Positions 1 through 64,000 of a stretch of 64,000 nucleotides of DNA are shown here, piece after piece. Made by a program: the position numbers and the translations under genes. Where the stretch lies: the NCBI RefSeq assembly GCF_010183535.1, contig NC_071331.1:1860001-1924000 (forward strand), written 5' to 3'. Position 1 is the stretch's first letter. Every line of letters starts with the position of its first letter. Under the pieces are notes generated by a model, which was given only the letters and a program-made list of their open reading frames with translations, searched no databases and had not been told where the DNA came from. Origin of the DNA: Caenorhabditis remanei. Lineage: Eukaryota > Nematoda > Chromadorea > Rhabditida > Rhabditidae.

Positions 1-1958
1 TGATGATGTGAGGGATTTGAGCTTGAACTGCTTTCAAAAATAGCTTTTCATGGATTTTTTCGTTATTTATCAATCATAACAGCTATCAATTAAATTGTTC
101 CTGTTGTCTTGTTAGTGAAACAGTAAGTGTTGAAGTGAACATCTTGAAGAATAGATCTTTGTTGTATCGAAAATCCGATTTGTTTTGTTTTGAAGATTGC
201 GGGATTTAAGAAACACAGAGTAATTTTTAGTCATCTGACCCGTGTATCTGTATTTGCTGAAACGGTAATTACAAAAAATCGGATTCATCGAATACTGTGA
301 CTTCATTGACTTGCTTGTTTTAGACGAACAGGCTGATGATTGTCAGATCGATTTTAAATTTATAGAACTGAAAATTCAAATGATGCTTCATGGATTTAAA
401 TTTAAGGAAATTACAAGAAAACTAAAATAAAAATTGACTCAGCAAGTAAAATCAACATTTTGAAACAAAAAAAAAACCATTAATGTGCAAATAACTGATT
501 CACTGTTTTATGATTCACATTTCAATTTACGGCTGCTCTCTACCGTACTTTAAGCATGAAAAGTTTATGATAGTAGCAAACGAGACCCACGCCTTGTAAC
601 CGGTCCGAAATTTGAGCGAGCGGTCAGCCACCGGCGTATGGGTAATATGAAAGCACAATCAAATTGCTCACAGAAGGAAATCAGATGACCCAAAAGAGAA
701 ACTGAAATTTGTTTTGTTGCAAAAGCTATATTTATTTTGTGAATGTTATAATACCTCGATGATTCTTTTAAGGAAATATTTAGTTTCTAAACATTATGTG
801 CTTATTTAGTTTCAAAAACAGTGAAAATTTAGTAGAAAATTATCAAAATATCTCATTAGGAGATTTGGTAGGCAGAAATCCTCGTTCTCTCATTTCAAAG
901 TAATATTTTTGAGTCTAAACTGCTTACCTGTAGTTTCTGAAACGTGGAAAGTTAAAACTGAGATGGTTTTCGATGATATTCTAATGATTGGAGTCTAAAT
1001 GAATCTTGAAAACCAATTCAAAAATAATGCCACAGTAAGACTTATCAACATTTTGAAACAGAATAAATCATTTATAAGAATTTAATAAATTCCCTGTTTT
1101 CCGATCCACATTTCTGAAAATTTTATTCAAAACGTGTGCTAAGTATGCTGCTCACCTCATTAATTTAACGTTTTGTAATAACTTTTTTTGCCAACGCAAC
1201 AAGAAAATCTGACCATATGGACCTTCAGCCCTGAGAATTCCGAAACCGCGAGAAGATCAGCAAAATGCTTAAGTGGACCGAGTTATGACCATTGAAAAGC
1301 TTTTTTCTTGCATTTCCATCGAATTAATGTTTCAATGGAAAGTTGTGACCTTCTTCTGTTAGAGTTATAAAGTTCTGCTCATGACTACACTATTTCGAAT
1401 TTTCGGTAGTGAAGCCTTCAAAACGTAATAAAAATTGAAAAAACCCGTACATCAGGTATAAATTTTTCTGTTTGAAAACTTACACTTCTCAAATTTGTCT
1501 GGTTACAACACGGTGAAAAGGAAAAAAAATAAAGATTCGTCCGGAAATCTTAAATTTCATCGAAATAATAAAAAACAACATTTTGCTTCGGTTTCAGAAA
1601 ATCAATTTACTTTTTTCACTTTCTATCGGAATTTGATATATAATCTATCCACATGTGAGTGTTTTTTAAAATTAAATTAAAAGTAATGTAGAACAGTAAA
1701 AGTGGACAACTGACTGAACTAATATATTCCTAAATTTCTAAAATTTTGAATAGTATTTTTTATGTTCCATTTGCATTGAATTTAGAATGAACATTGAGTT
1801 CAACAATTACTTCGTTAATAATATATATCCCAACTTCGGATAATTCAACGATCAAATCTAAAAAAAAAAAAAAAAAAAAGTCCCATTCATAAATATGAAT
1901 TTCAGTTACAGTAATTATTTCAACTGGAAATGCAACTATTTTCATTTTCAAGTATTGA
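1..1958. other. Gene-free DNA, block B copy 1 (first part)
   Basis: I see no convincing gene here. The first ~150 bases resemble 59392-59540 and 43989-44040 (the end of block A). From about 225 onward the sequence is collinear with 47355-49970 (block B copy 2), with many substitutions and small indels. The short ORFs are AT-rich and are not supported by splice structure or by conservation between the copies. Confidence 0.6.
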
Positions 1959-1960
1959 TA

Positions 1961-2070
1961 TTGTCGAAATAAAAAAAGTGATACCCGGGTGTTTGCGGAC
2001 TCAATGCAAAATTATTAAAAATTAGCATTGAGTCCGCAAACACCGGGTATCACTTTTTTTATTTCGACAA
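1961..2070. mobile_element. Hairpin MITE with TA target duplication
   Basis: A 110-bp near-perfect inverted repeat beginning TTGTCGAAAT and ending ATTTCGACAA, with arms of about 48 bases and a short AT-rich loop. TA flanks it on both sides (1959-1960 and 2071-2072). The paralogous position near 49965-49980 lacks the element and reads straight through, so this is a filled site with a matching empty site. The TA duplication suggests mobilisation by a Tc1/mariner-type transposase. It has no coding capacity. Confidence 0.8.
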
Positions 2071-2072
2071 TA

Positions 2073-4716
2073 AGTGCAACAATGATTTAAAAATTTATAT
2101 GTTTCACATAGTAAATGATAATTGAAACTTTTTTATTCTTGTGTTTCAAAGCAGGGTAGAACAAAAATAATATGTAACCAAAAGAAAACAACTACTGTTT
2201 TGCTTACATGAGAACAGTTCTACAGGATTTTTGGGATGTTTTCTTTTTTTGTTATGTTTTCACATTCCGAAACGATAAGACGTGATTCAAAATGACTTTT
2301 ATGCATATCTTTCTTCTCATAGAAAATCGTAGAAATGAATCGATCCGAACACAACGACTTATCAGGCTTATTGATCAAAGAAAATAACTTAAGGCAATAG
2401 AGAAACAGAGAAATAAAATGAAAATTTCAAGTAATCGGATGATCACATTCTATTTAGTCTGGCTATGTAGTAGCAAAAAATTATTGTTATTCGACAGACT
2501 CTCAGATATATGTTCAGAAATACACTGTTGTAAACTTGGAGTAACAACCGAGTTGGACAGGTTCAACTAACTGATTAGCTGGTTTTTTTGTAAAATAAAC
2601 AATATAGCATTTAATGGCTCTACCACGATTTATGTATGACTTCAAAGATTTCAGACAGTTGATGCATCCTGAAAAATTCTTGGGCTTCACGTTATCAAGT
2701 TCATAGCAAACATTTAACTGTTTCAATAAACTCAGATTCTTGTATTAAATACCTGTCATTTTATTCGAATAAGAGATTTTCTAGGAATTGTCTGTTTTTC
2801 ACAACTATTGACATTACGACATAGCCTCAAAGTTAATAATTTTCTATAATAAATTGCCACAGTATAATTCTGCTTGCATTGTATTCTAAGGGGAATCAAT
2901 AATATGTCATTTTTTCTATATCTATGTACTTTGAAACGTATTTCCGATAAACATCTACAAATATGTGGATTCAGAAACCTCCCTTTGAAATAAAACTTGT
3001 TATTTTTGAAATGTCGAGCTTACAAGTTTTCTACAATGCCGAATGCCGGCTTTGATTTCAAATTTCCAGTTAAATCAGTCGAGTATAATTCTGTTGCAGT
3101 GAGTACTAATAATGACCACTTTTTTTGTTGATAATGTTTTATTTACAAGGAACGCAGTCTTTTTTAATTGCAACTACAATGATCGCTTCTGATTTTTAAT
3201 GGGTTTTCAAAAACAAACCAAAAATACTGAAATCCCAGCCGATTTATTCCGTTTCTGGAGTGTTTTTTCAATAGCTGTTTCATAGCATTTTTTGATTCCG
3301 TTGGGTTCAATTGTTTTTTATGTTTAAAAACTTATTCGAAAATTACCAAAAGGTGTTGAATCACCTCATATTTGAATGACACGCAGAACAAGAAGATAAA
3401 ACTATCTTTCTGCAAGCCAGTCGAAATTTAAAAACAGTCACAGTCATGCATAATGATATCAAAAAAAGTGATTATACAGAATCCATAAGAAACCAAAGTG
3501 TCACAGTAAAATCTGTATACTAGAATTATCAAAAATTAAACACCACCAACGTATTTCAACGTTCTTTTTGTTGACTGTAACCTTGAATTGATAAAAAATT
3601 AATATGTTTTCTGTAAGTTTCGGGGATGAAATGAAAGGATGTAAGGACGGAGTAAAACTAGAAATACATAGCAACTCTAGACATAATTCTGAAACAAGAA
3701 AAAAATATCATTCATCCTAAAAAATAAAAAATCATTCTATTTGAATCAATATGTATCTTAGATATTGAAGACTCATTTTGGTAAATCGGCACTCTGCAAA
3801 ATACTTTTTCAAAAATGATGTCTGCCAGTAGAAGAGAGCTGAAATCCAGTTCTGACTACTGTCAATTCGAATGGTAACATACGGAAAATATTAAACATTT
3901 GAAAATCTACCCACCATGCGTTAGAAATCTGTTCCAAACTTTACAACTAACAGAAATCACCAGCACGGATTTTCATCAATTTTCAAGATTAACATTTCGT
4001 ATTATAAAAATAATATGAAAAAGTAAATTTTGGCATTCAAAAACTCTTTGTTTCTCGATACGATCCTATAGTTACCGATCTATTTCACCTTATATGTAAT
4101 GGGAAAAACGGTTTCAGTTAATCAATGAAACGTAACAGGTTCGTTCGAAACGGTAATTGGTAAAAATGAAGAAAAGCGGTAAGTATGAAAAACTGTCGTA
4201 AAATTACAACCAGGCTTCTTACAATAAATTTGTATTAATGTTGAAATGCAGATTATGAGAGACATAACTTTATGTATGTGCACTAATCGGTTTCACAACA
4301 TTAAGATATTGATTACATAAACGTATTCTTACTTTGGCCAGTTTTCAAATTCCGTTTGAGGATATCCAATGAAGACAACAGGTTAGTCAACCCAAGAAAC
4401 AAATGACATTTTTACCTTAACGTTCCTAGTCAGTGTAAATAAACCAGTCGGTTAACGTCGCCTAACGGCGACTAAACCTCCTTCCCTACACCACCCTTCT
4501 CAGTTTCACAGCGCCTGCGGCGCTTCTTAGCTGAGCAGTTCATTCCGATAAAGCACAATTGTAAAATCTTTCCTTTTCAGACTCAAATTCTACAAAGTTT
4601 CTCAATGACTTTTTTATATTCGGATAGAATATGGAACTTAGAATAGGATGTTTTCGAATTTACGAATTTGAACTTTCTTCCTATGTTTTTCTTATTTTGA
4701 AGCAATCTTACAAAAG
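2073..4716. other. Gene-free DNA, block B copy 1 (second part)
   Basis: Collinear with about 49975-51730. No ORF has a credible coding signal. Homology to copy 2 fades between about 4030 and 4180, which marks the left edge of the 36-kb mobile-DNA insertion relative to copy 2. At 4440-4530 lies one reverse-oriented member of a repeat family with two small GC-rich hairpins; other members are at 8198-8265 and 10460-10545. Confidence 0.55.
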
Positions 4717-5211
4717 AACGTGAACAGAGTTGAGCGGAATTCCGCCTTCCGCTTTCCGCCACTTTTTTCTTTCATCCTTCCGCTTTCCGCTAAATTTTTG
4801 CCTATTTCCGCTTTCCCCCTTCCGCCTCCGCCGTTTTAAGAATTTGTTCCGCCTTCCGCCTAGAATATATCAGCTTGAAAAATTTGATCGCCTACTCAAA
4901 TTTACTGATATTTTCAAAGTTTTTTTGCAGCAAAACGAACAATTTTTACCAAAAACGGAAATTTAATACAGATTTAACCATTTTTAAAAGCTTTTTACAA
5001 CAAAATAAGGCCACTTTTTGCCAATTTTTTAATTCCGCTTTTCGCCTTCCGCCTTCCGCCGAAAAATTTTTCTTCCGTCTTCCGCTTTCCGCTTTCCGCC
5101 AATTTTTTTACTTCCGCCTTCCGTCTTCCGCTTTCCGCTTTACAAATTTTCACTCCGCTTTCCGCCTTCCGCCATTTCAAAAATCGCATTCCGCTCAACT
5201 CTGAACGTGAA
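4717..5211. mobile_element. hAT-type MITE with TTCCGC minisatellite interior
   Basis: The element spans 4725-5203 (479 bp) and is flanked by a perfect 8-bp duplication, AACGTGAA (4717-4724 and 5204-5211). Its terminal inverted repeats are CAGAGTTGAGCGGAAT and the complement. An 8-bp duplication with CAG-type ends is typical of the hAT superfamily. The interior is a degenerate TTCCGC/TTTCCGCC array in both halves, enough to open long frames rich in R-L-P or A-E-S-G on either strand; these are not genes. A half-copy of the same terminus occurs at 46893-46910. Confidence 0.8.
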
Positions 5212-5269
5212 CTTGATAACTCTTCTTTCTTCCCTCCCCAAAAGGCGAGTGATCATAAATACAGATATG

Positions 5270-8010
5270 AGTTTTTTTTTCTGATCGGCGGCGATGCCGC
5301 CTCCCTTCTTGGGATATGGCAGACTAAGACCATATGTTTTTACTGAAGTTCAAGAACTTGAAGACTTTTCTATTCACATCTTCAAAAAATGGATTCGAAG
5401 TATCCCACCTAAAGTTTTTGACTGATCGGCGGCGATGCCGCCTCCTCCTCGGAATAGGGCAGACTTTGAACAACCCACTGCACCCTATCACTCCAAAATT
5501 TACTTTTAAGGCGTCAGCGCGACAGGAAACGCGTCAGAAGTCTACTGTGCGCATAACGCGATAAAAATGTTTTGAAAATGTTTTCAGTGAAAAAAACCAA
5601 TTTTTTGGAGATTGAAAATAAGTTTAGGGGAAATTTCAAAATTTTATTGCTATAAAACACCTAAACTTCACTGAATTCGGTGGAAAACGGCTGATTTAGT
5701 AATTTTTGTATACTGTAGGAAAACTTTTTTGCTATGCGCCTTTAAGCCTACAGTAAGAACTTGCACTGCTATTGCGTCAGCAATGCCTTGGGTCATTTGG
5801 GTGCGTAAGGACCTGTGCAACCCCTCATCCTAGATTTCGTTTTTAGGTAGCCGAGCAACGACAAATTTGCTTATTCACAAACCCCCATCACTACTTGAAT
5901 AGCATTCTTTCATTTATTCCCTTTTTTGTAGACTTAGGATTATGGTATTCTTTTGGGCTATTGCCAACAGGAATTTCGCGGCCTCTTGACCAAATTTACA
6001 TACGATTTTCTCACAAATGCAAGATCGGGTGCGCAGGTACCGGTCTGCGGGTGTCATCACTGTCAATTTGACAACATCTCCGACGATAACAGAAATATTG
6101 AGAAATTTTTCATCAAAATCACTGCTATTCCCTCCATTTAAATCAAATAGCTCCTCAATAAATTGCTTTCCCATAACAAAAAAGCAAAAAAAACTTTTCT
6201 GACAGGGAGAGAACGAACTCACCACCCCACGCGTGAGAGTCATTTGCGTAGACCGCTACACCAAACACGCGCGGCCGAGGCGCTTTCGAGAATGCAGTCA
6301 AGAAACAACCGAGCCAGTAGTATGACATTGATTTTTTGAACTTTCTACCACCCTGTCGGGACACACCTTTTCTCAACGCTTTTTACTGTTGAAATCGGTA
6401 TCGTCTCCAGAAGACGTCAAATTTGATATTTTAGAAAAATGAAAAGTTCGGGCATCATCTAAGCGCAATTTCCTATCTATCTATCTAGGTTTCATTAAAA
6501 TCGGTCCAGTACGGAGGGAGTTACGACGTGCAACACATAAACGGACAAACGGAATCTGTTGAATATTATTAGTAAAGATGACGAAATCTTTACTAATAAT
6601 ATTCAACAGATTCCGTTTGTCTGTTTGTTTGTCGCCGATCATAACTCCTTCCGTAGTGGGCCGATTTCTATGAAACCTAGATAGATAGATTGGAAATTAG
6701 GCTTAGTTGATGCCCGAACTTTTCTTTTTTCAAAAAAGTTAATTTTGACGTCTTCTGGAGACGATGACATTTTTAGCGTTAAATGCGGTGAGAAAAGGTG
6801 TGTCCCGACAGGGTGGTAGAAATCCCAAAATATCAGCCTAACACTACTGACTTGGTGTTTCTTTACTGCATTCTCGAGAGCGCCCGGCCGCGCATATTTG
6901 GTGTAGCGGTCTACGCAAACGACTCTTAAGCATGGGGTTATGAGTTCGTTCCTCCCCGTGGTAATTGTTTTTTTTTCCTTTTTGGCCATAGGAAAGTAAT
7001 TTATTGAGGAACTTTTGGATTCAAATGGAATGAATAGAAGTGACTATGATGAAAAATTGGTCAATAATTTTGTTATCGTTGGAGATGTTGCAAAATTAAC
7101 CTTTATTATAGGGTCGGCGGATATGCCATCGATTTGAAATTGTTTTTCGGAGGAGGACTCGAAAGTTCGATGTGAATTTTGAACCCATCTCACATACATA
7201 ATGGGAGAGAGGGAAACCGGGGAAATATGTTTTTTTTTGTTAGCGAAGCCTACTAGGAAACTAAATAAATGGAAGAACACTACTCAGGAAGAGATGGTGA
7301 TTTGTGAATAAGGAACTTCGTCGTAGCTCGGTTAAACACTAAAAAAGAAATTAATTCTAGGATGCGGGTTTGTTAAAGCATGGTCTAAGTCTGCCATACT
7401 GCTTTTTGGGGGAGGGAGGCGACATCGCCGCCGATCAGTAAAAAACTTTCTAATAAAAATTTAAGTGAATTTTTTGTAGATGTGACATGGAAGTCTCCAG
7501 ATTTCTAATCTTCAGTTTTGTGAAACGGTTTCTGATCCAAACGAGAACGATTAAAATGAAAAAAGACTGAATAACGGTGTGTTTAACTTTCAAACCGAGA
7601 AATGTATAAACTATGTAGTTCTGAAGTAGCTTAGAGAAGAGAGGCTACATCGCCGCCCAACAATCAAAAAAAGAAGGAAGAAGGACTTTTTCGATCAAAC
7701 CGGACTAAAAGATTTCCGTGTGTAAGATTTTAAGCTTGAAACCTTGAAAGATTTTGAGGGAGGGAGTCGGCATCGCCGCCGATCAGTAAAAAACTTAAAA
7801 ATAACACTCTAATCCTACCATGCGTGTAATGAATAAAAGAATTCTACTCACGTAGTGATGGTTATTTTTGAATAAGGAACTTTGTCGCAGCTTGATTGCC
7901 TTCAAAAAAGTAATAAATTCAAGGATGAGGATCTGTTAGAACATCGTCTTAATTTCCCATACTTATTTACCTTGAAGAGGAAGGGGCATCGCCGCCGATC
8001 AGTAGGGAAA
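5270..8010. repeat. Foldback region with GGCGGCGATGCC boxes
   Basis: A box reading approximately GATCGGCGGCGATGCCGCC recurs at 5284, 5423, 7420, 7635 (degenerate), 7760 and 7985, in the + sense on the left and the - sense on the right. It is usually next to a 'gcagactaagac'-like string. The inner 5800-7400 interval is an imperfect palindrome centred near 6582: 6545-6579 and 6586-6620 are perfect 35-base arms with a 6-base loop. The derived ORFs (for example 5914-6243 and 6639-6989 on the minus strand) are mirror-related, degenerate and not convincing genes. Similar sequence recurs at 30735-30960 and 31070-31110. The element class is not certain. Confidence 0.55.
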
Positions 8011-8189
8011 AAAGAAAGAGTATAAGAAAAACAAGAGTTATTATGCTTCAGTTCTTTGGCAAGATTATTTTTAAATAAGGAAAACATAGGAAAGTTCAGA
8101 TTTGTAAAAAGAAAAACCACTCATTCTAAAAGACATATTCCATCGGAATAGAAAAAATCATTGAATGAATTCCTATCAAGCGCCGTAAG

Positions 8190-8270
8190 CGCTGTAAAAC
8201 AGAGAAGGGTGGTGTAGAGAAGGAGGTTGAGCAGCCGGAGGCTGCGTCAACCGACTGGTCTTTACTATTA
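8190..8270 (+). repeat. Two-hairpin repeat family member
   Basis: It contains AGCGCCGTAAGCGCT, then AGAAGGGTGGTGTAG, then a second GC-rich hairpin and CCGACTGGTC. The same ordered motifs occur at 10460-10545 and, in reverse, at 4440-4530. Two short hairpins followed by a fixed tail could be the end of a rolling-circle (Helitron-like) or other non-autonomous element. I see no coding sequence and cannot assign the class. Confidence 0.5.
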
Positions 8271-8551
8271 ACAAACACCAGATTCTGTATGTTTGTGTGT
8301 GTGTCGCCGATCCTACAGCCCTTCCTACTGGACCGATTTTCTTCAAAGTTGGACCAAAAAATCAGAAATTTCCCCCGCATGATGCCCGTCTTTTTCTTTT
8401 TTCAAAATTCTCAAAATGACGCCTTCTGAGCCAAAAACACTGATAAAGCATAGGGGAATGAAAAACGGAAAAAGTGACGTGAAACTGTCGGCCTAAGCGT
8501 CGTTATTTCTTTCCTTTCTTTGGCTTGCACTTTTCGTGGCCGCATGGCTAG

Positions 8552-9597
8552 CACAGGTAGTTGGCGTGTGGTCCGCATGCGGATTCAGTCCCATTTTCCG
8601 TCCGCATAGAGTCCGCGGCGGAAATCTGGTCCGCTGCGGACTCTATATGGACGCAGTGTGGACTTTGGGAAAAGAGGTGGAAGTGGGCAGCAATTGTCCG
8701 CGCGCGGACCGTATATGGACACACTGGCCGCGGCCGCCGTATGCAGCAGCTCTTCCGAAGCTCTCGGACTTCTCTCGGATAATGATAAATTTTTTATCAT
8801 TTACGAAGCTTTTTCGTTTCTTTCCCTATTTTTCGAAAGTTTCGCTTTTTTTAAAATGTTTTTTCTATTGAAATTTCTCTTAATTAATTTTTTCCGTGAA
8901 AAATTCTCGCATTTTAATGTAAATGATCGAAAAATTATTGTGCTTTCAGTCTATCCGATGATCCCAAAAAGATAAACACCGGCGATAGCTGAAATGGAAT
9001 CAATTTATCGATTTCCTTGAAGGTTTGTAATAGTATTCAGCATTCCTTATTCAAAATAAATTTTTTCAGTGAGGAAATTCGATAAAATTGGGCAGAACTA
9101 CTTCTCAAGCACGCTTCGTCCGGAGGGAGGAACCCATTTTCGAAAGTAAGTTAACTGAATAATTTTATTTTATTCATCAATTAGTTGATTTTTTTCAGAA
9201 ACACAAAGGGAAAAACTGAAATCATCGACTGATAAATGCTTCTACTTCAGTGGATTTCGATAGATTTCAAGGACACGACTGCCCGACAAACATGTGATTT
9301 CTATGTATAATTTTCTATGTTTTCTTCCTATTTTCATTATTTTTAATGTTACTTTTTATCTTTCTTTAAATAAAATAGTAATTTTATCTCTAATCTTCCT
9401 TGTTAAATGACGATCTCAGCCGGGAAACAAAAGTAGGGAGGGGGCTGGCGGTGGGAGGGAGAGAAGCGACTTTTTCGGCGCGCGGACTCGAAACGGACCG
9501 TATATGACGCACACATTTCGTCCTTAGCTACTTCTTTTTGAGTCCGCGCGCGGGCACATATATGGTCCGTATTTCGTCGCTGGCCAACTACCTGTGA
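8552..9597. mobile_element. 1.05-kb terminal-inverted-repeat insert in SINE-like DNA
   Basis: It begins CACAGGTAGTTGGC and ends with the exact complement, GCCAACTACCTGTG. Inside are several palindromic TCCGCATGCGGA or TCCGCGCGCGGAC boxes near both ends and an AT-rich middle, with no credible gene. The DNA on its left (a tRNA A-box-like GTGGCCGCATGGCTAG) and right (5S-like, then a B-box-like motif) appear to be two halves of one SINE-like unit. The target duplication is at most 2-3 bases and I cannot define it, so the superfamily is open. Confidence 0.5.
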
Positions 9598-9690
9598 GGG
9601 TTGCCGTGTCGCCGCGTCCGATCTGGCAAGTTAAGCAACGTTGACTGCAGTTAATTTTAAGTTCGATCCCGGGTGACGAGAAAAGTGTTT
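9598..9690 (+). repeat. 5S rRNA / tRNA-like chimeric SINE remnant
   Basis: About 30 bases at 9615-9644 match, from memory, the interior of the C. elegans 5S rRNA (the CGTCCGATCTGGCAAG part onward). About 20 bases downstream is GTTCGATCCCGGG, a textbook tRNA-type RNA polymerase III B box. This mixture suggests a pol III-derived SINE or a recombined pseudogene, not a working 5S gene: the 5S 5' and 3' halves are missing. The matching left half may sit at 8535-8551, beyond the inserted element. Confidence 0.5.
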
Positions 9691-9984
9691 TGATTTTTTT
9701 CGTTGATAGATTGGGGAAAATATAGAGGTTTCCGAACGTGCTGCCTGTTTCCAGTGAGAACTACGTCACAAAGAAATACGGACCGCTCTCTAAAAAGGGA
9801 CTATGAGAAAGATGTGCAGTTATCATCTGATTCAGAAAAATAGAGAATTCCAACCGTGTCGTTTGTTTCCAGATTGATCGATATCACAAAAGAAACGACA
9901 ATTTTCTGGACACAGGAAGGGAGATGGGTTCATTTTGGATACATATGTACTTATTTAAAAAAAGTATCAATAATCGTTTTGGCT

Positions 9985-10105
9985 ATTAGCTCGGCATAGT
10001 TCCTGCAACTGCGCTCCACCGAAACGCCCTTGAAAAATGTTTTTTTTTCTGAGTCTCTCAATTTCGCACATTTTTTTGGGTTTCGGTAGAGCGAGAATGT
10101 AAAAA
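9985..10105. repeat. Small foldback repeat (CCGAAA/TTTCGG family)
   Basis: A short inverted repeat with GCGCTCCACCGAAA on the left and TTTCGGTAGAGCG on the right. A second, clearly related copy lies at 59603-59690, with the same order CCGAAA..GCCCTTGAAAA..CTCTGAGTCTC..TTTCGGTAGAGCG. A fragment may start the foldback region at 61000. It is non-coding. Confidence 0.5.
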
Positions 10106-11587
10106 GCGTGCGGTGCTAATAGCATTTACATTCTTCTTACCACTGTTTTTGCTCTGCTTATTTTTTTCGTGTAAAATATAGAGACTAGCGGAAGTTGCGT
10201 GAAGTCCCGACATGGAACCACGTGAAACGCGTTCTTTCAAATAGCTGATAACTATCATTTTCTTTTTCCCGTCATGGCGTCACTCTCTATAACTACTATC
10301 GTTCCCGCCGACAGTTCACTAAATAGTAATGGTGCTGCTTTTTCTGTTCCCGGTGATTCCACCTCCACCTCGGACGCTGTACGACGGTTTCGAGATCGTC
10401 TGGGTATCAGGTCAAATGGTCGAAGTCAAATGGGTATAGAAGAAGAGAATCGGATGGTTGGGAAGCGCCGTAGGCGCTGTAACACCTAGAAGGGTGGTGT
10501 GGAAAAGGAGGTTTAGTCGCCGTTAGGCGACGTGAACCGACTGGTCAGTTTAAACTGATAGTCATTTATACTATTCACGTCAACTAGTCGAAAGGAAATG
10601 ATTATCGATATAGTCATAATCATTTTAGAAATGACGAAAACGATAGTCGATTCAGCTGTTTCGTCAAAACTTTTAAAAAATAGTCGAAATAGTACAAACG
10701 TAAATAGCCGAAACGTGAGTATTCAGAGCAGAAAAAAGGAAGAATGTCAGAAAAATTTTAAAATGAAAATTCATTTTCTCAGTCATTTACGTCGTTTTAA
10801 TAATTGTTTTTTATCGGAATTAATCATTTACGTCGTTTCGATAGTTGTTTTTTCATTTCCGATAGTCAAATTACACTGTGTTTTTTAAATTTTGATATTT
10901 TGATTATCATTTTACGTCATTAATCGCGTGACGAAAAATGACTAACTAATGACTAGGAACTCTATTTTACCTCATGAGGACCAAACTATACTTTTTCAAC
11001 TGACACGCTAACATCTAATCGTTGAAACAGGATGATTATGCAATTCTGTTAATTTTTATCCCAATTATTTATCTTTTATGATACAATGAAAAGCCAAAAA
11101 AATTTATTGAGTTTTGAGGGTTAGGTCCTGAAGCAATGATAGGTATGTTGCACAAAATAATTACAATGACCGTCAATTAAGAATTGGATGCTAGCGTAAC
11201 TTAAATTAATTTTCAGAAACAAAAATGTTCAACTACTCTCAAATACATAATTCACTGTTTTCCGATGAACCTATCCGGAATTTTCGTTTTTGATCTGGTG
11301 CAGAATCTTTTTTTGTGATTAGTAATAGCTTTTCCGTGGGACTGCTATCAATTTATTCCTGTACATAAATAGATTGCTCTGTGGGACCCGAACACATGAC
11401 TGAACGCGCATGGGTACAAAACCGCAACCGGCTGAGCTACACGGCCGAGAACGCGGTCGCCCACTCGGGGCTGTTATAAATGTGGGTGCTTCTCAATCAC
11501 AATTTCGATCACAATTTTTGCGTTCTATCCTCCGTTACAGTGAGTTTTTGAATTGACACCGTCGTTTTTTTTTGCCAATATTGAATG
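10106..11587. other. Intergenic DNA with repeats and a tRNA-like fragment
   Basis: An ORF at 10274-10489 (71 aa, rich in S/T then R/E) has a fair coding look but no partner exon and runs into the two-hairpin repeat, so I do not call it a gene. At 11376-11460 the minus strand carries a tRNA-like A box (GTGTAGCTCAGCCGG) and B box (GTGTTCGGGTCCC). The acceptor stem does not pair, so it is read as a tRNA-derived SINE or pseudogene. The rest is AT-rich with no gene seen. Confidence 0.4.
11582..11587. repeat. Left target-site duplication of the palindromic Polinton
   Basis: TGAATG directly abuts the left terminus (AGTAGTATGG) and is repeated exactly at 30423-30428 next to the right terminus. Six-base duplications are the rule for Polinton/Maverick insertion by their retroviral-type integrase. 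The joined empty site would read ATATTGAATGCATGTC. Confidence 0.9.
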
Positions 11588-12700
11588 AGTAGTATGGTAG
11601 GTGAAATTTACCATGATGTCGTGAAATTTACCATGAGATTTTGTGAATGACGGCATTCGCGCTTGGCTTGAGACCGAAGGCTAGCCTGAGGCCTGGCCAG
11701 AGTGAGAGCAAAACAGAGCCGAAAAATACGCTGAAGGTGCGCCAGATGATTGGACCTGTAGGGTCACATGGTAAAGTTCACGGTATCTAGCCTTCACTAA
11801 GCTATGAATTTCGCCATGAGATGCAAGGTGGCCATCCATAGGCACCCATATCAAAGGTTAGCCAGACCCGAGGTCAGAGGGAGAGCAAAAAGAAGCCAAA
11901 AATGTGCCGAAGGCGTGCCAGCAGGCCTGACCTATAGGGTCATATGGCAAATTGACGACATTCAGCCTAACATCGGGTGAAGGTAATTTTGCCATGAGGT
12001 GCTGAAAGACTAGCCACTGACAACCAGCTTTAAGGCACCATCAGGTTCTCAGGGGTTCAAAAACTAACCAGAGCGAAGTCACTCACAGAGCTAAAAAACG
12101 CGTCGAAGGCGAGCCATATGGGTAAATTACCGACATCTGAATCACCGGTTTTGTGGTGATAATTCTACCATGAGATTGAAACATGACAAGAGCTCCAGGA
12201 TCGAAACCTGACCAGAGCACGTCTTATGGCCGAATTTCATCACAAGATATAGCGTCTTATGAGCGCCAGCAGGTAAGTTAAGAACCGTCTTTCAGTAGTT
12301 TCAGATTTGACCAAGACCTAAAGGCCATCAAGGTGAGTTCGCCTGTTTTTCTGGTGATAGTTTTCATACATAGCGGGTCTATGGGGTGATAATTGCACAA
12401 TCAAAAACCAAATTCCAAATTTTTCTTTTCTATTGTCTCTCTGAGCTGTTAAGAATTGGAGAGACCCACGCCTCACACAACCAGGCAGGAACTTGGGCGA
12501 GTTGAGGGCAAAGGTAATGGTGGTCATTGTCTTAGGCTGTTTTCGTCATTTTTATGGCGCATATATTGTGTAGAGAGCCACAAGCACATGCGATTTCAAT
12601 AAAATTTCATTTGTTTTTCATTAATTATCAACATTTTTGCTGTTTTATTCTTTTTAAAAAAACCAAATTATAGGAAAAGGAAACGGACAGACAATAGCAG
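11588..12700. repeat. Left terminal non-coding region with ~190-bp degenerate repeats
   Basis: Two direct copies of GTGAAATTTACCATGA lie just inside the terminus (11602-11637). Then come three degenerate tandem units (about 11660-11846, 11847-12039 and 12040-12200) sharing, in order, CCAGA.., AGAGC.AAAAA, GAAGGCG.GCCA, ATGG.AAATT.., GACATTC and GCCATGAG. Repeated subterminal units of this sort could be replication-initiation or packaging sites; that is inference. The rest up to gene A is AT-rich and includes the AATAAA for gene A. Confidence 0.7.
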
Positions 12701-12703
12701 TAT

Positions 12704-13259
12704 TTAGTTTTGAAGGGTATCAGCATTTGGTTGAGGAGAGATTGGCGATGTCGACTGTGGCAGGTTTTTACATGAAGAGCACGATGAGCTGAAAGATTTG
12801 AACAAATATTAACAAAGATAATGATTGTTACCTCGGAACTCTGGCAATAAACAGTTCAGAAATTGGATAGAAGCGGCCATACTTATCCTTCACAACAAAT
12901 TGTTCATCAGTAATTTTATCCCTGCTCAGGGCGTTGGTATAGTCAAGCAGGTTAACACCGTCTTGAACAGAGGGAACTTCACTTGGGTACTTGGGAATCA
13001 CATCAGGCCATTCAATAATTCGACTGTCTTTTTTATAGAAAATGGCTTCATCTCTTGCCATTAGATCCATTGTGAATCGTACATGAGCAGTATGCTGCAT
13101 GAGATTTGAAGGCACACACAAAGGACGATATCTTATTTCTCTGTAAGCACGAAATAGTTGACGACGACTTGTATACTGTTTGTCTCGAATGTCCTGAAGA
13201 GGGTCCATGCAATTGCAGTTGTTACCATGGTTACCGGATTGTTTCAATTCTTGGGGCAT
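12704..13259 (-). CDS. Protein A, small Polinton-encoded protein of unknown function (left copy)
   Basis: Two exons, 13259-12832 and 12788-12704, give 170 aa (intron 12831-12789, GT..AG, phase 2). The start ATG lies 10 bases after a TTTTTACAG acceptor, so a 5' leader intron or spliced-leader addition is likely. Protein features: an N-terminal CNC motif, an R/Y-rich helix-like stretch at 30-45, a central RYRPLC...DEAIFY block, and an exon-1 terminus reading YPISELFIARVPR. It is followed by a Ser/Pro/Cys-rich tail with a CSSC pair. It is paralogous to protein B, with the same block order and the same intron position and phase. Transcription diverges from the polymerase across about 370 bases. 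I do not recognise the family; there is no signal peptide or membrane segment. Confidence 0.85.
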
Positions 13260-13536
13260 TGTTGAAAATCTGTAAAAACAATTATAGAAAAGGAAGAGCC
13301 CAGAATAAAGGCACCTACCACTATGACGTAATAAATCACGAATGACACGATTATTTCACGTGACGGTAGAAAATATTGAAAAATAGAATGAGAGAGTACA
13401 CAGAGAAGAGACGTGGAGAACAAAGAGTGGTTAGAGAAATGATGACGTCATCATCCAAAAAGTAACAGCTGACTTTCGTTGAGGGGGATTCGAGAAATTC
13501 ATAATTTGGGGCTCATTTTCACATTTTTACCGGATG

Positions 13537-13627
13537 GTAAGTGGTGACCTATTTCTGAGCTCTCTTGTTTTTTCTCTTGCATTTCTTTTCTTCATTTTTT
13601 TCTATTCTTCAGCTTTTTTTTTTTCAG
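13537..13627 (+). promoter_or_regulatory. 5' leader intron of the polymerase gene (left)
   Basis: GTAAGT at 13537 and a T11-CAG acceptor ending at 13627 define a probable leader intron just upstream of the polymerase ATG at 13630. An ATG directly before the donor cannot be the start: after splicing it would meet TGA in the second downstream codon. The T-tract is 11 long here and 12 in the right arm, the only length difference I found between the arms. Confidence 0.65.
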
Positions 13628-13629
13628 TT

Positions 13630-16600
13630 ATGAAACGCAAAGCGCTCAACACTCACAATTCCCTAGGAGGACCACCTCCACCAAGCAGACTTGAACCGAA
13701 GGCGAAAATGACAAAGAAAAAACCAGAAAGTCGATTAGTTGGAAAAGAAGAAGAAGAAATCAAAGATCACCCAAGTACGGAAAGAATCGACCAGAGAAAA
13801 TATCAAAATCAACCATCAACCAGTTCCCCTCAGAATCAAGGAGAATTTTCAGAAGAAAAGGAAAGACCCTCAAAATGCGCAAAATGCGATGCTACACAAG
13901 CCAGAATAGTTTCGAAGCAGAGACTGAAGCGTAAGTCATAATGTGGATATAAATAATTTTAATTATTCATTTCAGATGGCAGGGGATCACGACAAAAAAC
14001 ACGATTCCGAGAATATGAAAGAAGCGAGACGTTTCCAACAGCCGAGGAAGAAGAGTTCTTCACAGAAAATGTGATAACTTCTAATGAACCACACTTTCGC
14101 AGACACAATAACCAGTTTCTTATTTCGGATACGGTTAGGATGAAATTCACCAATCTTGATGAAGTTAAAGACAACAAGATGCTTCATGTTCATGTGGCTA
14201 AACTTTTAGACATTTTTATCCGCAGAATGCTCAAAAAAGCTGGAGGAAATTTGAAAACAACCAAATATTGGCTTCAGTAAGTTTTTATAAGTTCCAATTT
14301 TTGCTGATGAGTAATTTTACAGATTGAACCATGATGGCTACACCGATAACGATGGCTTCTTCGTAACTCACAAAACATATGCCGTGGCGGATGGAGGGGC
14401 TATCATGAATACAATAGCAAAACAAATGCAATCAAATAAAGAGCTACGTTTAGATGAAAGCTTTACTGTTGCTATGAACGTTTTCAAGGATAAACAAGCA
14501 CGACTACGAGGCCGGGGAACACATAATACTCGAAAAACTGATAAAATCGAAAAAATTAGAAAAGAAATATTGGTAAGGCATATTATCTTTTGTCAAATTA
14601 TAATACTTTTCATAACAGAAACAACATTTTGGCGTTAGCCTCTGCAGGATTACGGGAATGAGTCATTGTCTACCAAAGGCACTTGCACTAGGAAAACTGG
14701 AAAGTGATATACAAACCACGACCAACGGAGACCAAAAACAGAAAATGGAAAAGTTTTATCGAAGTCTCGTAAGACCAGAGGTACTCTTGACATTTGATTG
14801 TTTGTAATATGTGTTTTTACAGATAACGTTTACATTCAAAAGCGAAGTTCAAGGAAAACTTGCCAGACAGCTTTTGGCCGATGCAGGGATGGATGTGAAC
14901 AAAGAGGAGCATGACCGAAAAGATCTTCAAGAGCTTGCAAAATATCTTTCAAACTATCAAATAATATTATGGACAGCGAACAATCAACATGCCGTCCCAA
15001 CTGAAGAAAAGCGATACAACCAGGATGGAGACGGGTTCATTGGATTATTTTATTATGAAGGTCATTATGAACACGTCACCCACACCAAAGGAAAACATGC
15101 ATCAAGGTAAGCTACCATCTTATCCCAAAGAAGATGTTTTTCAGATTTTGTTTCCAATGCTCTACTTTCGACGACGACCAACACTACCGAAAATGTAAAG
15201 CCAAATGCAAGAGATGTGGCAGCACAGGATGCAAACACGAAGATGAGAACATTTATTGCAAAATTTGTAAAATTTACTTTCGAAGTAAAAATTGTTTTGA
15301 TGCCCATCTCACTGCACAATCAAAGAAGGGAATACCGCATTGCAAGAAATATAGCAGGTGACTAATCAATTTGACCAACATTACTAAAGGCTTACAGATG
15401 CGAAAATTGTAATATAATTGATAGAGCAGAGAGGATTCGTGGAGAAACACACGTCTGTAAAGCAAAGGACTTCTGTTCTATATGCAGGGAGAAAGCATTG
15501 AAAGGACATACTTGTGCCCACCACGTCCCTGACGAGAAGGAAAAGTTGAAGAAGCGAGAAAACCAAACGCAATGGGCCATTATCGTCTATGATATGGAAT
15601 GTATTGTGTCGGAGTCAGGAGAATTCAATGGTAAGGGACATCAACATTCAACGTTTAAATTCTTCTTTCAGGACATGTTGAAAGAGGGCCTAAGCACAAA
15701 CCCAACTTTATTTGCGTAAGAATGATTTGCAGTGATTGTCGAGGAGAGGCAGGATGTCAATTATGTTTTCAACCATGGACCTACAGCTACAAGGATTTTC
15801 CGCCTTTCAAAAATAACAAACACGATTCTCCATTAGCTAGTTTTGCAGATTTCCTGCTACATAATCCGCGGGCAGCGGGTGCTTACATTATAGCACACAA
15901 TGGTGGAAGGTATGTTTCAGTAATAAACTTTTTCAATTTTCAGGAAATTTCCAGATATGACCATGTTATGTTGCTAGCAGAGCTCGATAGACAAGGAGGC
16001 ACAAAGGCAAAAGAACCAAAAATTTTACTGAATGGAATGACAATCATTACGGCAGAGTTTGAATATGAAAAAAGAAAGCTGCATTTTCGTGATTCGTTTC
16101 AATACTTGCAAATGGGACTAGCCAAAATGCCTGGAGCTTTTGGCCTGGAGGGCGAGGCAAAGGGCTTTTTTCCTCATCTATACAACCATCCAGACAATTA
16201 CAATAAGGAATTGAAGACTTTACCATCGAAAGAATACTATAGTCCACAATTCATGACACCATCCACAAGAAAGGAATTTGATGAGTGGTATGCCAAGTGC
16301 TATCATGATGGGTTCAAGCTACATGATGAGCTGCTAAAGTATTGCCAATCTGATGTACGTATTCTCACTTTAACGTTGATGGCTTTCATACAGGTAAGTA
16401 GACAAGGTTTTTATGAAACACTTTCTTGTTTTACAGATGTGTGAATCAACTTTCAATGGCTGGAACCCAATTGTGAATGGATGTACGATAGCGTCCTATG
16501 TCATGTTCGTATTGAAGCACGAATACATAAAAAAGGGAGATGTCGGATATATTCCCGAGAACGGTTATGGAGGAGGAAACAATTCAATGTTAGCGTTAAA

Positions 16601-18777
16601 GTATCTCCAATGGCTGGAGAAAATTGATCCAGCACTACATTTGAAGTACAAATTACGTGGAGGAGAAGTCAAAATTGAAGCAGATGGGCACTCTTACTAT
16701 GCAGACGCTTTCAATGAGGCCACAAATGAAGTTTTTGAGGTATTTTTTTGTATACGAACCACTACCCACACACACACACACACATTGACCCCAAGGAAAA
16801 CTGAACCTCACAACAAGTGAGGCGAAGGAAGCCTTTTTTCTCTATATTGCTCCGAATAATAACAATTTTCATGTAATTTTTCAGATTTATGGATGTGTAT
16901 GGCACGGGTGCCCAAAGTGTTATCCGGATCGTGACAAGAAATGTCCAATGAAACCCAACAAGACAATGGAAGATTTGTATAAGGAAACCATAATGAGAGA
17001 AGAAGCTATTCAGAATGAGGGATTCAATATCAGTGCTGTTTGGGAATGTGAAATATACGAACAGATGGAGAAAGATAGAGAGATGCAAAAATTCTTTGAA
17101 CTGGTAAGTTGAAATCAATAATTAAAATGACTGAGTCGTTTTTAGAATAAGTACGACCAAAGGCTTAAGCCTCGTGAAGCATTATATGGAGGAAGAACAC
17201 AAGCATTTCGTTCAATGGCAGCAGCATTCGACGATATGCTTCTGAGTTATTTTGATTTCAATAGCTTATACCCATATCTTAATGCGGGAGGCACAGCTTA
17301 CCCGCGAGGAAACCCTACTGTGGAGTTTGAAAACTTTCCCAGACTAGATGAACCGTTGAAACTGAAAGGTATGTCAACTTTTTTACCTTTTTATTAATAA
17401 TTTCATTTTTTAGGAATTGTGTTTTGTGATGTTCTGCCCCCACAAGATGCAGCCATGGGATATTTACCTCAGAAAATAATGAAGAAGCTCATGTTTGTTC
17501 TATGTAGAACGTGTGCGAATGATCAGAATATTGAAGGAAAGTGTACACACACCAAGGTCTCTGAACGATTTTTGACCGGAGTATGGTGCACAGATGAACT
17601 GAATAAGGCCATTTCCAAAGGGTACAAGGTACTCAAGTACCACGAAATCTGGCATTGGCCAGAAGAGGCATGGGTCAAAGGAGGATTCTTTGCTGATTAC
17701 ATCAAGCCATTATTGAAATTGAAGCATGAAAGCAGTGGATGGCCAAAGGAAAACATGACAGATGTGGAAAAGAAAGCATACATCTCAAGAATATGGGAGA
17801 TGGATGGAGTCAAACTGGATCACTCAAAAATTAAAAAGAACAAAGCATTGCGAAGCCTTTGCAAAATATTCCTAAACTCTGCCTGGGGTAAGTAGATATT
17901 TGTTATTTTCTAATGTTTTACTTTTCTTTTTTCAGGAAAGTTCGCACAAAATCCAATGAAGACCGAGACAAGACTCGTCTACAACACTGATGGCCTTACA
18001 ATGGCCAATTTTTTCAATGACCCCAATTTTGAACCGACAGGAATGCTTCCTTATGGAGAGCACAAGTATTTCATATCAAGAAGGCCCAAGAAAGATTTTC
18101 TCAAGGCATCACCATTTACAAATCTTGCTATCGCGGCAATCACAACATGTGCGGCCAGATTAAGACTTACTGAAGCTATAGAGAGAGTTGGAATAGAGAA
18201 TATGATTTATTGTGGTAAGTGAATAAATGCTAGAAAGAATATAATTATCACGTTTTCAGATACCGACTCTGTGATTTTCAAACAGAAGAAAGACAGCGAC
18301 CCTCTGGGGGACCTCAAAGGAGACAATTTGGGCTACTTAACTAATGAAATTCCACCAGGGAATGAACTGGTTGAAGCCGTAGCGATGGCTCCAAAAGTTT
18401 ATGCGTTGAAGATAAGACACAAGGATGGCAGCTACAACTATACAGTCAAAGCAAAAGGAATGTGTTTGAACAGTGGAAACACAGGAAGTATCAACTTTGA
18501 CACTATGAAAGAGAGTGTGAGTATCAGATGCGTATTATTTTGGCAAACTTATTCTTTTCAGATGAATACATTTATTCGAGATGGTATAGTAGCACCCATG
18601 GAGGGTGAGATGCTGACGTTCAAGAGAGGTGATAACGCGCTGGATGGTCTTTGGACATGCGCAATGAAGAAGCAACTCAACCCAAGGATGGATAAGGGAC
18701 ACTATGTGGATGGCGTTGTAGCACCATTTGGGCAACTCCCAGGAAACATACAATTGATCAATGATTATCCTTTCTGA
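13630..18777 (+). CDS. Protein-primed family-B DNA polymerase with N-terminal zinc and OTU-like regions (left copy)
   Basis: Sixteen coding exons join in frame into 1463 aa: 13630-13930, 13976-14276, 14323-14572, 14619-14780, 14823-15106, 15145-15357, 15398-15630, 15672-15909, 15955-16393, 16437-16739, 16885-17103, 17146-17368, 17414-17887, 17936-18214, 18260-18516, 18562-18777. All introns are GT-AG; one contains a short CA repeat. Polymerase motifs: ExoI YDMEC (D569, E571), ExoII HNGGRYD (657-663), ExoIII YCQSDV (D794), PolA FDFNSLYP (D1018), PolB NSAWGK (1210-1215), PolC YCDTDS (1305-1310). All catalytic residues are present. The ~220- and ~190-residue gaps before and after PolA leave room for TPR1/TPR2 inserts typical of protein-primed enzymes. 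Residues about 430-550 hold many CxxC/CxxH pairs (zinc ribbons). C301 in SHCLPKAL and H419 in GHYEHV recall an OTU-type cysteine protease dyad, which is tentative. The N-terminus is basic and low-complexity. No stop or frameshift is seen, so the enzyme should be able to copy its own element. Confidence 0.9.
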
Positions 18778-19785
18778 CATTGTAAATAAATATTGAATAT
18801 AATTTTTCGTGAATATAGGAATATTTGACAGCAATTTGTGCACAATTCAAACACAATTCAAACACAATTTGCACAATCTTTGCACAATCTTTGCACAATT
18901 CAAACACAATTCAAACACAATCTTTACATGAAAAATTATACAGAAATCATTAACTTTTCAGTTAAAACGTGAAAAAATATTGAAATTTTACCTGTAAACA
19001 CACTAATATTCAAGTTTCCGAGGCCTGAATTTTAGAGGATCTGCAATATTTTATAGGTATGGATAGATATTTCTGAAGCGGGCACACATTTTCATCGATA
19101 GATGCAGATTTCTGGAGGCAAGAGGTGGCATTTTTGAAGGCCTAGTATACTTTTTAAGCACTGGGACACAGGTTATTGAGTCAGAAAGCTTACTTTTCAT
19201 GTGCATTTACACTTTTTGAGAGCATATATGGTCACTTTGGAAGGGTTACTATACATTTTAAGCGCTGGCATGCACATTTTAGCTAATGATTATGTACATT
19301 TTAGCCAATGATTATGTACATTTTCAAAGTTCGCGCCTATGTAAAACCTAATTTTCAATGGTAGACAATGCCTTGTTGTGATGGGGCCTCACGAAAAAAC
19401 GCTGCTTTCTAGTAGAAAAATAGAAAAAATTACTGACATGAGCACTGTTTTCGAATTAATACTATTAATGTGATGGCGAAGCATAGGTATTGATGAGACT
19501 TTGATATGTGAAATTCACTATGCTGAGAAGAATCAGGCATATGTTTGAAGAATGAGCACATATATTCCAAAGCAGAGGCCTGTCAACCCGTGTACATGCA
19601 CATAAATCGCGCACAGACACATGTTCTGGGGGCGCGTAAGAACATTATTTATGATGACTAGTCACATTTTGAGAAAAAATGGAGAAATTTTTGGCATTAT
19701 TGCGTAAAGAATAGAACAATAACACAATTTTATTGACGAATTTAATAAAATCAGAAAAATAAGGAAAAAATATGTCACAACACAA
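18778..19785. other. Intergenic interval in the left arm with 11-bp tandem repeats
   Basis: This lies between the convergent 3' ends of the polymerase gene and gene B. At 18841-18923 there is a tandem array of 11-base units alternating CACAATTCAAA and CACAATCTTTG. At 19275-19325 a TATGTACATTTTAGC-like unit is duplicated. No ORF of note is present. The first bases after the polymerase stop contain AATAAA (18784), its likely polyadenylation signal. Confidence 0.6.
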
Positions 19786-20499
19786 TTATTCATTCATTGA
19801 TCTGACAATTGGTAGCATATTGTTCATCTCGTTCCGGAGCAACATGTCACGAGGGCGGTGAGCGCTACGAGGAATTGAAGCATCAGACGAAGGCGTAGAC
19901 CATCTCATGCAGCTGTCTCGTTTCTTCTGAGCACGAACTTCTCTATCGCTTTGCATAGCCGCTGGTCTGTAACATATTATGTATTGGAGGTGAAGAGAAT
20001 GTTGGGGTTACCTTGGAACTCTGACAATGAACAACTCCGAAACAGGGTAAGCAGCACCACATCCATTGATCACGACATATTGATTGTCATCAGTCTTATA
20101 GCACCATTTAGCCACAAAGTATTGGAAAAGGTTGAGGTTCCCCTGTCCACATTGAACTTCTGTTGGCCGAAGTGGAGTCACATAACAACCAACCAAGACC
20201 TCCCCAGCTCGGCTGTAAAACACGGCTTGATCAGAAGTCAGTTGGTCCAAACAACCACGAATGTATTCCAAATCTGTTCGGCGATTAACATCAGGACAAA
20301 GAGGAAGGTATCCAATTTTCTTCAAAGCGCAATACATCTTGTGAATTTCCTTGTAAGTGGATTGTTTGAATTCACGAAAACGATTCTCGCATACTTGATG
20401 GTTCAGCGTCTTTAAGTCGGAAGCATTGCTGTCTAGTTTGGGTGTCACATCTCTCAAATCTTCGCATTTATCGAAACCTTCGCACGAATCCGAATCCAT
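19786..20499 (-). CDS. Protein B, small Polinton-encoded paralogue of protein A (left copy)
   Basis: Two exons, 20499-20012 and 19966-19786, give 222 aa with a phase-2 intron (20011-19967). I chose the ATG at 20499; the frame is open 10 codons further but only from a TTG. Features: an acidic N-terminus (MDSDSCEGFDKCEDL), a helix-like block around CENRFREFKQSTYKEIHKMY, then GYLPLCPDV, a DQAVFY block, and an exon-1 end reading YPVSELFIVRVPR. The last two blocks align with protein A at the same splice position. Exon 2 adds a basic tail (about 60 aa). Family unknown. It differs from the right copy by one residue (T here, I there). It is transcribed away from the element centre and convergent with the polymerase. 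Confidence 0.85.
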
Positions 20500-20955
20500 A
20501 AAGTCACAATAAAATCTCACGAGAGCCAAGAATATAGATAACCTCTCTTGATGGCGTCAAAATTTAAGAATGAATAAAGTCAAAAAATGAAGAACTATAG
20601 GAGAGAGAGTGAGAGACGCAGAGAAAACCATGTACATAAATCAAAAATTTGCAAAACCCCACTACTTTTATTTCGCGCACGTGTTCATTCACCCGGTCAT
20701 ATTGTGGGAGACATACCTACATCATAGCAGCATATAAATCCTAAAAGACATTTCTCGATTTAGAAATTTTAAATCATATCTCCATATTACTCTTTTTCAC
20801 ATTATCCATTCATTCATGTACTTTTTAAAACTTAAAAAAAAATATTTATTTATTATTTTTATTTTGAAAATTTTCCGGAAAATATCATACTTCCCCCATT
20901 TTATTCAACACATCGAAATTGTTCACCAACTGACACACAACGGCGAGTAGATTGG

Positions 20956-21053
20956 AAAGAAAATTTCCGGGGCGGGCCACGCCAACTGTCGTACGCAAAT
21001 TTCCGGGTGTGCCATTTTCTTCGAGGGCGTACGTTAAATTCGGGTCTCTCATC
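20956..21053. other. Unique 98-bp centre of the palindrome
   Basis: This is the only asymmetric stretch between the arms, which end AGATTGG and restart CCAATCT. It is GC-richer than the arms and holds three related direct motifs: AAATTTCCGGGG, CGTACGCAAATTTCCGGG and CGTACGTTAAATTCGGG. It may be the remnant of the sequence where a strand switch occurred, or a recombination, replication or promoter element serving the two diverging B genes about 450-550 bases away on each side. None of these roles is demonstrated. Confidence 0.7.
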
Positions 21054-21509
21054 CCAATCTACTCGCCGTTGTGTGTCAGTTGGTGAACAATTTCGATGTG
21101 TTGAATAAAATGGGGGAAGTATGATATTTTCCGGAAAATTTTCAAAATAAAAATAATAAATAAATATTTTTTTTTAAGTTTTAAAAAGTACATGAATGAA
21201 TGGATAATGTGAAAAAGAGTAATATGGAGATATGATTTAAAATTTCTAAATCGAGAAATGTCTTTTAGGATTTATATGCTGCTATGATGTAGGTATGTCT
21301 CCCACAATATGACCGGGTGAATGAACACGTGCGCGAAATAAAAGTAGTGGGGTTTTGCAAATTTTTGATTTATGTACATGGTTTTCTCTGCGTCTCTCAC
21401 TCTCTCTCCTATAGTTCTTCATTTTTTGACTTTATTCATTCTTAAATTTTGACGCCATCAAGAGAGGTTATCTATATTCTTGGCTCTCGTGAGATTTTAT
21501 TGTGACTTT

Positions 21510-22223
21510 ATGGATTCGGATTCGTGCGAAGGTTTCGATAAATGCGAAGATTTGAGAGATGTGACACCCAAACTAGACAGCAATGCTTCCGACTTAAAGA
21601 CGCTGAACCATCAAGTATGCGAGAATCGTTTTCGTGAATTCAAACAATCCACTTACAAGGAAATTCACAAGATGTATTGCGCTTTGAAGAAAATTGGATA
21701 CCTTCCTCTTTGTCCTGATGTTAATCGCCGAACAGATTTGGAATACATTCGTGGTTGTTTGGACCAACTGACTTCTGATCAAGCCGTGTTTTACAGCCGA
21801 GCTGGGGAGGTCTTGGTTGGTTGTTATGTGACTCCACTTCGGCCAACAGAAGTTCAATGTGGACAGGGGAACCTCAACCTTTTCCAATACTTTGTGGCTA
21901 AATGGTGCTATAAGATTGATGACAATCAATATGTCGTGATCAATGGATGTGGTGCTGCTTACCCTGTTTCGGAGTTGTTCATTGTCAGAGTTCCAAGGTA
22001 ACCCCAACATTCTCTTCACCTCCAATACATAATATGTTACAGACCAGCGGCTATGCAAAGCGATAGAGAAGTTCGTGCTCAGAAGAAACGAGACAGCTGC
22101 ATGAGATGGTCTACGCCTTCGTCTGATGCTTCAATTCCTCGTAGCGCTCACCGCCCTCGTGACATGTTGCTCCGGAACGAGATGAACAATATGCTACCAA
22201 TTGTCAGATCAATGAATGAATAA
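21510..22223 (+). CDS. Protein B, small Polinton-encoded paralogue of protein A (right copy)
   Basis: Mirror copy of 19786-20499. Exons 21510-21997 and 22043-22223 encode 222 aa. It differs by one substitution at 21916, giving isoleucine in the KIDDNQ segment where the left copy has threonine. The frame is intact, with an AATAAA about 50 bases after the stop. It is transcribed outward from the palindrome centre towards the 3' end of the right polymerase gene. Function unknown; see the left copy for the conserved blocks shared with protein A. Confidence 0.85.
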
Positions 22224-23231
22224 TTGTGTTGTGACATATTTTTTCCTTATTTTTCTGATTTTATTAAATTCGTCAATAAAATTGTGTTATTGTTCTATTC
22301 TTTACGCAATAATGCCAAAAATTTCTCCATTTTTTCTCAAAATGTGACTAGTCATCATAAATAATGTTCTTACGCGCCCCCAGAACATGTGTCTGTGCGC
22401 GATTTATGTGCATGTACACGGGTTGACAGGCCTCTGCTTTGGAATATATGTGCTCATTCTTCAAACATATGCCTGATTCTTCTCAGCATAGTGAATTTCA
22501 CATATCAAAGTCTCATCAATACCTATGCTTCGCCATCACATTAATAGTATTAATTCGAAAACAGTGCTCATGTCAGTAATTTTTTCTATTTTTCTACTAG
22601 AAAGCAGCGTTTTTTCGTGAGGCCCCATCACAACAAGGCATTGTCTACCATTGAAAATTAGGTTTTACATAGGCGCGAACTTTGAAAATGTACATAATCA
22701 TTGGCTAAAATGTACATAATCATTAGCTAAAATGTGCATGCCAGCGCTTAAAATGTATAGTAACCCTTCCAAAGTGACCATATATGCTCTCAAAAAGTGT
22801 AAATGCACATGAAAAGTAAGCTTTCTGACTCAATAACCTGTGTCCCAGTGCTTAAAAAGTATACTAGGCCTTCAAAAATGCCACCTCTTGCCTCCAGAAA
22901 TCTGCATCTATCGATGAAAATGTGTGCCCGCTTCAGAAATATCTATCCATACCTATAAAATATTGCAGATCCTCTAAAATTCAGGCCTCGGAAACTTGAA
23001 TATTAGTGTGTTTACAGGTAAAATTTCAATATTTTTTCACGTTTTAACTGAAAAGTTAATGATTTCTGTATAATTTTTCATGTAAAGATTGTGTTTGAAT
23101 TGTGTTTGAATTGTGCAAAGATTGTGCAAAGATTGTGCAAATTGTGTTTGAATTGTGTTTGAATTGTGCACAAATTGCTGTCAAATATTCCTATATTCAC
23201 GAAAAATTATATTCAATATTTATTTACAATG
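22224..23231. other. Intergenic interval in the right arm with 11-bp tandem repeats
   Basis: Mirror of 18778-19785. The 11-base tandem array is at 23086-23168 on the opposite strand. No ORF of note. I found no difference from the left copy here. Confidence 0.6.
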
Positions 23232-26200
23232 TCAGAAAGGATAATCATTGATCAATTGTATGTTTCCTGGGAGTTGCCCAAATGGTGCTACAACGCCATC
23301 CACATAGTGTCCCTTATCCATCCTTGGGTTGAGTTGCTTCTTCATTGCGCATGTCCAAAGACCATCCAGCGCGTTATCACCTCTCTTGAACGTCAGCATC
23401 TCACCCTCCATGGGTGCTACTATACCATCTCGAATAAATGTATTCATCTGAAAAGAATAAGTTTGCCAAAATAATACGCATCTGATACTCACACTCTCTT
23501 TCATAGTGTCAAAGTTGATACTTCCTGTGTTTCCACTGTTCAAACACATTCCTTTTGCTTTGACTGTATAGTTGTAGCTGCCATCCTTGTGTCTTATCTT
23601 CAACGCATAAACTTTTGGAGCCATCGCTACGGCTTCAACCAGTTCATTCCCTGGTGGAATTTCATTAGTTAAGTAGCCCAAATTGTCTCCTTTGAGGTCC
23701 CCCAGAGGGTCGCTGTCTTTCTTCTGTTTGAAAATCACAGAGTCGGTATCTGAAAACGTGATAATTATATTCTTTCTAGCATTTATTCACTTACCACAAT
23801 AAATCATATTCTCTATTCCAACTCTCTCTATAGCTTCAGTAAGTCTTAATCTGGCCGCACATGTTGTGATTGCCGCGATAGCAAGATTTGTAAATGGTGA
23901 TGCCTTGAGAAAATCTTTCTTGGGCCTTCTTGATATGAAATACTTGTGCTCTCCATAAGGAAGCATTCCTGTCGGTTCAAAATTGGGGTCATTGAAAAAA
24001 TTGGCCATTGTAAGGCCATCAGTGTTGTAGACGAGTCTTGTCTCGGTCTTCATTGGATTTTGTGCGAACTTTCCTGAAAAAAGAAAAGTAAAACATTAGA
24101 AAATAACAAATATCTACTTACCCCAGGCAGAGTTTAGGAATATTTTGCAAAGGCTTCGCAATGCTTTGTTCTTTTTAATTTTTGAGTGATCCAGTTTGAC
24201 TCCATCCATCTCCCATATTCTTGAGATGTATGCTTTCTTTTCCACATCTGTCATGTTTTCCTTTGGCCATCCACTGCTTTCATGCTTCAATTTCAATAAT
24301 GGCTTGATGTAATCAGCAAAGAATCCTCCTTTGACCCATGCCTCTTCTGGCCAATGCCAGATTTCGTGGTACTTGAGTACCTTGTACCCTTTGGAAATGG
24401 CCTTATTCAGTTCATCTGTGCACCATACTCCGGTCAAAAATCGTTCAGAGACCTTGGTGTGTGTACACTTTCCTTCAATATTCTGATCATTCGCACACGT
24501 TCTACATAGAACAAACATGAGCTTCTTCATTATTTTCTGAGGTAAATATCCCATGGCTGCATCTTGTGGGGGCAGAACATCACAAAACACAATTCCTAAA
24601 AAATGAAATTATTAATAAAAAGGTAAAAAAGTTGACATACCTTTCAGTTTCAACGGTTCATCTAGTCTGGGAAAGTTTTCAAACTCCACAGTAGGGTTTC
24701 CTCGCGGGTAAGCTGTGCCTCCCGCATTAAGATATGGGTATAAGCTATTGAAATCAAAATAACTCAGAAGCATATCGTCGAATGCTGCTGCCATTGAACG
24801 AAATGCTTGTGTTCTTCCTCCATATAATGCTTCACGAGGCTTAAGCCTTTGGTCGTACTTATTCTAAAAACGACTCAGTCATTTTAATTATTGATTTCAA
24901 CTTACCAGTTCAAAGAATTTTTGCATCTCTCTATCTTTCTCCATCTGTTCGTATATTTCACATTCCCAAACAGCACTGATATTGAATCCCTCATTCTGAA
25001 TAGCTTCTTCTCTCATTATGGTTTCCTTATACAAATCTTCCATTGTCTTGTTGGGTTTCATTGGACATTTCTTGTCACGATCCGGATAACACTTTGGGCA
25101 CCCGTGCCATACACATCCATAAATCTGAAAAATTACATGAAAATTGTTATTATTCGGAGCAATATAGAGAAAAAAGGCTTCCTTCGCCTCACTTGTTGTG
25201 AGGTTCAGTTTTCCTTGGGGTCAATGTGTGTGTGTGTGTGTGGGTAGTGGTTCGTATACAAAAAAATACCTCAAAAACTTCATTTGTGGCCTCATTGAAA
25301 GCGTCTGCATAGTAAGAGTGCCCATCTGCTTCAATTTTGACTTCTCCTCCACGTAATTTGTACTTCAAATGTAGTGCTGGATCAATTTTCTCCAGCCATT
25401 GGAGATACTTTAACGCTAACATTGAATTGTTTCCTCCTCCATAACCGTTCTCGGGAATATATCCGACATCTCCCTTTTTTATGTATTCGTGCTTCAATAC
25501 GAACATGACATAGGACGCTATCGTACATCCATTCACAATTGGGTTCCAGCCATTGAAAGTTGATTCACACATCTGTAAAACAAGAAAGTGTTTCATAAAA
25601 ACCTTGTCTACTTACCTGTATGAAAGCCATCAACGTTAAAGTGAGAATACGTACATCAGATTGGCAATACTTTAGCAGCTCATCATGTAGCTTGAACCCA
25701 TCATGATAGCACTTGGCATACCACTCATCAAATTCCTTTCTTGTGGATGGTGTCATGAATTGTGGACTATAGTATTCTTTCGATGGTAAAGTCTTCAATT
25801 CCTTATTGTAATTGTCTGGATGGTTGTATAGATGAGGAAAAAAGCCCTTTGCCTCGCCCTCCAGGCCAAAAGCTCCAGGCATTTTGGCTAGTCCCATTTG
25901 CAAGTATTGAAACGAATCACGAAAATGCAGCTTTCTTTTTTCATATTCAAACTCTGCCGTAATGATTGTCATTCCATTCAGTAAAATTTTTGGTTCTTTT
26001 GCCTTTGTGCCTCCTTGTCTATCGAGCTCTGCTAGCAACATAACATGGTCATATCTGGAAATTTCCTGAAAATTGAAAAAGTTTATTACTGAAACATACC
26101 TTCCACCATTGTGTGCTATAATGTAAGCACCCGCTGCCCGCGGATTATGTAGCAGGAAATCTGCAAAACTAGCTAATGGAGAATCGTGTTTGTTATTTTT

Positions 26201-28379
26201 GAAAGGCGGAAAATCCTTGTAGCTGTAGGTCCATGGTTGAAAACATAATTGACATCCTGCCTCTCCTCGACAATCACTGCAAATCATTCTTACGCAAATA
26301 AAGTTGGGTTTGTGCTTAGGCCCTCTTTCAACATGTCCTGAAAGAAGAATTTAAACGTTGAATGTTGATGTCCCTTACCATTGAATTCTCCTGACTCCGA
26401 CACAATACATTCCATATCATAGACGATAATGGCCCATTGCGTTTGGTTTTCTCGCTTCTTCAACTTTTCCTTCTCGTCAGGGACGTGGTGGGCACAAGTA
26501 TGTCCTTTCAATGCTTTCTCCCTGCATATAGAACAGAAGTCCTTTGCTTTACAGACGTGTGTTTCTCCACGAATCCTCTCTGCTCTATCAATTATATTAC
26601 AATTTTCGCATCTGTAAGCCTTTAGTAATGTTGGTCAAATTGATTAGTCACCTGCTATATTTCTTGCAATGCGGTATTCCCTTCTTTGATTGTGCAGTGA
26701 GATGGGCATCAAAACAATTTTTACTTCGAAAGTAAATTTTACAAATTTTGCAATAAATGTTCTCATCTTCGTGTTTGCATCCTGTGCTGCCACATCTCTT
26801 GCATTTGGCTTTACATTTTCGGTAGTGTTGGTCGTCGTCGAAAGTAGAGCATTGGAAACAAAATCTGAAAAACATCTTCTTTGGGATAAGATGGTAGCTT
26901 ACCTTGATGCATGTTTTCCTTTGGTGTGGGTGACGTGTTCATAATGACCTTCATAATAAAATAATCCAATGAACCCGTCTCCATCCTGGTTGTATCGCTT
27001 TTCTTCAGTTGGGACGGCATGTTGATTGTTCGCTGTCCATAATATTATTTGATAGTTTGAAAGATATTTTGCAAGCTCTTGAAGATCTTTTCGGTCATGC
27101 TCCTCTTTGTTCACATCCATCCCTGCATCGGCCAAAAGCTGTCTGGCAAGTTTTCCTTGAACTTCGCTTTTGAATGTAAACGTTATCTGTAAAAACACAT
27201 ATTACAAACAATCAAATGTCAAGAGTACCTCTGGTCTTACGAGACTTCGATAAAACTTTTCCATTTTCTGTTTTTGGTCTCCGTTGGTCGTGGTTTGTAT
27301 ATCACTTTCCAGTTTTCCTAGTGCAAGTGCCTTTGGTAGACAATGACTCATTCCCGTAATCCTGCAGAGGCTAACGCCAAAATGTTGTTTCTGTTATGAA
27401 AAGTATTATAATTTGACAAAAGATAATATGCCTTACCAATATTTCTTTTCTAATTTTTTCGATTTTATCAGTTTTTCGAGTATTATGTGTTCCCCGGCCT
27501 CGTAGTCGTGCTTGTTTATCCTTGAAAACGTTCATAGCAACAGTAAAGCTTTCATCTAAACGTAGCTCTTTATTTGATTGCATTTGTTTTGCTATTGTAT
27601 TCATGATAGCCCCTCCATCCGCCACGGCATATGTTTTGTGAGTTACGAAGAAGCCATCGTTATCGGTGTAGCCATCATGGTTCAATCTGTAAAATTACTC
27701 ATCAGCAAAAATTGGAACTTATAAAAACTTACTGAAGCCAATATTTGGTTGTTTTCAAATTTCCTCCAGCTTTTTTGAGCATTCTGCGGATAAAAATGTC
27801 TAAAAGTTTAGCCACATGAACATGAAGCATCTTGTTGTCTTTAACTTCATCAAGATTGGTGAATTTCATCCTAACCGTATCCGAAATAAGAAACTGGTTA
27901 TTGTGTCTGCGAAAGTGTGGTTCATTAGAAGTTATCACATTTTCTGTGAAGAACTCTTCTTCCTCGGCTGTTGGAAACGTCTCGCTTCTTTCATATTCTC
28001 GGAATCGTGTTTTTTGTCGTGATCCCCTGCCATCTGAAATGAATAATTAAAATTATTTATATCCACATTATGACTTACGCTTCAGTCTCTGCTTCGAAAC
28101 TATTCTGGCTTGTGTAGCATCGCATTTTGCGCATTTTGAGGGTCTTTCCTTTTCTTCTGAAAATTCTCCTTGATTCTGAGGGGAACTGGTTGATGGTTGA
28201 TTTTGATATTTTCTCTGGTCGATTCTTTCCGTACTTGGGTGATCTTTGATTTCTTCTTCTTCTTTTCCAACTAATCGACTTTCTGGTTTTTTCTTTGTCA
28301 TTTTCGCCTTCGGTTCAAGTCTGCTTGGTGGAGGTGGTCCTCCTAGGGAATTGTGAGTGTTGAGCGCTTTGCGTTTCAT
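23232..28379 (-). CDS. Protein-primed family-B DNA polymerase (right copy)
   Basis: Exact mirror of the left polymerase gene: the start codon is at 28379-28377 and the stop ends at 23232. The same 16 exons apply, with each coordinate equal to 42009 minus the left one (for example the PolA exon 24641-24863 and the PolC exon 23493-23749). All exonuclease (YDMEC, HNGGRYD, YCQSDV) and polymerase (FDFNSLYP, NSAWGK, YCDTDS) motifs are present and the predicted protein is identical, 1463 aa. The only neighbouring difference is one extra base in the leader-intron homopolymer (28385-28396). With two intact copies and no sign of decay, the duplication is either very recent or kept uniform by gene conversion. 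Confidence 0.9.
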
Positions 28380-28750
28380 AACTGAAAAAAAAAAAAGCTG
28401 AAGAATAGAAAAAAATGAAGAAAAGAAATGCAAGAGAAAAAACAAGAGAGCTCAGAAATAGGTCACCACTTACCATCCGGTAAAAATGTGAAAATGAGCC
28501 CCAAATTATGAATTTCTCGAATCCCCCTCAACGAAAGTCAGCTGTTACTTTTTGGATGATGACGTCATCATTTCTCTAACCACTCTTTGTTCTCCACGTC
28601 TCTTCTCTGTGTACTCTCTCATTCTATTTTTCAATATTTTCTACCGTCACGTGAAATAATCGTGTCATTCGTGATTTATTACGTCATAGTGGTAGGTGCC
28701 TTTATTCTGGGCTCTTCCTTTTCTATAATTGTTTTTACAGATTTTCAACA

Positions 28751-29306
28751 ATGCCCCAAGAATTGAAACAATCCGGTAACCATGGTAACAACTGCAATTG
28801 CATGGACCCTCTTCAGGACATTCGAGACAAACAGTATACAAGTCGTCGTCAACTATTTCGTGCTTACAGAGAAATAAGATATCGTCCTTTGTGTGTGCCT
28901 TCAAATCTCATGCAGCATACTGCTCATGTACGATTCACAATGGATCTAATGGCAAGAGATGAAGCCATTTTCTATAAAAAAGACAGTCGAATTATTGAAT
29001 GGCCTGATGTGATTCCCAAGTACCCAAGTGAAGTTCCCTCTGTTCAAGACGGTGTTAACCTGCTTGACTATACCAACGCCCTGAGCAGGGATAAAATTAC
29101 TGATGAACAATTTGTTGTGAAGGATAAGTATGGCCGCTTCTATCCAATTTCTGAACTGTTTATTGCCAGAGTTCCGAGGTAACAATCATTATCTTTGTTA
29201 ATATTTGTTCAAATCTTTCAGCTCATCGTGCTCTTCATGTAAAAACCTGCCACAGTCGACATCGCCAATCTCTCCTCAACCAAATGCTGATACCCTTCAA
29301 AACTAA
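28751..29306 (+). CDS. Protein A, small Polinton-encoded protein of unknown function (right copy)
   Basis: Mirror of 12704-13259. Exons 28751-29178 and 29222-29306 encode 170 aa, identical to the left copy. A TTTTTACAG acceptor ends at 28740, ten bases before the ATG. A possible leader-intron donor (GTAGGT) is at 28692. The conserved end of exon 1 (SELFIARVPR) and the phase-2 intron match protein B. Divergent from the right polymerase gene. Function not recognised. Confidence 0.85.
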
Positions 29307-30422
29307 ATACTGCTATTGTCTGTCCGTTTCCTTTTCCTATAATTTGGTTTTTTTTAAAAGAATAAAACAGCAAAAATGTTGATAATTAATGAAAAACAAA
29401 TGAAATTTTATTGAAATCGCATGTGCTTGTGGCTCTCTACACAATATATGCGCCATAAAAATGACGAAAACAGCCTAAGACAATGACCACCATTACCTTT
29501 GCCCTCAACTCGCCCAAGTTCCTGCCTGGTTGTGTGAGGCGTGGGTCTCTCCAATTCTTAACAGCTCAGAGAGACAATAGAAAAGAAAAATTTGGAATTT
29601 GGTTTTTGATTGTGCAATTATCACCCCATAGACCCGCTATGTATGAAAACTATCACCAGAAAAACAGGCGAACTCACCTTGATGGCCTTTAGGTCTTGGT
29701 CAAATCTGAAACTACTGAAAGACGGTTCTTAACTTACCTGCTGGCGCTCATAAGACGCTATATCTTGTGATGAAATTCGGCCATAAGACGTGCTCTGGTC
29801 AGGTTTCGATCCTGGAGCTCTTGTCATGTTTCAATCTCATGGTAGAATTATCACCACAAAACCGGTGATTCAGATGTCGGTAATTTACCCATATGGCTCG
29901 CCTTCGACGCGTTTTTTAGCTCTGTGAGTGACTTCGCTCTGGTTAGTTTTTGAACCCCTGAGAACCTGATGGTGCCTTAAAGCTGGTTGTCAGTGGCTAG
30001 TCTTTCAGCACCTCATGGCAAAATTACCTTCACCCGATGTTAGGCTGAATGTCGTCAATTTGCCATATGACCCTATAGGTCAGGCCTGCTGGCACGCCTT
30101 CGGCACATTTTTGGCTTCTTTTTGCTCTCCCTCTGACCTCGGGTCTGGCTAACCTTTGATATGGGTGCCTATGGATGGCCACCTTGCATCTCATGGCGAA
30201 ATTCATAGCTTAGTGAAGGCTAGATACCGTGAACTTTACCATGTGACCCTACAGGTCCAATCATCTGGCGCACCTTCAGCGTATTTTTCGGCTCTGTTTT
30301 GCTCTCACTCTGGCCAGGCCTCAGGCTAGCCTTCGGTCTCAAGCCAAGCGCGAATGCCGTCATTCACAAAATCTCATGGTAAATTTCACGACATCATGGT
30401 AAATTTCACCTACCATACTACT
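29307..30422. repeat. Right terminal non-coding region with ~190-bp degenerate repeats
   Basis: Mirror of 11588-12700. Three degenerate tandem units lie at about 29810-30350, and two TGGTAAATTTCAC copies just inside the end. The terminus reads CCATACTACT at 30422 and is followed by the TGAATG duplication. No further genes. Confidence 0.7.
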
Positions 30423-30428
30423 TGAATG
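30423..30428. repeat. Right target-site duplication of the palindromic Polinton
   Basis: TGAATG, an exact repeat of 11582-11587. It shows that the 18.8-kb palindrome entered as one unit and was not assembled in place from two separate insertions. Confidence 0.9.
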
Positions 30429-31647
30429 CATGTCACTTGGATAAGTACTATTCTTCTCATGCTTACCTGGCTTTGATTTGGACAGTGTTGTAAGCAGAAA
30501 AATAACGAAACTGATTTGTTTCGAAGATAACAAACTCATATTTAAATATCAGATATCAAATATTAATTTGGTGATAGTATAATAGCAAAATAAAGCTACG
30601 ATCAATTCTAGACAGAGGTGGAGACTTGGAACTCTCTCAGCAAAACAGTCGAAATGTTAATTTCTTTGAAATAATTTCCGTTTCTTCCCCATGTTGTTTC
30701 CTTATTTTTATAGGACCTATAATTCTCGTTTCATTCTACAGCCCGAACTTTTATTTTTTAGAAAAAGTTGATTTTGACGTCTTCTGGAGACGATGACGAT
30801 TTCAACGGTAAATAGCGTTGAAAAAATGAGGACAGGCGTGTCCCGACAGGGTGATAGAAAGCTCAAAATATCAGCCCAATACTACTGACTCGGTGTTTCT
30901 TGACTGCATTCTCGAAAGCGCCCCTACGATGGGAGGGAGGCGGCATCGCCACCGATCAGTCAAAACTTAAAAAAAAATTTTTAGTGTATTTTTGAAAAAA
31001 TTTAAGTAGGAAATTCAAATTTCTAACAAGTGAATTTACTTTCTGTAAGCGTTGAAAATTCTTTATAAATTGGGAGGGAGGCGGCATCGTTCAGTCAAAA
31101 TTCAAAAACCCTTTCAAGAAGGGAAAAAAAGAGTTACCGAATTCCAGTTTTTCTGTAAGAGTATTTTATATGTCGTAGATTCTGTGAAACGGAACAACGT
31201 TCAATTCACAAAGCCATTATTTTATAATGTAAGCGAAACAGAGCAAGTTAAACGTGTCTATTAGTTACATATGTGACTTTTTTCTGTACAAAATTATCTA
31301 GTTTTCTAAATAACTACAGTTTTATGAACAACGTTAAGTAAGTGATGCTAGTTGTTTGTATTACACTTCCGTCACGGTTTACAAAAATAAAAATACTTTG
31401 ATTAATTTCTAACATGCAAGACCGAGCAGTATCACATCTGTAACAATAGTGAAACAGAGAAACTGTTTCATTCCGTAGAGATAATGAATTTTCACAATTG
31501 AAATTGGGTGGGTGGAACAGAATTTCAGTAGTTTCATTGCTTGCTCTATTGTCAAAAACTTGTACATTTGAAGACTCGATATCCTGAATATAGCAATTAA
31601 TTAGCCCACAAGCGATTAATTTACTGTTGTTCATTTTTGAAAATGCA
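30429..31647. other. Intergenic repeats between the two large elements
   Basis: 30735-30960 resembles 6690-6910 (same GACGTCTTCTGGAGACGATGA, GTGTCCCGACAGGGTG and CTCGAAAGCGCC order) and ends in a GGCGGCATCGCC box. A second, truncated box is at 31078-31100. The remaining DNA is AT-rich and I see no gene in it. Confidence 0.5.
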
Positions 31648-31651
31648 ATAG
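31648..31651. repeat. Target-site duplication of the LTR element (left)
   Basis: ATAG directly before the LTR, repeated at 39699-39702 directly after the other LTR. A 4-bp duplication is usual for Ty3/gypsy-type integrases; other LTR groups make 4-6 bp. Confidence 0.8.
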
Positions 31652-32116
31652 AGTAAGCAACGCAAGACTTTTATACTCAACTACTAATTTATTAATACTC
31701 AATTGTTACAAGAGAATGGGTTAAAACAAGTTACATGGAGAAAGAGGGACTGGTGCAAGTTCACCCGTAAGAACTGCCTAGAGAAAGGGAATTCTCAGCT
31801 TATATAGTGGTGAAAAGGGGGCGGAGTTAGTAAATCCATGAGTTGGCGCCATGGCGGTTGAGCGGGAGATCGAACAGACATGGTGTGTTGAGTGGCGGTA
31901 GACGACGAGAGAGCGGGGCGAGTGAGGAGGCGGCAGACGACCAAAGTGATGAGCGTGATGGTGGCAGGTCTAGGAGTTGTTGTCCGTAACTGTGAGCGGT
32001 AGCGAGCAGTTTCGACCTGAAAATCACAACTTATAAAAGCGTCAGGTTTGGTGAAAAGTTAGGGGTTTTGACGAAAGAGCCGAGCAGGCCTAAGGGATTC
32101 ATCCGAATACCTTACA
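31652..32116 (-). repeat. 3' LTR
   Basis: 465 bp. On the minus strand it contains TATATAA (31806-31800), a candidate promoter, and AATAAA (31693-31688), a candidate poly(A) signal, in the correct U3-then-R/U5 order. A short ORF (31827-32027, 66 aa) is repeated in the other LTR and is probably not a gene. Confidence 0.85.
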
Positions 32117-32128
32117 CCTCCCCCCTTT
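32117..32128 (-). other. Polypurine tract of the LTR element
   Basis: On the minus strand the sequence AAAGGGGGGAGG sits exactly against the TGTAAGG start of the 3' LTR, the position and composition expected of the plus-strand primer in LTR retrotransposons. Confidence 0.85.
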
Positions 32129-32356
32129 AAAACAAAACGACCGCCCTCGGTCGACAAATTAAGTGTTTTAAACACCTGGGATAGAGAAAAACCCCGAAAC
32201 TTGCGTGTTTTTGGTGTGACTTCCGCCAGTGTAGAATTGTCACAGCCAACGGAAAAATGTAACCAGTAGACAGGGATTGAGTTGAGTTGAGTTGAGTTGA
32301 ATAGAAAGAAACAAGTACGCGAAGGTCTTGGAACCCGCGCTGTTGTACTCGTTGTT

Positions 32357-35300
32357 TTACTTCGGCAATTCGCGAAGAAACGCGACTTGGTCGACGTCCA
32401 CGATGGATTGTGGCTTGACGTCATCGTACAGAGCTTTCCAGTTCTCCACGTTCATCATCCGATTCGTATTGCTGAGGATGATCAAAGCTTGCTTATGCCT
32501 CGAAACGGCTACTGTGAAACGTTCCGGCGAACAGAGGAATCTTGAGAACTTGAAATCTTCGCCTCTGGTTGTCATCAGTACTACCACGTCGAATTCACGA
32601 CCTTGGGATGCGTCCACAGTGGACACGAATACTCCGTTCGGCATCCGCGCTGCCGTCTCGTGCACCTGCGGCAGGAAATAGCCAAGGACTGCTATCGTTC
32701 TTCTCGGGTGATGACCCGATGCGATGAAACGTTTGGCAATCTTCACCGCGTATTCGGCTTCTTTCATGTTGCACCAGCTGGTTCCGACATGCGTGTCCAT
32801 GGTTTTCGTGTTGATGATCAGAGTGGGGTGTCCCGACGGTAACCCTAGATCCCTCAAAATTGGGCAAGTATCCACGGCGTCTTTGTACGGCTTTAGCTGA
32901 CCTTCGTAGTAGAGACTCGCTAGCAAATCGACACTTTGCTTCGGACACCTATATACTGTTGACAAGCGTAGGTTGGGTAACAGTTTCAGAGACACTGCGT
33001 CCTTGAAAATCGGACCGTTATGCAGTTTGTAGAGCTCCTCTGGGTAGCCGTGCTCGCCGTACGGTGGCAGTTGATGCTCGTCTCCCACTAGGAGAAAACG
33101 TCCTGAAGGGAAAGCGTACGCCAAATTGATGATCGAATGACGTCCGACTTGCGATGACTCGTCGACCATCACCGTCTTTACGTGATGGGTCCAATTTTCC
33201 AGAAACTTTTCTCGCTTGAAGATCTGACGAACTGAGTCAATGGTTCCGAACACCACCTTGGGCTTATAGACCCTGAAGAATACTTCCATGAGCGAGTGTC
33301 TTGGCTGCTCCGGCTTCCCGACCACAGGAACGTGTAACGCTCTTCGCAGATGCTCGTTGTGGAGGTCGTTCTTCGAAAGAAGATGATGTCGCCACAACCA
33401 CTGAGCGCCGCTAATTACGTAGTCTTGCGGTCTCCTTGTCGACTTATCCTCCTGCATGACCTTCTGACGTATGACTCGTTGCCAAATTCGGGGATAGTCG
33501 ATATCCGAAAGCTGGTGTTCATCGATTGTACTGCAGTTCCCCGACGAAATCAACCGGACGGCATGAATGGAATCCTCAGCATCTAGACGTTTCAGAGTTT
33601 CGGCGCCCTGTACCACCGCTGAATTTGAGTTCGCCACGAAGACGGCGAAATCCTCAGGAGAAGAGTAGTGATGTTGTACCAAAGCTCCGATGATGGTTGT
33701 AGTTTTGCCACTTCCGGGGCCGCAAGACAAAGTGCACGCCGTGAAGCCCTTCCATGACAGAAGGTGGATAACATTACTTTGTTCCTGTGTGAGGTCCAAA
33801 TTCGAAATGGTGAACCGCTTCAGATTAGAGAAATCTGGAATTTCCGGGACCGATGGGCCCATATGCAGAGCTGCGAGCATCTTCATCCCCGGCAAGTAGT
33901 CAGCATATTTTGGAATCGTCTTGATACCGAGCATCCGAACTGCACCTCGTTGAGGGTCCTCCACTTGGTGCTTCACAAACACTTGTAGTCCCACCGAACC
34001 AGACCAACCTTGCGGAGTCACACCACTTCGAAGAGGTCTCACTCGAACCAGCGCCTTGTCCTTCTCTACAGTGGCAGCTATAACAGTGGCTCCGATCGAC
34101 TCCTCTTCAAAACGAACGGAGACTTTTACTCCCTGCTTCCATTTCTTCTGTGGGAAGCCATGATTCTTCGGCAGCTGTAACTGGATCACCAATTCTTCCC
34201 TGTTCTGATGAAGAACTTCCGTTACTTCCCCGCGGTAACGCATTCCGTCGTATAGAGCTGTACGCATGGCTTCATTGGTGAAAATCCCCAATCTAGCCAC
34301 GGTCTGAAGACGTTGAAACTCAGTGTCAGTTGGCGTCACATTTGGGCCGAAGAAATTTGGTGCGATCGCCATGATTCCTTTTCTTCTGGGATCCAGAGAG
34401 TCCACCTTCGTGATAACCGGCAGCATGTGTGGAACGTTAAGAAGATAGTCGATCGTCCGAAGGTGTGCTTCTTCGTCAGCGAAAGAAGGCTGATAGCCTC
34501 TTGACCACGATCCAGGTTGACAAGCTGGAACCGTCACGTCCACAGCCACGTAGACCTCCTGCTTTGCGTGGTGTCCAACGATCTTGGTTTTGGCAGTTGC
34601 TGCTTCCGGGAGATTGTTTACCAAGAACGTCTGCTGCTTCTTTGTACCGATTTTGGGCATCAGCACGGCTATCTCACTGCGCAAAGTGATTCTCTGCAGA
34701 CGAGACACTCTCTTCACTTGCCAGAACTTGTGCTCGGACCAATCGACGGCTTTTGCTAAATCCACAATGAAGTTCTCCGGTTTGGCATACTTCTTGACTC
34801 CAATCTTCTCCACGAAGAACACATCGGAAAGATACACGTCCGACAGGTCGAGTCTTCTTCCAGATCTTGTGTCCAACGCCGTGTCATCCATGAATAGAGC
34901 ATGTAAATCTGGGCGATCATCAGCGACGATTTCCCGATGGCAAGGAGTCAGTATGACCCCGGCTCCATACGATTCCACTGCTTGATAGCATCCGTACGGT
35001 GTGGACATGGGATATACTCCAAACAGTGTCTTCTCCTTCGGCTCCTCAATGTCCTCAGGTGGCGTGTATGGTTCATCCTTTGCTTCCCAAGTCATTCGTC
35101 TGAATGCTTGCATCGACGCGAGCGATTCCTTAGCCACTGCCTTCCGACTAGAGTCCTTCGGCCACTCTTCTTTCTTCCCTTCGCTATCGAAGCACCTGGC
35201 AAACTTGTGGATGGGACCAGTCATTACTTCATCGATCGACTGTGTATCATCGGGTGGAATCTCTGCAAAAGAATTCTCACCTTCAATCGCTCCTTCTGTG

Positions 35301-35707
35301 GGCTCCTCTGCGTCACCGTCGAGAGCTTCCAAAGCTGGTGGTTCATCTCCGGCGAGCTCATCCGTCACTTCCATCTGCTCAATACCTTCAACAAAGCTAT
35401 CGGTGTCGCTCGTTTCGTGTTGTTCTTCGACCTCCATCGGCTGAACTCCCGAACTGTCCGAGCTTCCATCTCGACTCGACACTTTCCTCTTCAGTTCTAC
35501 ATCATCGTCGCTTCCATACAACGAATGCTCAGAGAGCGTTTTGTTTAGAGTTTGTGCGGTTATTGGAGGAACGGGGAGTACCACGCAGGTCGTAGAACCC
35601 GCGTATTCGGCACCCCCCGAACTCCCCGCTGCCTTGCTTCCAGGAGATCCCGGGGAAGGACCGGCATTATCCTTCCTTGACTTCTTTCGAGAAGACTTCT
35701 TTGACAT
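32357..35707 (-). CDS. Superfamily-1 (UPF1/MOV10-like) helicase inside the LTR element
   Basis: A single uninterrupted ORF of 1116 aa. The N-terminal ~160 residues are low-complexity: basic (KKSSRKKSRK), then Ser- and Glu-rich. Residues ~220-620 are globular but unassigned. The C-terminal half is a complete SF1B helicase core: Q-motif LTQEQ (639-643), Walker A GPGSGKTT (663-670), motif II DESS (849-852), motif III GDEHQLPP (875-882), motif IV YRCP (919-922), motif V VDASQGREFD (1031-1040) and motif VI VAVSRHK (1067-1073). Such RNA/DNA helicases include UPF1, SMG-2, MOV10/Armitage, ERI-6/7 and ZNFX1, several of which act in RNA decay or small-RNA silencing. A TGTCTTGCAG acceptor lies 20 bases upstream of the ATG, so the message may be a spliced, subgenomic transcript. 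Codon use is GC-richer than in the flanking DNA. All key residues are present. The exact family and the role for the element are not known to me. Confidence 0.88.
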   Translation of the reverse strand: MSKKSSRKKSRKDNAGPSPGSPGSKAAGSSGGAEYAGSTTCVVLPVPPITAQTLNKTLSEHSLYGSDDDVELKRKVSSRDGSSDSSGVQPMEVEEQHETSDTDSFVEGIEQMEVTDELAGDEPPALEALDGDAEEPTEGAIEGENSFAEIPPDDTQSIDEVMTGPIHKFARCFDSEGKKEEWPKDSSRKAVAKESLASMQAFRRMTWEAKDEPYTPPEDIEEPKEKTLFGVYPMSTPYGCYQAVESYGAGVILTPCHREIVADDRPDLHALFMDDTALDTRSGRRLDLSDVYLSDVFFVEKIGVKKYAKPENFIVDLAKAVDWSEHKFWQVKRVSRLQRITLRSEIAVLMPKIGTKKQQTFLVNNLPEAATAKTKIVGHHAKQEVYVAVDVTVPACQPGSWSRGYQPSFADEEAHLRTIDYLLNVPHMLPVITKVDSLDPRRKGIMAIAPNFFGPNVTPTDTEFQRLQTVARLGIFTNEAMRTALYDGMRYRGEVTEVLHQNREELVIQLQLPKNHGFPQKKWKQGVKVSVRFEEESIGATVIAATVEKDKALVRVRPLRSGVTPQGWSGSVGLQVFVKHQVEDPQRGAVRMLGIKTIPKYADYLPGMKMLAALHMGPSVPEIPDFSNLKRFTISNLDLTQEQSNVIHLLSWKGFTACTLSCGPGSGKTTTIIGALVQHHYSSPEDFAVFVANSNSAVVQGAETLKRLDAEDSIHAVRLISSGNCSTIDEHQLSDIDYPRIWQRVIRQKVMQEDKSTRRPQDYVISGAQWLWRHHLLSKNDLHNEHLRRALHVPVVGKPEQPRHSLMEVFFRVYKPKVVFGTIDSVRQIFKREKFLENWTHHVKTVMVDESSQVGRHSIINLAYAFPSGRFLLVGDEHQLPPYGEHGYPEELYKLHNGPIFKDAVSLKLLPNLRLSTVYRCPKQSVDLLASLYYEGQLKPYKDAVDTCPILRDLGLPSGHPTLIINTKTMDTHVGTSWCNMKEAEYAVKIAKRFIASGHHPRRTIAVLGYFLPQVHETAARMPNGVFVSTVDASQGREFDVVVLMTTRGEDFKFSRFLCSPERFTVAVSRHKQALIILSNTNRMMNVENWKALYDDVKPQSIVDVDQVAFLRELPK

Positions 35708-35726
35708 CCCAATTTGGTCGATGAGA

Positions 35727-35736
35727 CTGCAAGACA
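35727..35736 (-). promoter_or_regulatory. Splice acceptor upstream of the helicase start
   Basis: On the minus strand, TGTCTTGCAG precedes the exon that carries the helicase ATG (35707). It could receive an intron removed from the genomic RNA, giving a helicase message, or a spliced leader. The donor is not identified. Confidence 0.5.
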
Positions 35737-38700
35737 GACGTTGAGGTTTATATCAACGGTACGAGAATTGCGCTGAACGGGCGCTTCAACAACGATTTTC
35801 GTTAGAAAACGCGAAAAATTTGCCTCACCGGTTTTAGTAAACGAAAATCAGAGAGAGAGGAAGGGAGATAAAACTCAAACTGAATTTATTTTGACGGAAT
35901 TACGCTCGATAAGAAAAAAAAATCGAGTGACCACGTGTTTTGCGAAGAAAAACACACGTCAAAACTGCGAGGGTAATTCAAAAAAATGAATTTGCGCGCC
36001 TCGCGCGTCATACGGTGTAAATGTCGGTCCGCGATACCTCGCCTGCGAAATTCGGTGCGCCTTTAATACCGTACTCCAGCAAATTACGAAAAGGGGCTAT
36101 GTTCCTTTAAAACCGTAGTTCGAAATTCTTTTGGCCTTCGTTAAAGCGATATTGAACCAAATCGCATCGAATAAACGGGTTCCGTGACAGGTTCCATTGA
36201 GAAAATCATTTCAGCAACTATTTGTCGTTTTTCCGTGTCAAAACTTGCAGAGTTGACTCCTGAACGTGAGATTTCCGGCTTTCTTCAAGTTTCTCGTGGC
36301 TTTGCAGATTTTCAGAATTTCTTCGTTTCTTCCCAGCTGTCTTCCTGAGGGTTCGTCGACGTTCTCCTCGGTTGCACGAGACCTGAAGAGCCATTTCCCT
36401 CCGAGAGCTGTGGGCCGCCCCCCGGTTTGTTGTTATCCCAACGCAGGCTTCGGTGTCGGATTTCCGTATTTCCGGCGCTTAAGTTGACGAAAACGATGGT
36501 TGTTGTTCTTCGCCACTTGTACATCTTCACGATTTACGACTGCAAATCCTCCGTTTTCAGCTGCTACCAGGTTTCGTCCTTCTCCGCTTCCGGGAGAGTT
36601 GCTACGACTGGATTCCTGCTTCCGTCTTTGAACGCTGATGTTTCAGACTCTGTGCAGTCCACTGTGGTTGCCAAACCAAGTGGTTTCCGTTCAGAAGACT
36701 TCCCACGAATTCCATCGCACGTCTTCTTCTGCTTCTCGTAAGTCGAGGGACCAATGGTTCCGAACCATCTCGAGTTGGTACTTTCCTTTACCAGGATGAC
36801 GTTAACTGCTTGTTGTCCCAATCCCGAATCATGTCGACTCCGAGAATTTGATCCTCACGTCGCTTGATGACTTCACTACTGGAAGATGAAACGTTTCCAG
36901 AGCTGCCCATAGGTCAGTTGTCGTTTTTGCCAAAGACGGTCTCGTTCCGCATCGATTGCCAATTCGAGTGCGTTTCCATCAGCTTGAACCTAAGCTCCGA
37001 GTTTACAGCTTTATGTTTTCAGTTTCCGCGTTGGTCATGGAACCTTCGCATACTGAAACCGCGTAAGCAAAACTTGCTAACAGGTCTTCGTTTCCAGAAG
37101 AGCCAAATTACTTCGTTCCACCATGTTCTCGTGGAGATCTTTCTTTGTTGTTGCTCACGACTTTTGTCTTGTTGAGACTTCTGACGACTGTCCACCGATG
37201 AAGTCGTTCCGTCTGGCCAATCGGTTTCATCCGCTCGTCTCCGTTTCCAGGAGGGTTATCAAGACCGGATTCCTTTCATGTCGGTTGAGTAGATGTTGTA
37301 CCGACCACTGTGACGTCGTCCACGTTGCTTGCCAAGCCAAGTGGGATTGGGGTGGCTTTAGAGCCGACTATTATGTTTTCAGACTTAAAGTCAACTTCCG
37401 CGTCGGTCTTAGAACCTTCGCATACAGGAAGCTGTGATTACCTCTACTACTTCGTTTCCAGAAGCGTAGTTTCCAGGGTTTCATCACTGAGACGTGATTT
37501 TCCGGGGATCCTTCTGTCGATCCACTAAAACAGCACGATGGCGAATGTTTCCAGGGATCCATACTTTCGATCCACACAGCAGCACAAAGGCGATTGAGTT
37601 TCAGCACGAAGGCATGTACATTTCAGCACGGGGCATGTACTTTTCCGGAGGTTTTCGAGAGACCTTCCCTTACCAGGGATCCATACTTTGATCCGCCATT
37701 TCAGCACGAGGCGATTACTTTCCAGGGATCCATACTTTTGATCCGCAAAACAGCACAAAGGCGATTATTTTTCAAGCTTTACGACAACTTCCGCGTTGGT
37801 CGTAGAACCTACGCATACAGGAAGCTGTGGGTGCCTCTACTACTTCATTTCCAGAAGAGTAGACTCCAGGGTTTCAGTACCCAAACGACTCCAGTTGATC
37901 TGGGCTTCTTTCTTCCTCCAGTTGATCTGGGCTTCTTATCCTCCAGTTGATCTGGGCATCTATAATTCAGGAGGTTTGCGAGAGACCGTCCTGTTTCCCG
38001 GAGGTTTTCGAGAGACCTTCCTCATCACTTGTGAAGTGGGTATTCGGGGATCCTCCTATTGATCCTCATCATCGATGTTTCAACATCGGCGGTGCCTGGG
38101 GCATCGTCTTCCTCACTGTGTAGTGGCTGACTTCAGGGATCCTTCTCGTTGATCCGCATATTCGGCGGTGCACACGGCATCGACTTCCTCACTGTGTAGT
38201 GGCTAATCGGCGATATTGCTATCGGCTTCTTCAATGCTTTCCGCACTGGCTGACGCTTTGTTGGAGACAACTTGTTGCATCGTTGCTCCCGGTCCAGAAT
38301 TGACTGCCGTCAAACTCTCAGACGTCACGATTTTCCCGATGTTTCGGAGGCGTTGTTGTCTTTGCCATTGTTGTAGAAGACGTCTGGTGAGTGTGCATTC
38401 TCACATTATCGACATCGTCAACTCCAGCAGTTGACATATGAAGCGGCTTCGCGAATAGATTCGCTAACCCGATATGGTTTTGTTGGATGAAAATCCAATG
38501 CAGCATGAACACGCTAATAGAGGCGATCGCGCAGGTTTCAGAACCCGCGTGTTTGATCCCGTTCTAGAAGCTTCCGAGTCGATTGAAGATGACTCCAAAT
38601 TCGAAGATGTGTTCCTTGCGCATCGAAACCAACGATCCCGGCTTGCTGACGACCAAAACAGCTCTCTCCCGAACCAAAGCGTTGCTTGTTCCAGTGTTTT

Positions 38701-39220
38701 CACTCGTCAGTGATATCCAGAAAATGCTTCGAGAACCAAGAGCATGAAGAATGTCGATCCGTGCTGACCGATTCGAAAGAATCTTGGTCGAAAAAAACCG
38801 GGTTTATGGGTGGGGCAAATGGTTTGATAAAACAGTATTGTGAATTTATCAACCTGCACTCCTTTGACAGCGCACAGGTCTTGGAACCCGTGCTCACTGC
38901 TATCTAGGGAGCCGGCTACGAAAAGATACGTGACGGAAATTAACGTAGAGGCATACAATAGAAAGCAGAGTCCTACGCCCTAATTCCCCACATGGGTAAC
39001 CTAAATGTCTAAAACCTAACCTAACGCACAATGCAAGAGCTTAAACTAAACAGCGCTATTTAGAATAAGAAAGAGAGTGGGAAGGAGTAACAAAAGAGGA
39101 TAAATCGGGTTATGGTCCCGAGCCAGAGGCAAAATCAAATAAAAGAGTAAGAAGAGCATAAAGGGTGGGAAGCGTGGGTGGGTCTTTATAAGTTAATCTT
39201 AAAAATAAAAGAAAAACCTA
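35737..39220 (-). repeat. Repeat-rich internal leader of the LTR element
   Basis: About 3.5 kb between the primer-binding site and the helicase with no ORF above ~120 codons on either strand. 37540-38180 is built from recurring modules: CCAGGGATCCATACTTTGATCC, CAGCACGAAGGCGATT, GGAGGTTTTCGAGAGACCTTCC, and three tandem CCAGTTGATCTGGGC units (37890-37960). A longer module (GTCGTAGAACC..TACAGGAAGCTG..TCCAGAAG..AGTTTCCAGGGTTTC) appears at 37400-37480 and 37790-37880. This is where gag and pol should start in an autonomous element. The short minus-strand ORFs show nothing I can recognise as Gag or Pol. Confidence 0.6.
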
Positions 39221-39234
39221 GGTCGCTGCTACCA
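39221..39234 (-). other. tRNA primer-binding site of the LTR element
   Basis: The plus strand here reads GGTCGCTGCTACCA, a tRNA 3' end with CCA, directly abutting the 5' LTR. The minus strand (element sense) is therefore TGGTAGCAGCGACC, complementary to that tRNA. From memory the ...GCTACCA end fits initiator tRNA-Met, a common primer of LTR retrotransposons; the exact tRNA needs a database check. Confidence 0.75.
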
Positions 39235-39698
39235 GTAAGCAACGCAAGACTTTTATACTCAACTACTAATTTATTAATACTCAATTGTTACAAGAGAATG
39301 GGTTAAAACAAGTTACATGGAGAAAGAGGGACTGGTGCAAGTTCACCCGTAAGAACTGCCTAGAGAAAGGGAATTCTCAGCTTATATAGTGGTGAAAAGG
39401 GGGCGGAGTTAGTAAATCCATGAGTTGGCGCCATGGCGGTTGAGCGGGAGATCGAACAGACATGGTGTGTTGAGTGGCGGTAGACGACGAGAGAGCGGGG
39501 CGAGTGAGGAGGCGGCAGACGACCAAAGTGATGAGCGTGATGGTGGCAGGTCTAGGAGTTGTTGTCCGTAACTGTGAGCGGTAGCGAGCAGTTTCGACCT
39601 GAAAATCACAACTTATAAAAGCGTCAGGTTTGGTGAAAAGTTAGGGGTTTTGACGAAAGAGCCGAGCAGGCCTAAGGGATTCATCCGAATACCTTACA
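39234..39698 (-). repeat. 5' LTR
   Basis: Identical by eye to 31652-32116 over 465 bp. It has candidate TATA at 39388-39382 and AATAAA at 39275-39270 on the minus strand. The one-base overlap with the primer-binding site depends on whether the final T belongs to the LTR. Confidence 0.85.
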
Positions 39699-39702
39699 AT
39701 AG

Positions 39703-40391
39703 TAACAAAACAGTGTTCCCGAGTTTTCAAAAACAATACAACCTCTAGTGGCATAACTCTTTCTACGTTTTTCAAAATAATTTCTTTTGATTGTATTGAT
39801 ATTTATATTGATAATTGCACTATCTAGGTTTTAAAGCAATGCATTTTTCCTGAAAGTTGAAAATCTGTTCGAAATTGCAACCAGAACCAAACTGAAAACT
39901 ATGTATCTGTTTTCATATTTCCCTCACGTTTTTTATCAATTGAGATCATACCCTAGACGACATCCATTATTTCACATTTACAGTTTCGTCATTCTTGTAT
40001 ATCTAACATCAGCGCTCGACTTTAATGCGGCTTGTCATATCTTTTTTTACAGCGACAAAGCAACTATATTTTTTGAAATTTTATGAGAAGTGAAACTCTC
40101 AAATTTCAATTTTGTGAAATGATGAAGAAAATTTCTGGAAATTGTTAAAGCGGCAAAAATTAGTATAATAAAAGATTACTGCAACAGTGCTAACATTTTT
40201 GTTGCTGTCCAAAAACCGAAACAACTTTCAAGAACTTGTAACCAACAATGAATAATAAGACTTTCTGTAAAAAAATTACCTCGAACCCAAACGTTTTCAT
40301 ATTTTCAGTCAGTAGTTTTCAGCATCCACAGAAAAAGTAAATGTTTCATGTTGTGCTTATAAGTTTATTAACTTGCAGAAATGAGGAATTA
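39703..40391. other. Intergenic DNA; right edge of the 36-kb insertion relative to copy 2
   Basis: From about 40275 the sequence is paralogous to 51795 onward (block A). Before that I see no gene and no clear match elsewhere in the window. Confidence 0.5.
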
Positions 40392-40943
40392 TCAGTTATC
40401 AGAATTGGATTCATCCGATGACAATAAGGACTTCTTCGATGTTTCCTTATCCAATTTGGAATTTTCAGATGACGTCTTCTTCTTCAATTCGGACACTAAT
40501 TCACTCAACTCTTCTATCGCTTTGGCCTGTAAAGAGAAACCAATCAAATCAGGAAACTTTTTCCAACCTCAGCAAATGAAACAGATCGTCGAGAGCCTCG
40601 TTCAAATCATGCATTCGGCATCTGGAAATAAATATGATAGAAGTGGTTGAAATTAATGAATTAAGACAATCACGATCAATGAGAGTAAAATTATTAGGCC
40701 ACATTTTAATGCATTTATAAGAAAATAGTGAAATTGTAGATTTTGAGAAGTTTTCCGAAACAAGTCTGTTTCATCTTTACCTTTTAAAGATTCAAGTTTT
40801 TTCACTCTTTTTTCACATGTTCGAGTAGAAAAATATACATTTTATGTCAATTTTAATGAGTACAGCACTAACCTCTCCCTCAAATTGATCGACAGTCGTA
40901 TTCCAGGCTCCGTGAACGACATCTTACTGCTCATGTTCTCCAT
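40392..40943 (-). pseudogene. Broken Olig-type bHLH gene (hlh-17/31/32-like), copy 1
   Basis: Exon 1 (40943-40873) encodes [23 protein letters not shown] and exon 3 (40526-40392) encodes the [17 protein letters not shown] tail plus an Ser/Asp-rich end, all open. Exon 2 keeps only 39 bases (40621-40583: [13 protein letters not shown]); the rest of the bHLH domain and intron 2 are deleted, with the breakpoint inside the codons after the first helix. Without helix 2 it cannot dimerise as a bHLH factor. The donor of exon 1 is GTTAGT. Its intron-1 side is nearly identical to copy 3 (57525-57620), so the two broken copies share recent history. Confidence 0.8.
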
Positions 40944-40999
40944 TTTCAGCGTCTCCCTCTTTCTTTCTTTCTGAAACAAAATTCCGCCCATTCACATAT

Positions 41000-42153
41000 T
41001 TATTTGCTACAGTATCCCCCTCCAGACGTCCCTAGGGAGGATAAGGGGTAAAGTGAATAAGAGGAAGAAGACAATAGAAAAGAGGGGTGTCAATAGTGAA
41101 AAATGAGAATGGCAGAATTGATAATACAAAGTGACAAGTGCTCTCGGTTCCAAGATCAAAAAGGAATGGAAGAAAATGTGTATTTTTATTTTTAAATAAA
41201 AATAAATAATGTTACAACTAAATAAAAATTGAAAAATTTAATAATGAATAGTTGACATGAAATTTTTCACGACAACCTGAAACACGAATTTATTCCGATC
41301 TTCACTAATCGGATGACCAAAAAAGTCTTTTTGCTATTTTTATTTATAGAAATAGTTTAATAATGTTAAACCTGCAGAATGTGAAAAAATTTTCAAGATC
41401 CTGGAACAGCATAAAAGTACATGTGGTAAAAACACTCATACTGTTTCTAAGACCAGTTTTATTTTTCACTCAAAATTTTGAAAACCGCTTTTATGGAGAG
41501 TCCAAATAATTGAGTGAAACAAGAAATCTGAGTTACTAATCAAATGCATCTCATGAATTGAGATGAAGATATTCATTTATGTATATTTATGCTTCAGCTA
41601 CCTCTCGTACCTCATCAAAGTTCAGTTGAATATTATAGGAGCGCAGAAGAGGAGACAGACAAGAACAAGAACCAACGGCAAAGTAAGAAACTCCTAACAA
41701 ATAAAATTTCACTGAAGTAGTAAAAACTGTTGATGAAAAAAAGCTGGTTTGCGATAAACTGTCACAATGAAAAGACTTTTCACTATAGCATCACATTGAA
41801 ACAGAAATCTTCAAAATTATGAATTGTGTCATTATGCCAGAATTAGTAATCCTCGGTATTGTCTGTCGTTTTTGATAAAACTTGAAAAAACTGAAATATC
41901 ATAATAGTTGTTGAAAAATGACTGGTTGGCATTAGAGCGAGCTCCACCAGCTAATTAAGAACCCAAAAAAATGGAATCTTTACTACAACCAAGATATAAG
42001 ACGGTTGGAATTTCAAAATTTTTTGCTAGCTAGTTGAAAAATGGTTTTCTGTGAGTAATCTGTACTGAAAATACAGCATTTCCCTGAATTTGAACGATTT
42101 TGCAATAAACTGGCAATTGCTAGAAAAAGTTGCACGTGAAGCACAGAGTTTTC
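41000..42153. other. Block A copy 1, upstream of the bHLH pseudogene
   Basis: No gene seen. 40980-41680 aligns with 53110-53880 (copy 2), including a conserved stretch near 41500-41640 that may be old promoter sequence. 41930-41990 aligns with 58745-58805 (copy 3). Confidence 0.5.
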
Positions 42154-43053
42154 CACTTTTGTCTGTTCACGTCATTTTCTGTTCTTTTTTCAAAGTTTAT
42201 TCAAAAGTACAGAATCGGTATGGATACCGATTTTGTACCAAGAAATTCCTCCAGATTTGGTATTCATACCTATTCTGTACTCTGCATAAAAGATCACGTG
42301 AAAAAAGTTTTCTCCAAGTTTATTCGAAAGTACAGAAACGGTATCGATACCGATTTTGTACCAAACAACAATTCTGTATAAAAGGTCACGTGAAATATTG
42401 AAAATCCAAAATTTCAAAGTGTCAAATTTTATTTATGATTATTTTCGCTTACGTGGATTCAAATTTGATGTTCATCAAGTGGATAAACTCACCAAAATGA
42501 CAATTTTTGAGGAAAAGTTACCTAGATTCTGTAATTAGGTTTTGATCAACTTACTTTACCTTCTCTTATTTAAAAAGAAAACACATTTTCAAACCTTTTT
42601 ATGCAAATTTCATTAAAACGGACGTTTTTAATGTTGTTGAATAAGAAAAGGTGAAGTTGATCAAAATCAAATTACAGAATCTAGGTAACTTTTCCTCAAA
42701 AATTGTCATTTTGGCCAGTTTATCCACTAGTTGAACATCAAATTTGAATCCACGTAAGCGAAAATAATCATAAATAAAATTTGACACTTTGAAATTGTGG
42801 ATTTTCAATTCTTCACGTGACCTTTTATACAGAACTTACAATGGTACAGAATTGGTATCGATACCGATTCTGTACTTTCGAATAAACTTGGAGAAAAAAC
42901 TTTTTTCACGTGATCTTTTATGCAGAGTACAGAATAGGTATGAATACCAAATCTGGAGGAGTTTCTTGGTACAGAACCGGTATCCATACCGATTCTGTAC
43001 TTTCGAATAAACTTTGAAAAAAGAACAGAAAATGACGTGAACAGACAAAAGTG
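42154..43053. repeat. 900-bp foldback with nested palindromes
   Basis: Long inverted repeat: 42154-42555 pairs with about 42640-43053, with a short loop near 42600. The outer arms match CACTTTTGTCTGTTCACGTC. Inside each arm are smaller palindromes of the form GTACAGAATCGGTATNGATACCG..GTACC and several CACGTGA boxes. Non-coding; the ORFs found in both arms are mirror shadows. Probably a foldback (MITE-like) transposon. Confidence 0.7.
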
Positions 43054-44266
43054 AAGCAGATTTGTGCTTACATGATATTTTTCACACATATTTCAACGGA
43101 ATCAAAGCTGAGAAATGAATATGTGCTAGTACAGAGTTTCTCAATTTTTAATAAAATATAATCGCTAGCAAAAAATTTTGAAATTTTGACCGTCTTATAT
43201 TGTTAAAATCGAAAAATCTCTGATTGTGTTGCTTCATCTACTGTTAGCAATGTTATTTATGAGACTTACACTAAAACATCACCGTGAAACAGAAGTCTTC
43301 AAGATTATGATTTGTTTCATTCTGCCGGAATTAGTAATCAGTGAGTACAATACGAGGTCACGGACTGTCTGAAATTTTTGTTAATGCTTGATAAAATGGA
43401 AGCCTAATTATTTCTCCAAAGAGGATACTTCGTTCAACTGTTTCAAGAACGAGATAAACAAATTTAACATTGTCAGGACTAGTTTGGTTTTCCGATCATG
43501 TTCTTGTTCCCCAGACTTGTATTCAGATAAGAATTAACATACACAGAATAAGTAATTTCGAATAAATACATGCTCCTGTCCTGAATAATATGCTCATTTT
43601 TATTCAGATGAATAAAAAATAAATCAAAGCTGCTGAGACACGATTAGAATAGAGCACAGCTCCAAATCTAAATCGAAATGGAAAAAAACGTCAGATCAGA
43701 ATCTTCGTTTTCGTTAGTAGATTTTTAATAGTGTAGAAAAATCGCAAAATTGTTCTTAGTGAATCCAATACTAACTGATCCGATGAATATAAATATGCAA
43801 CAATCTGTTCCTCTGCTCCTCATAGAACAACAGATGGTCGGAAGTGACTGAAGAATTGGGGATGTCATTCCATTGTCATAACTCTCCTCCCCATTTTATG
43901 AACAGAGATTAGATCTCAACGGGCGGATGTATCAATTTAGGAAATGGGAGGGATATGCGGGAAATGGGAGAATGGGATGAACGTTTTGATGATGGGAGGG
44001 ATTTGAGATTGAACTGCTTTCAAAAATAGCTTTTCATGGATTTTTTAGAAAAATATTGTTTTTGAGCGAATAATGGAGAATTAACTGAATATAAGGCATA
44101 TTAAATAGTATTATCAATAACATTGTTCCTAAAGTATTGTTAGTTTAACATAATTGTTGTAAAGAATTTTTACAATAGTCACTTCTAGTTTTTCAGAACG
44201 GTTTTACTAATTAAAAAAATAGAAGCCTCATTTCCAACATATTTTTCTGAAAAGAATGAAACAAAC
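43054..44266. other. Block A copy 1, gene-free
   Basis: 43200-43580 aligns with 58815-59165, and 43790-44040 aligns with 54425-54640 and 59175-59450. No gene seen. Confidence 0.5.
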
Positions 44267-44269
44267 ATA

Positions 44270-44474
44270 TTATCGGAATAAAAAAGTTTCGACATTTTTT
44301 ACCGACGCGCAAAAGTCTCGCCACTGATCTCCGGGAACGCCCACTTATCATCTTGTGTAAATAGAACGGAAACCGTGCCCTGAAATTGCAAGATGATAAG
44401 TGGGCATTCCCGGAGATCAGTGGCGGGACTTTTGCGCGTCGGTAAAAAATGTCGGAACTTTTTTATTCCGATAA
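44270..44474. mobile_element. 205-bp hairpin MITE with TA target duplication
   Basis: Long inverted repeat (arms ~83 bases) with ends TTATCGGAATAAAAAAGTT and complement, flanked by TA (44268-44269, 44475-44476). The paralogous position in copy 3 (about 60035-60090) has no such hairpin. This is a Tc1/mariner-type non-autonomous element. Confidence 0.75.
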
Positions 44475-44476
44475 TA

Positions 44477-46091
44477 TTTTTTGCAAAGACTGTCATTGGA
44501 TAAAAACAAAAAGGGAAAAATGTCTTGAATATAAAAAAGTTCTGTAACGGCAGTAGTTTTGGAATGGGTTTGAAATAGAATCATTGTATAATTTCGAAAA
44601 ACCGACGCAAAATTTAAAAAAAAAATCAAAAGTATGTACCGTTTCAGTCTTTTTTCTTTTTTTTGAAAATCGCCCTGTCATCTCGATAAACCAGAACTGA
44701 ATAAAACTTGTAACTGTAAACCGAGTTGTCTGACAAACGGAGATCCGCAACGGACCATATTGAGCAGTCTGTTAGAAACTACCTCAGAAATTGCTGTTAC
44801 GAATTTAATGTTTCTCTTCAGATTGTGTGAAACTAACGTTTAATAAGTTCTGCGTGGATGCTGGATTCTTGACCGAACGGCTATAATAATAATATCGCAG
44901 ATATCAGGCCAAGAAGTTGTCCAAGCACCCGGGACTGAAATAAATGAAAGACTTCACAATCACAATTCTAAGTCGGCTTCACATGCGTTTTAAAAGAAAT
45001 TTTTAAAAAAAAAGTTTTCTTGGTTAGACACTTCTCATTTTTGCATATCTGGCTTAAATCAAGGTAAGTTTTTATGGTTTTTTGAATGAGAATTATTCAA
45101 CTGAAACAAAACTATAATAATAATAATAACTGTTACACGATTTTTATATGACAAATTGCATCAAACAAAACTAATTGTCACTCTCCTCCCATTACCATGA
45201 AGCAAAATCTATGAATATAAAAGTAAAACTAGCATAGAATCTTGTTAAAATTTTTAATAGTTGTTAGTAACATAAACATTTTGTTAAACTGTTACAGTTA
45301 AAACATTTCAGGGGTTTGCTCCAATTGAATGTGATTGGAAAACAGTCCAAAGAAGACAAAACATTGAAACTGAAAATGAATCAATTTTCAAAATTGCCTG
45401 AAAACATGACGATAGAAGAAATATAAAGAAAATTTGTTTAGGACTTTCAATAGGTCTTTTTGCGTATTTTTTGTTGTTTTAGTGAGAAAATCCAAATTCT
45501 GTCAGCGAATTAGTTGTGAAATAAATAAACTGTTAAAATTAGCAAATTTTCCGTTTCAAACTTATATTGTTATATGGATCATTTTTGTGAATCCAGTAGA
45601 GTCTGGAAAACGTAAACTCAATTTTATATTTTCTATAATAATGTCTCAATGAATACATAATATGAAACAACTGGTTGCAGGCGATGTCAAAGCCATGGCA
45701 TGGAAATGAAAATTTTATCCGTGGGACGGAAGTCGAAAGCGAGAAAAAGCCCTGAAATTGGTAGTCGGAAGTCCGAGTTTCATGCAACTCTGATAGACGT
45801 TTTATGATTCGTGACTTTTACCATTTTATCATGATCAAATTTCGCAAGACCGTTCCACAATTATTTACGTTATAAATCACGTCAACCTGAAACATTAACT
45901 ATTTTCCATTAAAAATCCACAAGTTAAATATAGAACGCGTGAAATTTCCACTAAAAAGATGAGATAACGATCTTGCTCCACTTTTTCTTTTTTCTGAAGA
46001 TAAAATCTTCAGATTTTTTATATAAGCCAAGAAATATCGGAAACTGATCAGTTTCTCCAACTGTACCAAAACTCTCTCGAAACATCTGGGA
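44477..46091. other. Gene-free DNA (block A copy 1 end, then unique)
   Basis: 44480-45300 aligns with 60090-60970 and contains (TAA)n runs near 45110-45130. From 45300 to 46090 I see no gene. 45330-45420 aligns with 54840-54890 plus 55100-55160 and provides the empty site for the MITE at 54885. Confidence 0.5.
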
Positions 46092-46607
46092 CAATGAATC
46101 TGTGCACCTTCATCGGAATCTCTCTCCTCGTCGTGTTCGGTTTCTTCTTCAATTTGCTTCCGACTAATCAAGACTCCCCACTTATCAGCACAATGTGTCC
46201 ACCCGGCTACAGCTGAGGAAAGAGAACAACTCACCAGTGACCTCAACGGGCTTCGTCAGGTAGTGGCAAATTTGGCGCTGATTTCAAACATGGCTCCCTG
46301 GTAAAACTGAAAAACGTAGATTGAATTAAGAGAAGATTATTTCAGACTTATGACATGGATCTTGAAAAAAAGACCAAAGAGATCACCTGTGCTCATCAAC
46401 ACACTGGTCCTTACACGTTTGTTGTGGAGCCGTCTGAGAAAGCTTGGCAGGAAATTGTCGCTGCATTGACAGAAAGTCGGAAAGATTATCTCATCGGGTT
46501 GCTCAAATCGTATCCACAATTTTTCAATCCATTTAATACTCGCATTAGATGCAGTTCTCTTGATCTTCCCTGTTTCACTGATGGTTGTTTAATTGGTTCC
46601 GAATAAG
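46092..46607 (+). pseudogene. Possible small gene or gene remnant, unknown family
   Basis: The best protein-like frame at 46346-46607 reads TYDMDLEKKTKEITCAHQHTG..., about 86 residues with several cysteines. It can be joined in phase to an upstream stretch ending ...EEREQLTSDLNGLRQ at 46258 through a GTAGTG..TTTCAG intron (46259-46345). Further upstream this frame lacks a clean start (a TGA sits near 46093), while a different frame gives a hydrophobic MNLCTFIGISLLVVFGFFF segment at 46092. Either the gene structure is wrong or the gene has decayed by frameshift. I do not recognise the family. Confidence 0.35.
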
Positions 46608-48869
46608 AAGTGAGAACAGTCTGTGCCAATGGTTATCCTAATTGTGTTGATTGAAATTTTTGGAATGGAAATATAAAAGAATTGTCTGTCTTCAAGTATT
46701 ACATTAGTTTAACCTTTCTGAAGGTGTTTCAGGAGCGCTAAAAAAACTTTCTGCGCTGGATTAAGTTTCATGTGAAAATAGTAAAAATCTGTGCGAAATT
46801 CGAAACCGAGAAAATTAATGTTTTTGCGGCGCAGAAAAATAGGAAGGCTCCTCCCACTCTTGCAATTTGCAGTACAATCGTGACCAGAGTTGAGCGGAAT
46901 ACGGTTTTAGACATGGTGGAAGGCAAAAGGCGGAGCGACGCATTGCTTCAAAAGATTTGCAGCAAGGGCGTGGTAATTTGTGCCTCTCCCGCAGATACTC
47001 AATCTCCGTAGTGTTTAGACTATCACTCCAATTAAAAGGTTATTCTTCTCAATTTCAGCCGCAACCTTCGTTACAATATTATGTAATCTATTCGCTATAA
47101 GTTAAAACCATCGAGAAACAGAGGAAACCAAAGAAAAATTGCATATTTTTTATCATTCGTATCAATCTTCTTCTCTGGGCCTTCAGTATCTCTTTTCTGA
47201 ACTAAAAAATGACAAGAACAGTTTAGAAAATGTCATACAATGAGGAAGAAATGAATTGAACCTTAAAAAAAATGAAAACAGATTGAAATACACTCGAAAA
47301 ATTGAAGCTTTCTTTTGAAAATTGTGCTAAACATGTGGACCCAGTAATCTGTCTTCCATCTGACCCGTGTATGTGTAATTGCTGAAACGTTAATTACAGA
47401 GAACCGGATTCATCGAATACTGTGACTTTATTGGCTTGCTTGTTTTAGACGAACAGACTGATGATTGTCAGATCGATTTTAAATTTATAAAATTAAAAAT
47501 CCAAGTCATACTTGGTGAATTCTGAATTAGCAGTGTCCGAGAAGGTAAACTAAGCTAAAAATTTCCTCAGCAAGTAAAATCAACATTTTGAAACAGAAAA
47601 AAACCATTAATGCACATAACTGATTCACTGTTTTATGATTCACATTTCTAGAGATTGTATTCAAATTGTTTGCTACTAATACGACATTCCAATTGTCATG
47701 ATTATTCCATTCACAGCAACACTCATACGAAAACGGTCTAGCAATGAAACGTGAAAAAGTCAGGAAATCTTTGACCTGCGGATTACTAAGATTCGAAATT
47801 AAAATCTGTTACAAAACTTACACTTAATAATGTTTCCATTCACGACTAGATTCCATCAACTTTGATTGCAAAGAAAGCAAAAATGTTAAATTGATGTTGA
47901 ATAGAATTCAACATTTTGAAACAGAAAAAAAAATCATTAATGCTCATATAATTAATTCACTGTTTTATGATTCACATTTTTAGAGATTTTATTTGAAATG
48001 TTTGCTGTGTAAGCACAATTGTTTTGTACCAGTTATCAATATGGAAGTGAAATCTACTCCGATTGCAGTTATTCTTCCATTCACGGCAACACTCATTCGA
48101 AAACAGTCAAGTAATGAAACATTTGAAAATATATGGAAAGTTTTTGTCTTGCGGCGCATAACAAACCCTGAAAATCTGTTTCAAAACTTAAATTTTTTCA
48201 ATGTTTCACTTACAAGTCATTTCATGGTTATTTTCACATTTCAATCGGATAGATAGCGAAAATGTTAAATTGATGTTGATTGGGGCGAGTTTAGTATTCT
48301 CTTAATCCAATTATCTTTAAAAAATCACGACAAAATGAACACAACACCTATTTGCAATCAAGTGTTCTTGAAACAAATGTATATAGCTCCAATCCAGAGG
48401 GAGTTAGGCCGGTCAGAAGTTTCGATCCAGATTTCCTTCTGAGCCCAAATAGTCTGGTTGCACCAGACCCAATCAGATAACCCAAAAGAGAAACTGGAAT
48501 TTTTTTTGCAAAGCCTTTTTTCGTACAATGTATACCTCGCTCATAGAGTTTAGGAAATATTCAGTTTTCGAACATTATGTGCTTATTTAGTTTCAAAAAC
48601 AGTGAAAATTTAGTTGAAAATTATCAAAATATCTCATTAGGAGATTTGGTAGGCTGAAATTCTTGTTTACCTACTTCAAAATAATATTTTTGAGTCTGAA
48701 CTGCTTACCTGTAGTAGGTGAAACATGGAAAATTTAAACACGGTTGATTTTCAATGATATTCGAATGATTGGAGTCTAAATGGATTATGAAAGTTTCCAA
48801 ACATTGAAAATATGATCTTACTGTAAGATTTACAAATATTTTGAAACAGAATAAATCATTTATAAGAAT
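46608..48869. other. Gene-free DNA, then block B copy 2 (first part)
   Basis: A half-terminus of the hAT MITE family (CAGAGTTGAGCGGAAT) sits at 46893-46910 with no partner end. From about 47340 the sequence is collinear with 210-1080 (block B copy 1), with extra internal repetition of a 'caacattttgaaacagaaaa' unit at 47580 and 47910. No gene seen. Confidence 0.5.
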
Positions 48870-49235
48870 TAGGGATGTTAAAAATGCGTTTTACAGTAAC
48901 CTTCGCCTTTTTCATTTCCGCCGACGGCGATATTTGCCGCTTCATTTTCAGGCGAGGGCCGCCTTCGCCTGTTTTTAAAACACAAATTTTTGACGCGTTT
49001 CATTTCCCAGTGGTAAAAAATGCTGTTTTTTTCTAATTTTGTGTAGAAATTAATTTCAAAAAGCGTAAAAAATGCTTGCCGAAAAATGAAAAGCGGTAAT
49101 GAAAACCTGTGAGAAAAAAACTAAACAGGCGAAAATCGCCTGTCTTGGAAATGAATACGGTATTTTCGCCTTATTGGGAAATGAAGCAGGCGCAACGTGA
49201 AGGCGAAGGCCGCCCGCAACATCCCTAATAAGAAA
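48862..49235. mobile_element. hAT-type MITE, filled site in block B copy 2
   Basis: The element spans 48870-49227 (358 bp) with ends TAGGGATGTT and complement. It is flanked by ATAAGAAT (48862-48869) and ATAAGAAA (49228-49235), an 8-bp duplication with one mismatch. The GC-rich interior repeats GGCGAAGGCCGCC-like strings. Block B copy 1 lacks the element at about 1076, showing that insertion followed the segmental duplication. Confidence 0.8.
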
Positions 49236-51905
49236 ATAATAAATTCCCTGTTTTGCGATCCACATTTCTGAAAATTTTATTCAAAATGTATGCTGGGTGA
49301 GTTGTGCTTCTCAAATTTGTAAATTAACATTTTGTAATAACTTTTTCAAAAAACGGATGCCAACGCAACAAGAAAATCTGACCATAGGGACCTTCAGCCC
49401 TGAGAATTCCGAAACCGCGAGAAAATCAGCTAAATGCTCAAGTGGACCGAGTAATGACCATTGAAAAGCATTTTTTTTGCATTTCCATCGAATTAATGTT
49501 TCAATGGAAAGTTGTGACCTTCTTCTGCTAGAGTCATGAAGTTTTGCTCATGGCTACACTATTTCAAATTTTCGGTAGTGAAACCTTCACAACGTGGTGG
49601 GAAATTTCAAGAAACACGACAGAATGTGTAAAAATTCTGTTTCAAAACTCACACTTTGCATCGGAAAATCAGTTTACTTTTTGTTTTTGCACCAAAAAAT
49701 CAATTTACTTCAGAAAATCAATTTACTTTTTTTCACTTTCTATTGGAATATTGATTCCTAACCCATCAACTTGTGAGTGTTGTTATTTTAAATTAAATTA
49801 AATGTAGAACAATAAAAGTGCACAATTGACTAAACTGAAAAAATAATTTGTATTCCATTCTCATGTATTATTACACGATCACAAATGTAAAATCACATTC
49901 TTAAACATGAATTCCAGGTACAGTAATTATTTCAACTGGAAATGGAATTATTTTCCCAAGAATGTATTGATAACTGCAACAATGATTTAAAAATTTATAT
50001 GTTTCACCTAGTAAATGATTATTGGGACTTTTTATACTTATGTTCCCAATATACCTAGTTTAACCTCATTGTTAATTAACTGTTGGTGTCTAGTTGCACA
50101 GCAAACTACTGTCAGAAATCAGGCATTAGTCATTAGAACAGGTTGAAACAATAATAATTTCAAACCAAAATAAAACAACTACTATTTTTCATACACGAGA
50201 ACAGATTGACAGGATTCTTGGGATGTTCTCATTATTGGTCACTTTTCAAAACAATAAGATGTGATTTACACGTGTTTCATCATTAAGCACTTAATATTTT
50301 GATGATTCCTTCTTTTCCGGCAGAGGAATTGAGTTAACTTTCTTTTCCAGAAAGAAACGAGAAAGTAGTAACAGAAAATTATTTTCAATTGACAGACTGA
50401 TATAAAGCAGAAATACACTGTTGTAAACTTGGAGTAACAACCGAGTTTTACAAATTCAACTAACTGGTTTATTAGTTTTTTAATTAACAGTCATTAAATG
50501 GCTCAAACACGATTTAGGTGAGATTTCGAAAGCTTCAGACAATAAATGCATTCAGAAAAATTCTTGGTCTTCACGTTATCATGTTCATAACAAACCTTTT
50601 ACTGTTTCAATAAACTCATATTTTTGTAGTCAATACCCGCCATTTAATTCACTGAGGGTTCAAAAAAGAGAATTTTCGTGAGATTATCTGTTTGGGATTG
50701 TCGGCACAGCCTCAAGTTGACAATTTCCATTAGAATATGACGCTCTATCAATCTGCTTGAACTGTATTCTAGGGTAAATCAAGAACATGTCTTTTTTTCA
50801 ATATCTATTTCGAACTTGCATCTACAAATATGGTAACTCAGAAACATTGAAAATAGTTCAAAAATTTTACATTTTCACAACCTTTTTAGGAAACTCACTT
50901 TGTAAAAATTGTAGTATTTCTGAAGTATTGAAATACATTTTTTGCTTACAAGTTTTCTAACAATTCCGACCTCCCTCCGATTAACATTCTGTTTCTGGAG
51001 TGTTTTTTTCAATAGTTGTTCTATATCAGTTTTCAATATCTCATGCAGTCTCCCATGTTATTTCGATTTGCAATCGAGCTCAGTGTTTTGTGTTTAAAAT
51101 TGTTTCGAAAAAGTACCAAAATGTCAGGAATCAGTTAATATTTGGATTACACCCACAACATGAAGATCAAACTATCCTTCTACAATTCAGTCGGGATTTC
51201 TGGTAACAGAAAGTTTGTTTGATACACACGTGATATCAACAATAATGTGATTATTCAGAATCCATAAGAAACTAAACTGACAGAGTAAAGATTTTATAAA
51301 GAAAAAGTCATCATCTTTATACTAGAAATATCAAAAATTAAACATTGCTAACGAATTTTAACGTTCTTTTGGTTGACTGTAACCTTTCCCGGCGCACAAT
51401 AAAAAATGTAAGTAATATGTTTTCGGGAAGTGAGACAAAAATCTATTTCATCCGAATAATTAAATCACTCTTTTTGAATCCGATATGTGGGCTCATTTTG
51501 ATAAATTGCCACTCTTACCAATACTTTTCGAAAAATGATGTCTGTCAGTAGAAGAAAAATTAAATGCAGTCCTGACTACTGTCAATTCGTCTTGTAACAT
51601 ACGGATAGTAGGAAACCTTCGAAAACCTAGATGTTATGTTCTGAAATCCGTTCGATAGACGACTTATCAATTTTCTAGAATAACGTTCCGTGTTATAAAA
51701 ATAACGAAAAAGTAATCCGTTATCAATAGAGCGAGTTTGTGAAAATAGGCTGGAAATCATCCTGCATAGAAAATGAAGAAGAGGATCTGTCCTAACATTT
51801 TCATATTCTCAGTCAGTAGTTTTCTGAATTCACTGAAAAGGTAAAGGTTTTCTTAAACGGAAAGCGAATTTATGTAGTGCTTCTCAATTTATTAACTTGC
51901 AGAAA
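49236..51905. other. Block B copy 2 (second part), gene-free
   Basis: Collinear with about 1085-4030. No gene seen. Homology to block B copy 1 ends near 51730 and homology to block A copy 1 starts near 51795, so the two blocks are almost contiguous here. Confidence 0.55.
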
Positions 51906-53084
51906 TCAGGAATTATCAAAATGGGATTCATCTGATGATAATGAGGAGGACGCCTTCTTCGATGATTCCTTATTCAAATTTGAATGTTCTTGTGACGTCT
52001 TCTTCTTTAATTCGGACACTAATTCACTCAACTCTTCTATCGCTTTGGCCTGGAAACAGAAACCAATCAAATCAAGAAAATTGAATTAACCGCAGCAAAT
52101 GAAATAATTCAAACTTTTGAAACTTTTTATGTGAAACGGAAAAAATAACTTGCAGTTTCACTTTTTCTATTTCTAACCTCATAATTTTTGTACTACTCGT
52201 GATTGTACCTGCATAATAATATGATTTTTAGCCAGAAGCAATGTTGCAATCTTGCTCAATTTCCTTACAGAACCACCATGAGCATAGGGAATTACAGCAC
52301 GAAGATCGTCGAGAGCCTCGTTCAAATCATGCATTCGGCATCTGAAAATACACATGATGAATAGTATGTAGTGAATCGTAGAAGTTATTCCTCCAAAGAG
52401 GTAGCCAAAAACAATTCTAACATGCTGCGAAAGTTTCCTGATGTTATCTAAAAAATTGAAATTTTTATGAATTTTTGGGTGAAAAGTCGATTATTGGGCA
52501 TATTTTCCTATGATGACGTCATAGGGGACTGGTGACATATTTTTTATAAATTACTAACATAGGGGTACATATGTTGTAAAAAGAGTTCGGATTGAAACAA
52601 CTTTTTGCAACTGTGCCAAGGCCCAACACAAACATTCTCAGTCTTACAGATAGTGCCTCTTAAGTGAATGTTTTTCAGAAAGCTCATTATCACAAGATTG
52701 TGAAACATAAATCGATAATGATTCCATAGGGTCAGAAAATAAACAGAGTGGTTGAAATGAATGAATCAACACATTTAAAAAATACCGGAATCAATGGAAT
52801 AGTATGGAAATAGTTTTAAACATTTATGAGAAAATAATGAAAGTGTAGATTTCGAGAAGTTTTTCAATAAAAATGTGTTCCATCTTTATCTTATAAAAAT
52901 TCAGGTTTTTTTTGATAGATAGTAACTGTGTCTTCAATCAAGCATATGCATTTTCCCTCAATTTTAACGAAAACAACACTAAAAATATTTTTTAAACTAA
53001 AAAAATCCCTCACCTCTCCCTCAAATTGATCGAAAGTCTCACTCCAGGCTCCGTGAACGACATCTTACTGCTCATGTTCTCCAT
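51906..53084 (-). CDS. Olig-type bHLH transcription factor (hlh-17/31/32-like), intact copy 2
   Basis: Three exons: 53084-53014, 52341-52209 and 52049-51906, encoding 115 aa, all GT-AG and in phase. Residues ~16-68 are a complete bHLH: basic region [16 protein letters not shown], helix 1 with [14 protein letters not shown], loop GGSVRKLS, helix 2 [15 protein letters not shown]. The MHDLN and [15 protein letters not shown] signatures are those of the Olig/Beta3 class, whose C. elegans members are hlh-17, hlh-31 and hlh-32 (glial expression is reported for them). Exon 3 extends helix 2 ([17 protein letters not shown]) and ends in a Ser/Asp-rich tail. The basic region has a Cys where vertebrate Oligs have Arg. 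It is the only one of three copies here with all exons open. It should act in the nucleus as an E-box-binding dimer. Confidence 0.88.
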
Positions 53085-54876
53085 TTTCAGCTTCTTTTTA
53101 TTCTTCTCTATTTTTTTTCGTTCTCTGAAAATAAACTCCGCCCATTCACATATTCATTTGCTACAGTATCCCCCTTTAGAGGTCCCTTGGGAGATCCCTT
53201 GGGTGAGGAAAGGGGTAATGTGAATAAGAGGAAAAAGACAAAAGAAAAGAAAGGAGAAAAGGAGAAGAAGACGGGGTGTCAATAGTGAAAAATGAGAATG
53301 GCAGATTTGATAATACGAATTGACAAGTGCTCTCGGTTCCGGGATGGGAATGGGTATGGAAGCAAATGTTTTCATATTTTTAAATGAGACTACATAAAGT
53401 AACAACTAGAGGAATTTAATGGTTCCTAAAACTTAATATTGGAACTTTGGTATGAGATTCTTCACGATATCCTGAAACACTAATTTATGCTGATTTTTAG
53501 GTATCGGGTGACCAAAAATATGTTTGCACTATTTGTCTGAGTAAAAAGGATACAAATCATGGTCAACAGAATCTGATAAATTTGTCAGACTCCTGGAACC
53601 GGAAAACATACATGTTACAAAAACACATATACCGTTTCTAAGACCAGTTTTCTTTTTCACTCAAAATTTTGAAAACCGCATTTATGAAAAGTCCAAATAA
53701 TTGAGTGAAACAAGAAATCTGAGTTACCAATCAAATGCATCTCCTGAATCAAGATGAAGATATTCATTTATGTATATTTATGCTTCAGCTACCTCTCGTA
53801 CCTCATCAAAGTTCAGTTGAATATTCTAGGAAAGCGGAAGACGGGACACGGAACAAAAAGAAATGACAAAAGAAGAAATCTCTAACAAATAAAACTTCAA
53901 TGAAACAGTAAAAACTAGGTGTTGAAAAAAAGCTAGTTTGCGATAAAACGTCACAATGAAAAGACTTTTCACTAAAACATCACAGTGAAATTATGAATTG
54001 TGTCATTATGCCAGAATTAGTAATCCTCGGTCACGGAGTGTTTGACTTTTTGATAAAATACATGCTTGAAAAGCTCCAATCACCTCCCAATTGTTTTTGC
54101 CAAACAGAATATTACGGTTAACTGTTTCAGGAATAAAAAAACGTGATTTTAAATGTTAGGAGTTATTTCGTCGTGGCTTCCTTCCTAGACATATGTTCAG
54201 GTAAGAATTTACATACGAAGAATAAGTAATTCAGAATAAATACATGCTCGACCTGGAAAATATACTAATTTTTATTCTGATGAATAATGAATTGAACGGA
54301 TAGCTGGGAGACGAATACTGAATCAAAATCAAAATGGTAGTTTAAATTTGTAAATAATTAATAATGTTGAAACATTACAAAATTTTTATTAGTAAAACTA
54401 ATACTAACCGCTTCCATGAAACATAAATATCCAACAATCTGTTCCTCTGCTCATCTTAGAACAACAGATGGTCGGAAGTAACTGAAGAACCGGGGGTGTC
54501 TTTTATTGTCATAACTCTCCTCGCTTCTTTATGAATTGAGATTAGATCTCAATTGGCGGATGTATCAATTCAGGAAATGGGAGAATGGGGTGAGCATTTT
54601 AATGGTGAGAGGGGCATTTCAAGGGATCAAGAGAACTATCTTTTTTTACCGAAAATCAAGTTATATAACAAATTGCATTAAACAAAACTAATTGGCGTTC
54701 TACTTCTTTAACAGTGAAACAAAATTTGATTATGTTGAAGGTGCTAAGCTTTGAAACTTGTTTTAACTTTTAATCGTTGTTAGACACGTAAAATATTTAC
54801 TTTTACTATTATAGAAAAATCATTTCAGCAAACACCAATTGAATCTGGTGTGAAAACAGTTCGAAGAATCCATAAC
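53085..54876. other. Upstream region of the intact bHLH gene, block A copy 2
   Basis: No gene seen. 53640-53830 is well conserved with 41450-41640, better than the surrounding DNA, and could hold enhancers. 54425-54640 matches the block-A end found in the other copies. Confidence 0.5.
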
Positions 54877-55104
54877 ACTGAAACTAGGGCTTGAAATAGG
54901 ACGAGTTGGAACGTCCCGCGTCCCCCGTCCAGGACACTCATAAAACGGTTAAAAATGAACCTATATTCTTGAAATTTCGGGTATCGTGTCCCCAGCTAGT
55001 CTTCAGGTACTGTGAAAGTTTGACTACTCTCCGACAAAAATTGACTGTTTTCTAACGTGACCGGAAAAAATGCGGGACGCCCCATTTTGAGCCCTAACTG
55101 AAAC
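54877..55104. mobile_element. hAT-type MITE with perfect 8-bp target duplication
   Basis: Element 54885-55096 (212 bp), ends TAGGGCTTGAAAT and the complement of TAGGGCTCAAAAT, flanked by ACTGAAAC on both sides (54877-54884 and 55097-55104). The paralogous stretch near 45365-45385 reads ACTGAAA once, without insertion. Interior GTCCCGCGTCCC-type repeats; non-coding. Confidence 0.8.
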
Positions 55105-55395
55105 AGATTATGAATCAAAGTTTTCATGTTAGCCTGATAATGTGAAAATAGAAGAAAAATAATGAAAAAACGTTTCGGATGTTTAATTTTTAAAGACACC
55201 TGAATGCAATTTAAAACATCAAAAAAGAGAAGTACGATTACAAACTTCATTTTTTGAATCCACAAAGTTTATAGTTACTCTGGTGTACCAGTAAACAAGA
55301 CAATAAGAAAACATATCATACATATGTACAGAAAAACTGAAAAGTAAGAGATTCCAAGTTCTGCTACAAATTCTGGTTTTTTTTAAATAAGACTA

Positions 55396-56138
55396 CTAAC
55401 ATAAAATCTTTAATCGATTGTGAAAAATCATTGCAATGATTTTAGTATACTCTTCTAAATCTACTTGTGATCTCGCCACAACACCACCTAGCAATCCTCC
55501 AAATAGAGTGCCAACTCCTGGCAAGATTTTAGTCCCAATCGATGCTCCAAGTTTTGCTCCATTCCAGGTCACCAAATACTTTGCTATTTTGGAGAATATA
55601 ATTTGTGTTCCAACCGCGTTGCAGTTTAGTTTTGTATAGGATTCAGTGGCATCTTGAATGATATATACGGCAAAAACTATTGGAGCAGCTTTGTTTACAA
55701 GCCGTAACCCTTTTCCAGCAAATTGCAACGTCTGTAATTTTCCAGAACACTTTCAGAGAATATCAGCAGAAACTACCTTACCAGTGCGACGGAAGACGGT
55801 ATGTAAGTCTCTAGTTTCTGTTCCATTGTCACCTGTGGATTAGTCATCAAATGATAGTAATCTAATCCAAATTTCGATGGAGGTTGAATACGTGCCCACC
55901 ATAAATAGTCCTCATCATCAATTTGCATTAACTTATCGTAAACAACCAGCATTCCAGATTCTTCTCTCACATCATAATGACAGAAATTGTACATTGCTCC
56001 AATATAGAACCCATTTGTGGCAAGTACATTCTTGGTTAGGGTCCTGTCGAATGGGTAAATGATAAGGAACATGATAATTAGGAGTTTAAGTGAATTGGAC
56101 AGAATATGAGAGACGCATCGAATTGTTTGTGTGAACAT
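55396..56138 (-). CDS. Two-exon gene of unknown function, probable membrane or secreted protein
   Basis: Exons 56138-55782 and 55731-55396 (phase-0 GT-AG intron) give 230 aa. Residues ~17-29 are strongly hydrophobic (SLKLLIIMFLIIYP), a likely signal anchor. The middle holds an acidic/aromatic stretch with DEDYLWWARIQ. The C-terminal third has a Gly-rich hydrophobic segment (GASIGTKILPGVGTLFGGLLGGVVA) that could insert in or hairpin through a membrane. Both exons keep one frame with good splice sites, so I consider it real. I do not recognise the family. Nothing nearby suggests an operon. Confidence 0.65.
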
Positions 56139-57125
56139 TTGAACAGAATGAAGGTAGATACATACATGAATAACGCGTGAAATTGATCGTGGGATTAACC
56201 ATAATGCTTTGTAAGTAGGCTTAATTTTTTTGCGAGAATAAAATTTTGAAACAGAAAAACTCGCAAGATAAAAAATATAGTTTTTGAACTCAATTAAGGG
56301 ATGCAGTGTACGTGGGTGTTAGAGACGGAAAAGACATGCGAGGAAATCAAGTGTTATCACTCACAGAAAAAAGGTATTTAAGCCTACGGATTGAGTTAAG
56401 TGGTGTAAGTTATCTTCTTCCTACTAATGGAATAGTTCGGTGTGTGTGTGTGTCCCGTCCGACGCTTCCCCCTGAATAACTTTTTTCTCTCTGAACCGTT
56501 TAAAAATATGGTTATGGGTATAACCATGAACCTCCGAGCGCTTCAATTTTTTGGACCCCAGGTGTTGGATTATTGTAGGATTACTGTAGCTACCGTAACC
56601 CAAAAAATGAAAAAGTGTTCCAAACAGAACCAGGGGAGACCAGGCTGGGGTGGTAACAACCTTGAATTTTATTTTGAATACGAATTTCTGGACAACTCAG
56701 ATATACTTCCGCATTTTGATCTCCGCCAAGAACTGAAGGAACACTTCTTCTTCGATGGGTTGCTCTTCTTATCAGTTTTTTTGGTTGCTTCTCTATATTC
56801 TGTTTTTCGATTTAGATCTTCTGGCTCTACTCCAATTTTGACGCCCTTTAAAAAGAGGAATGACCTTCGAAACATTGGCGCGGTGCCAAGCAAGCTTTGA
56901 ATCACATCGCTACGACGATTTTGAACCAAGTTAATTGACTTTCTAATTTTATGTGACCCAAGCAAAGAGTAAGTGAAGAGCTTTCGAATGATAGTAAAAC
57001 CAAGTCTTTAGGACAATTTTGAGCCGAGTTAGAAGGTTTTGAAGTTTAGAGGCTGGGGTGCCGCAAGGCGCGAAGCTTTTGAAGTTTATCAGTGGGCTAT
57101 CATCTTGTGGGGACACATCTGAAAC
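56139..57125. other. Intergenic repeats
   Basis: 56430-56620 is a dispersed non-coding repeat (TG run followed by a GTCCCGTCCGACGC string). The ORF at 56442-56900 is probably chance. 57095-57180 contains CTTGTGGGGACACAT twice, which has replaced the 3' end of bHLH copy 3. Confidence 0.4.
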
Positions 57126-57524
57126 TCACCACGACAAAATTGTAAATCTACCACCCTGTGGGGACACATTCAAATTGGAATTTTCAGGTCCCGTCTTCTT
57201 CTTTAATTCGGACACTAATTCACTCAACTCTTCTATTGCTTTGGCCTGGAAACAGAAACCAATCAATTCAGGAAACTTTTTCCAACCGCAGCAAATGAAA
57301 CAATTTAAACTTTTGAAACTTTTTATGTGAAACGGAAAAAAGGTGTCGATGTCTAACTACATTAAATTTCTACATTATTACTACTCCATACCTGCATAAT
57401 AATATGATTTTTAGCCAGAAGCAATGTTGCAATCTTGCTCAATTTCCTTACAGAACCACCATTAGCATAGGGAATTACAGTACGAAGATCGTCGAGAGCC
57501 TCGTTCAAATCATGCATTCGGCAT
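57126..57524 (-). pseudogene. Broken Olig-type bHLH gene (hlh-17/31/32-like), copy 3
   Basis: Exon 2 (57524-57392) is complete and encodes [43 protein letters not shown]. Relative to copy 2 it has A->T in the first helix and H->N at the loop start. Exon 3 starts normally (57249) with [17 protein letters not shown] but after NLN runs into unrelated repeat sequence and stops at 57126. Exon 1, with the start codon and half of the basic region, is missing: homology to copy 1 ends near 57618. It cannot make a normal protein unless another exon 1 is used. Confidence 0.75.
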
Positions 57525-59602
57525 CTGGAAATAAATATGATAGAAGTGGTTGAAACTAATGAATTAAGACAATCACGATCAATGAGAGTAAAATTATTAG
57601 GCCACATTTTAATGCATTTTTTCTACAGCTAGCTCTACCATCGACTGTATCAGTGTGTGTGAATTGCTTTTTTGTGAGTTTCAAGTAGGTGAGAGCGCCG
57701 CAAATGCAGGTCTTTAGAAAAATAAAACGTAGAGAATGTATTGTCATATTAAAGACCTTCTTGAAAAATATGTTTACAGTATTTGTTCCGGCTCCGTCCT
57801 GGACATATTCCGGCAAATAGAGGATCAGGTCTAATTTGGGCCGGAGCGTGACAAAAGTAGTCTATGGCTCTGAAATTCCAACCAAAACAGTTTAATGAGA
57901 TATAAAATTAAAGTTGAATACTTCCTCAATGTATTCTCAAAAAATCACCATCCTAGTTAAAAAACTCAGGATTTTATGAAAGTTGATAGCTCATGAGCTC
58001 TTCCTTGGCACGCACAAAATCACTAATTTGATTCCTGTGTTTACTCATGAAAGTAACTAACCATAAAATCCGACCAGAACATTAAAAACAAAACGAATGT
58101 AGCAAAACACTTATGTACATTTTGTTAGAACAGAAAATTTCTCGATGAGACTTCAGATCCACCTCCAATCCCGGTTTTAGTCGGAAGCGTCCCGATTAGC
58201 TACACTTTTTACATTTTGGTCCATCCAGGAACCAAAACTAATCCGAAACCCTAATTCATGTTTGGAAATCATCGCTTGGTCTCTTTTCATCTTGAAAATC
58301 ATTTCTGGACATTCCAGAAAGTCGAAGCACCGGTCCACCGTTCCAAGAATACCTAACAGTCATTCAGAGACGATTTTCCGGAGTTCACCTGGCTGTCGAA
58401 ATAGGTGCCTATCTCGCAAACACGTGATTTATTCAAATTTTCAAATTAGGAATATCAGACCCAGAGAGTTTCTTAACAAAAAAAGTTTGGTTCGAATTCT
58501 CTGAATTAGTTTCTGTATAAGTTATGGGACGCTGAAGTCGTCAACTACCTCCGTGCCTAGGTCGTAGCTACCCAGAGAGATGGAGAGCTGTAATTCAGGA
58601 GAAAGCAGGACGGATCAAAAATCATCATTGAATATCTTTTCTGTAGCGAATGAATAATTTTTTGTCAAAAGGAAAAGATGTTTGGATGTTTTTGAAAAGA
58701 GTTATAACGTTTTTTGCGTATATCACTATTTATGGCGCACCCTGTAGAGCGAGCTCCAACAGCTAATTAAGAACCCCCAAAAATGGAATCTTTACTACAA
58801 TCAAGATATTGAAAATCGAAAAATGCAATGTTATTTATGAGAAGACCTACACTAAAACATCACAGTGAAACAGAAGTCTTCAAATTTGTAATGTTTTTTA
58901 TTATACTGAAATTAGTAATCAGTATAGAATCAGTGAGTACAATACGAGGTCACGGATTGTCTGAAATATTTGTTAATGCTTGAAAAAAGTGAAATGAGAA
59001 GCCCCATTATTTTTGCGAAGAGGATACTCCGTTCAACTGTTTCAGAAACAAGACAAAGAAATTTAACATTGTCAGGACTAGTTTGGTTTTTCGTTCGTGT
59101 TCTTGGGCCCCAGACTTGTATTCAGATAAGAATTAACGTACACAGAATAAGTAATTTTTCAATACTAACTGATCCTGTGAATATAAATATGCAACAATCT
59201 GTTTCCTCTGCTCCTCTTAGAACAACAGATGGTCGGAAGTGACCAAAGAATGGGGGGGGGGGGTGTCTTCCATTGTCATAACTCTCCTCCCCCTTTTTAT
59301 GAATAGAGATTAGATCTCAATTGGAGGATGTATCAATTCAGGAAATGGAATGGATATGCGGGAAATGGGAGAATAGGGTAAACATTTTGATGATGGGAGG
59401 GATTTTAGCTTGAACTGCTTTCAAAAATAGCTTTTCATGGATTTTTTTAGAAAAATATTGTTTTTCAGCGAATAATGGAGAACTTATCAATCATAACAGC
59501 TATCAATTAAATTGTTCCTAATGTCTTGTTAGTGAAGCATAATTGTTTGAACAAATTATTTTTGTCATATCTATTAGCTCAACTATGTTCATACACCTGC
59601 GC
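57525..59602. other. Block A copy 3, rearranged, gene-free
   Basis: 57525-57618 matches copy 1. 57620-58740 is unrelated to the other copies and shows no gene. From 58745 block A homology resumes (to 41930 onward, then 43200-44040). A run of ten G at 59252-59261 is the longest G homopolymer I noticed. Confidence 0.5.
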
Positions 59603-59697
59603 TCCGCCGAAATGCCCTTGAAAACTGTCTCTTTTTCTCTGAGTCTCCCAATTTTGCACACAATATTCTTCGGTTTCGGTAGAGCGTGGTTGTAAGA
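59603..59697. repeat. Small foldback repeat, second copy
   Basis: Related to 9985-10105: GCGCTCCGCCGAAA on the left and TTTCGGTAGAGCG on the right with the same interior order. Here it has inserted into block A copy 3. Confidence 0.5.
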
Positions 59698-61073
59698 AGT
59701 GTGCCTTTCTGATAAAAATAACGGAAATTGAAAATAAGTTTGTTACACATCAAGAAAAATTTTAACCGTAGCAATAATTTGAATAATAACTCAATACTTT
59801 TTTCCCATTTCAAAAATGTTTTACTTGTTGACTTGGACGTGTTTGATGTTTCCGAATTCTCATTGTCAGTTTCAACAAAAAATTGTTTCTTGGAACTTAA
59901 TTTCAGTTTTTCTGAAAGCTCAAAATCAGTTAAAAAGATGAAGATGACCTTTTTTGCAATAGTCACTTCCAGTTTTCAAGAACGGTTTTACTAATTCAAA
60001 AAATAGAAGCCTCATTTCCAACAAAGTTTCCTGACTTAAATGAAAAGAAAATAATTATTGCAAAATCTCAATAAGAGCAAGAATAACAAAAGGGAAAAAT
60101 GTCTAGACTATAAAAAAGTTCTATAACTGCAGTAGTTTTGGAATAGGTTTGAAATAGAATCATTGTATAATTTCGAAAAACCGACGCAAAAATTTTTAAA
60201 AAAGATATATGTACCGTTTCAGTCTTTCTCTATGTATTGTAGCTACTCTTTCGAATCATTAGTCTTGATATAAATCATTAGTCACATCATTACAAAAGTT
60301 TCGAAAATTGCCTGTCATCTCGATAAAGCAGTACTGAATAAAACTCGTAACTATGTAAACCGAGTTGTCTGACAAACAGAGATCCGCAATGGACCAAATT
60401 GAGCAGTCTGTAAGAAACTACCTCAGAAATTGCTGTGCGAATTTAATGTTTCTCTTCACACTCTTTGAAACTAACGTTTAATGAGTTCTGCGTGGATGCT
60501 GAATTCTTGACCGAACGGCTGTAATAATATCGCTGATATGAGGACAAAAGTTGTTCAAGAACCAGGGACTGGGATAAATTAAAAACTTCACAATCACAAT
60601 TCTAAGTCGGTTTCACATTCGTTTTAAAAGCAATATCCGATTATTATCAGACAATGAGGCTGAAATCTAAAGAGAACCAAAAAAATGAAGAAAAGTCAGT
60701 GATCAATTTATAAATGCAGAAAAATTTCCCTAGTCAGACACATCTCATTTCTGCATATCTGGATTAAATCAAGGTAAGTTTTTATGGTTTTTTGAATAAG
60801 AATGATTCAACTGAAACAAAACTATAATAATAATAACTGTTAAACGATTTTTATATGACAAATTGCATCAAACAAAACTAATTGTCACTCTCCTCCCATT
60901 ACCGTGAAGCAAAATCTATGAATATTAAAGTAAAACTAGCATTTAATCTTGTTAAAATTTTTTAATAGTTGTTATTAGCGGCCCACCCCCTCTTACAACT
61001 GCGCCCCACCGCAAACGAGAGAGTATCGGTGAATTTTAACGCAGAATTTTTTCTCGCGCGAACAAATATTTTT
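59698..61073. other. Block A copy 3 end, gene-free
   Basis: 60090-60970 aligns with 44500-45260. The ORFs at 59589-59966 on the minus strand and 59728-59994 on the plus strand overlap each other and look like chance. After 60980 the sequence becomes the GCGCCCCACCGCAAACGAGAG repeat start. Confidence 0.45.
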
Positions 61074-61752
61074 ACCATTTTTGACCTATTTTCGCTGTTT
61101 TTAAGAACAAATAACATAAAAACTTTCGGCTCTATTGGCAAATAATGGTCCCAAACGCAAAGAACGGTCCCAAAAAATAAAAGAACGGTCCCAAAGACTT
61201 ACATGGTCCCAACCGCAAAGAATGGTCCCAACCGCAAAGGATGGTCCCAAAATTTTGGGTGACCCACCTTTCCGAATTGAATGGTCCCTACCGCAAAGAA
61301 TGGTCCCAACCGCAAAGAATGGTCCTTCAAAATTGATACGAAAAACTTTTCACCATTCTCTTAGGCTTAGGTTTCTTAGAAATTGGTGAAAAAATTGACA
61401 AAACCGATTATTAATCGTATTTGTCAATTTTTTTCCCAATTTCTAAGAAACCTAAGCCTAAGAGAATGGTGAAACGTTTTTCGTATCAATTTTGAGGGAC
61501 CATTTTTTGCGGTAGGGATCATTCAATTCTGAAAGTTGGGTCACCCAAAATTTTGGGACCATCCTTTGCGGTTGGGACCATTCTTTGCGGTTGGGACCAT
61601 GTAATTCGGAAATTTGGGTCACCCAAAATTTTGGAACCATTCTTTGCGGTTGGGACCATTCTTTGCGGTTGGGACCGTTTTTTGCGGTTGGGACCATTCT
61701 TTGCCAATAGAGCCAAACTTTCAAAAAATAGTGAAAATAGGTCAAAAACTGT
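61074..61752. repeat. Foldback element with TGGTCCCAACCGCAAAGAA minisatellite arms
   Basis: Inverted repeat centred near 61413. Outer arms: TTTTTGACCTATTTTC at ~61075 against its near-complement at ~61740, and GGCTCTATTGGCAAA at 61128 against TTTGCCAATAGAGCC. Each arm has 6-8 copies of an 18-20-base unit (TGGTCCCAACCGCAAAGA), interrupted by a GGGTGACCCA(A/C) string. The innermost 61360-61465 is a perfect-looking hairpin around TTAATCG. The ORFs at 61135-61389 and on the opposite arm are repeats of NGPNRKEWSQPQRM and not genes. Confidence 0.7.
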
Positions 61753-64000
61753 GAAAATAAGGAACAATTCGATTGCGCTAGGAATTGATAATGCCATTGA
61801 AGATTGAACTAATGATACTATTGAAACAGTGTATGAGTGAATAAGATTTATTTTTTAGACACAAATGGATTTTCAGAAATGTTAACATTTCAATAAGATA
61901 ATATCATAAGGAAATAATAAATATTAATATTTTATCTGGCTTTTTTTGAGTGGAGATGCTAGAAAACAAATTGTCAGATTTGGTATTCAAAGTCTGACTG
62001 GAGTCGTGCATTTCTATCATAAAATGAAAAACGGTTTTAATTATCTAGCCCTTTTGTAATGAGTTACACATGAAAGTATGAATCTGCCCTCACTTATGCT
62101 CGCTATTGTATAAAAGTACTGCAAAAGATAGACTTTTATGAATTGGAAAAACGCAGAAAATAAAAAGGACCCGGGTGACTAGAAGATATGAAAGGTAAAA
62201 TCTCTTTAATGAAATTTCAGAACCGTCGCTGAAACGGTTCGTGAATGTTTATGAAACGAATGAAACTGAAAGTTCTGGTTTACCCAAAAGTTGATAATAA
62301 TTATCACAAACATTTCTTTTTTAATTCAATGTTTTTTTCAGATGTTTCCTAATAGTAAGGCTGATGTGCCTTTGGCGCTTTCGCCACGCAGCTACCCCTC
62401 TCGAGTTCACTTAAAAAAATTTTTATGATAGTTTGAATTTTTATGAAATTATTATATTAAAGTTAAAACAACGGTTCATCTTCGGAAAACTTCAAATGTT
62501 TTTTGGTCATGTAAAAAATTCTTGTTTGAGTTTCAGCATACCATTTTCCCACGACACAACGATTAGTAATACTCTCATTTGCGAAAAAGAAAAGAAGGGC
62601 TATTAATACTATGGCGAAATTATGGATCATTCTATTGCGAAATAAACAGGAAGAGGCTCACATCCAGTAAAAGTTTGATAATCTATCTCTAAAAATTATA
62701 TTATTGCAACAGGAAACTATTAAATACTTCAATCCGAAGACTAGAAGACTAAAATGAATATAATTTCAAAAACCTCCATTGCTGGTGAATGGCACGGTTT
62801 CTGTACTGGCTTTTCGACTGTTTCAACAACTGGATTTCATTTCTAAAGTTTTTGTTTGTGCGCTTTGAATTTAGGATTTTCTTTACTTGTGACCTCATTT
62901 CATTTTTGAGGTGCACTGAATTGCAATAAATCTTGTCGAAAATTACTTATTGAAAACATATCATACCTATTTATGTGTATTTATTTTTCGTCTGAAGCGA
63001 GTTTTTTTTGTTTTCAGTGTTAGTATCCTGTTACATTCGTTGGTGAAAAATACATCATCAGGCAACTTGCTTCGTAAGATTTTTCTTCCCGTCTTAAACG
63101 TTTACGTAAAATTGTATTAGTTTCAGTTTCAACTAATGCATGTTTCCATTGTTATGTTAGTACTGAAGTGCAATTGGAAGCTAAGCAAATGTTAAAGGGA
63201 ATAAATATATTTTTCAAACAAGACCAACACAAGAAGCGAATCAGAAGTACAGTCTACGAAACAGGCAGATTGTTTCATAAGTTCACTATCAGCTGATAGT
63301 AAATTAATGCATTGAAACTCGTAAAACCACTGGCGCAAGCCAGAAAACTTACTGCTTCAAGTCTTATGTACTTTTCAGTTAGTATATTGTGATAGAGTGT
63401 GATGGATATCACATTTAGATGTACCAGTTTCTCGGTATGTTTTTTTTTTCTTTTACAGGAGATGAAAAGAAAAAAATAGAAATTCTGATCGTTAGATACC
63501 CTCATTTAGACATCCATATGAAGCGCTCACCCTTGATAGGCCGAGTTAAAAAAAACTTTACGATTTCAACATATTCGTATTTTCTGGTTGTATTTTAACA
63601 AAATAATCGAATAAGCATTTTCGAATTATCTAGTTGTTTTGTTTCAACTAACCGGTAGAGTGGTATCAATTTTTCATTTTATGGAATGTCAAATGTTTTT
63701 TTCTAACATCGTCCATTGAATTGTCTGTTTCATAGTTCTATTAAAATAATGAGACGTTTCGGTTGAACGATTCTTTGAGAAAATCCATGATAAGGTTTTT
63801 TAACTTTGCATAAATGCAATGAAGGTTTATTCTTACACATTCTGCGACGTGAATATTATTTATTATCTCTCTTTCAATTTCGAATTATAATTTTTAGTGA
63901 TAGAAAACTTTTACAAAGTATGTGAAACTGAAAACCCGTAATATGGTGATTATTCCCTAAATCGTTTTTTAGTTGTTTCATTTATTCCGTTCCTCCTATG
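61753..64000. other. AT-rich DNA without visible genes
   Basis: I see no gene, RNA gene or large repeat. A short GC-richer string at 62360-62405 (CTGATGTGCCTTTGGCGC..) may be a repeat fragment. The 63275-63505 ORF (minus strand) starts without a splice context and is not supported. Confidence 0.45.

What the first reader, a model, noticed from the sequence alone, without database searches (positions are those of the whole stretch)
11588..30422. An 18.8-kb Polinton-class element that is one giant palindrome
Seen: two 9.37-kb arms, nearly identical, around a 98-bp centre; AG...CT termini; one perfect 6-bp duplication (TGAATG) outside. Known: Polintons have AG/CT ends, 6-bp duplications and normally short to ~1-kb terminal inverted repeats enclosing a single gene set. 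Here the whole element is inverted repeat. The single pair of duplications means the palindrome integrated as a unit. I know of no described Polinton with this architecture, though I could not search.
Basis: partly seen in the sequence, partly recalled or inferred. Interest (0 to 1): 0.95.

Follow-up and report, generated by a model that had tools for sequence, protein, structure and literature searches.

The report
Palindromic Polinton family in a nematode
In a roundworm genome, a virus-like jumping gene of the Polinton (Maverick) class exists as a family of near-perfect giant palindromes that have inserted as complete units many times, which suggests a self-complementary satellite that may copy itself with its own polymerase but borrow another element's integrase to insert.

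Summary
Window 11588-30422 is an 18,835-bp palindrome: arms of 9,368 and 9,369 bp with three differences, a 98-bp centre, AG...CT ends and a 6-bp duplication TGAATG. It is a family, not one oddity. The same genome (Caenorhabditis remanei, from protein names and contig length) holds 11 relatives, this one included, with both ends located, in two subfamilies about 82% alike (18.7-18.8 and about 21-22 kb). Nine of 11 have perfect, mutually different 6-bp duplications. Within each copy the outer arms are 99.96-100% identical; different copies usually differ by 2-18%. Each arm carries an intron-bearing family-B DNA polymerase under purifying selection and two small paralogous ORFs. None of 91 integrase matches in the genome lies in a copy. 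Ordinary Mavericks with integrase exist elsewhere; one has a 10-bp end shared with this family and a 6-bp duplication. In both subfamilies the centre is bounded by a second pair of Polinton-type ends. Other polymerase lineages also occur as inverted pairs; the midpoints of two were read and both are palindromic. Best reading: an integrase-dependent 'snap-back' satellite of Mavericks. The anatomy is well supported; the replication cycle and origin are inferred. New variant of a known kind.

The parts
11582..11587 (.). left target-site duplication TGAATG
30423..30428 (.). right target-site duplication TGAATG
11588..20955 (+). left arm of the palindrome (9,368 bp)
21054..30422 (-). right arm of the palindrome (9,369 bp), inverted copy of the left arm
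20956..21053 (.). 98-bp unpaired centre
20946..21063 (.). central block with its own Polinton-type ends AGTAGATTGG...CCAATCTACT; first 62 bp 81% like the end of a 1,012-bp mini-element elsewhere in the genome
13630..18777 (+). left copy of the family-B DNA polymerase gene, several exons with short introns (first ATG and last stop as read from frames; splice sites not tested)
   Evidence: PF03175 in three pieces; motif strings; dN/dS
23232..28379 (-). right copy of the polymerase gene
   Evidence: mirror of the left copy; PolB match at C4:1884117-1884608 -
12828..13259 (-). small ORF near the outer end, left copy (143 aa)
28751..29182 (+). small ORF near the outer end, right copy
20008..20499 (-). 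small ORF near the centre, left copy, read from the ATG; the public protein P0001 has a further 3' part
21510..22001 (+). small ORF near the centre, right copy
18828..18951 (+). short repeats behind the polymerase, 87% over 124 bp to the same place in the ordinary Maverick at C40

Best explanation
A non-autonomous, palindromic ('snap-back') satellite family of Mavericks/Polintons. Shown: it inserts as a whole palindrome with 6-bp duplications; its polymerase and centre ORF are kept by selection; the arms of a copy are (nearly) identical although copies differ; no integrase was found in it; Polinton-type ends lie both outside and at the centre. Inferred: integrase from ordinary Mavericks inserts it in trans; its own (presumably protein-primed) polymerase copies it from the ends; a displaced single strand folds on itself into a roughly 9.4-kb duplex hairpin with a loop of about 100 nt and one open end that is again an origin; replication around the loop restores the palindrome, and repair or copy-back keeps the arms alike. 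Inferred origin: a fold-back in the polymerase half of an ordinary Maverick at short inverted repeats, here the ends of a small nested Polinton-type element. My odds: satellite moved in trans 0.75; hairpin cycle 0.55; origin by fold-back at a nested end 0.45. The confidence given is for the satellite reading as a whole.
For: 9 of 11 copies with perfect, different 6-bp duplications. Arms 99.96-100% identical in 11 of 11 copies over the outer 5-6 kb, against 82-98% between most copies. dN/dS 0.04-0.39 in 13 polymerase pieces, 0.07 in the centre ORF. 0 of 91 integrase matches inside copies, while an ordinary Maverick at C40 has integrase, a 10-bp end AGTAGATTGG also seen in this family, and a 6-bp duplication. 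Polymerase pieces match that Maverick's polymerase in the same order. Inner ends AGTAGWWWGG in both subfamilies. Other lineages in inverted pairs, 2 of 2 midpoints palindromic.
Against: No extrachromosomal hairpin, transcript or transposition was seen; none could be tested. Only the first 10 bp of the ends are shared with the C40 Maverick by the comparisons made, so movement by its integrase is a guess. The PolB was not shown to be protein-primed here. A degenerate integrase could be missed: one 231-aa query was used. One of the two other midpoints read has no Polinton-type end at its boundary. Near-identical arms could also be kept by conversion after insertion.
Confidence: 0.72

Rival explanations
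1. Assembly artefact: one arm was mirrored by missed adapters, chimeric reads or a misjoin.
For: Copies are near identical and one copy's left flank equals, over 355 bp, that of another copy and of contig C79; another copy ends beside a gap. No reads were available.
Against: A mirroring artefact would mirror the flanks too. Here 9 of 11 copies stop exactly at AG...CT ends with different perfect 6-bp duplications and different flanks. The arms of the window copy differ at three places.
Confidence: 0.04
2. Two ordinary Mavericks inserted next to each other head to head, with internal deletions.
For: Ordinary Mavericks are common in the genome: 17 of the 26 strongest integrase matches have a convergent polymerase marker nearby.
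Against: It would have to happen separately at every copy, leave one pair of duplications and give arms alike to 99.96-100% in 11 of 11 copies.
Confidence: 0.02
3. The palindrome is old in each place and the arms are kept alike by gene conversion after insertion, as in other genomic palindromes; the element has no hairpin cycle.
For: Conversion between palindrome arms is known in other genomes (recalled). Arms are alike in all 11 copies.
Against: One decayed insertion, seen on contigs C122 and C108, has arms at 99.46-99.72% over the main blocks, lower than intact copies. Four copies plus C79 are 99.5-100% alike across loci, so they spread recently as palindromes.
Confidence: 0.2
4. The palindrome arose by aberrant transposition, integrase joining the ends of a nested small element on sister DNA, not by a replication fold-back.
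For: The arms end inward exactly at 10 bp of a Polinton-type end in both subfamilies.
Against: The palindrome at C2:16.89 Mb has no AGTAG motif in the 301 bp read around its centre, and at C2:5.48 Mb the arms run about 21 bp past the motif; a fold-back at any short inverted repeat covers all cases.
Confidence: 0.2

Closest known systems
Polintons/Mavericks (RVE-integrase and family-B polymerase elements), here the ordinary Maverick at C40:50347-70726
   Same: Polymerase pieces in the same order and orientation (42-81% amino-acid identity), repeats behind the polymerase, 10-bp end of the AGTAGWWWGG type, 6-bp duplication
   Different: Palindrome instead of a single gene set with short terminal repeats; no integrase or helicase found; two small ORFs instead
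Snapback (self-complementary) subgenomes of adeno-associated virus (PMC8235507, passages seen)
   Same: One half of a parent genome doubled as an inverted repeat, able to fold on itself; dependent on helper functions
   Different: Those are made anew in virus stocks; this family is inherited in chromosomes, with genes under selection and its own insertions
Origin-dependent inverted-repeat amplification in yeast (PMC4689423, passages seen)
   Same: Short interrupted inverted repeats seed large inverted DNA through hairpin-ended molecules
   Different: Chromosomal amplification, not a mobile element with polymerase and target-site duplications
Palindromic ribosomal DNA of Tetrahymena (recalled, no call)
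   Same: Giant palindrome of about 21 kb grown from a short inverted repeat
   Different: Programmed in the somatic nucleus, not mobile

Membership tests
Polinton/Maverick | family-B DNA polymerase (protein-primed type) | tested here: met
   PF03175 in three arm pieces, two above the curated score; same order as in the C40 Maverick. That it is protein-primed was not tested.
Polinton/Maverick | 6-bp target-site duplication | tested here: met
   9 of 11 copies with both ends located
Polinton/Maverick | terminal inverted repeats with AG...CT ends | tested here: met
   here the repeat takes up nearly the whole element
Polinton/Maverick | retrovirus-like integrase | tested here: not met
   0 of 91 genome matches to a Maverick integrase lie in the copies
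Polinton/Maverick | capsid proteins, packaging ATPase, protease | tested here: inconclusive
   no such Pfam domain in 19 of 46 frames of 60 aa or more; fast-evolving capsid genes could be missed
Snapback (self-complementary) satellite genome | one half of a parent genome as an inverted repeat | tested here: met
   palindrome; polymerase half matches an ordinary Maverick in order; the direct parent was not found
Snapback (self-complementary) satellite genome | replicates as a hairpin with helper functions | not testable with these tools
   needs extrachromosomal DNA from worms

The most novel reading that the evidence does not exclude
Mavericks repeatedly give rise to self-complementary satellites, and these form a class of mobile element of their own: a hairpin genome, its own polymerase, hijacked integrase and perhaps hijacked capsids. 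In this genome such palindromes may rival ordinary polymerase-bearing Mavericks in number and may interfere with them, directly or as sources of double-stranded RNA.
Probability: 0.4. Interest if true: 0.92.

Novelty: new variant of a known kind. Interest (0 to 1): 0.83.

Why it matters
It gives Polintons an architecture that I did not find in the listings of eight paper searches: a chromosomally inherited snap-back genome with genes under selection. It would make the replication cycle of Polintons testable, because a palindromic genome predicts a specific single-strand hairpin and shared evolution of the arms. It would also offer a natural satellite, possibly interfering, system for animal Mavericks, and a candidate case of one Polinton moved by another.

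Tried and rejected
Assembly artefact: rejected for the family, though one copy looks misjoined and another ends beside a gap. Two Mavericks head to head: rejected. A complete Polinton: rejected, no integrase found.

Led nowhere: AlphaFold model of the centre ORF from three sequences had mean pLDDT 48 and pTM 0.36, so no fold search was run. Rfam gave no match in the window. One PolB piece against PDB sequences gave a single match at E 0.054, read as chance. PHROGs gave one DNA polymerase family for one of five proteins. The DNA fold of the centre (z -5.2) mostly reflects the 20-bp arm stem that I included.

Against or weak: the end ORF shows only mild constraint (dN/dS 0.57), and its frame holds one stop in the C1 copy over the compared stretch, which reaches upstream of the ATG. 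One zinc-finger piece had two open frames; I used the one that carries the Pfam match. Inverted polymerase pairs left out of my twelve: C4:24292175-24304038 (47% and 60% identity, integrase beside it) and C3:5190105/5191730 (unequal scores, stops). Six of the twelve match over only 51-57 residues at 33-43% identity.

Papers: Kapitonov and Jurka 2006, Widen and others 2023 and Jeong and others 2023 were not held, so a mention of palindromes there cannot be excluded. Searches listed only 15 of 44, 26 and 33 papers; I saw listings and starts of abstracts, and passages of PMC4642659, PMC8235507, PMC11071308, PMC3671162 and PMC4689423, no whole paper.

Full report
OBSERVATION. The window holds a near-perfect palindrome at 11588-30422: arms of 9,368 and 9,369 bp, 99.97% identical, with differences only at 12655, 13624 and 20093, around a 98-bp centre. 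The ends are AGTAGTATGG...CCATACTACT and TGAATG stands directly outside on both sides.

WHERE IT IS. The window is C4:1860001-1924000 of a genome of 130,466,896 bases in 186 contigs. Proteins matching the element are in public records as Caenorhabditis remanei GCK72 proteins, on a contig of 25,790,997 bases, the length of C4. The species name rests on that; the strain name PX506 is recalled.

A FAMILY. DNA searches of the same genome found relatives in inverted pairs (lower bounds). A second-subfamily copy read in full, C4:23723550-23745255 (21,706 bp), is a palindrome with arms of about 10.69 kb that differ by one gap and a centre of 321 bp. The copy C1:15148027-15166755 was seen throughout in overlapping pieces. 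For the other eight copies I read the outer 5-6 kb of each arm; their middles rest on mirrored matches. Eleven copies, the window's included, have both ends located. Nine have perfect 6-bp duplications, all different: TGAATG, AATATA, GATGAC, AACAAT, ATCGGA, AACCAA, GTCATT, TGAGAT, CTCCAT. Two do not: C4:5186589 has a broken right end beside a gap, and C2:1156706 has a left flank identical over 355 bp to that of C4:23723550 and of contig C79, which points to a misjoin between near-identical copies. Further partial or rearranged copies (C122, C108, C79, C4:20.27 Mb, C2:14.88 Mb) were not counted.

THE ARMS EVOLVE TOGETHER. In 11 of 11 copies the arms are 99.96-100% identical over the outer 5-6 kb. 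Between copies, identity is 91.6-98.0% within a subfamily, apart from four near-identical copies (99.97-100%) and contig C79 (99.5% to these), and 82-83% between subfamilies over the parts that align. A decayed insertion seen on contigs C122 and C108 has arms 99.72% (5,003 bp) and 99.46% (3,530 bp) identical, with a further 656 bp at 99.85%. The simplest reading is that arms are alike at insertion and then drift; one decayed insertion does not exclude conversion in place.

GENES. Each arm carries a polymerase gene of about 5.1 kb with short introns. PF03175 matches three pieces, two above the curated score, and motif strings of exonuclease and polymerase domains are present (labels recalled). 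Between the subfamilies, dN/dS is 0.04-0.39 in 13 polymerase pieces, with no stop in the compared frame, 0.07 in the centre ORF and 0.57 in the end ORF. The two small ORFs are paralogues, 30-34% identical. Protein searches with each found two clusters, all named C. remanei. In the genome the centre ORF also has weak matches outside the copies, on C43, C6:21.07 Mb and C2:0.85 Mb. Their function is unknown.

NO INTEGRASE; POSSIBLE HELPERS. C40:50347-70726 is an ordinary Maverick: end AGTAGATTGG, duplication CACAAA on both sides, Pif1-like helicase, polymerase, and integrase with chromodomain. I read only its left 9.85 kb and last 40 bp, so its capsid genes were not checked. Its integrase piece (231 aa) gave 91 matches in the genome; none lies in a palindromic copy, the partial ones included. 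Of the 26 strongest, 22 have an open frame of 350 aa or more, and 17 have a polymerase marker 1.2-2.1 kb away in convergent orientation. The polymerase pieces of the palindrome match the C40 polymerase in the same order at 42-81% amino-acid identity; 12 of 12 polymerase pieces tried matched and the two small ORFs did not. The repeats behind the polymerase match too (87% over 124 bp). So the arm corresponds to the polymerase half of a Maverick, with the helicase and the part from the integrase on absent.

THE CENTRE. In the window the arms end inward in AGTAGATTGG, so the centre is a 118-bp block with its own Polinton-type ends; in the second subfamily it is a 361-bp block with ends AGTAGTATGG...CCATACTACT. 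AGTAGWWWGG occurs twice in each left arm, at the outer end and here, and nowhere else in the window outside the element. Inner and outer ends are of opposite type in the two subfamilies, which I cannot explain. A separate 1,012-bp mini-element with duplication AATACC (L017:552-1563) matches the first 62 bp of the window's centre at 81% and shares its terminal few hundred bases with the C40 Maverick at 76-86%. So a small nested Polinton-type element probably lay where the fold-back happened.

RECURRENCE. A search with one polymerase piece gave 152 matches, 150 listed; I entered 123, dropping 27 further pieces of loci already entered. Neighbours within 25 kb were '+-' 27 times, '++' 5, '--' 5, '-+' 1. 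Of the 27, 13 belong to the family and 12 of the other 14 have equal bit scores on both sides. Two midpoints could be read: C2:5481522-5481922 has perfect 96-bp inverted edges around 209 bp, with an AGTAG motif 21 bp outside the boundary; C2:16889915-16890215 has inverted edges of 55-58 bp and no such motif. Two of two are palindromic at the centre; their full arms were not read. Two more pairs hold integrase fragments between the polymerases (C2:1.27 Mb, C4:3.92 Mb), as expected if the fold-back point varies along ordinary Mavericks.

MECHANISM. Shown: insertion as a unit, alike arms, selected polymerase, no integrase found, Polinton-type ends outside and at the centre. Inferred: integration in trans, protein-primed copying, refolding of a displaced strand into a full-length hairpin with the origin at its open end, and regeneration of the palindrome around the loop. 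Analogues are the snapback genomes of AAV (PMC8235507, passages) and hairpin-ended intermediates in yeast inverted amplification (PMC4689423, passages). That Polinton polymerases carry a terminal-protein domain is from PMC11071308 (passages) and was not tested here.

NOVELTY. Eight paper searches showed no title or abstract start describing a palindromic Polinton. The listings were partial and three key papers were not held. I class it as a new variant of a known kind.

Noticed in passing
window 32357-35707 (-): 1,116-aa open frame with helicase-type domains (AAA_12, AAA_19, Viral_helicase1) in a stretch of about 50% GC (32-38 kb) beside DNA of 31-40% GC; perhaps another foreign or mobile gene.
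   Followed up: no
L017:552-1563 (C4:19877154-19878165): A 1,012-bp mini-element with AGTAGATTGG...CCACACTACT ends and duplication AATACC, itself largely an inverted repeat, sharing ends with the C40 Maverick.
   Followed up: partly
C40:50347-70726 and C40:132225-151467: Two related Mavericks in inverted orientation on one 184,710-base contig.
   Followed up: partly
C6:183-215 kb, C25, C41, C184, C4:25.15 Mb, C5:28 kb: Polymerase fragments 79-86% like the window's recur, on C6 and C41 about 14.3 kb apart in the same direction, as in a large tandem array; C4 and C6 copies sit toward chromosome ends.
   Followed up: no
C43:3638-16303: Integrase and polymerase of an ordinary Maverick lie about 10 kb from weak matches to the centre ORF, a possible source of that ORF.
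   Followed up: no
C2:1156350-1156705, C4:23723195-23723549, C79:6851-7210: The same flank of 355 bp appears beside three near-identical copies, a likely misjoin in the assembly.
   Followed up: yes
window 61138-61704, 42154-43053 and 6211-6951: Smaller inverted repeats, and at 61138-61704 19-bp tandem repeats as well, unrelated to the palindrome as far as looked at.
   Followed up: no
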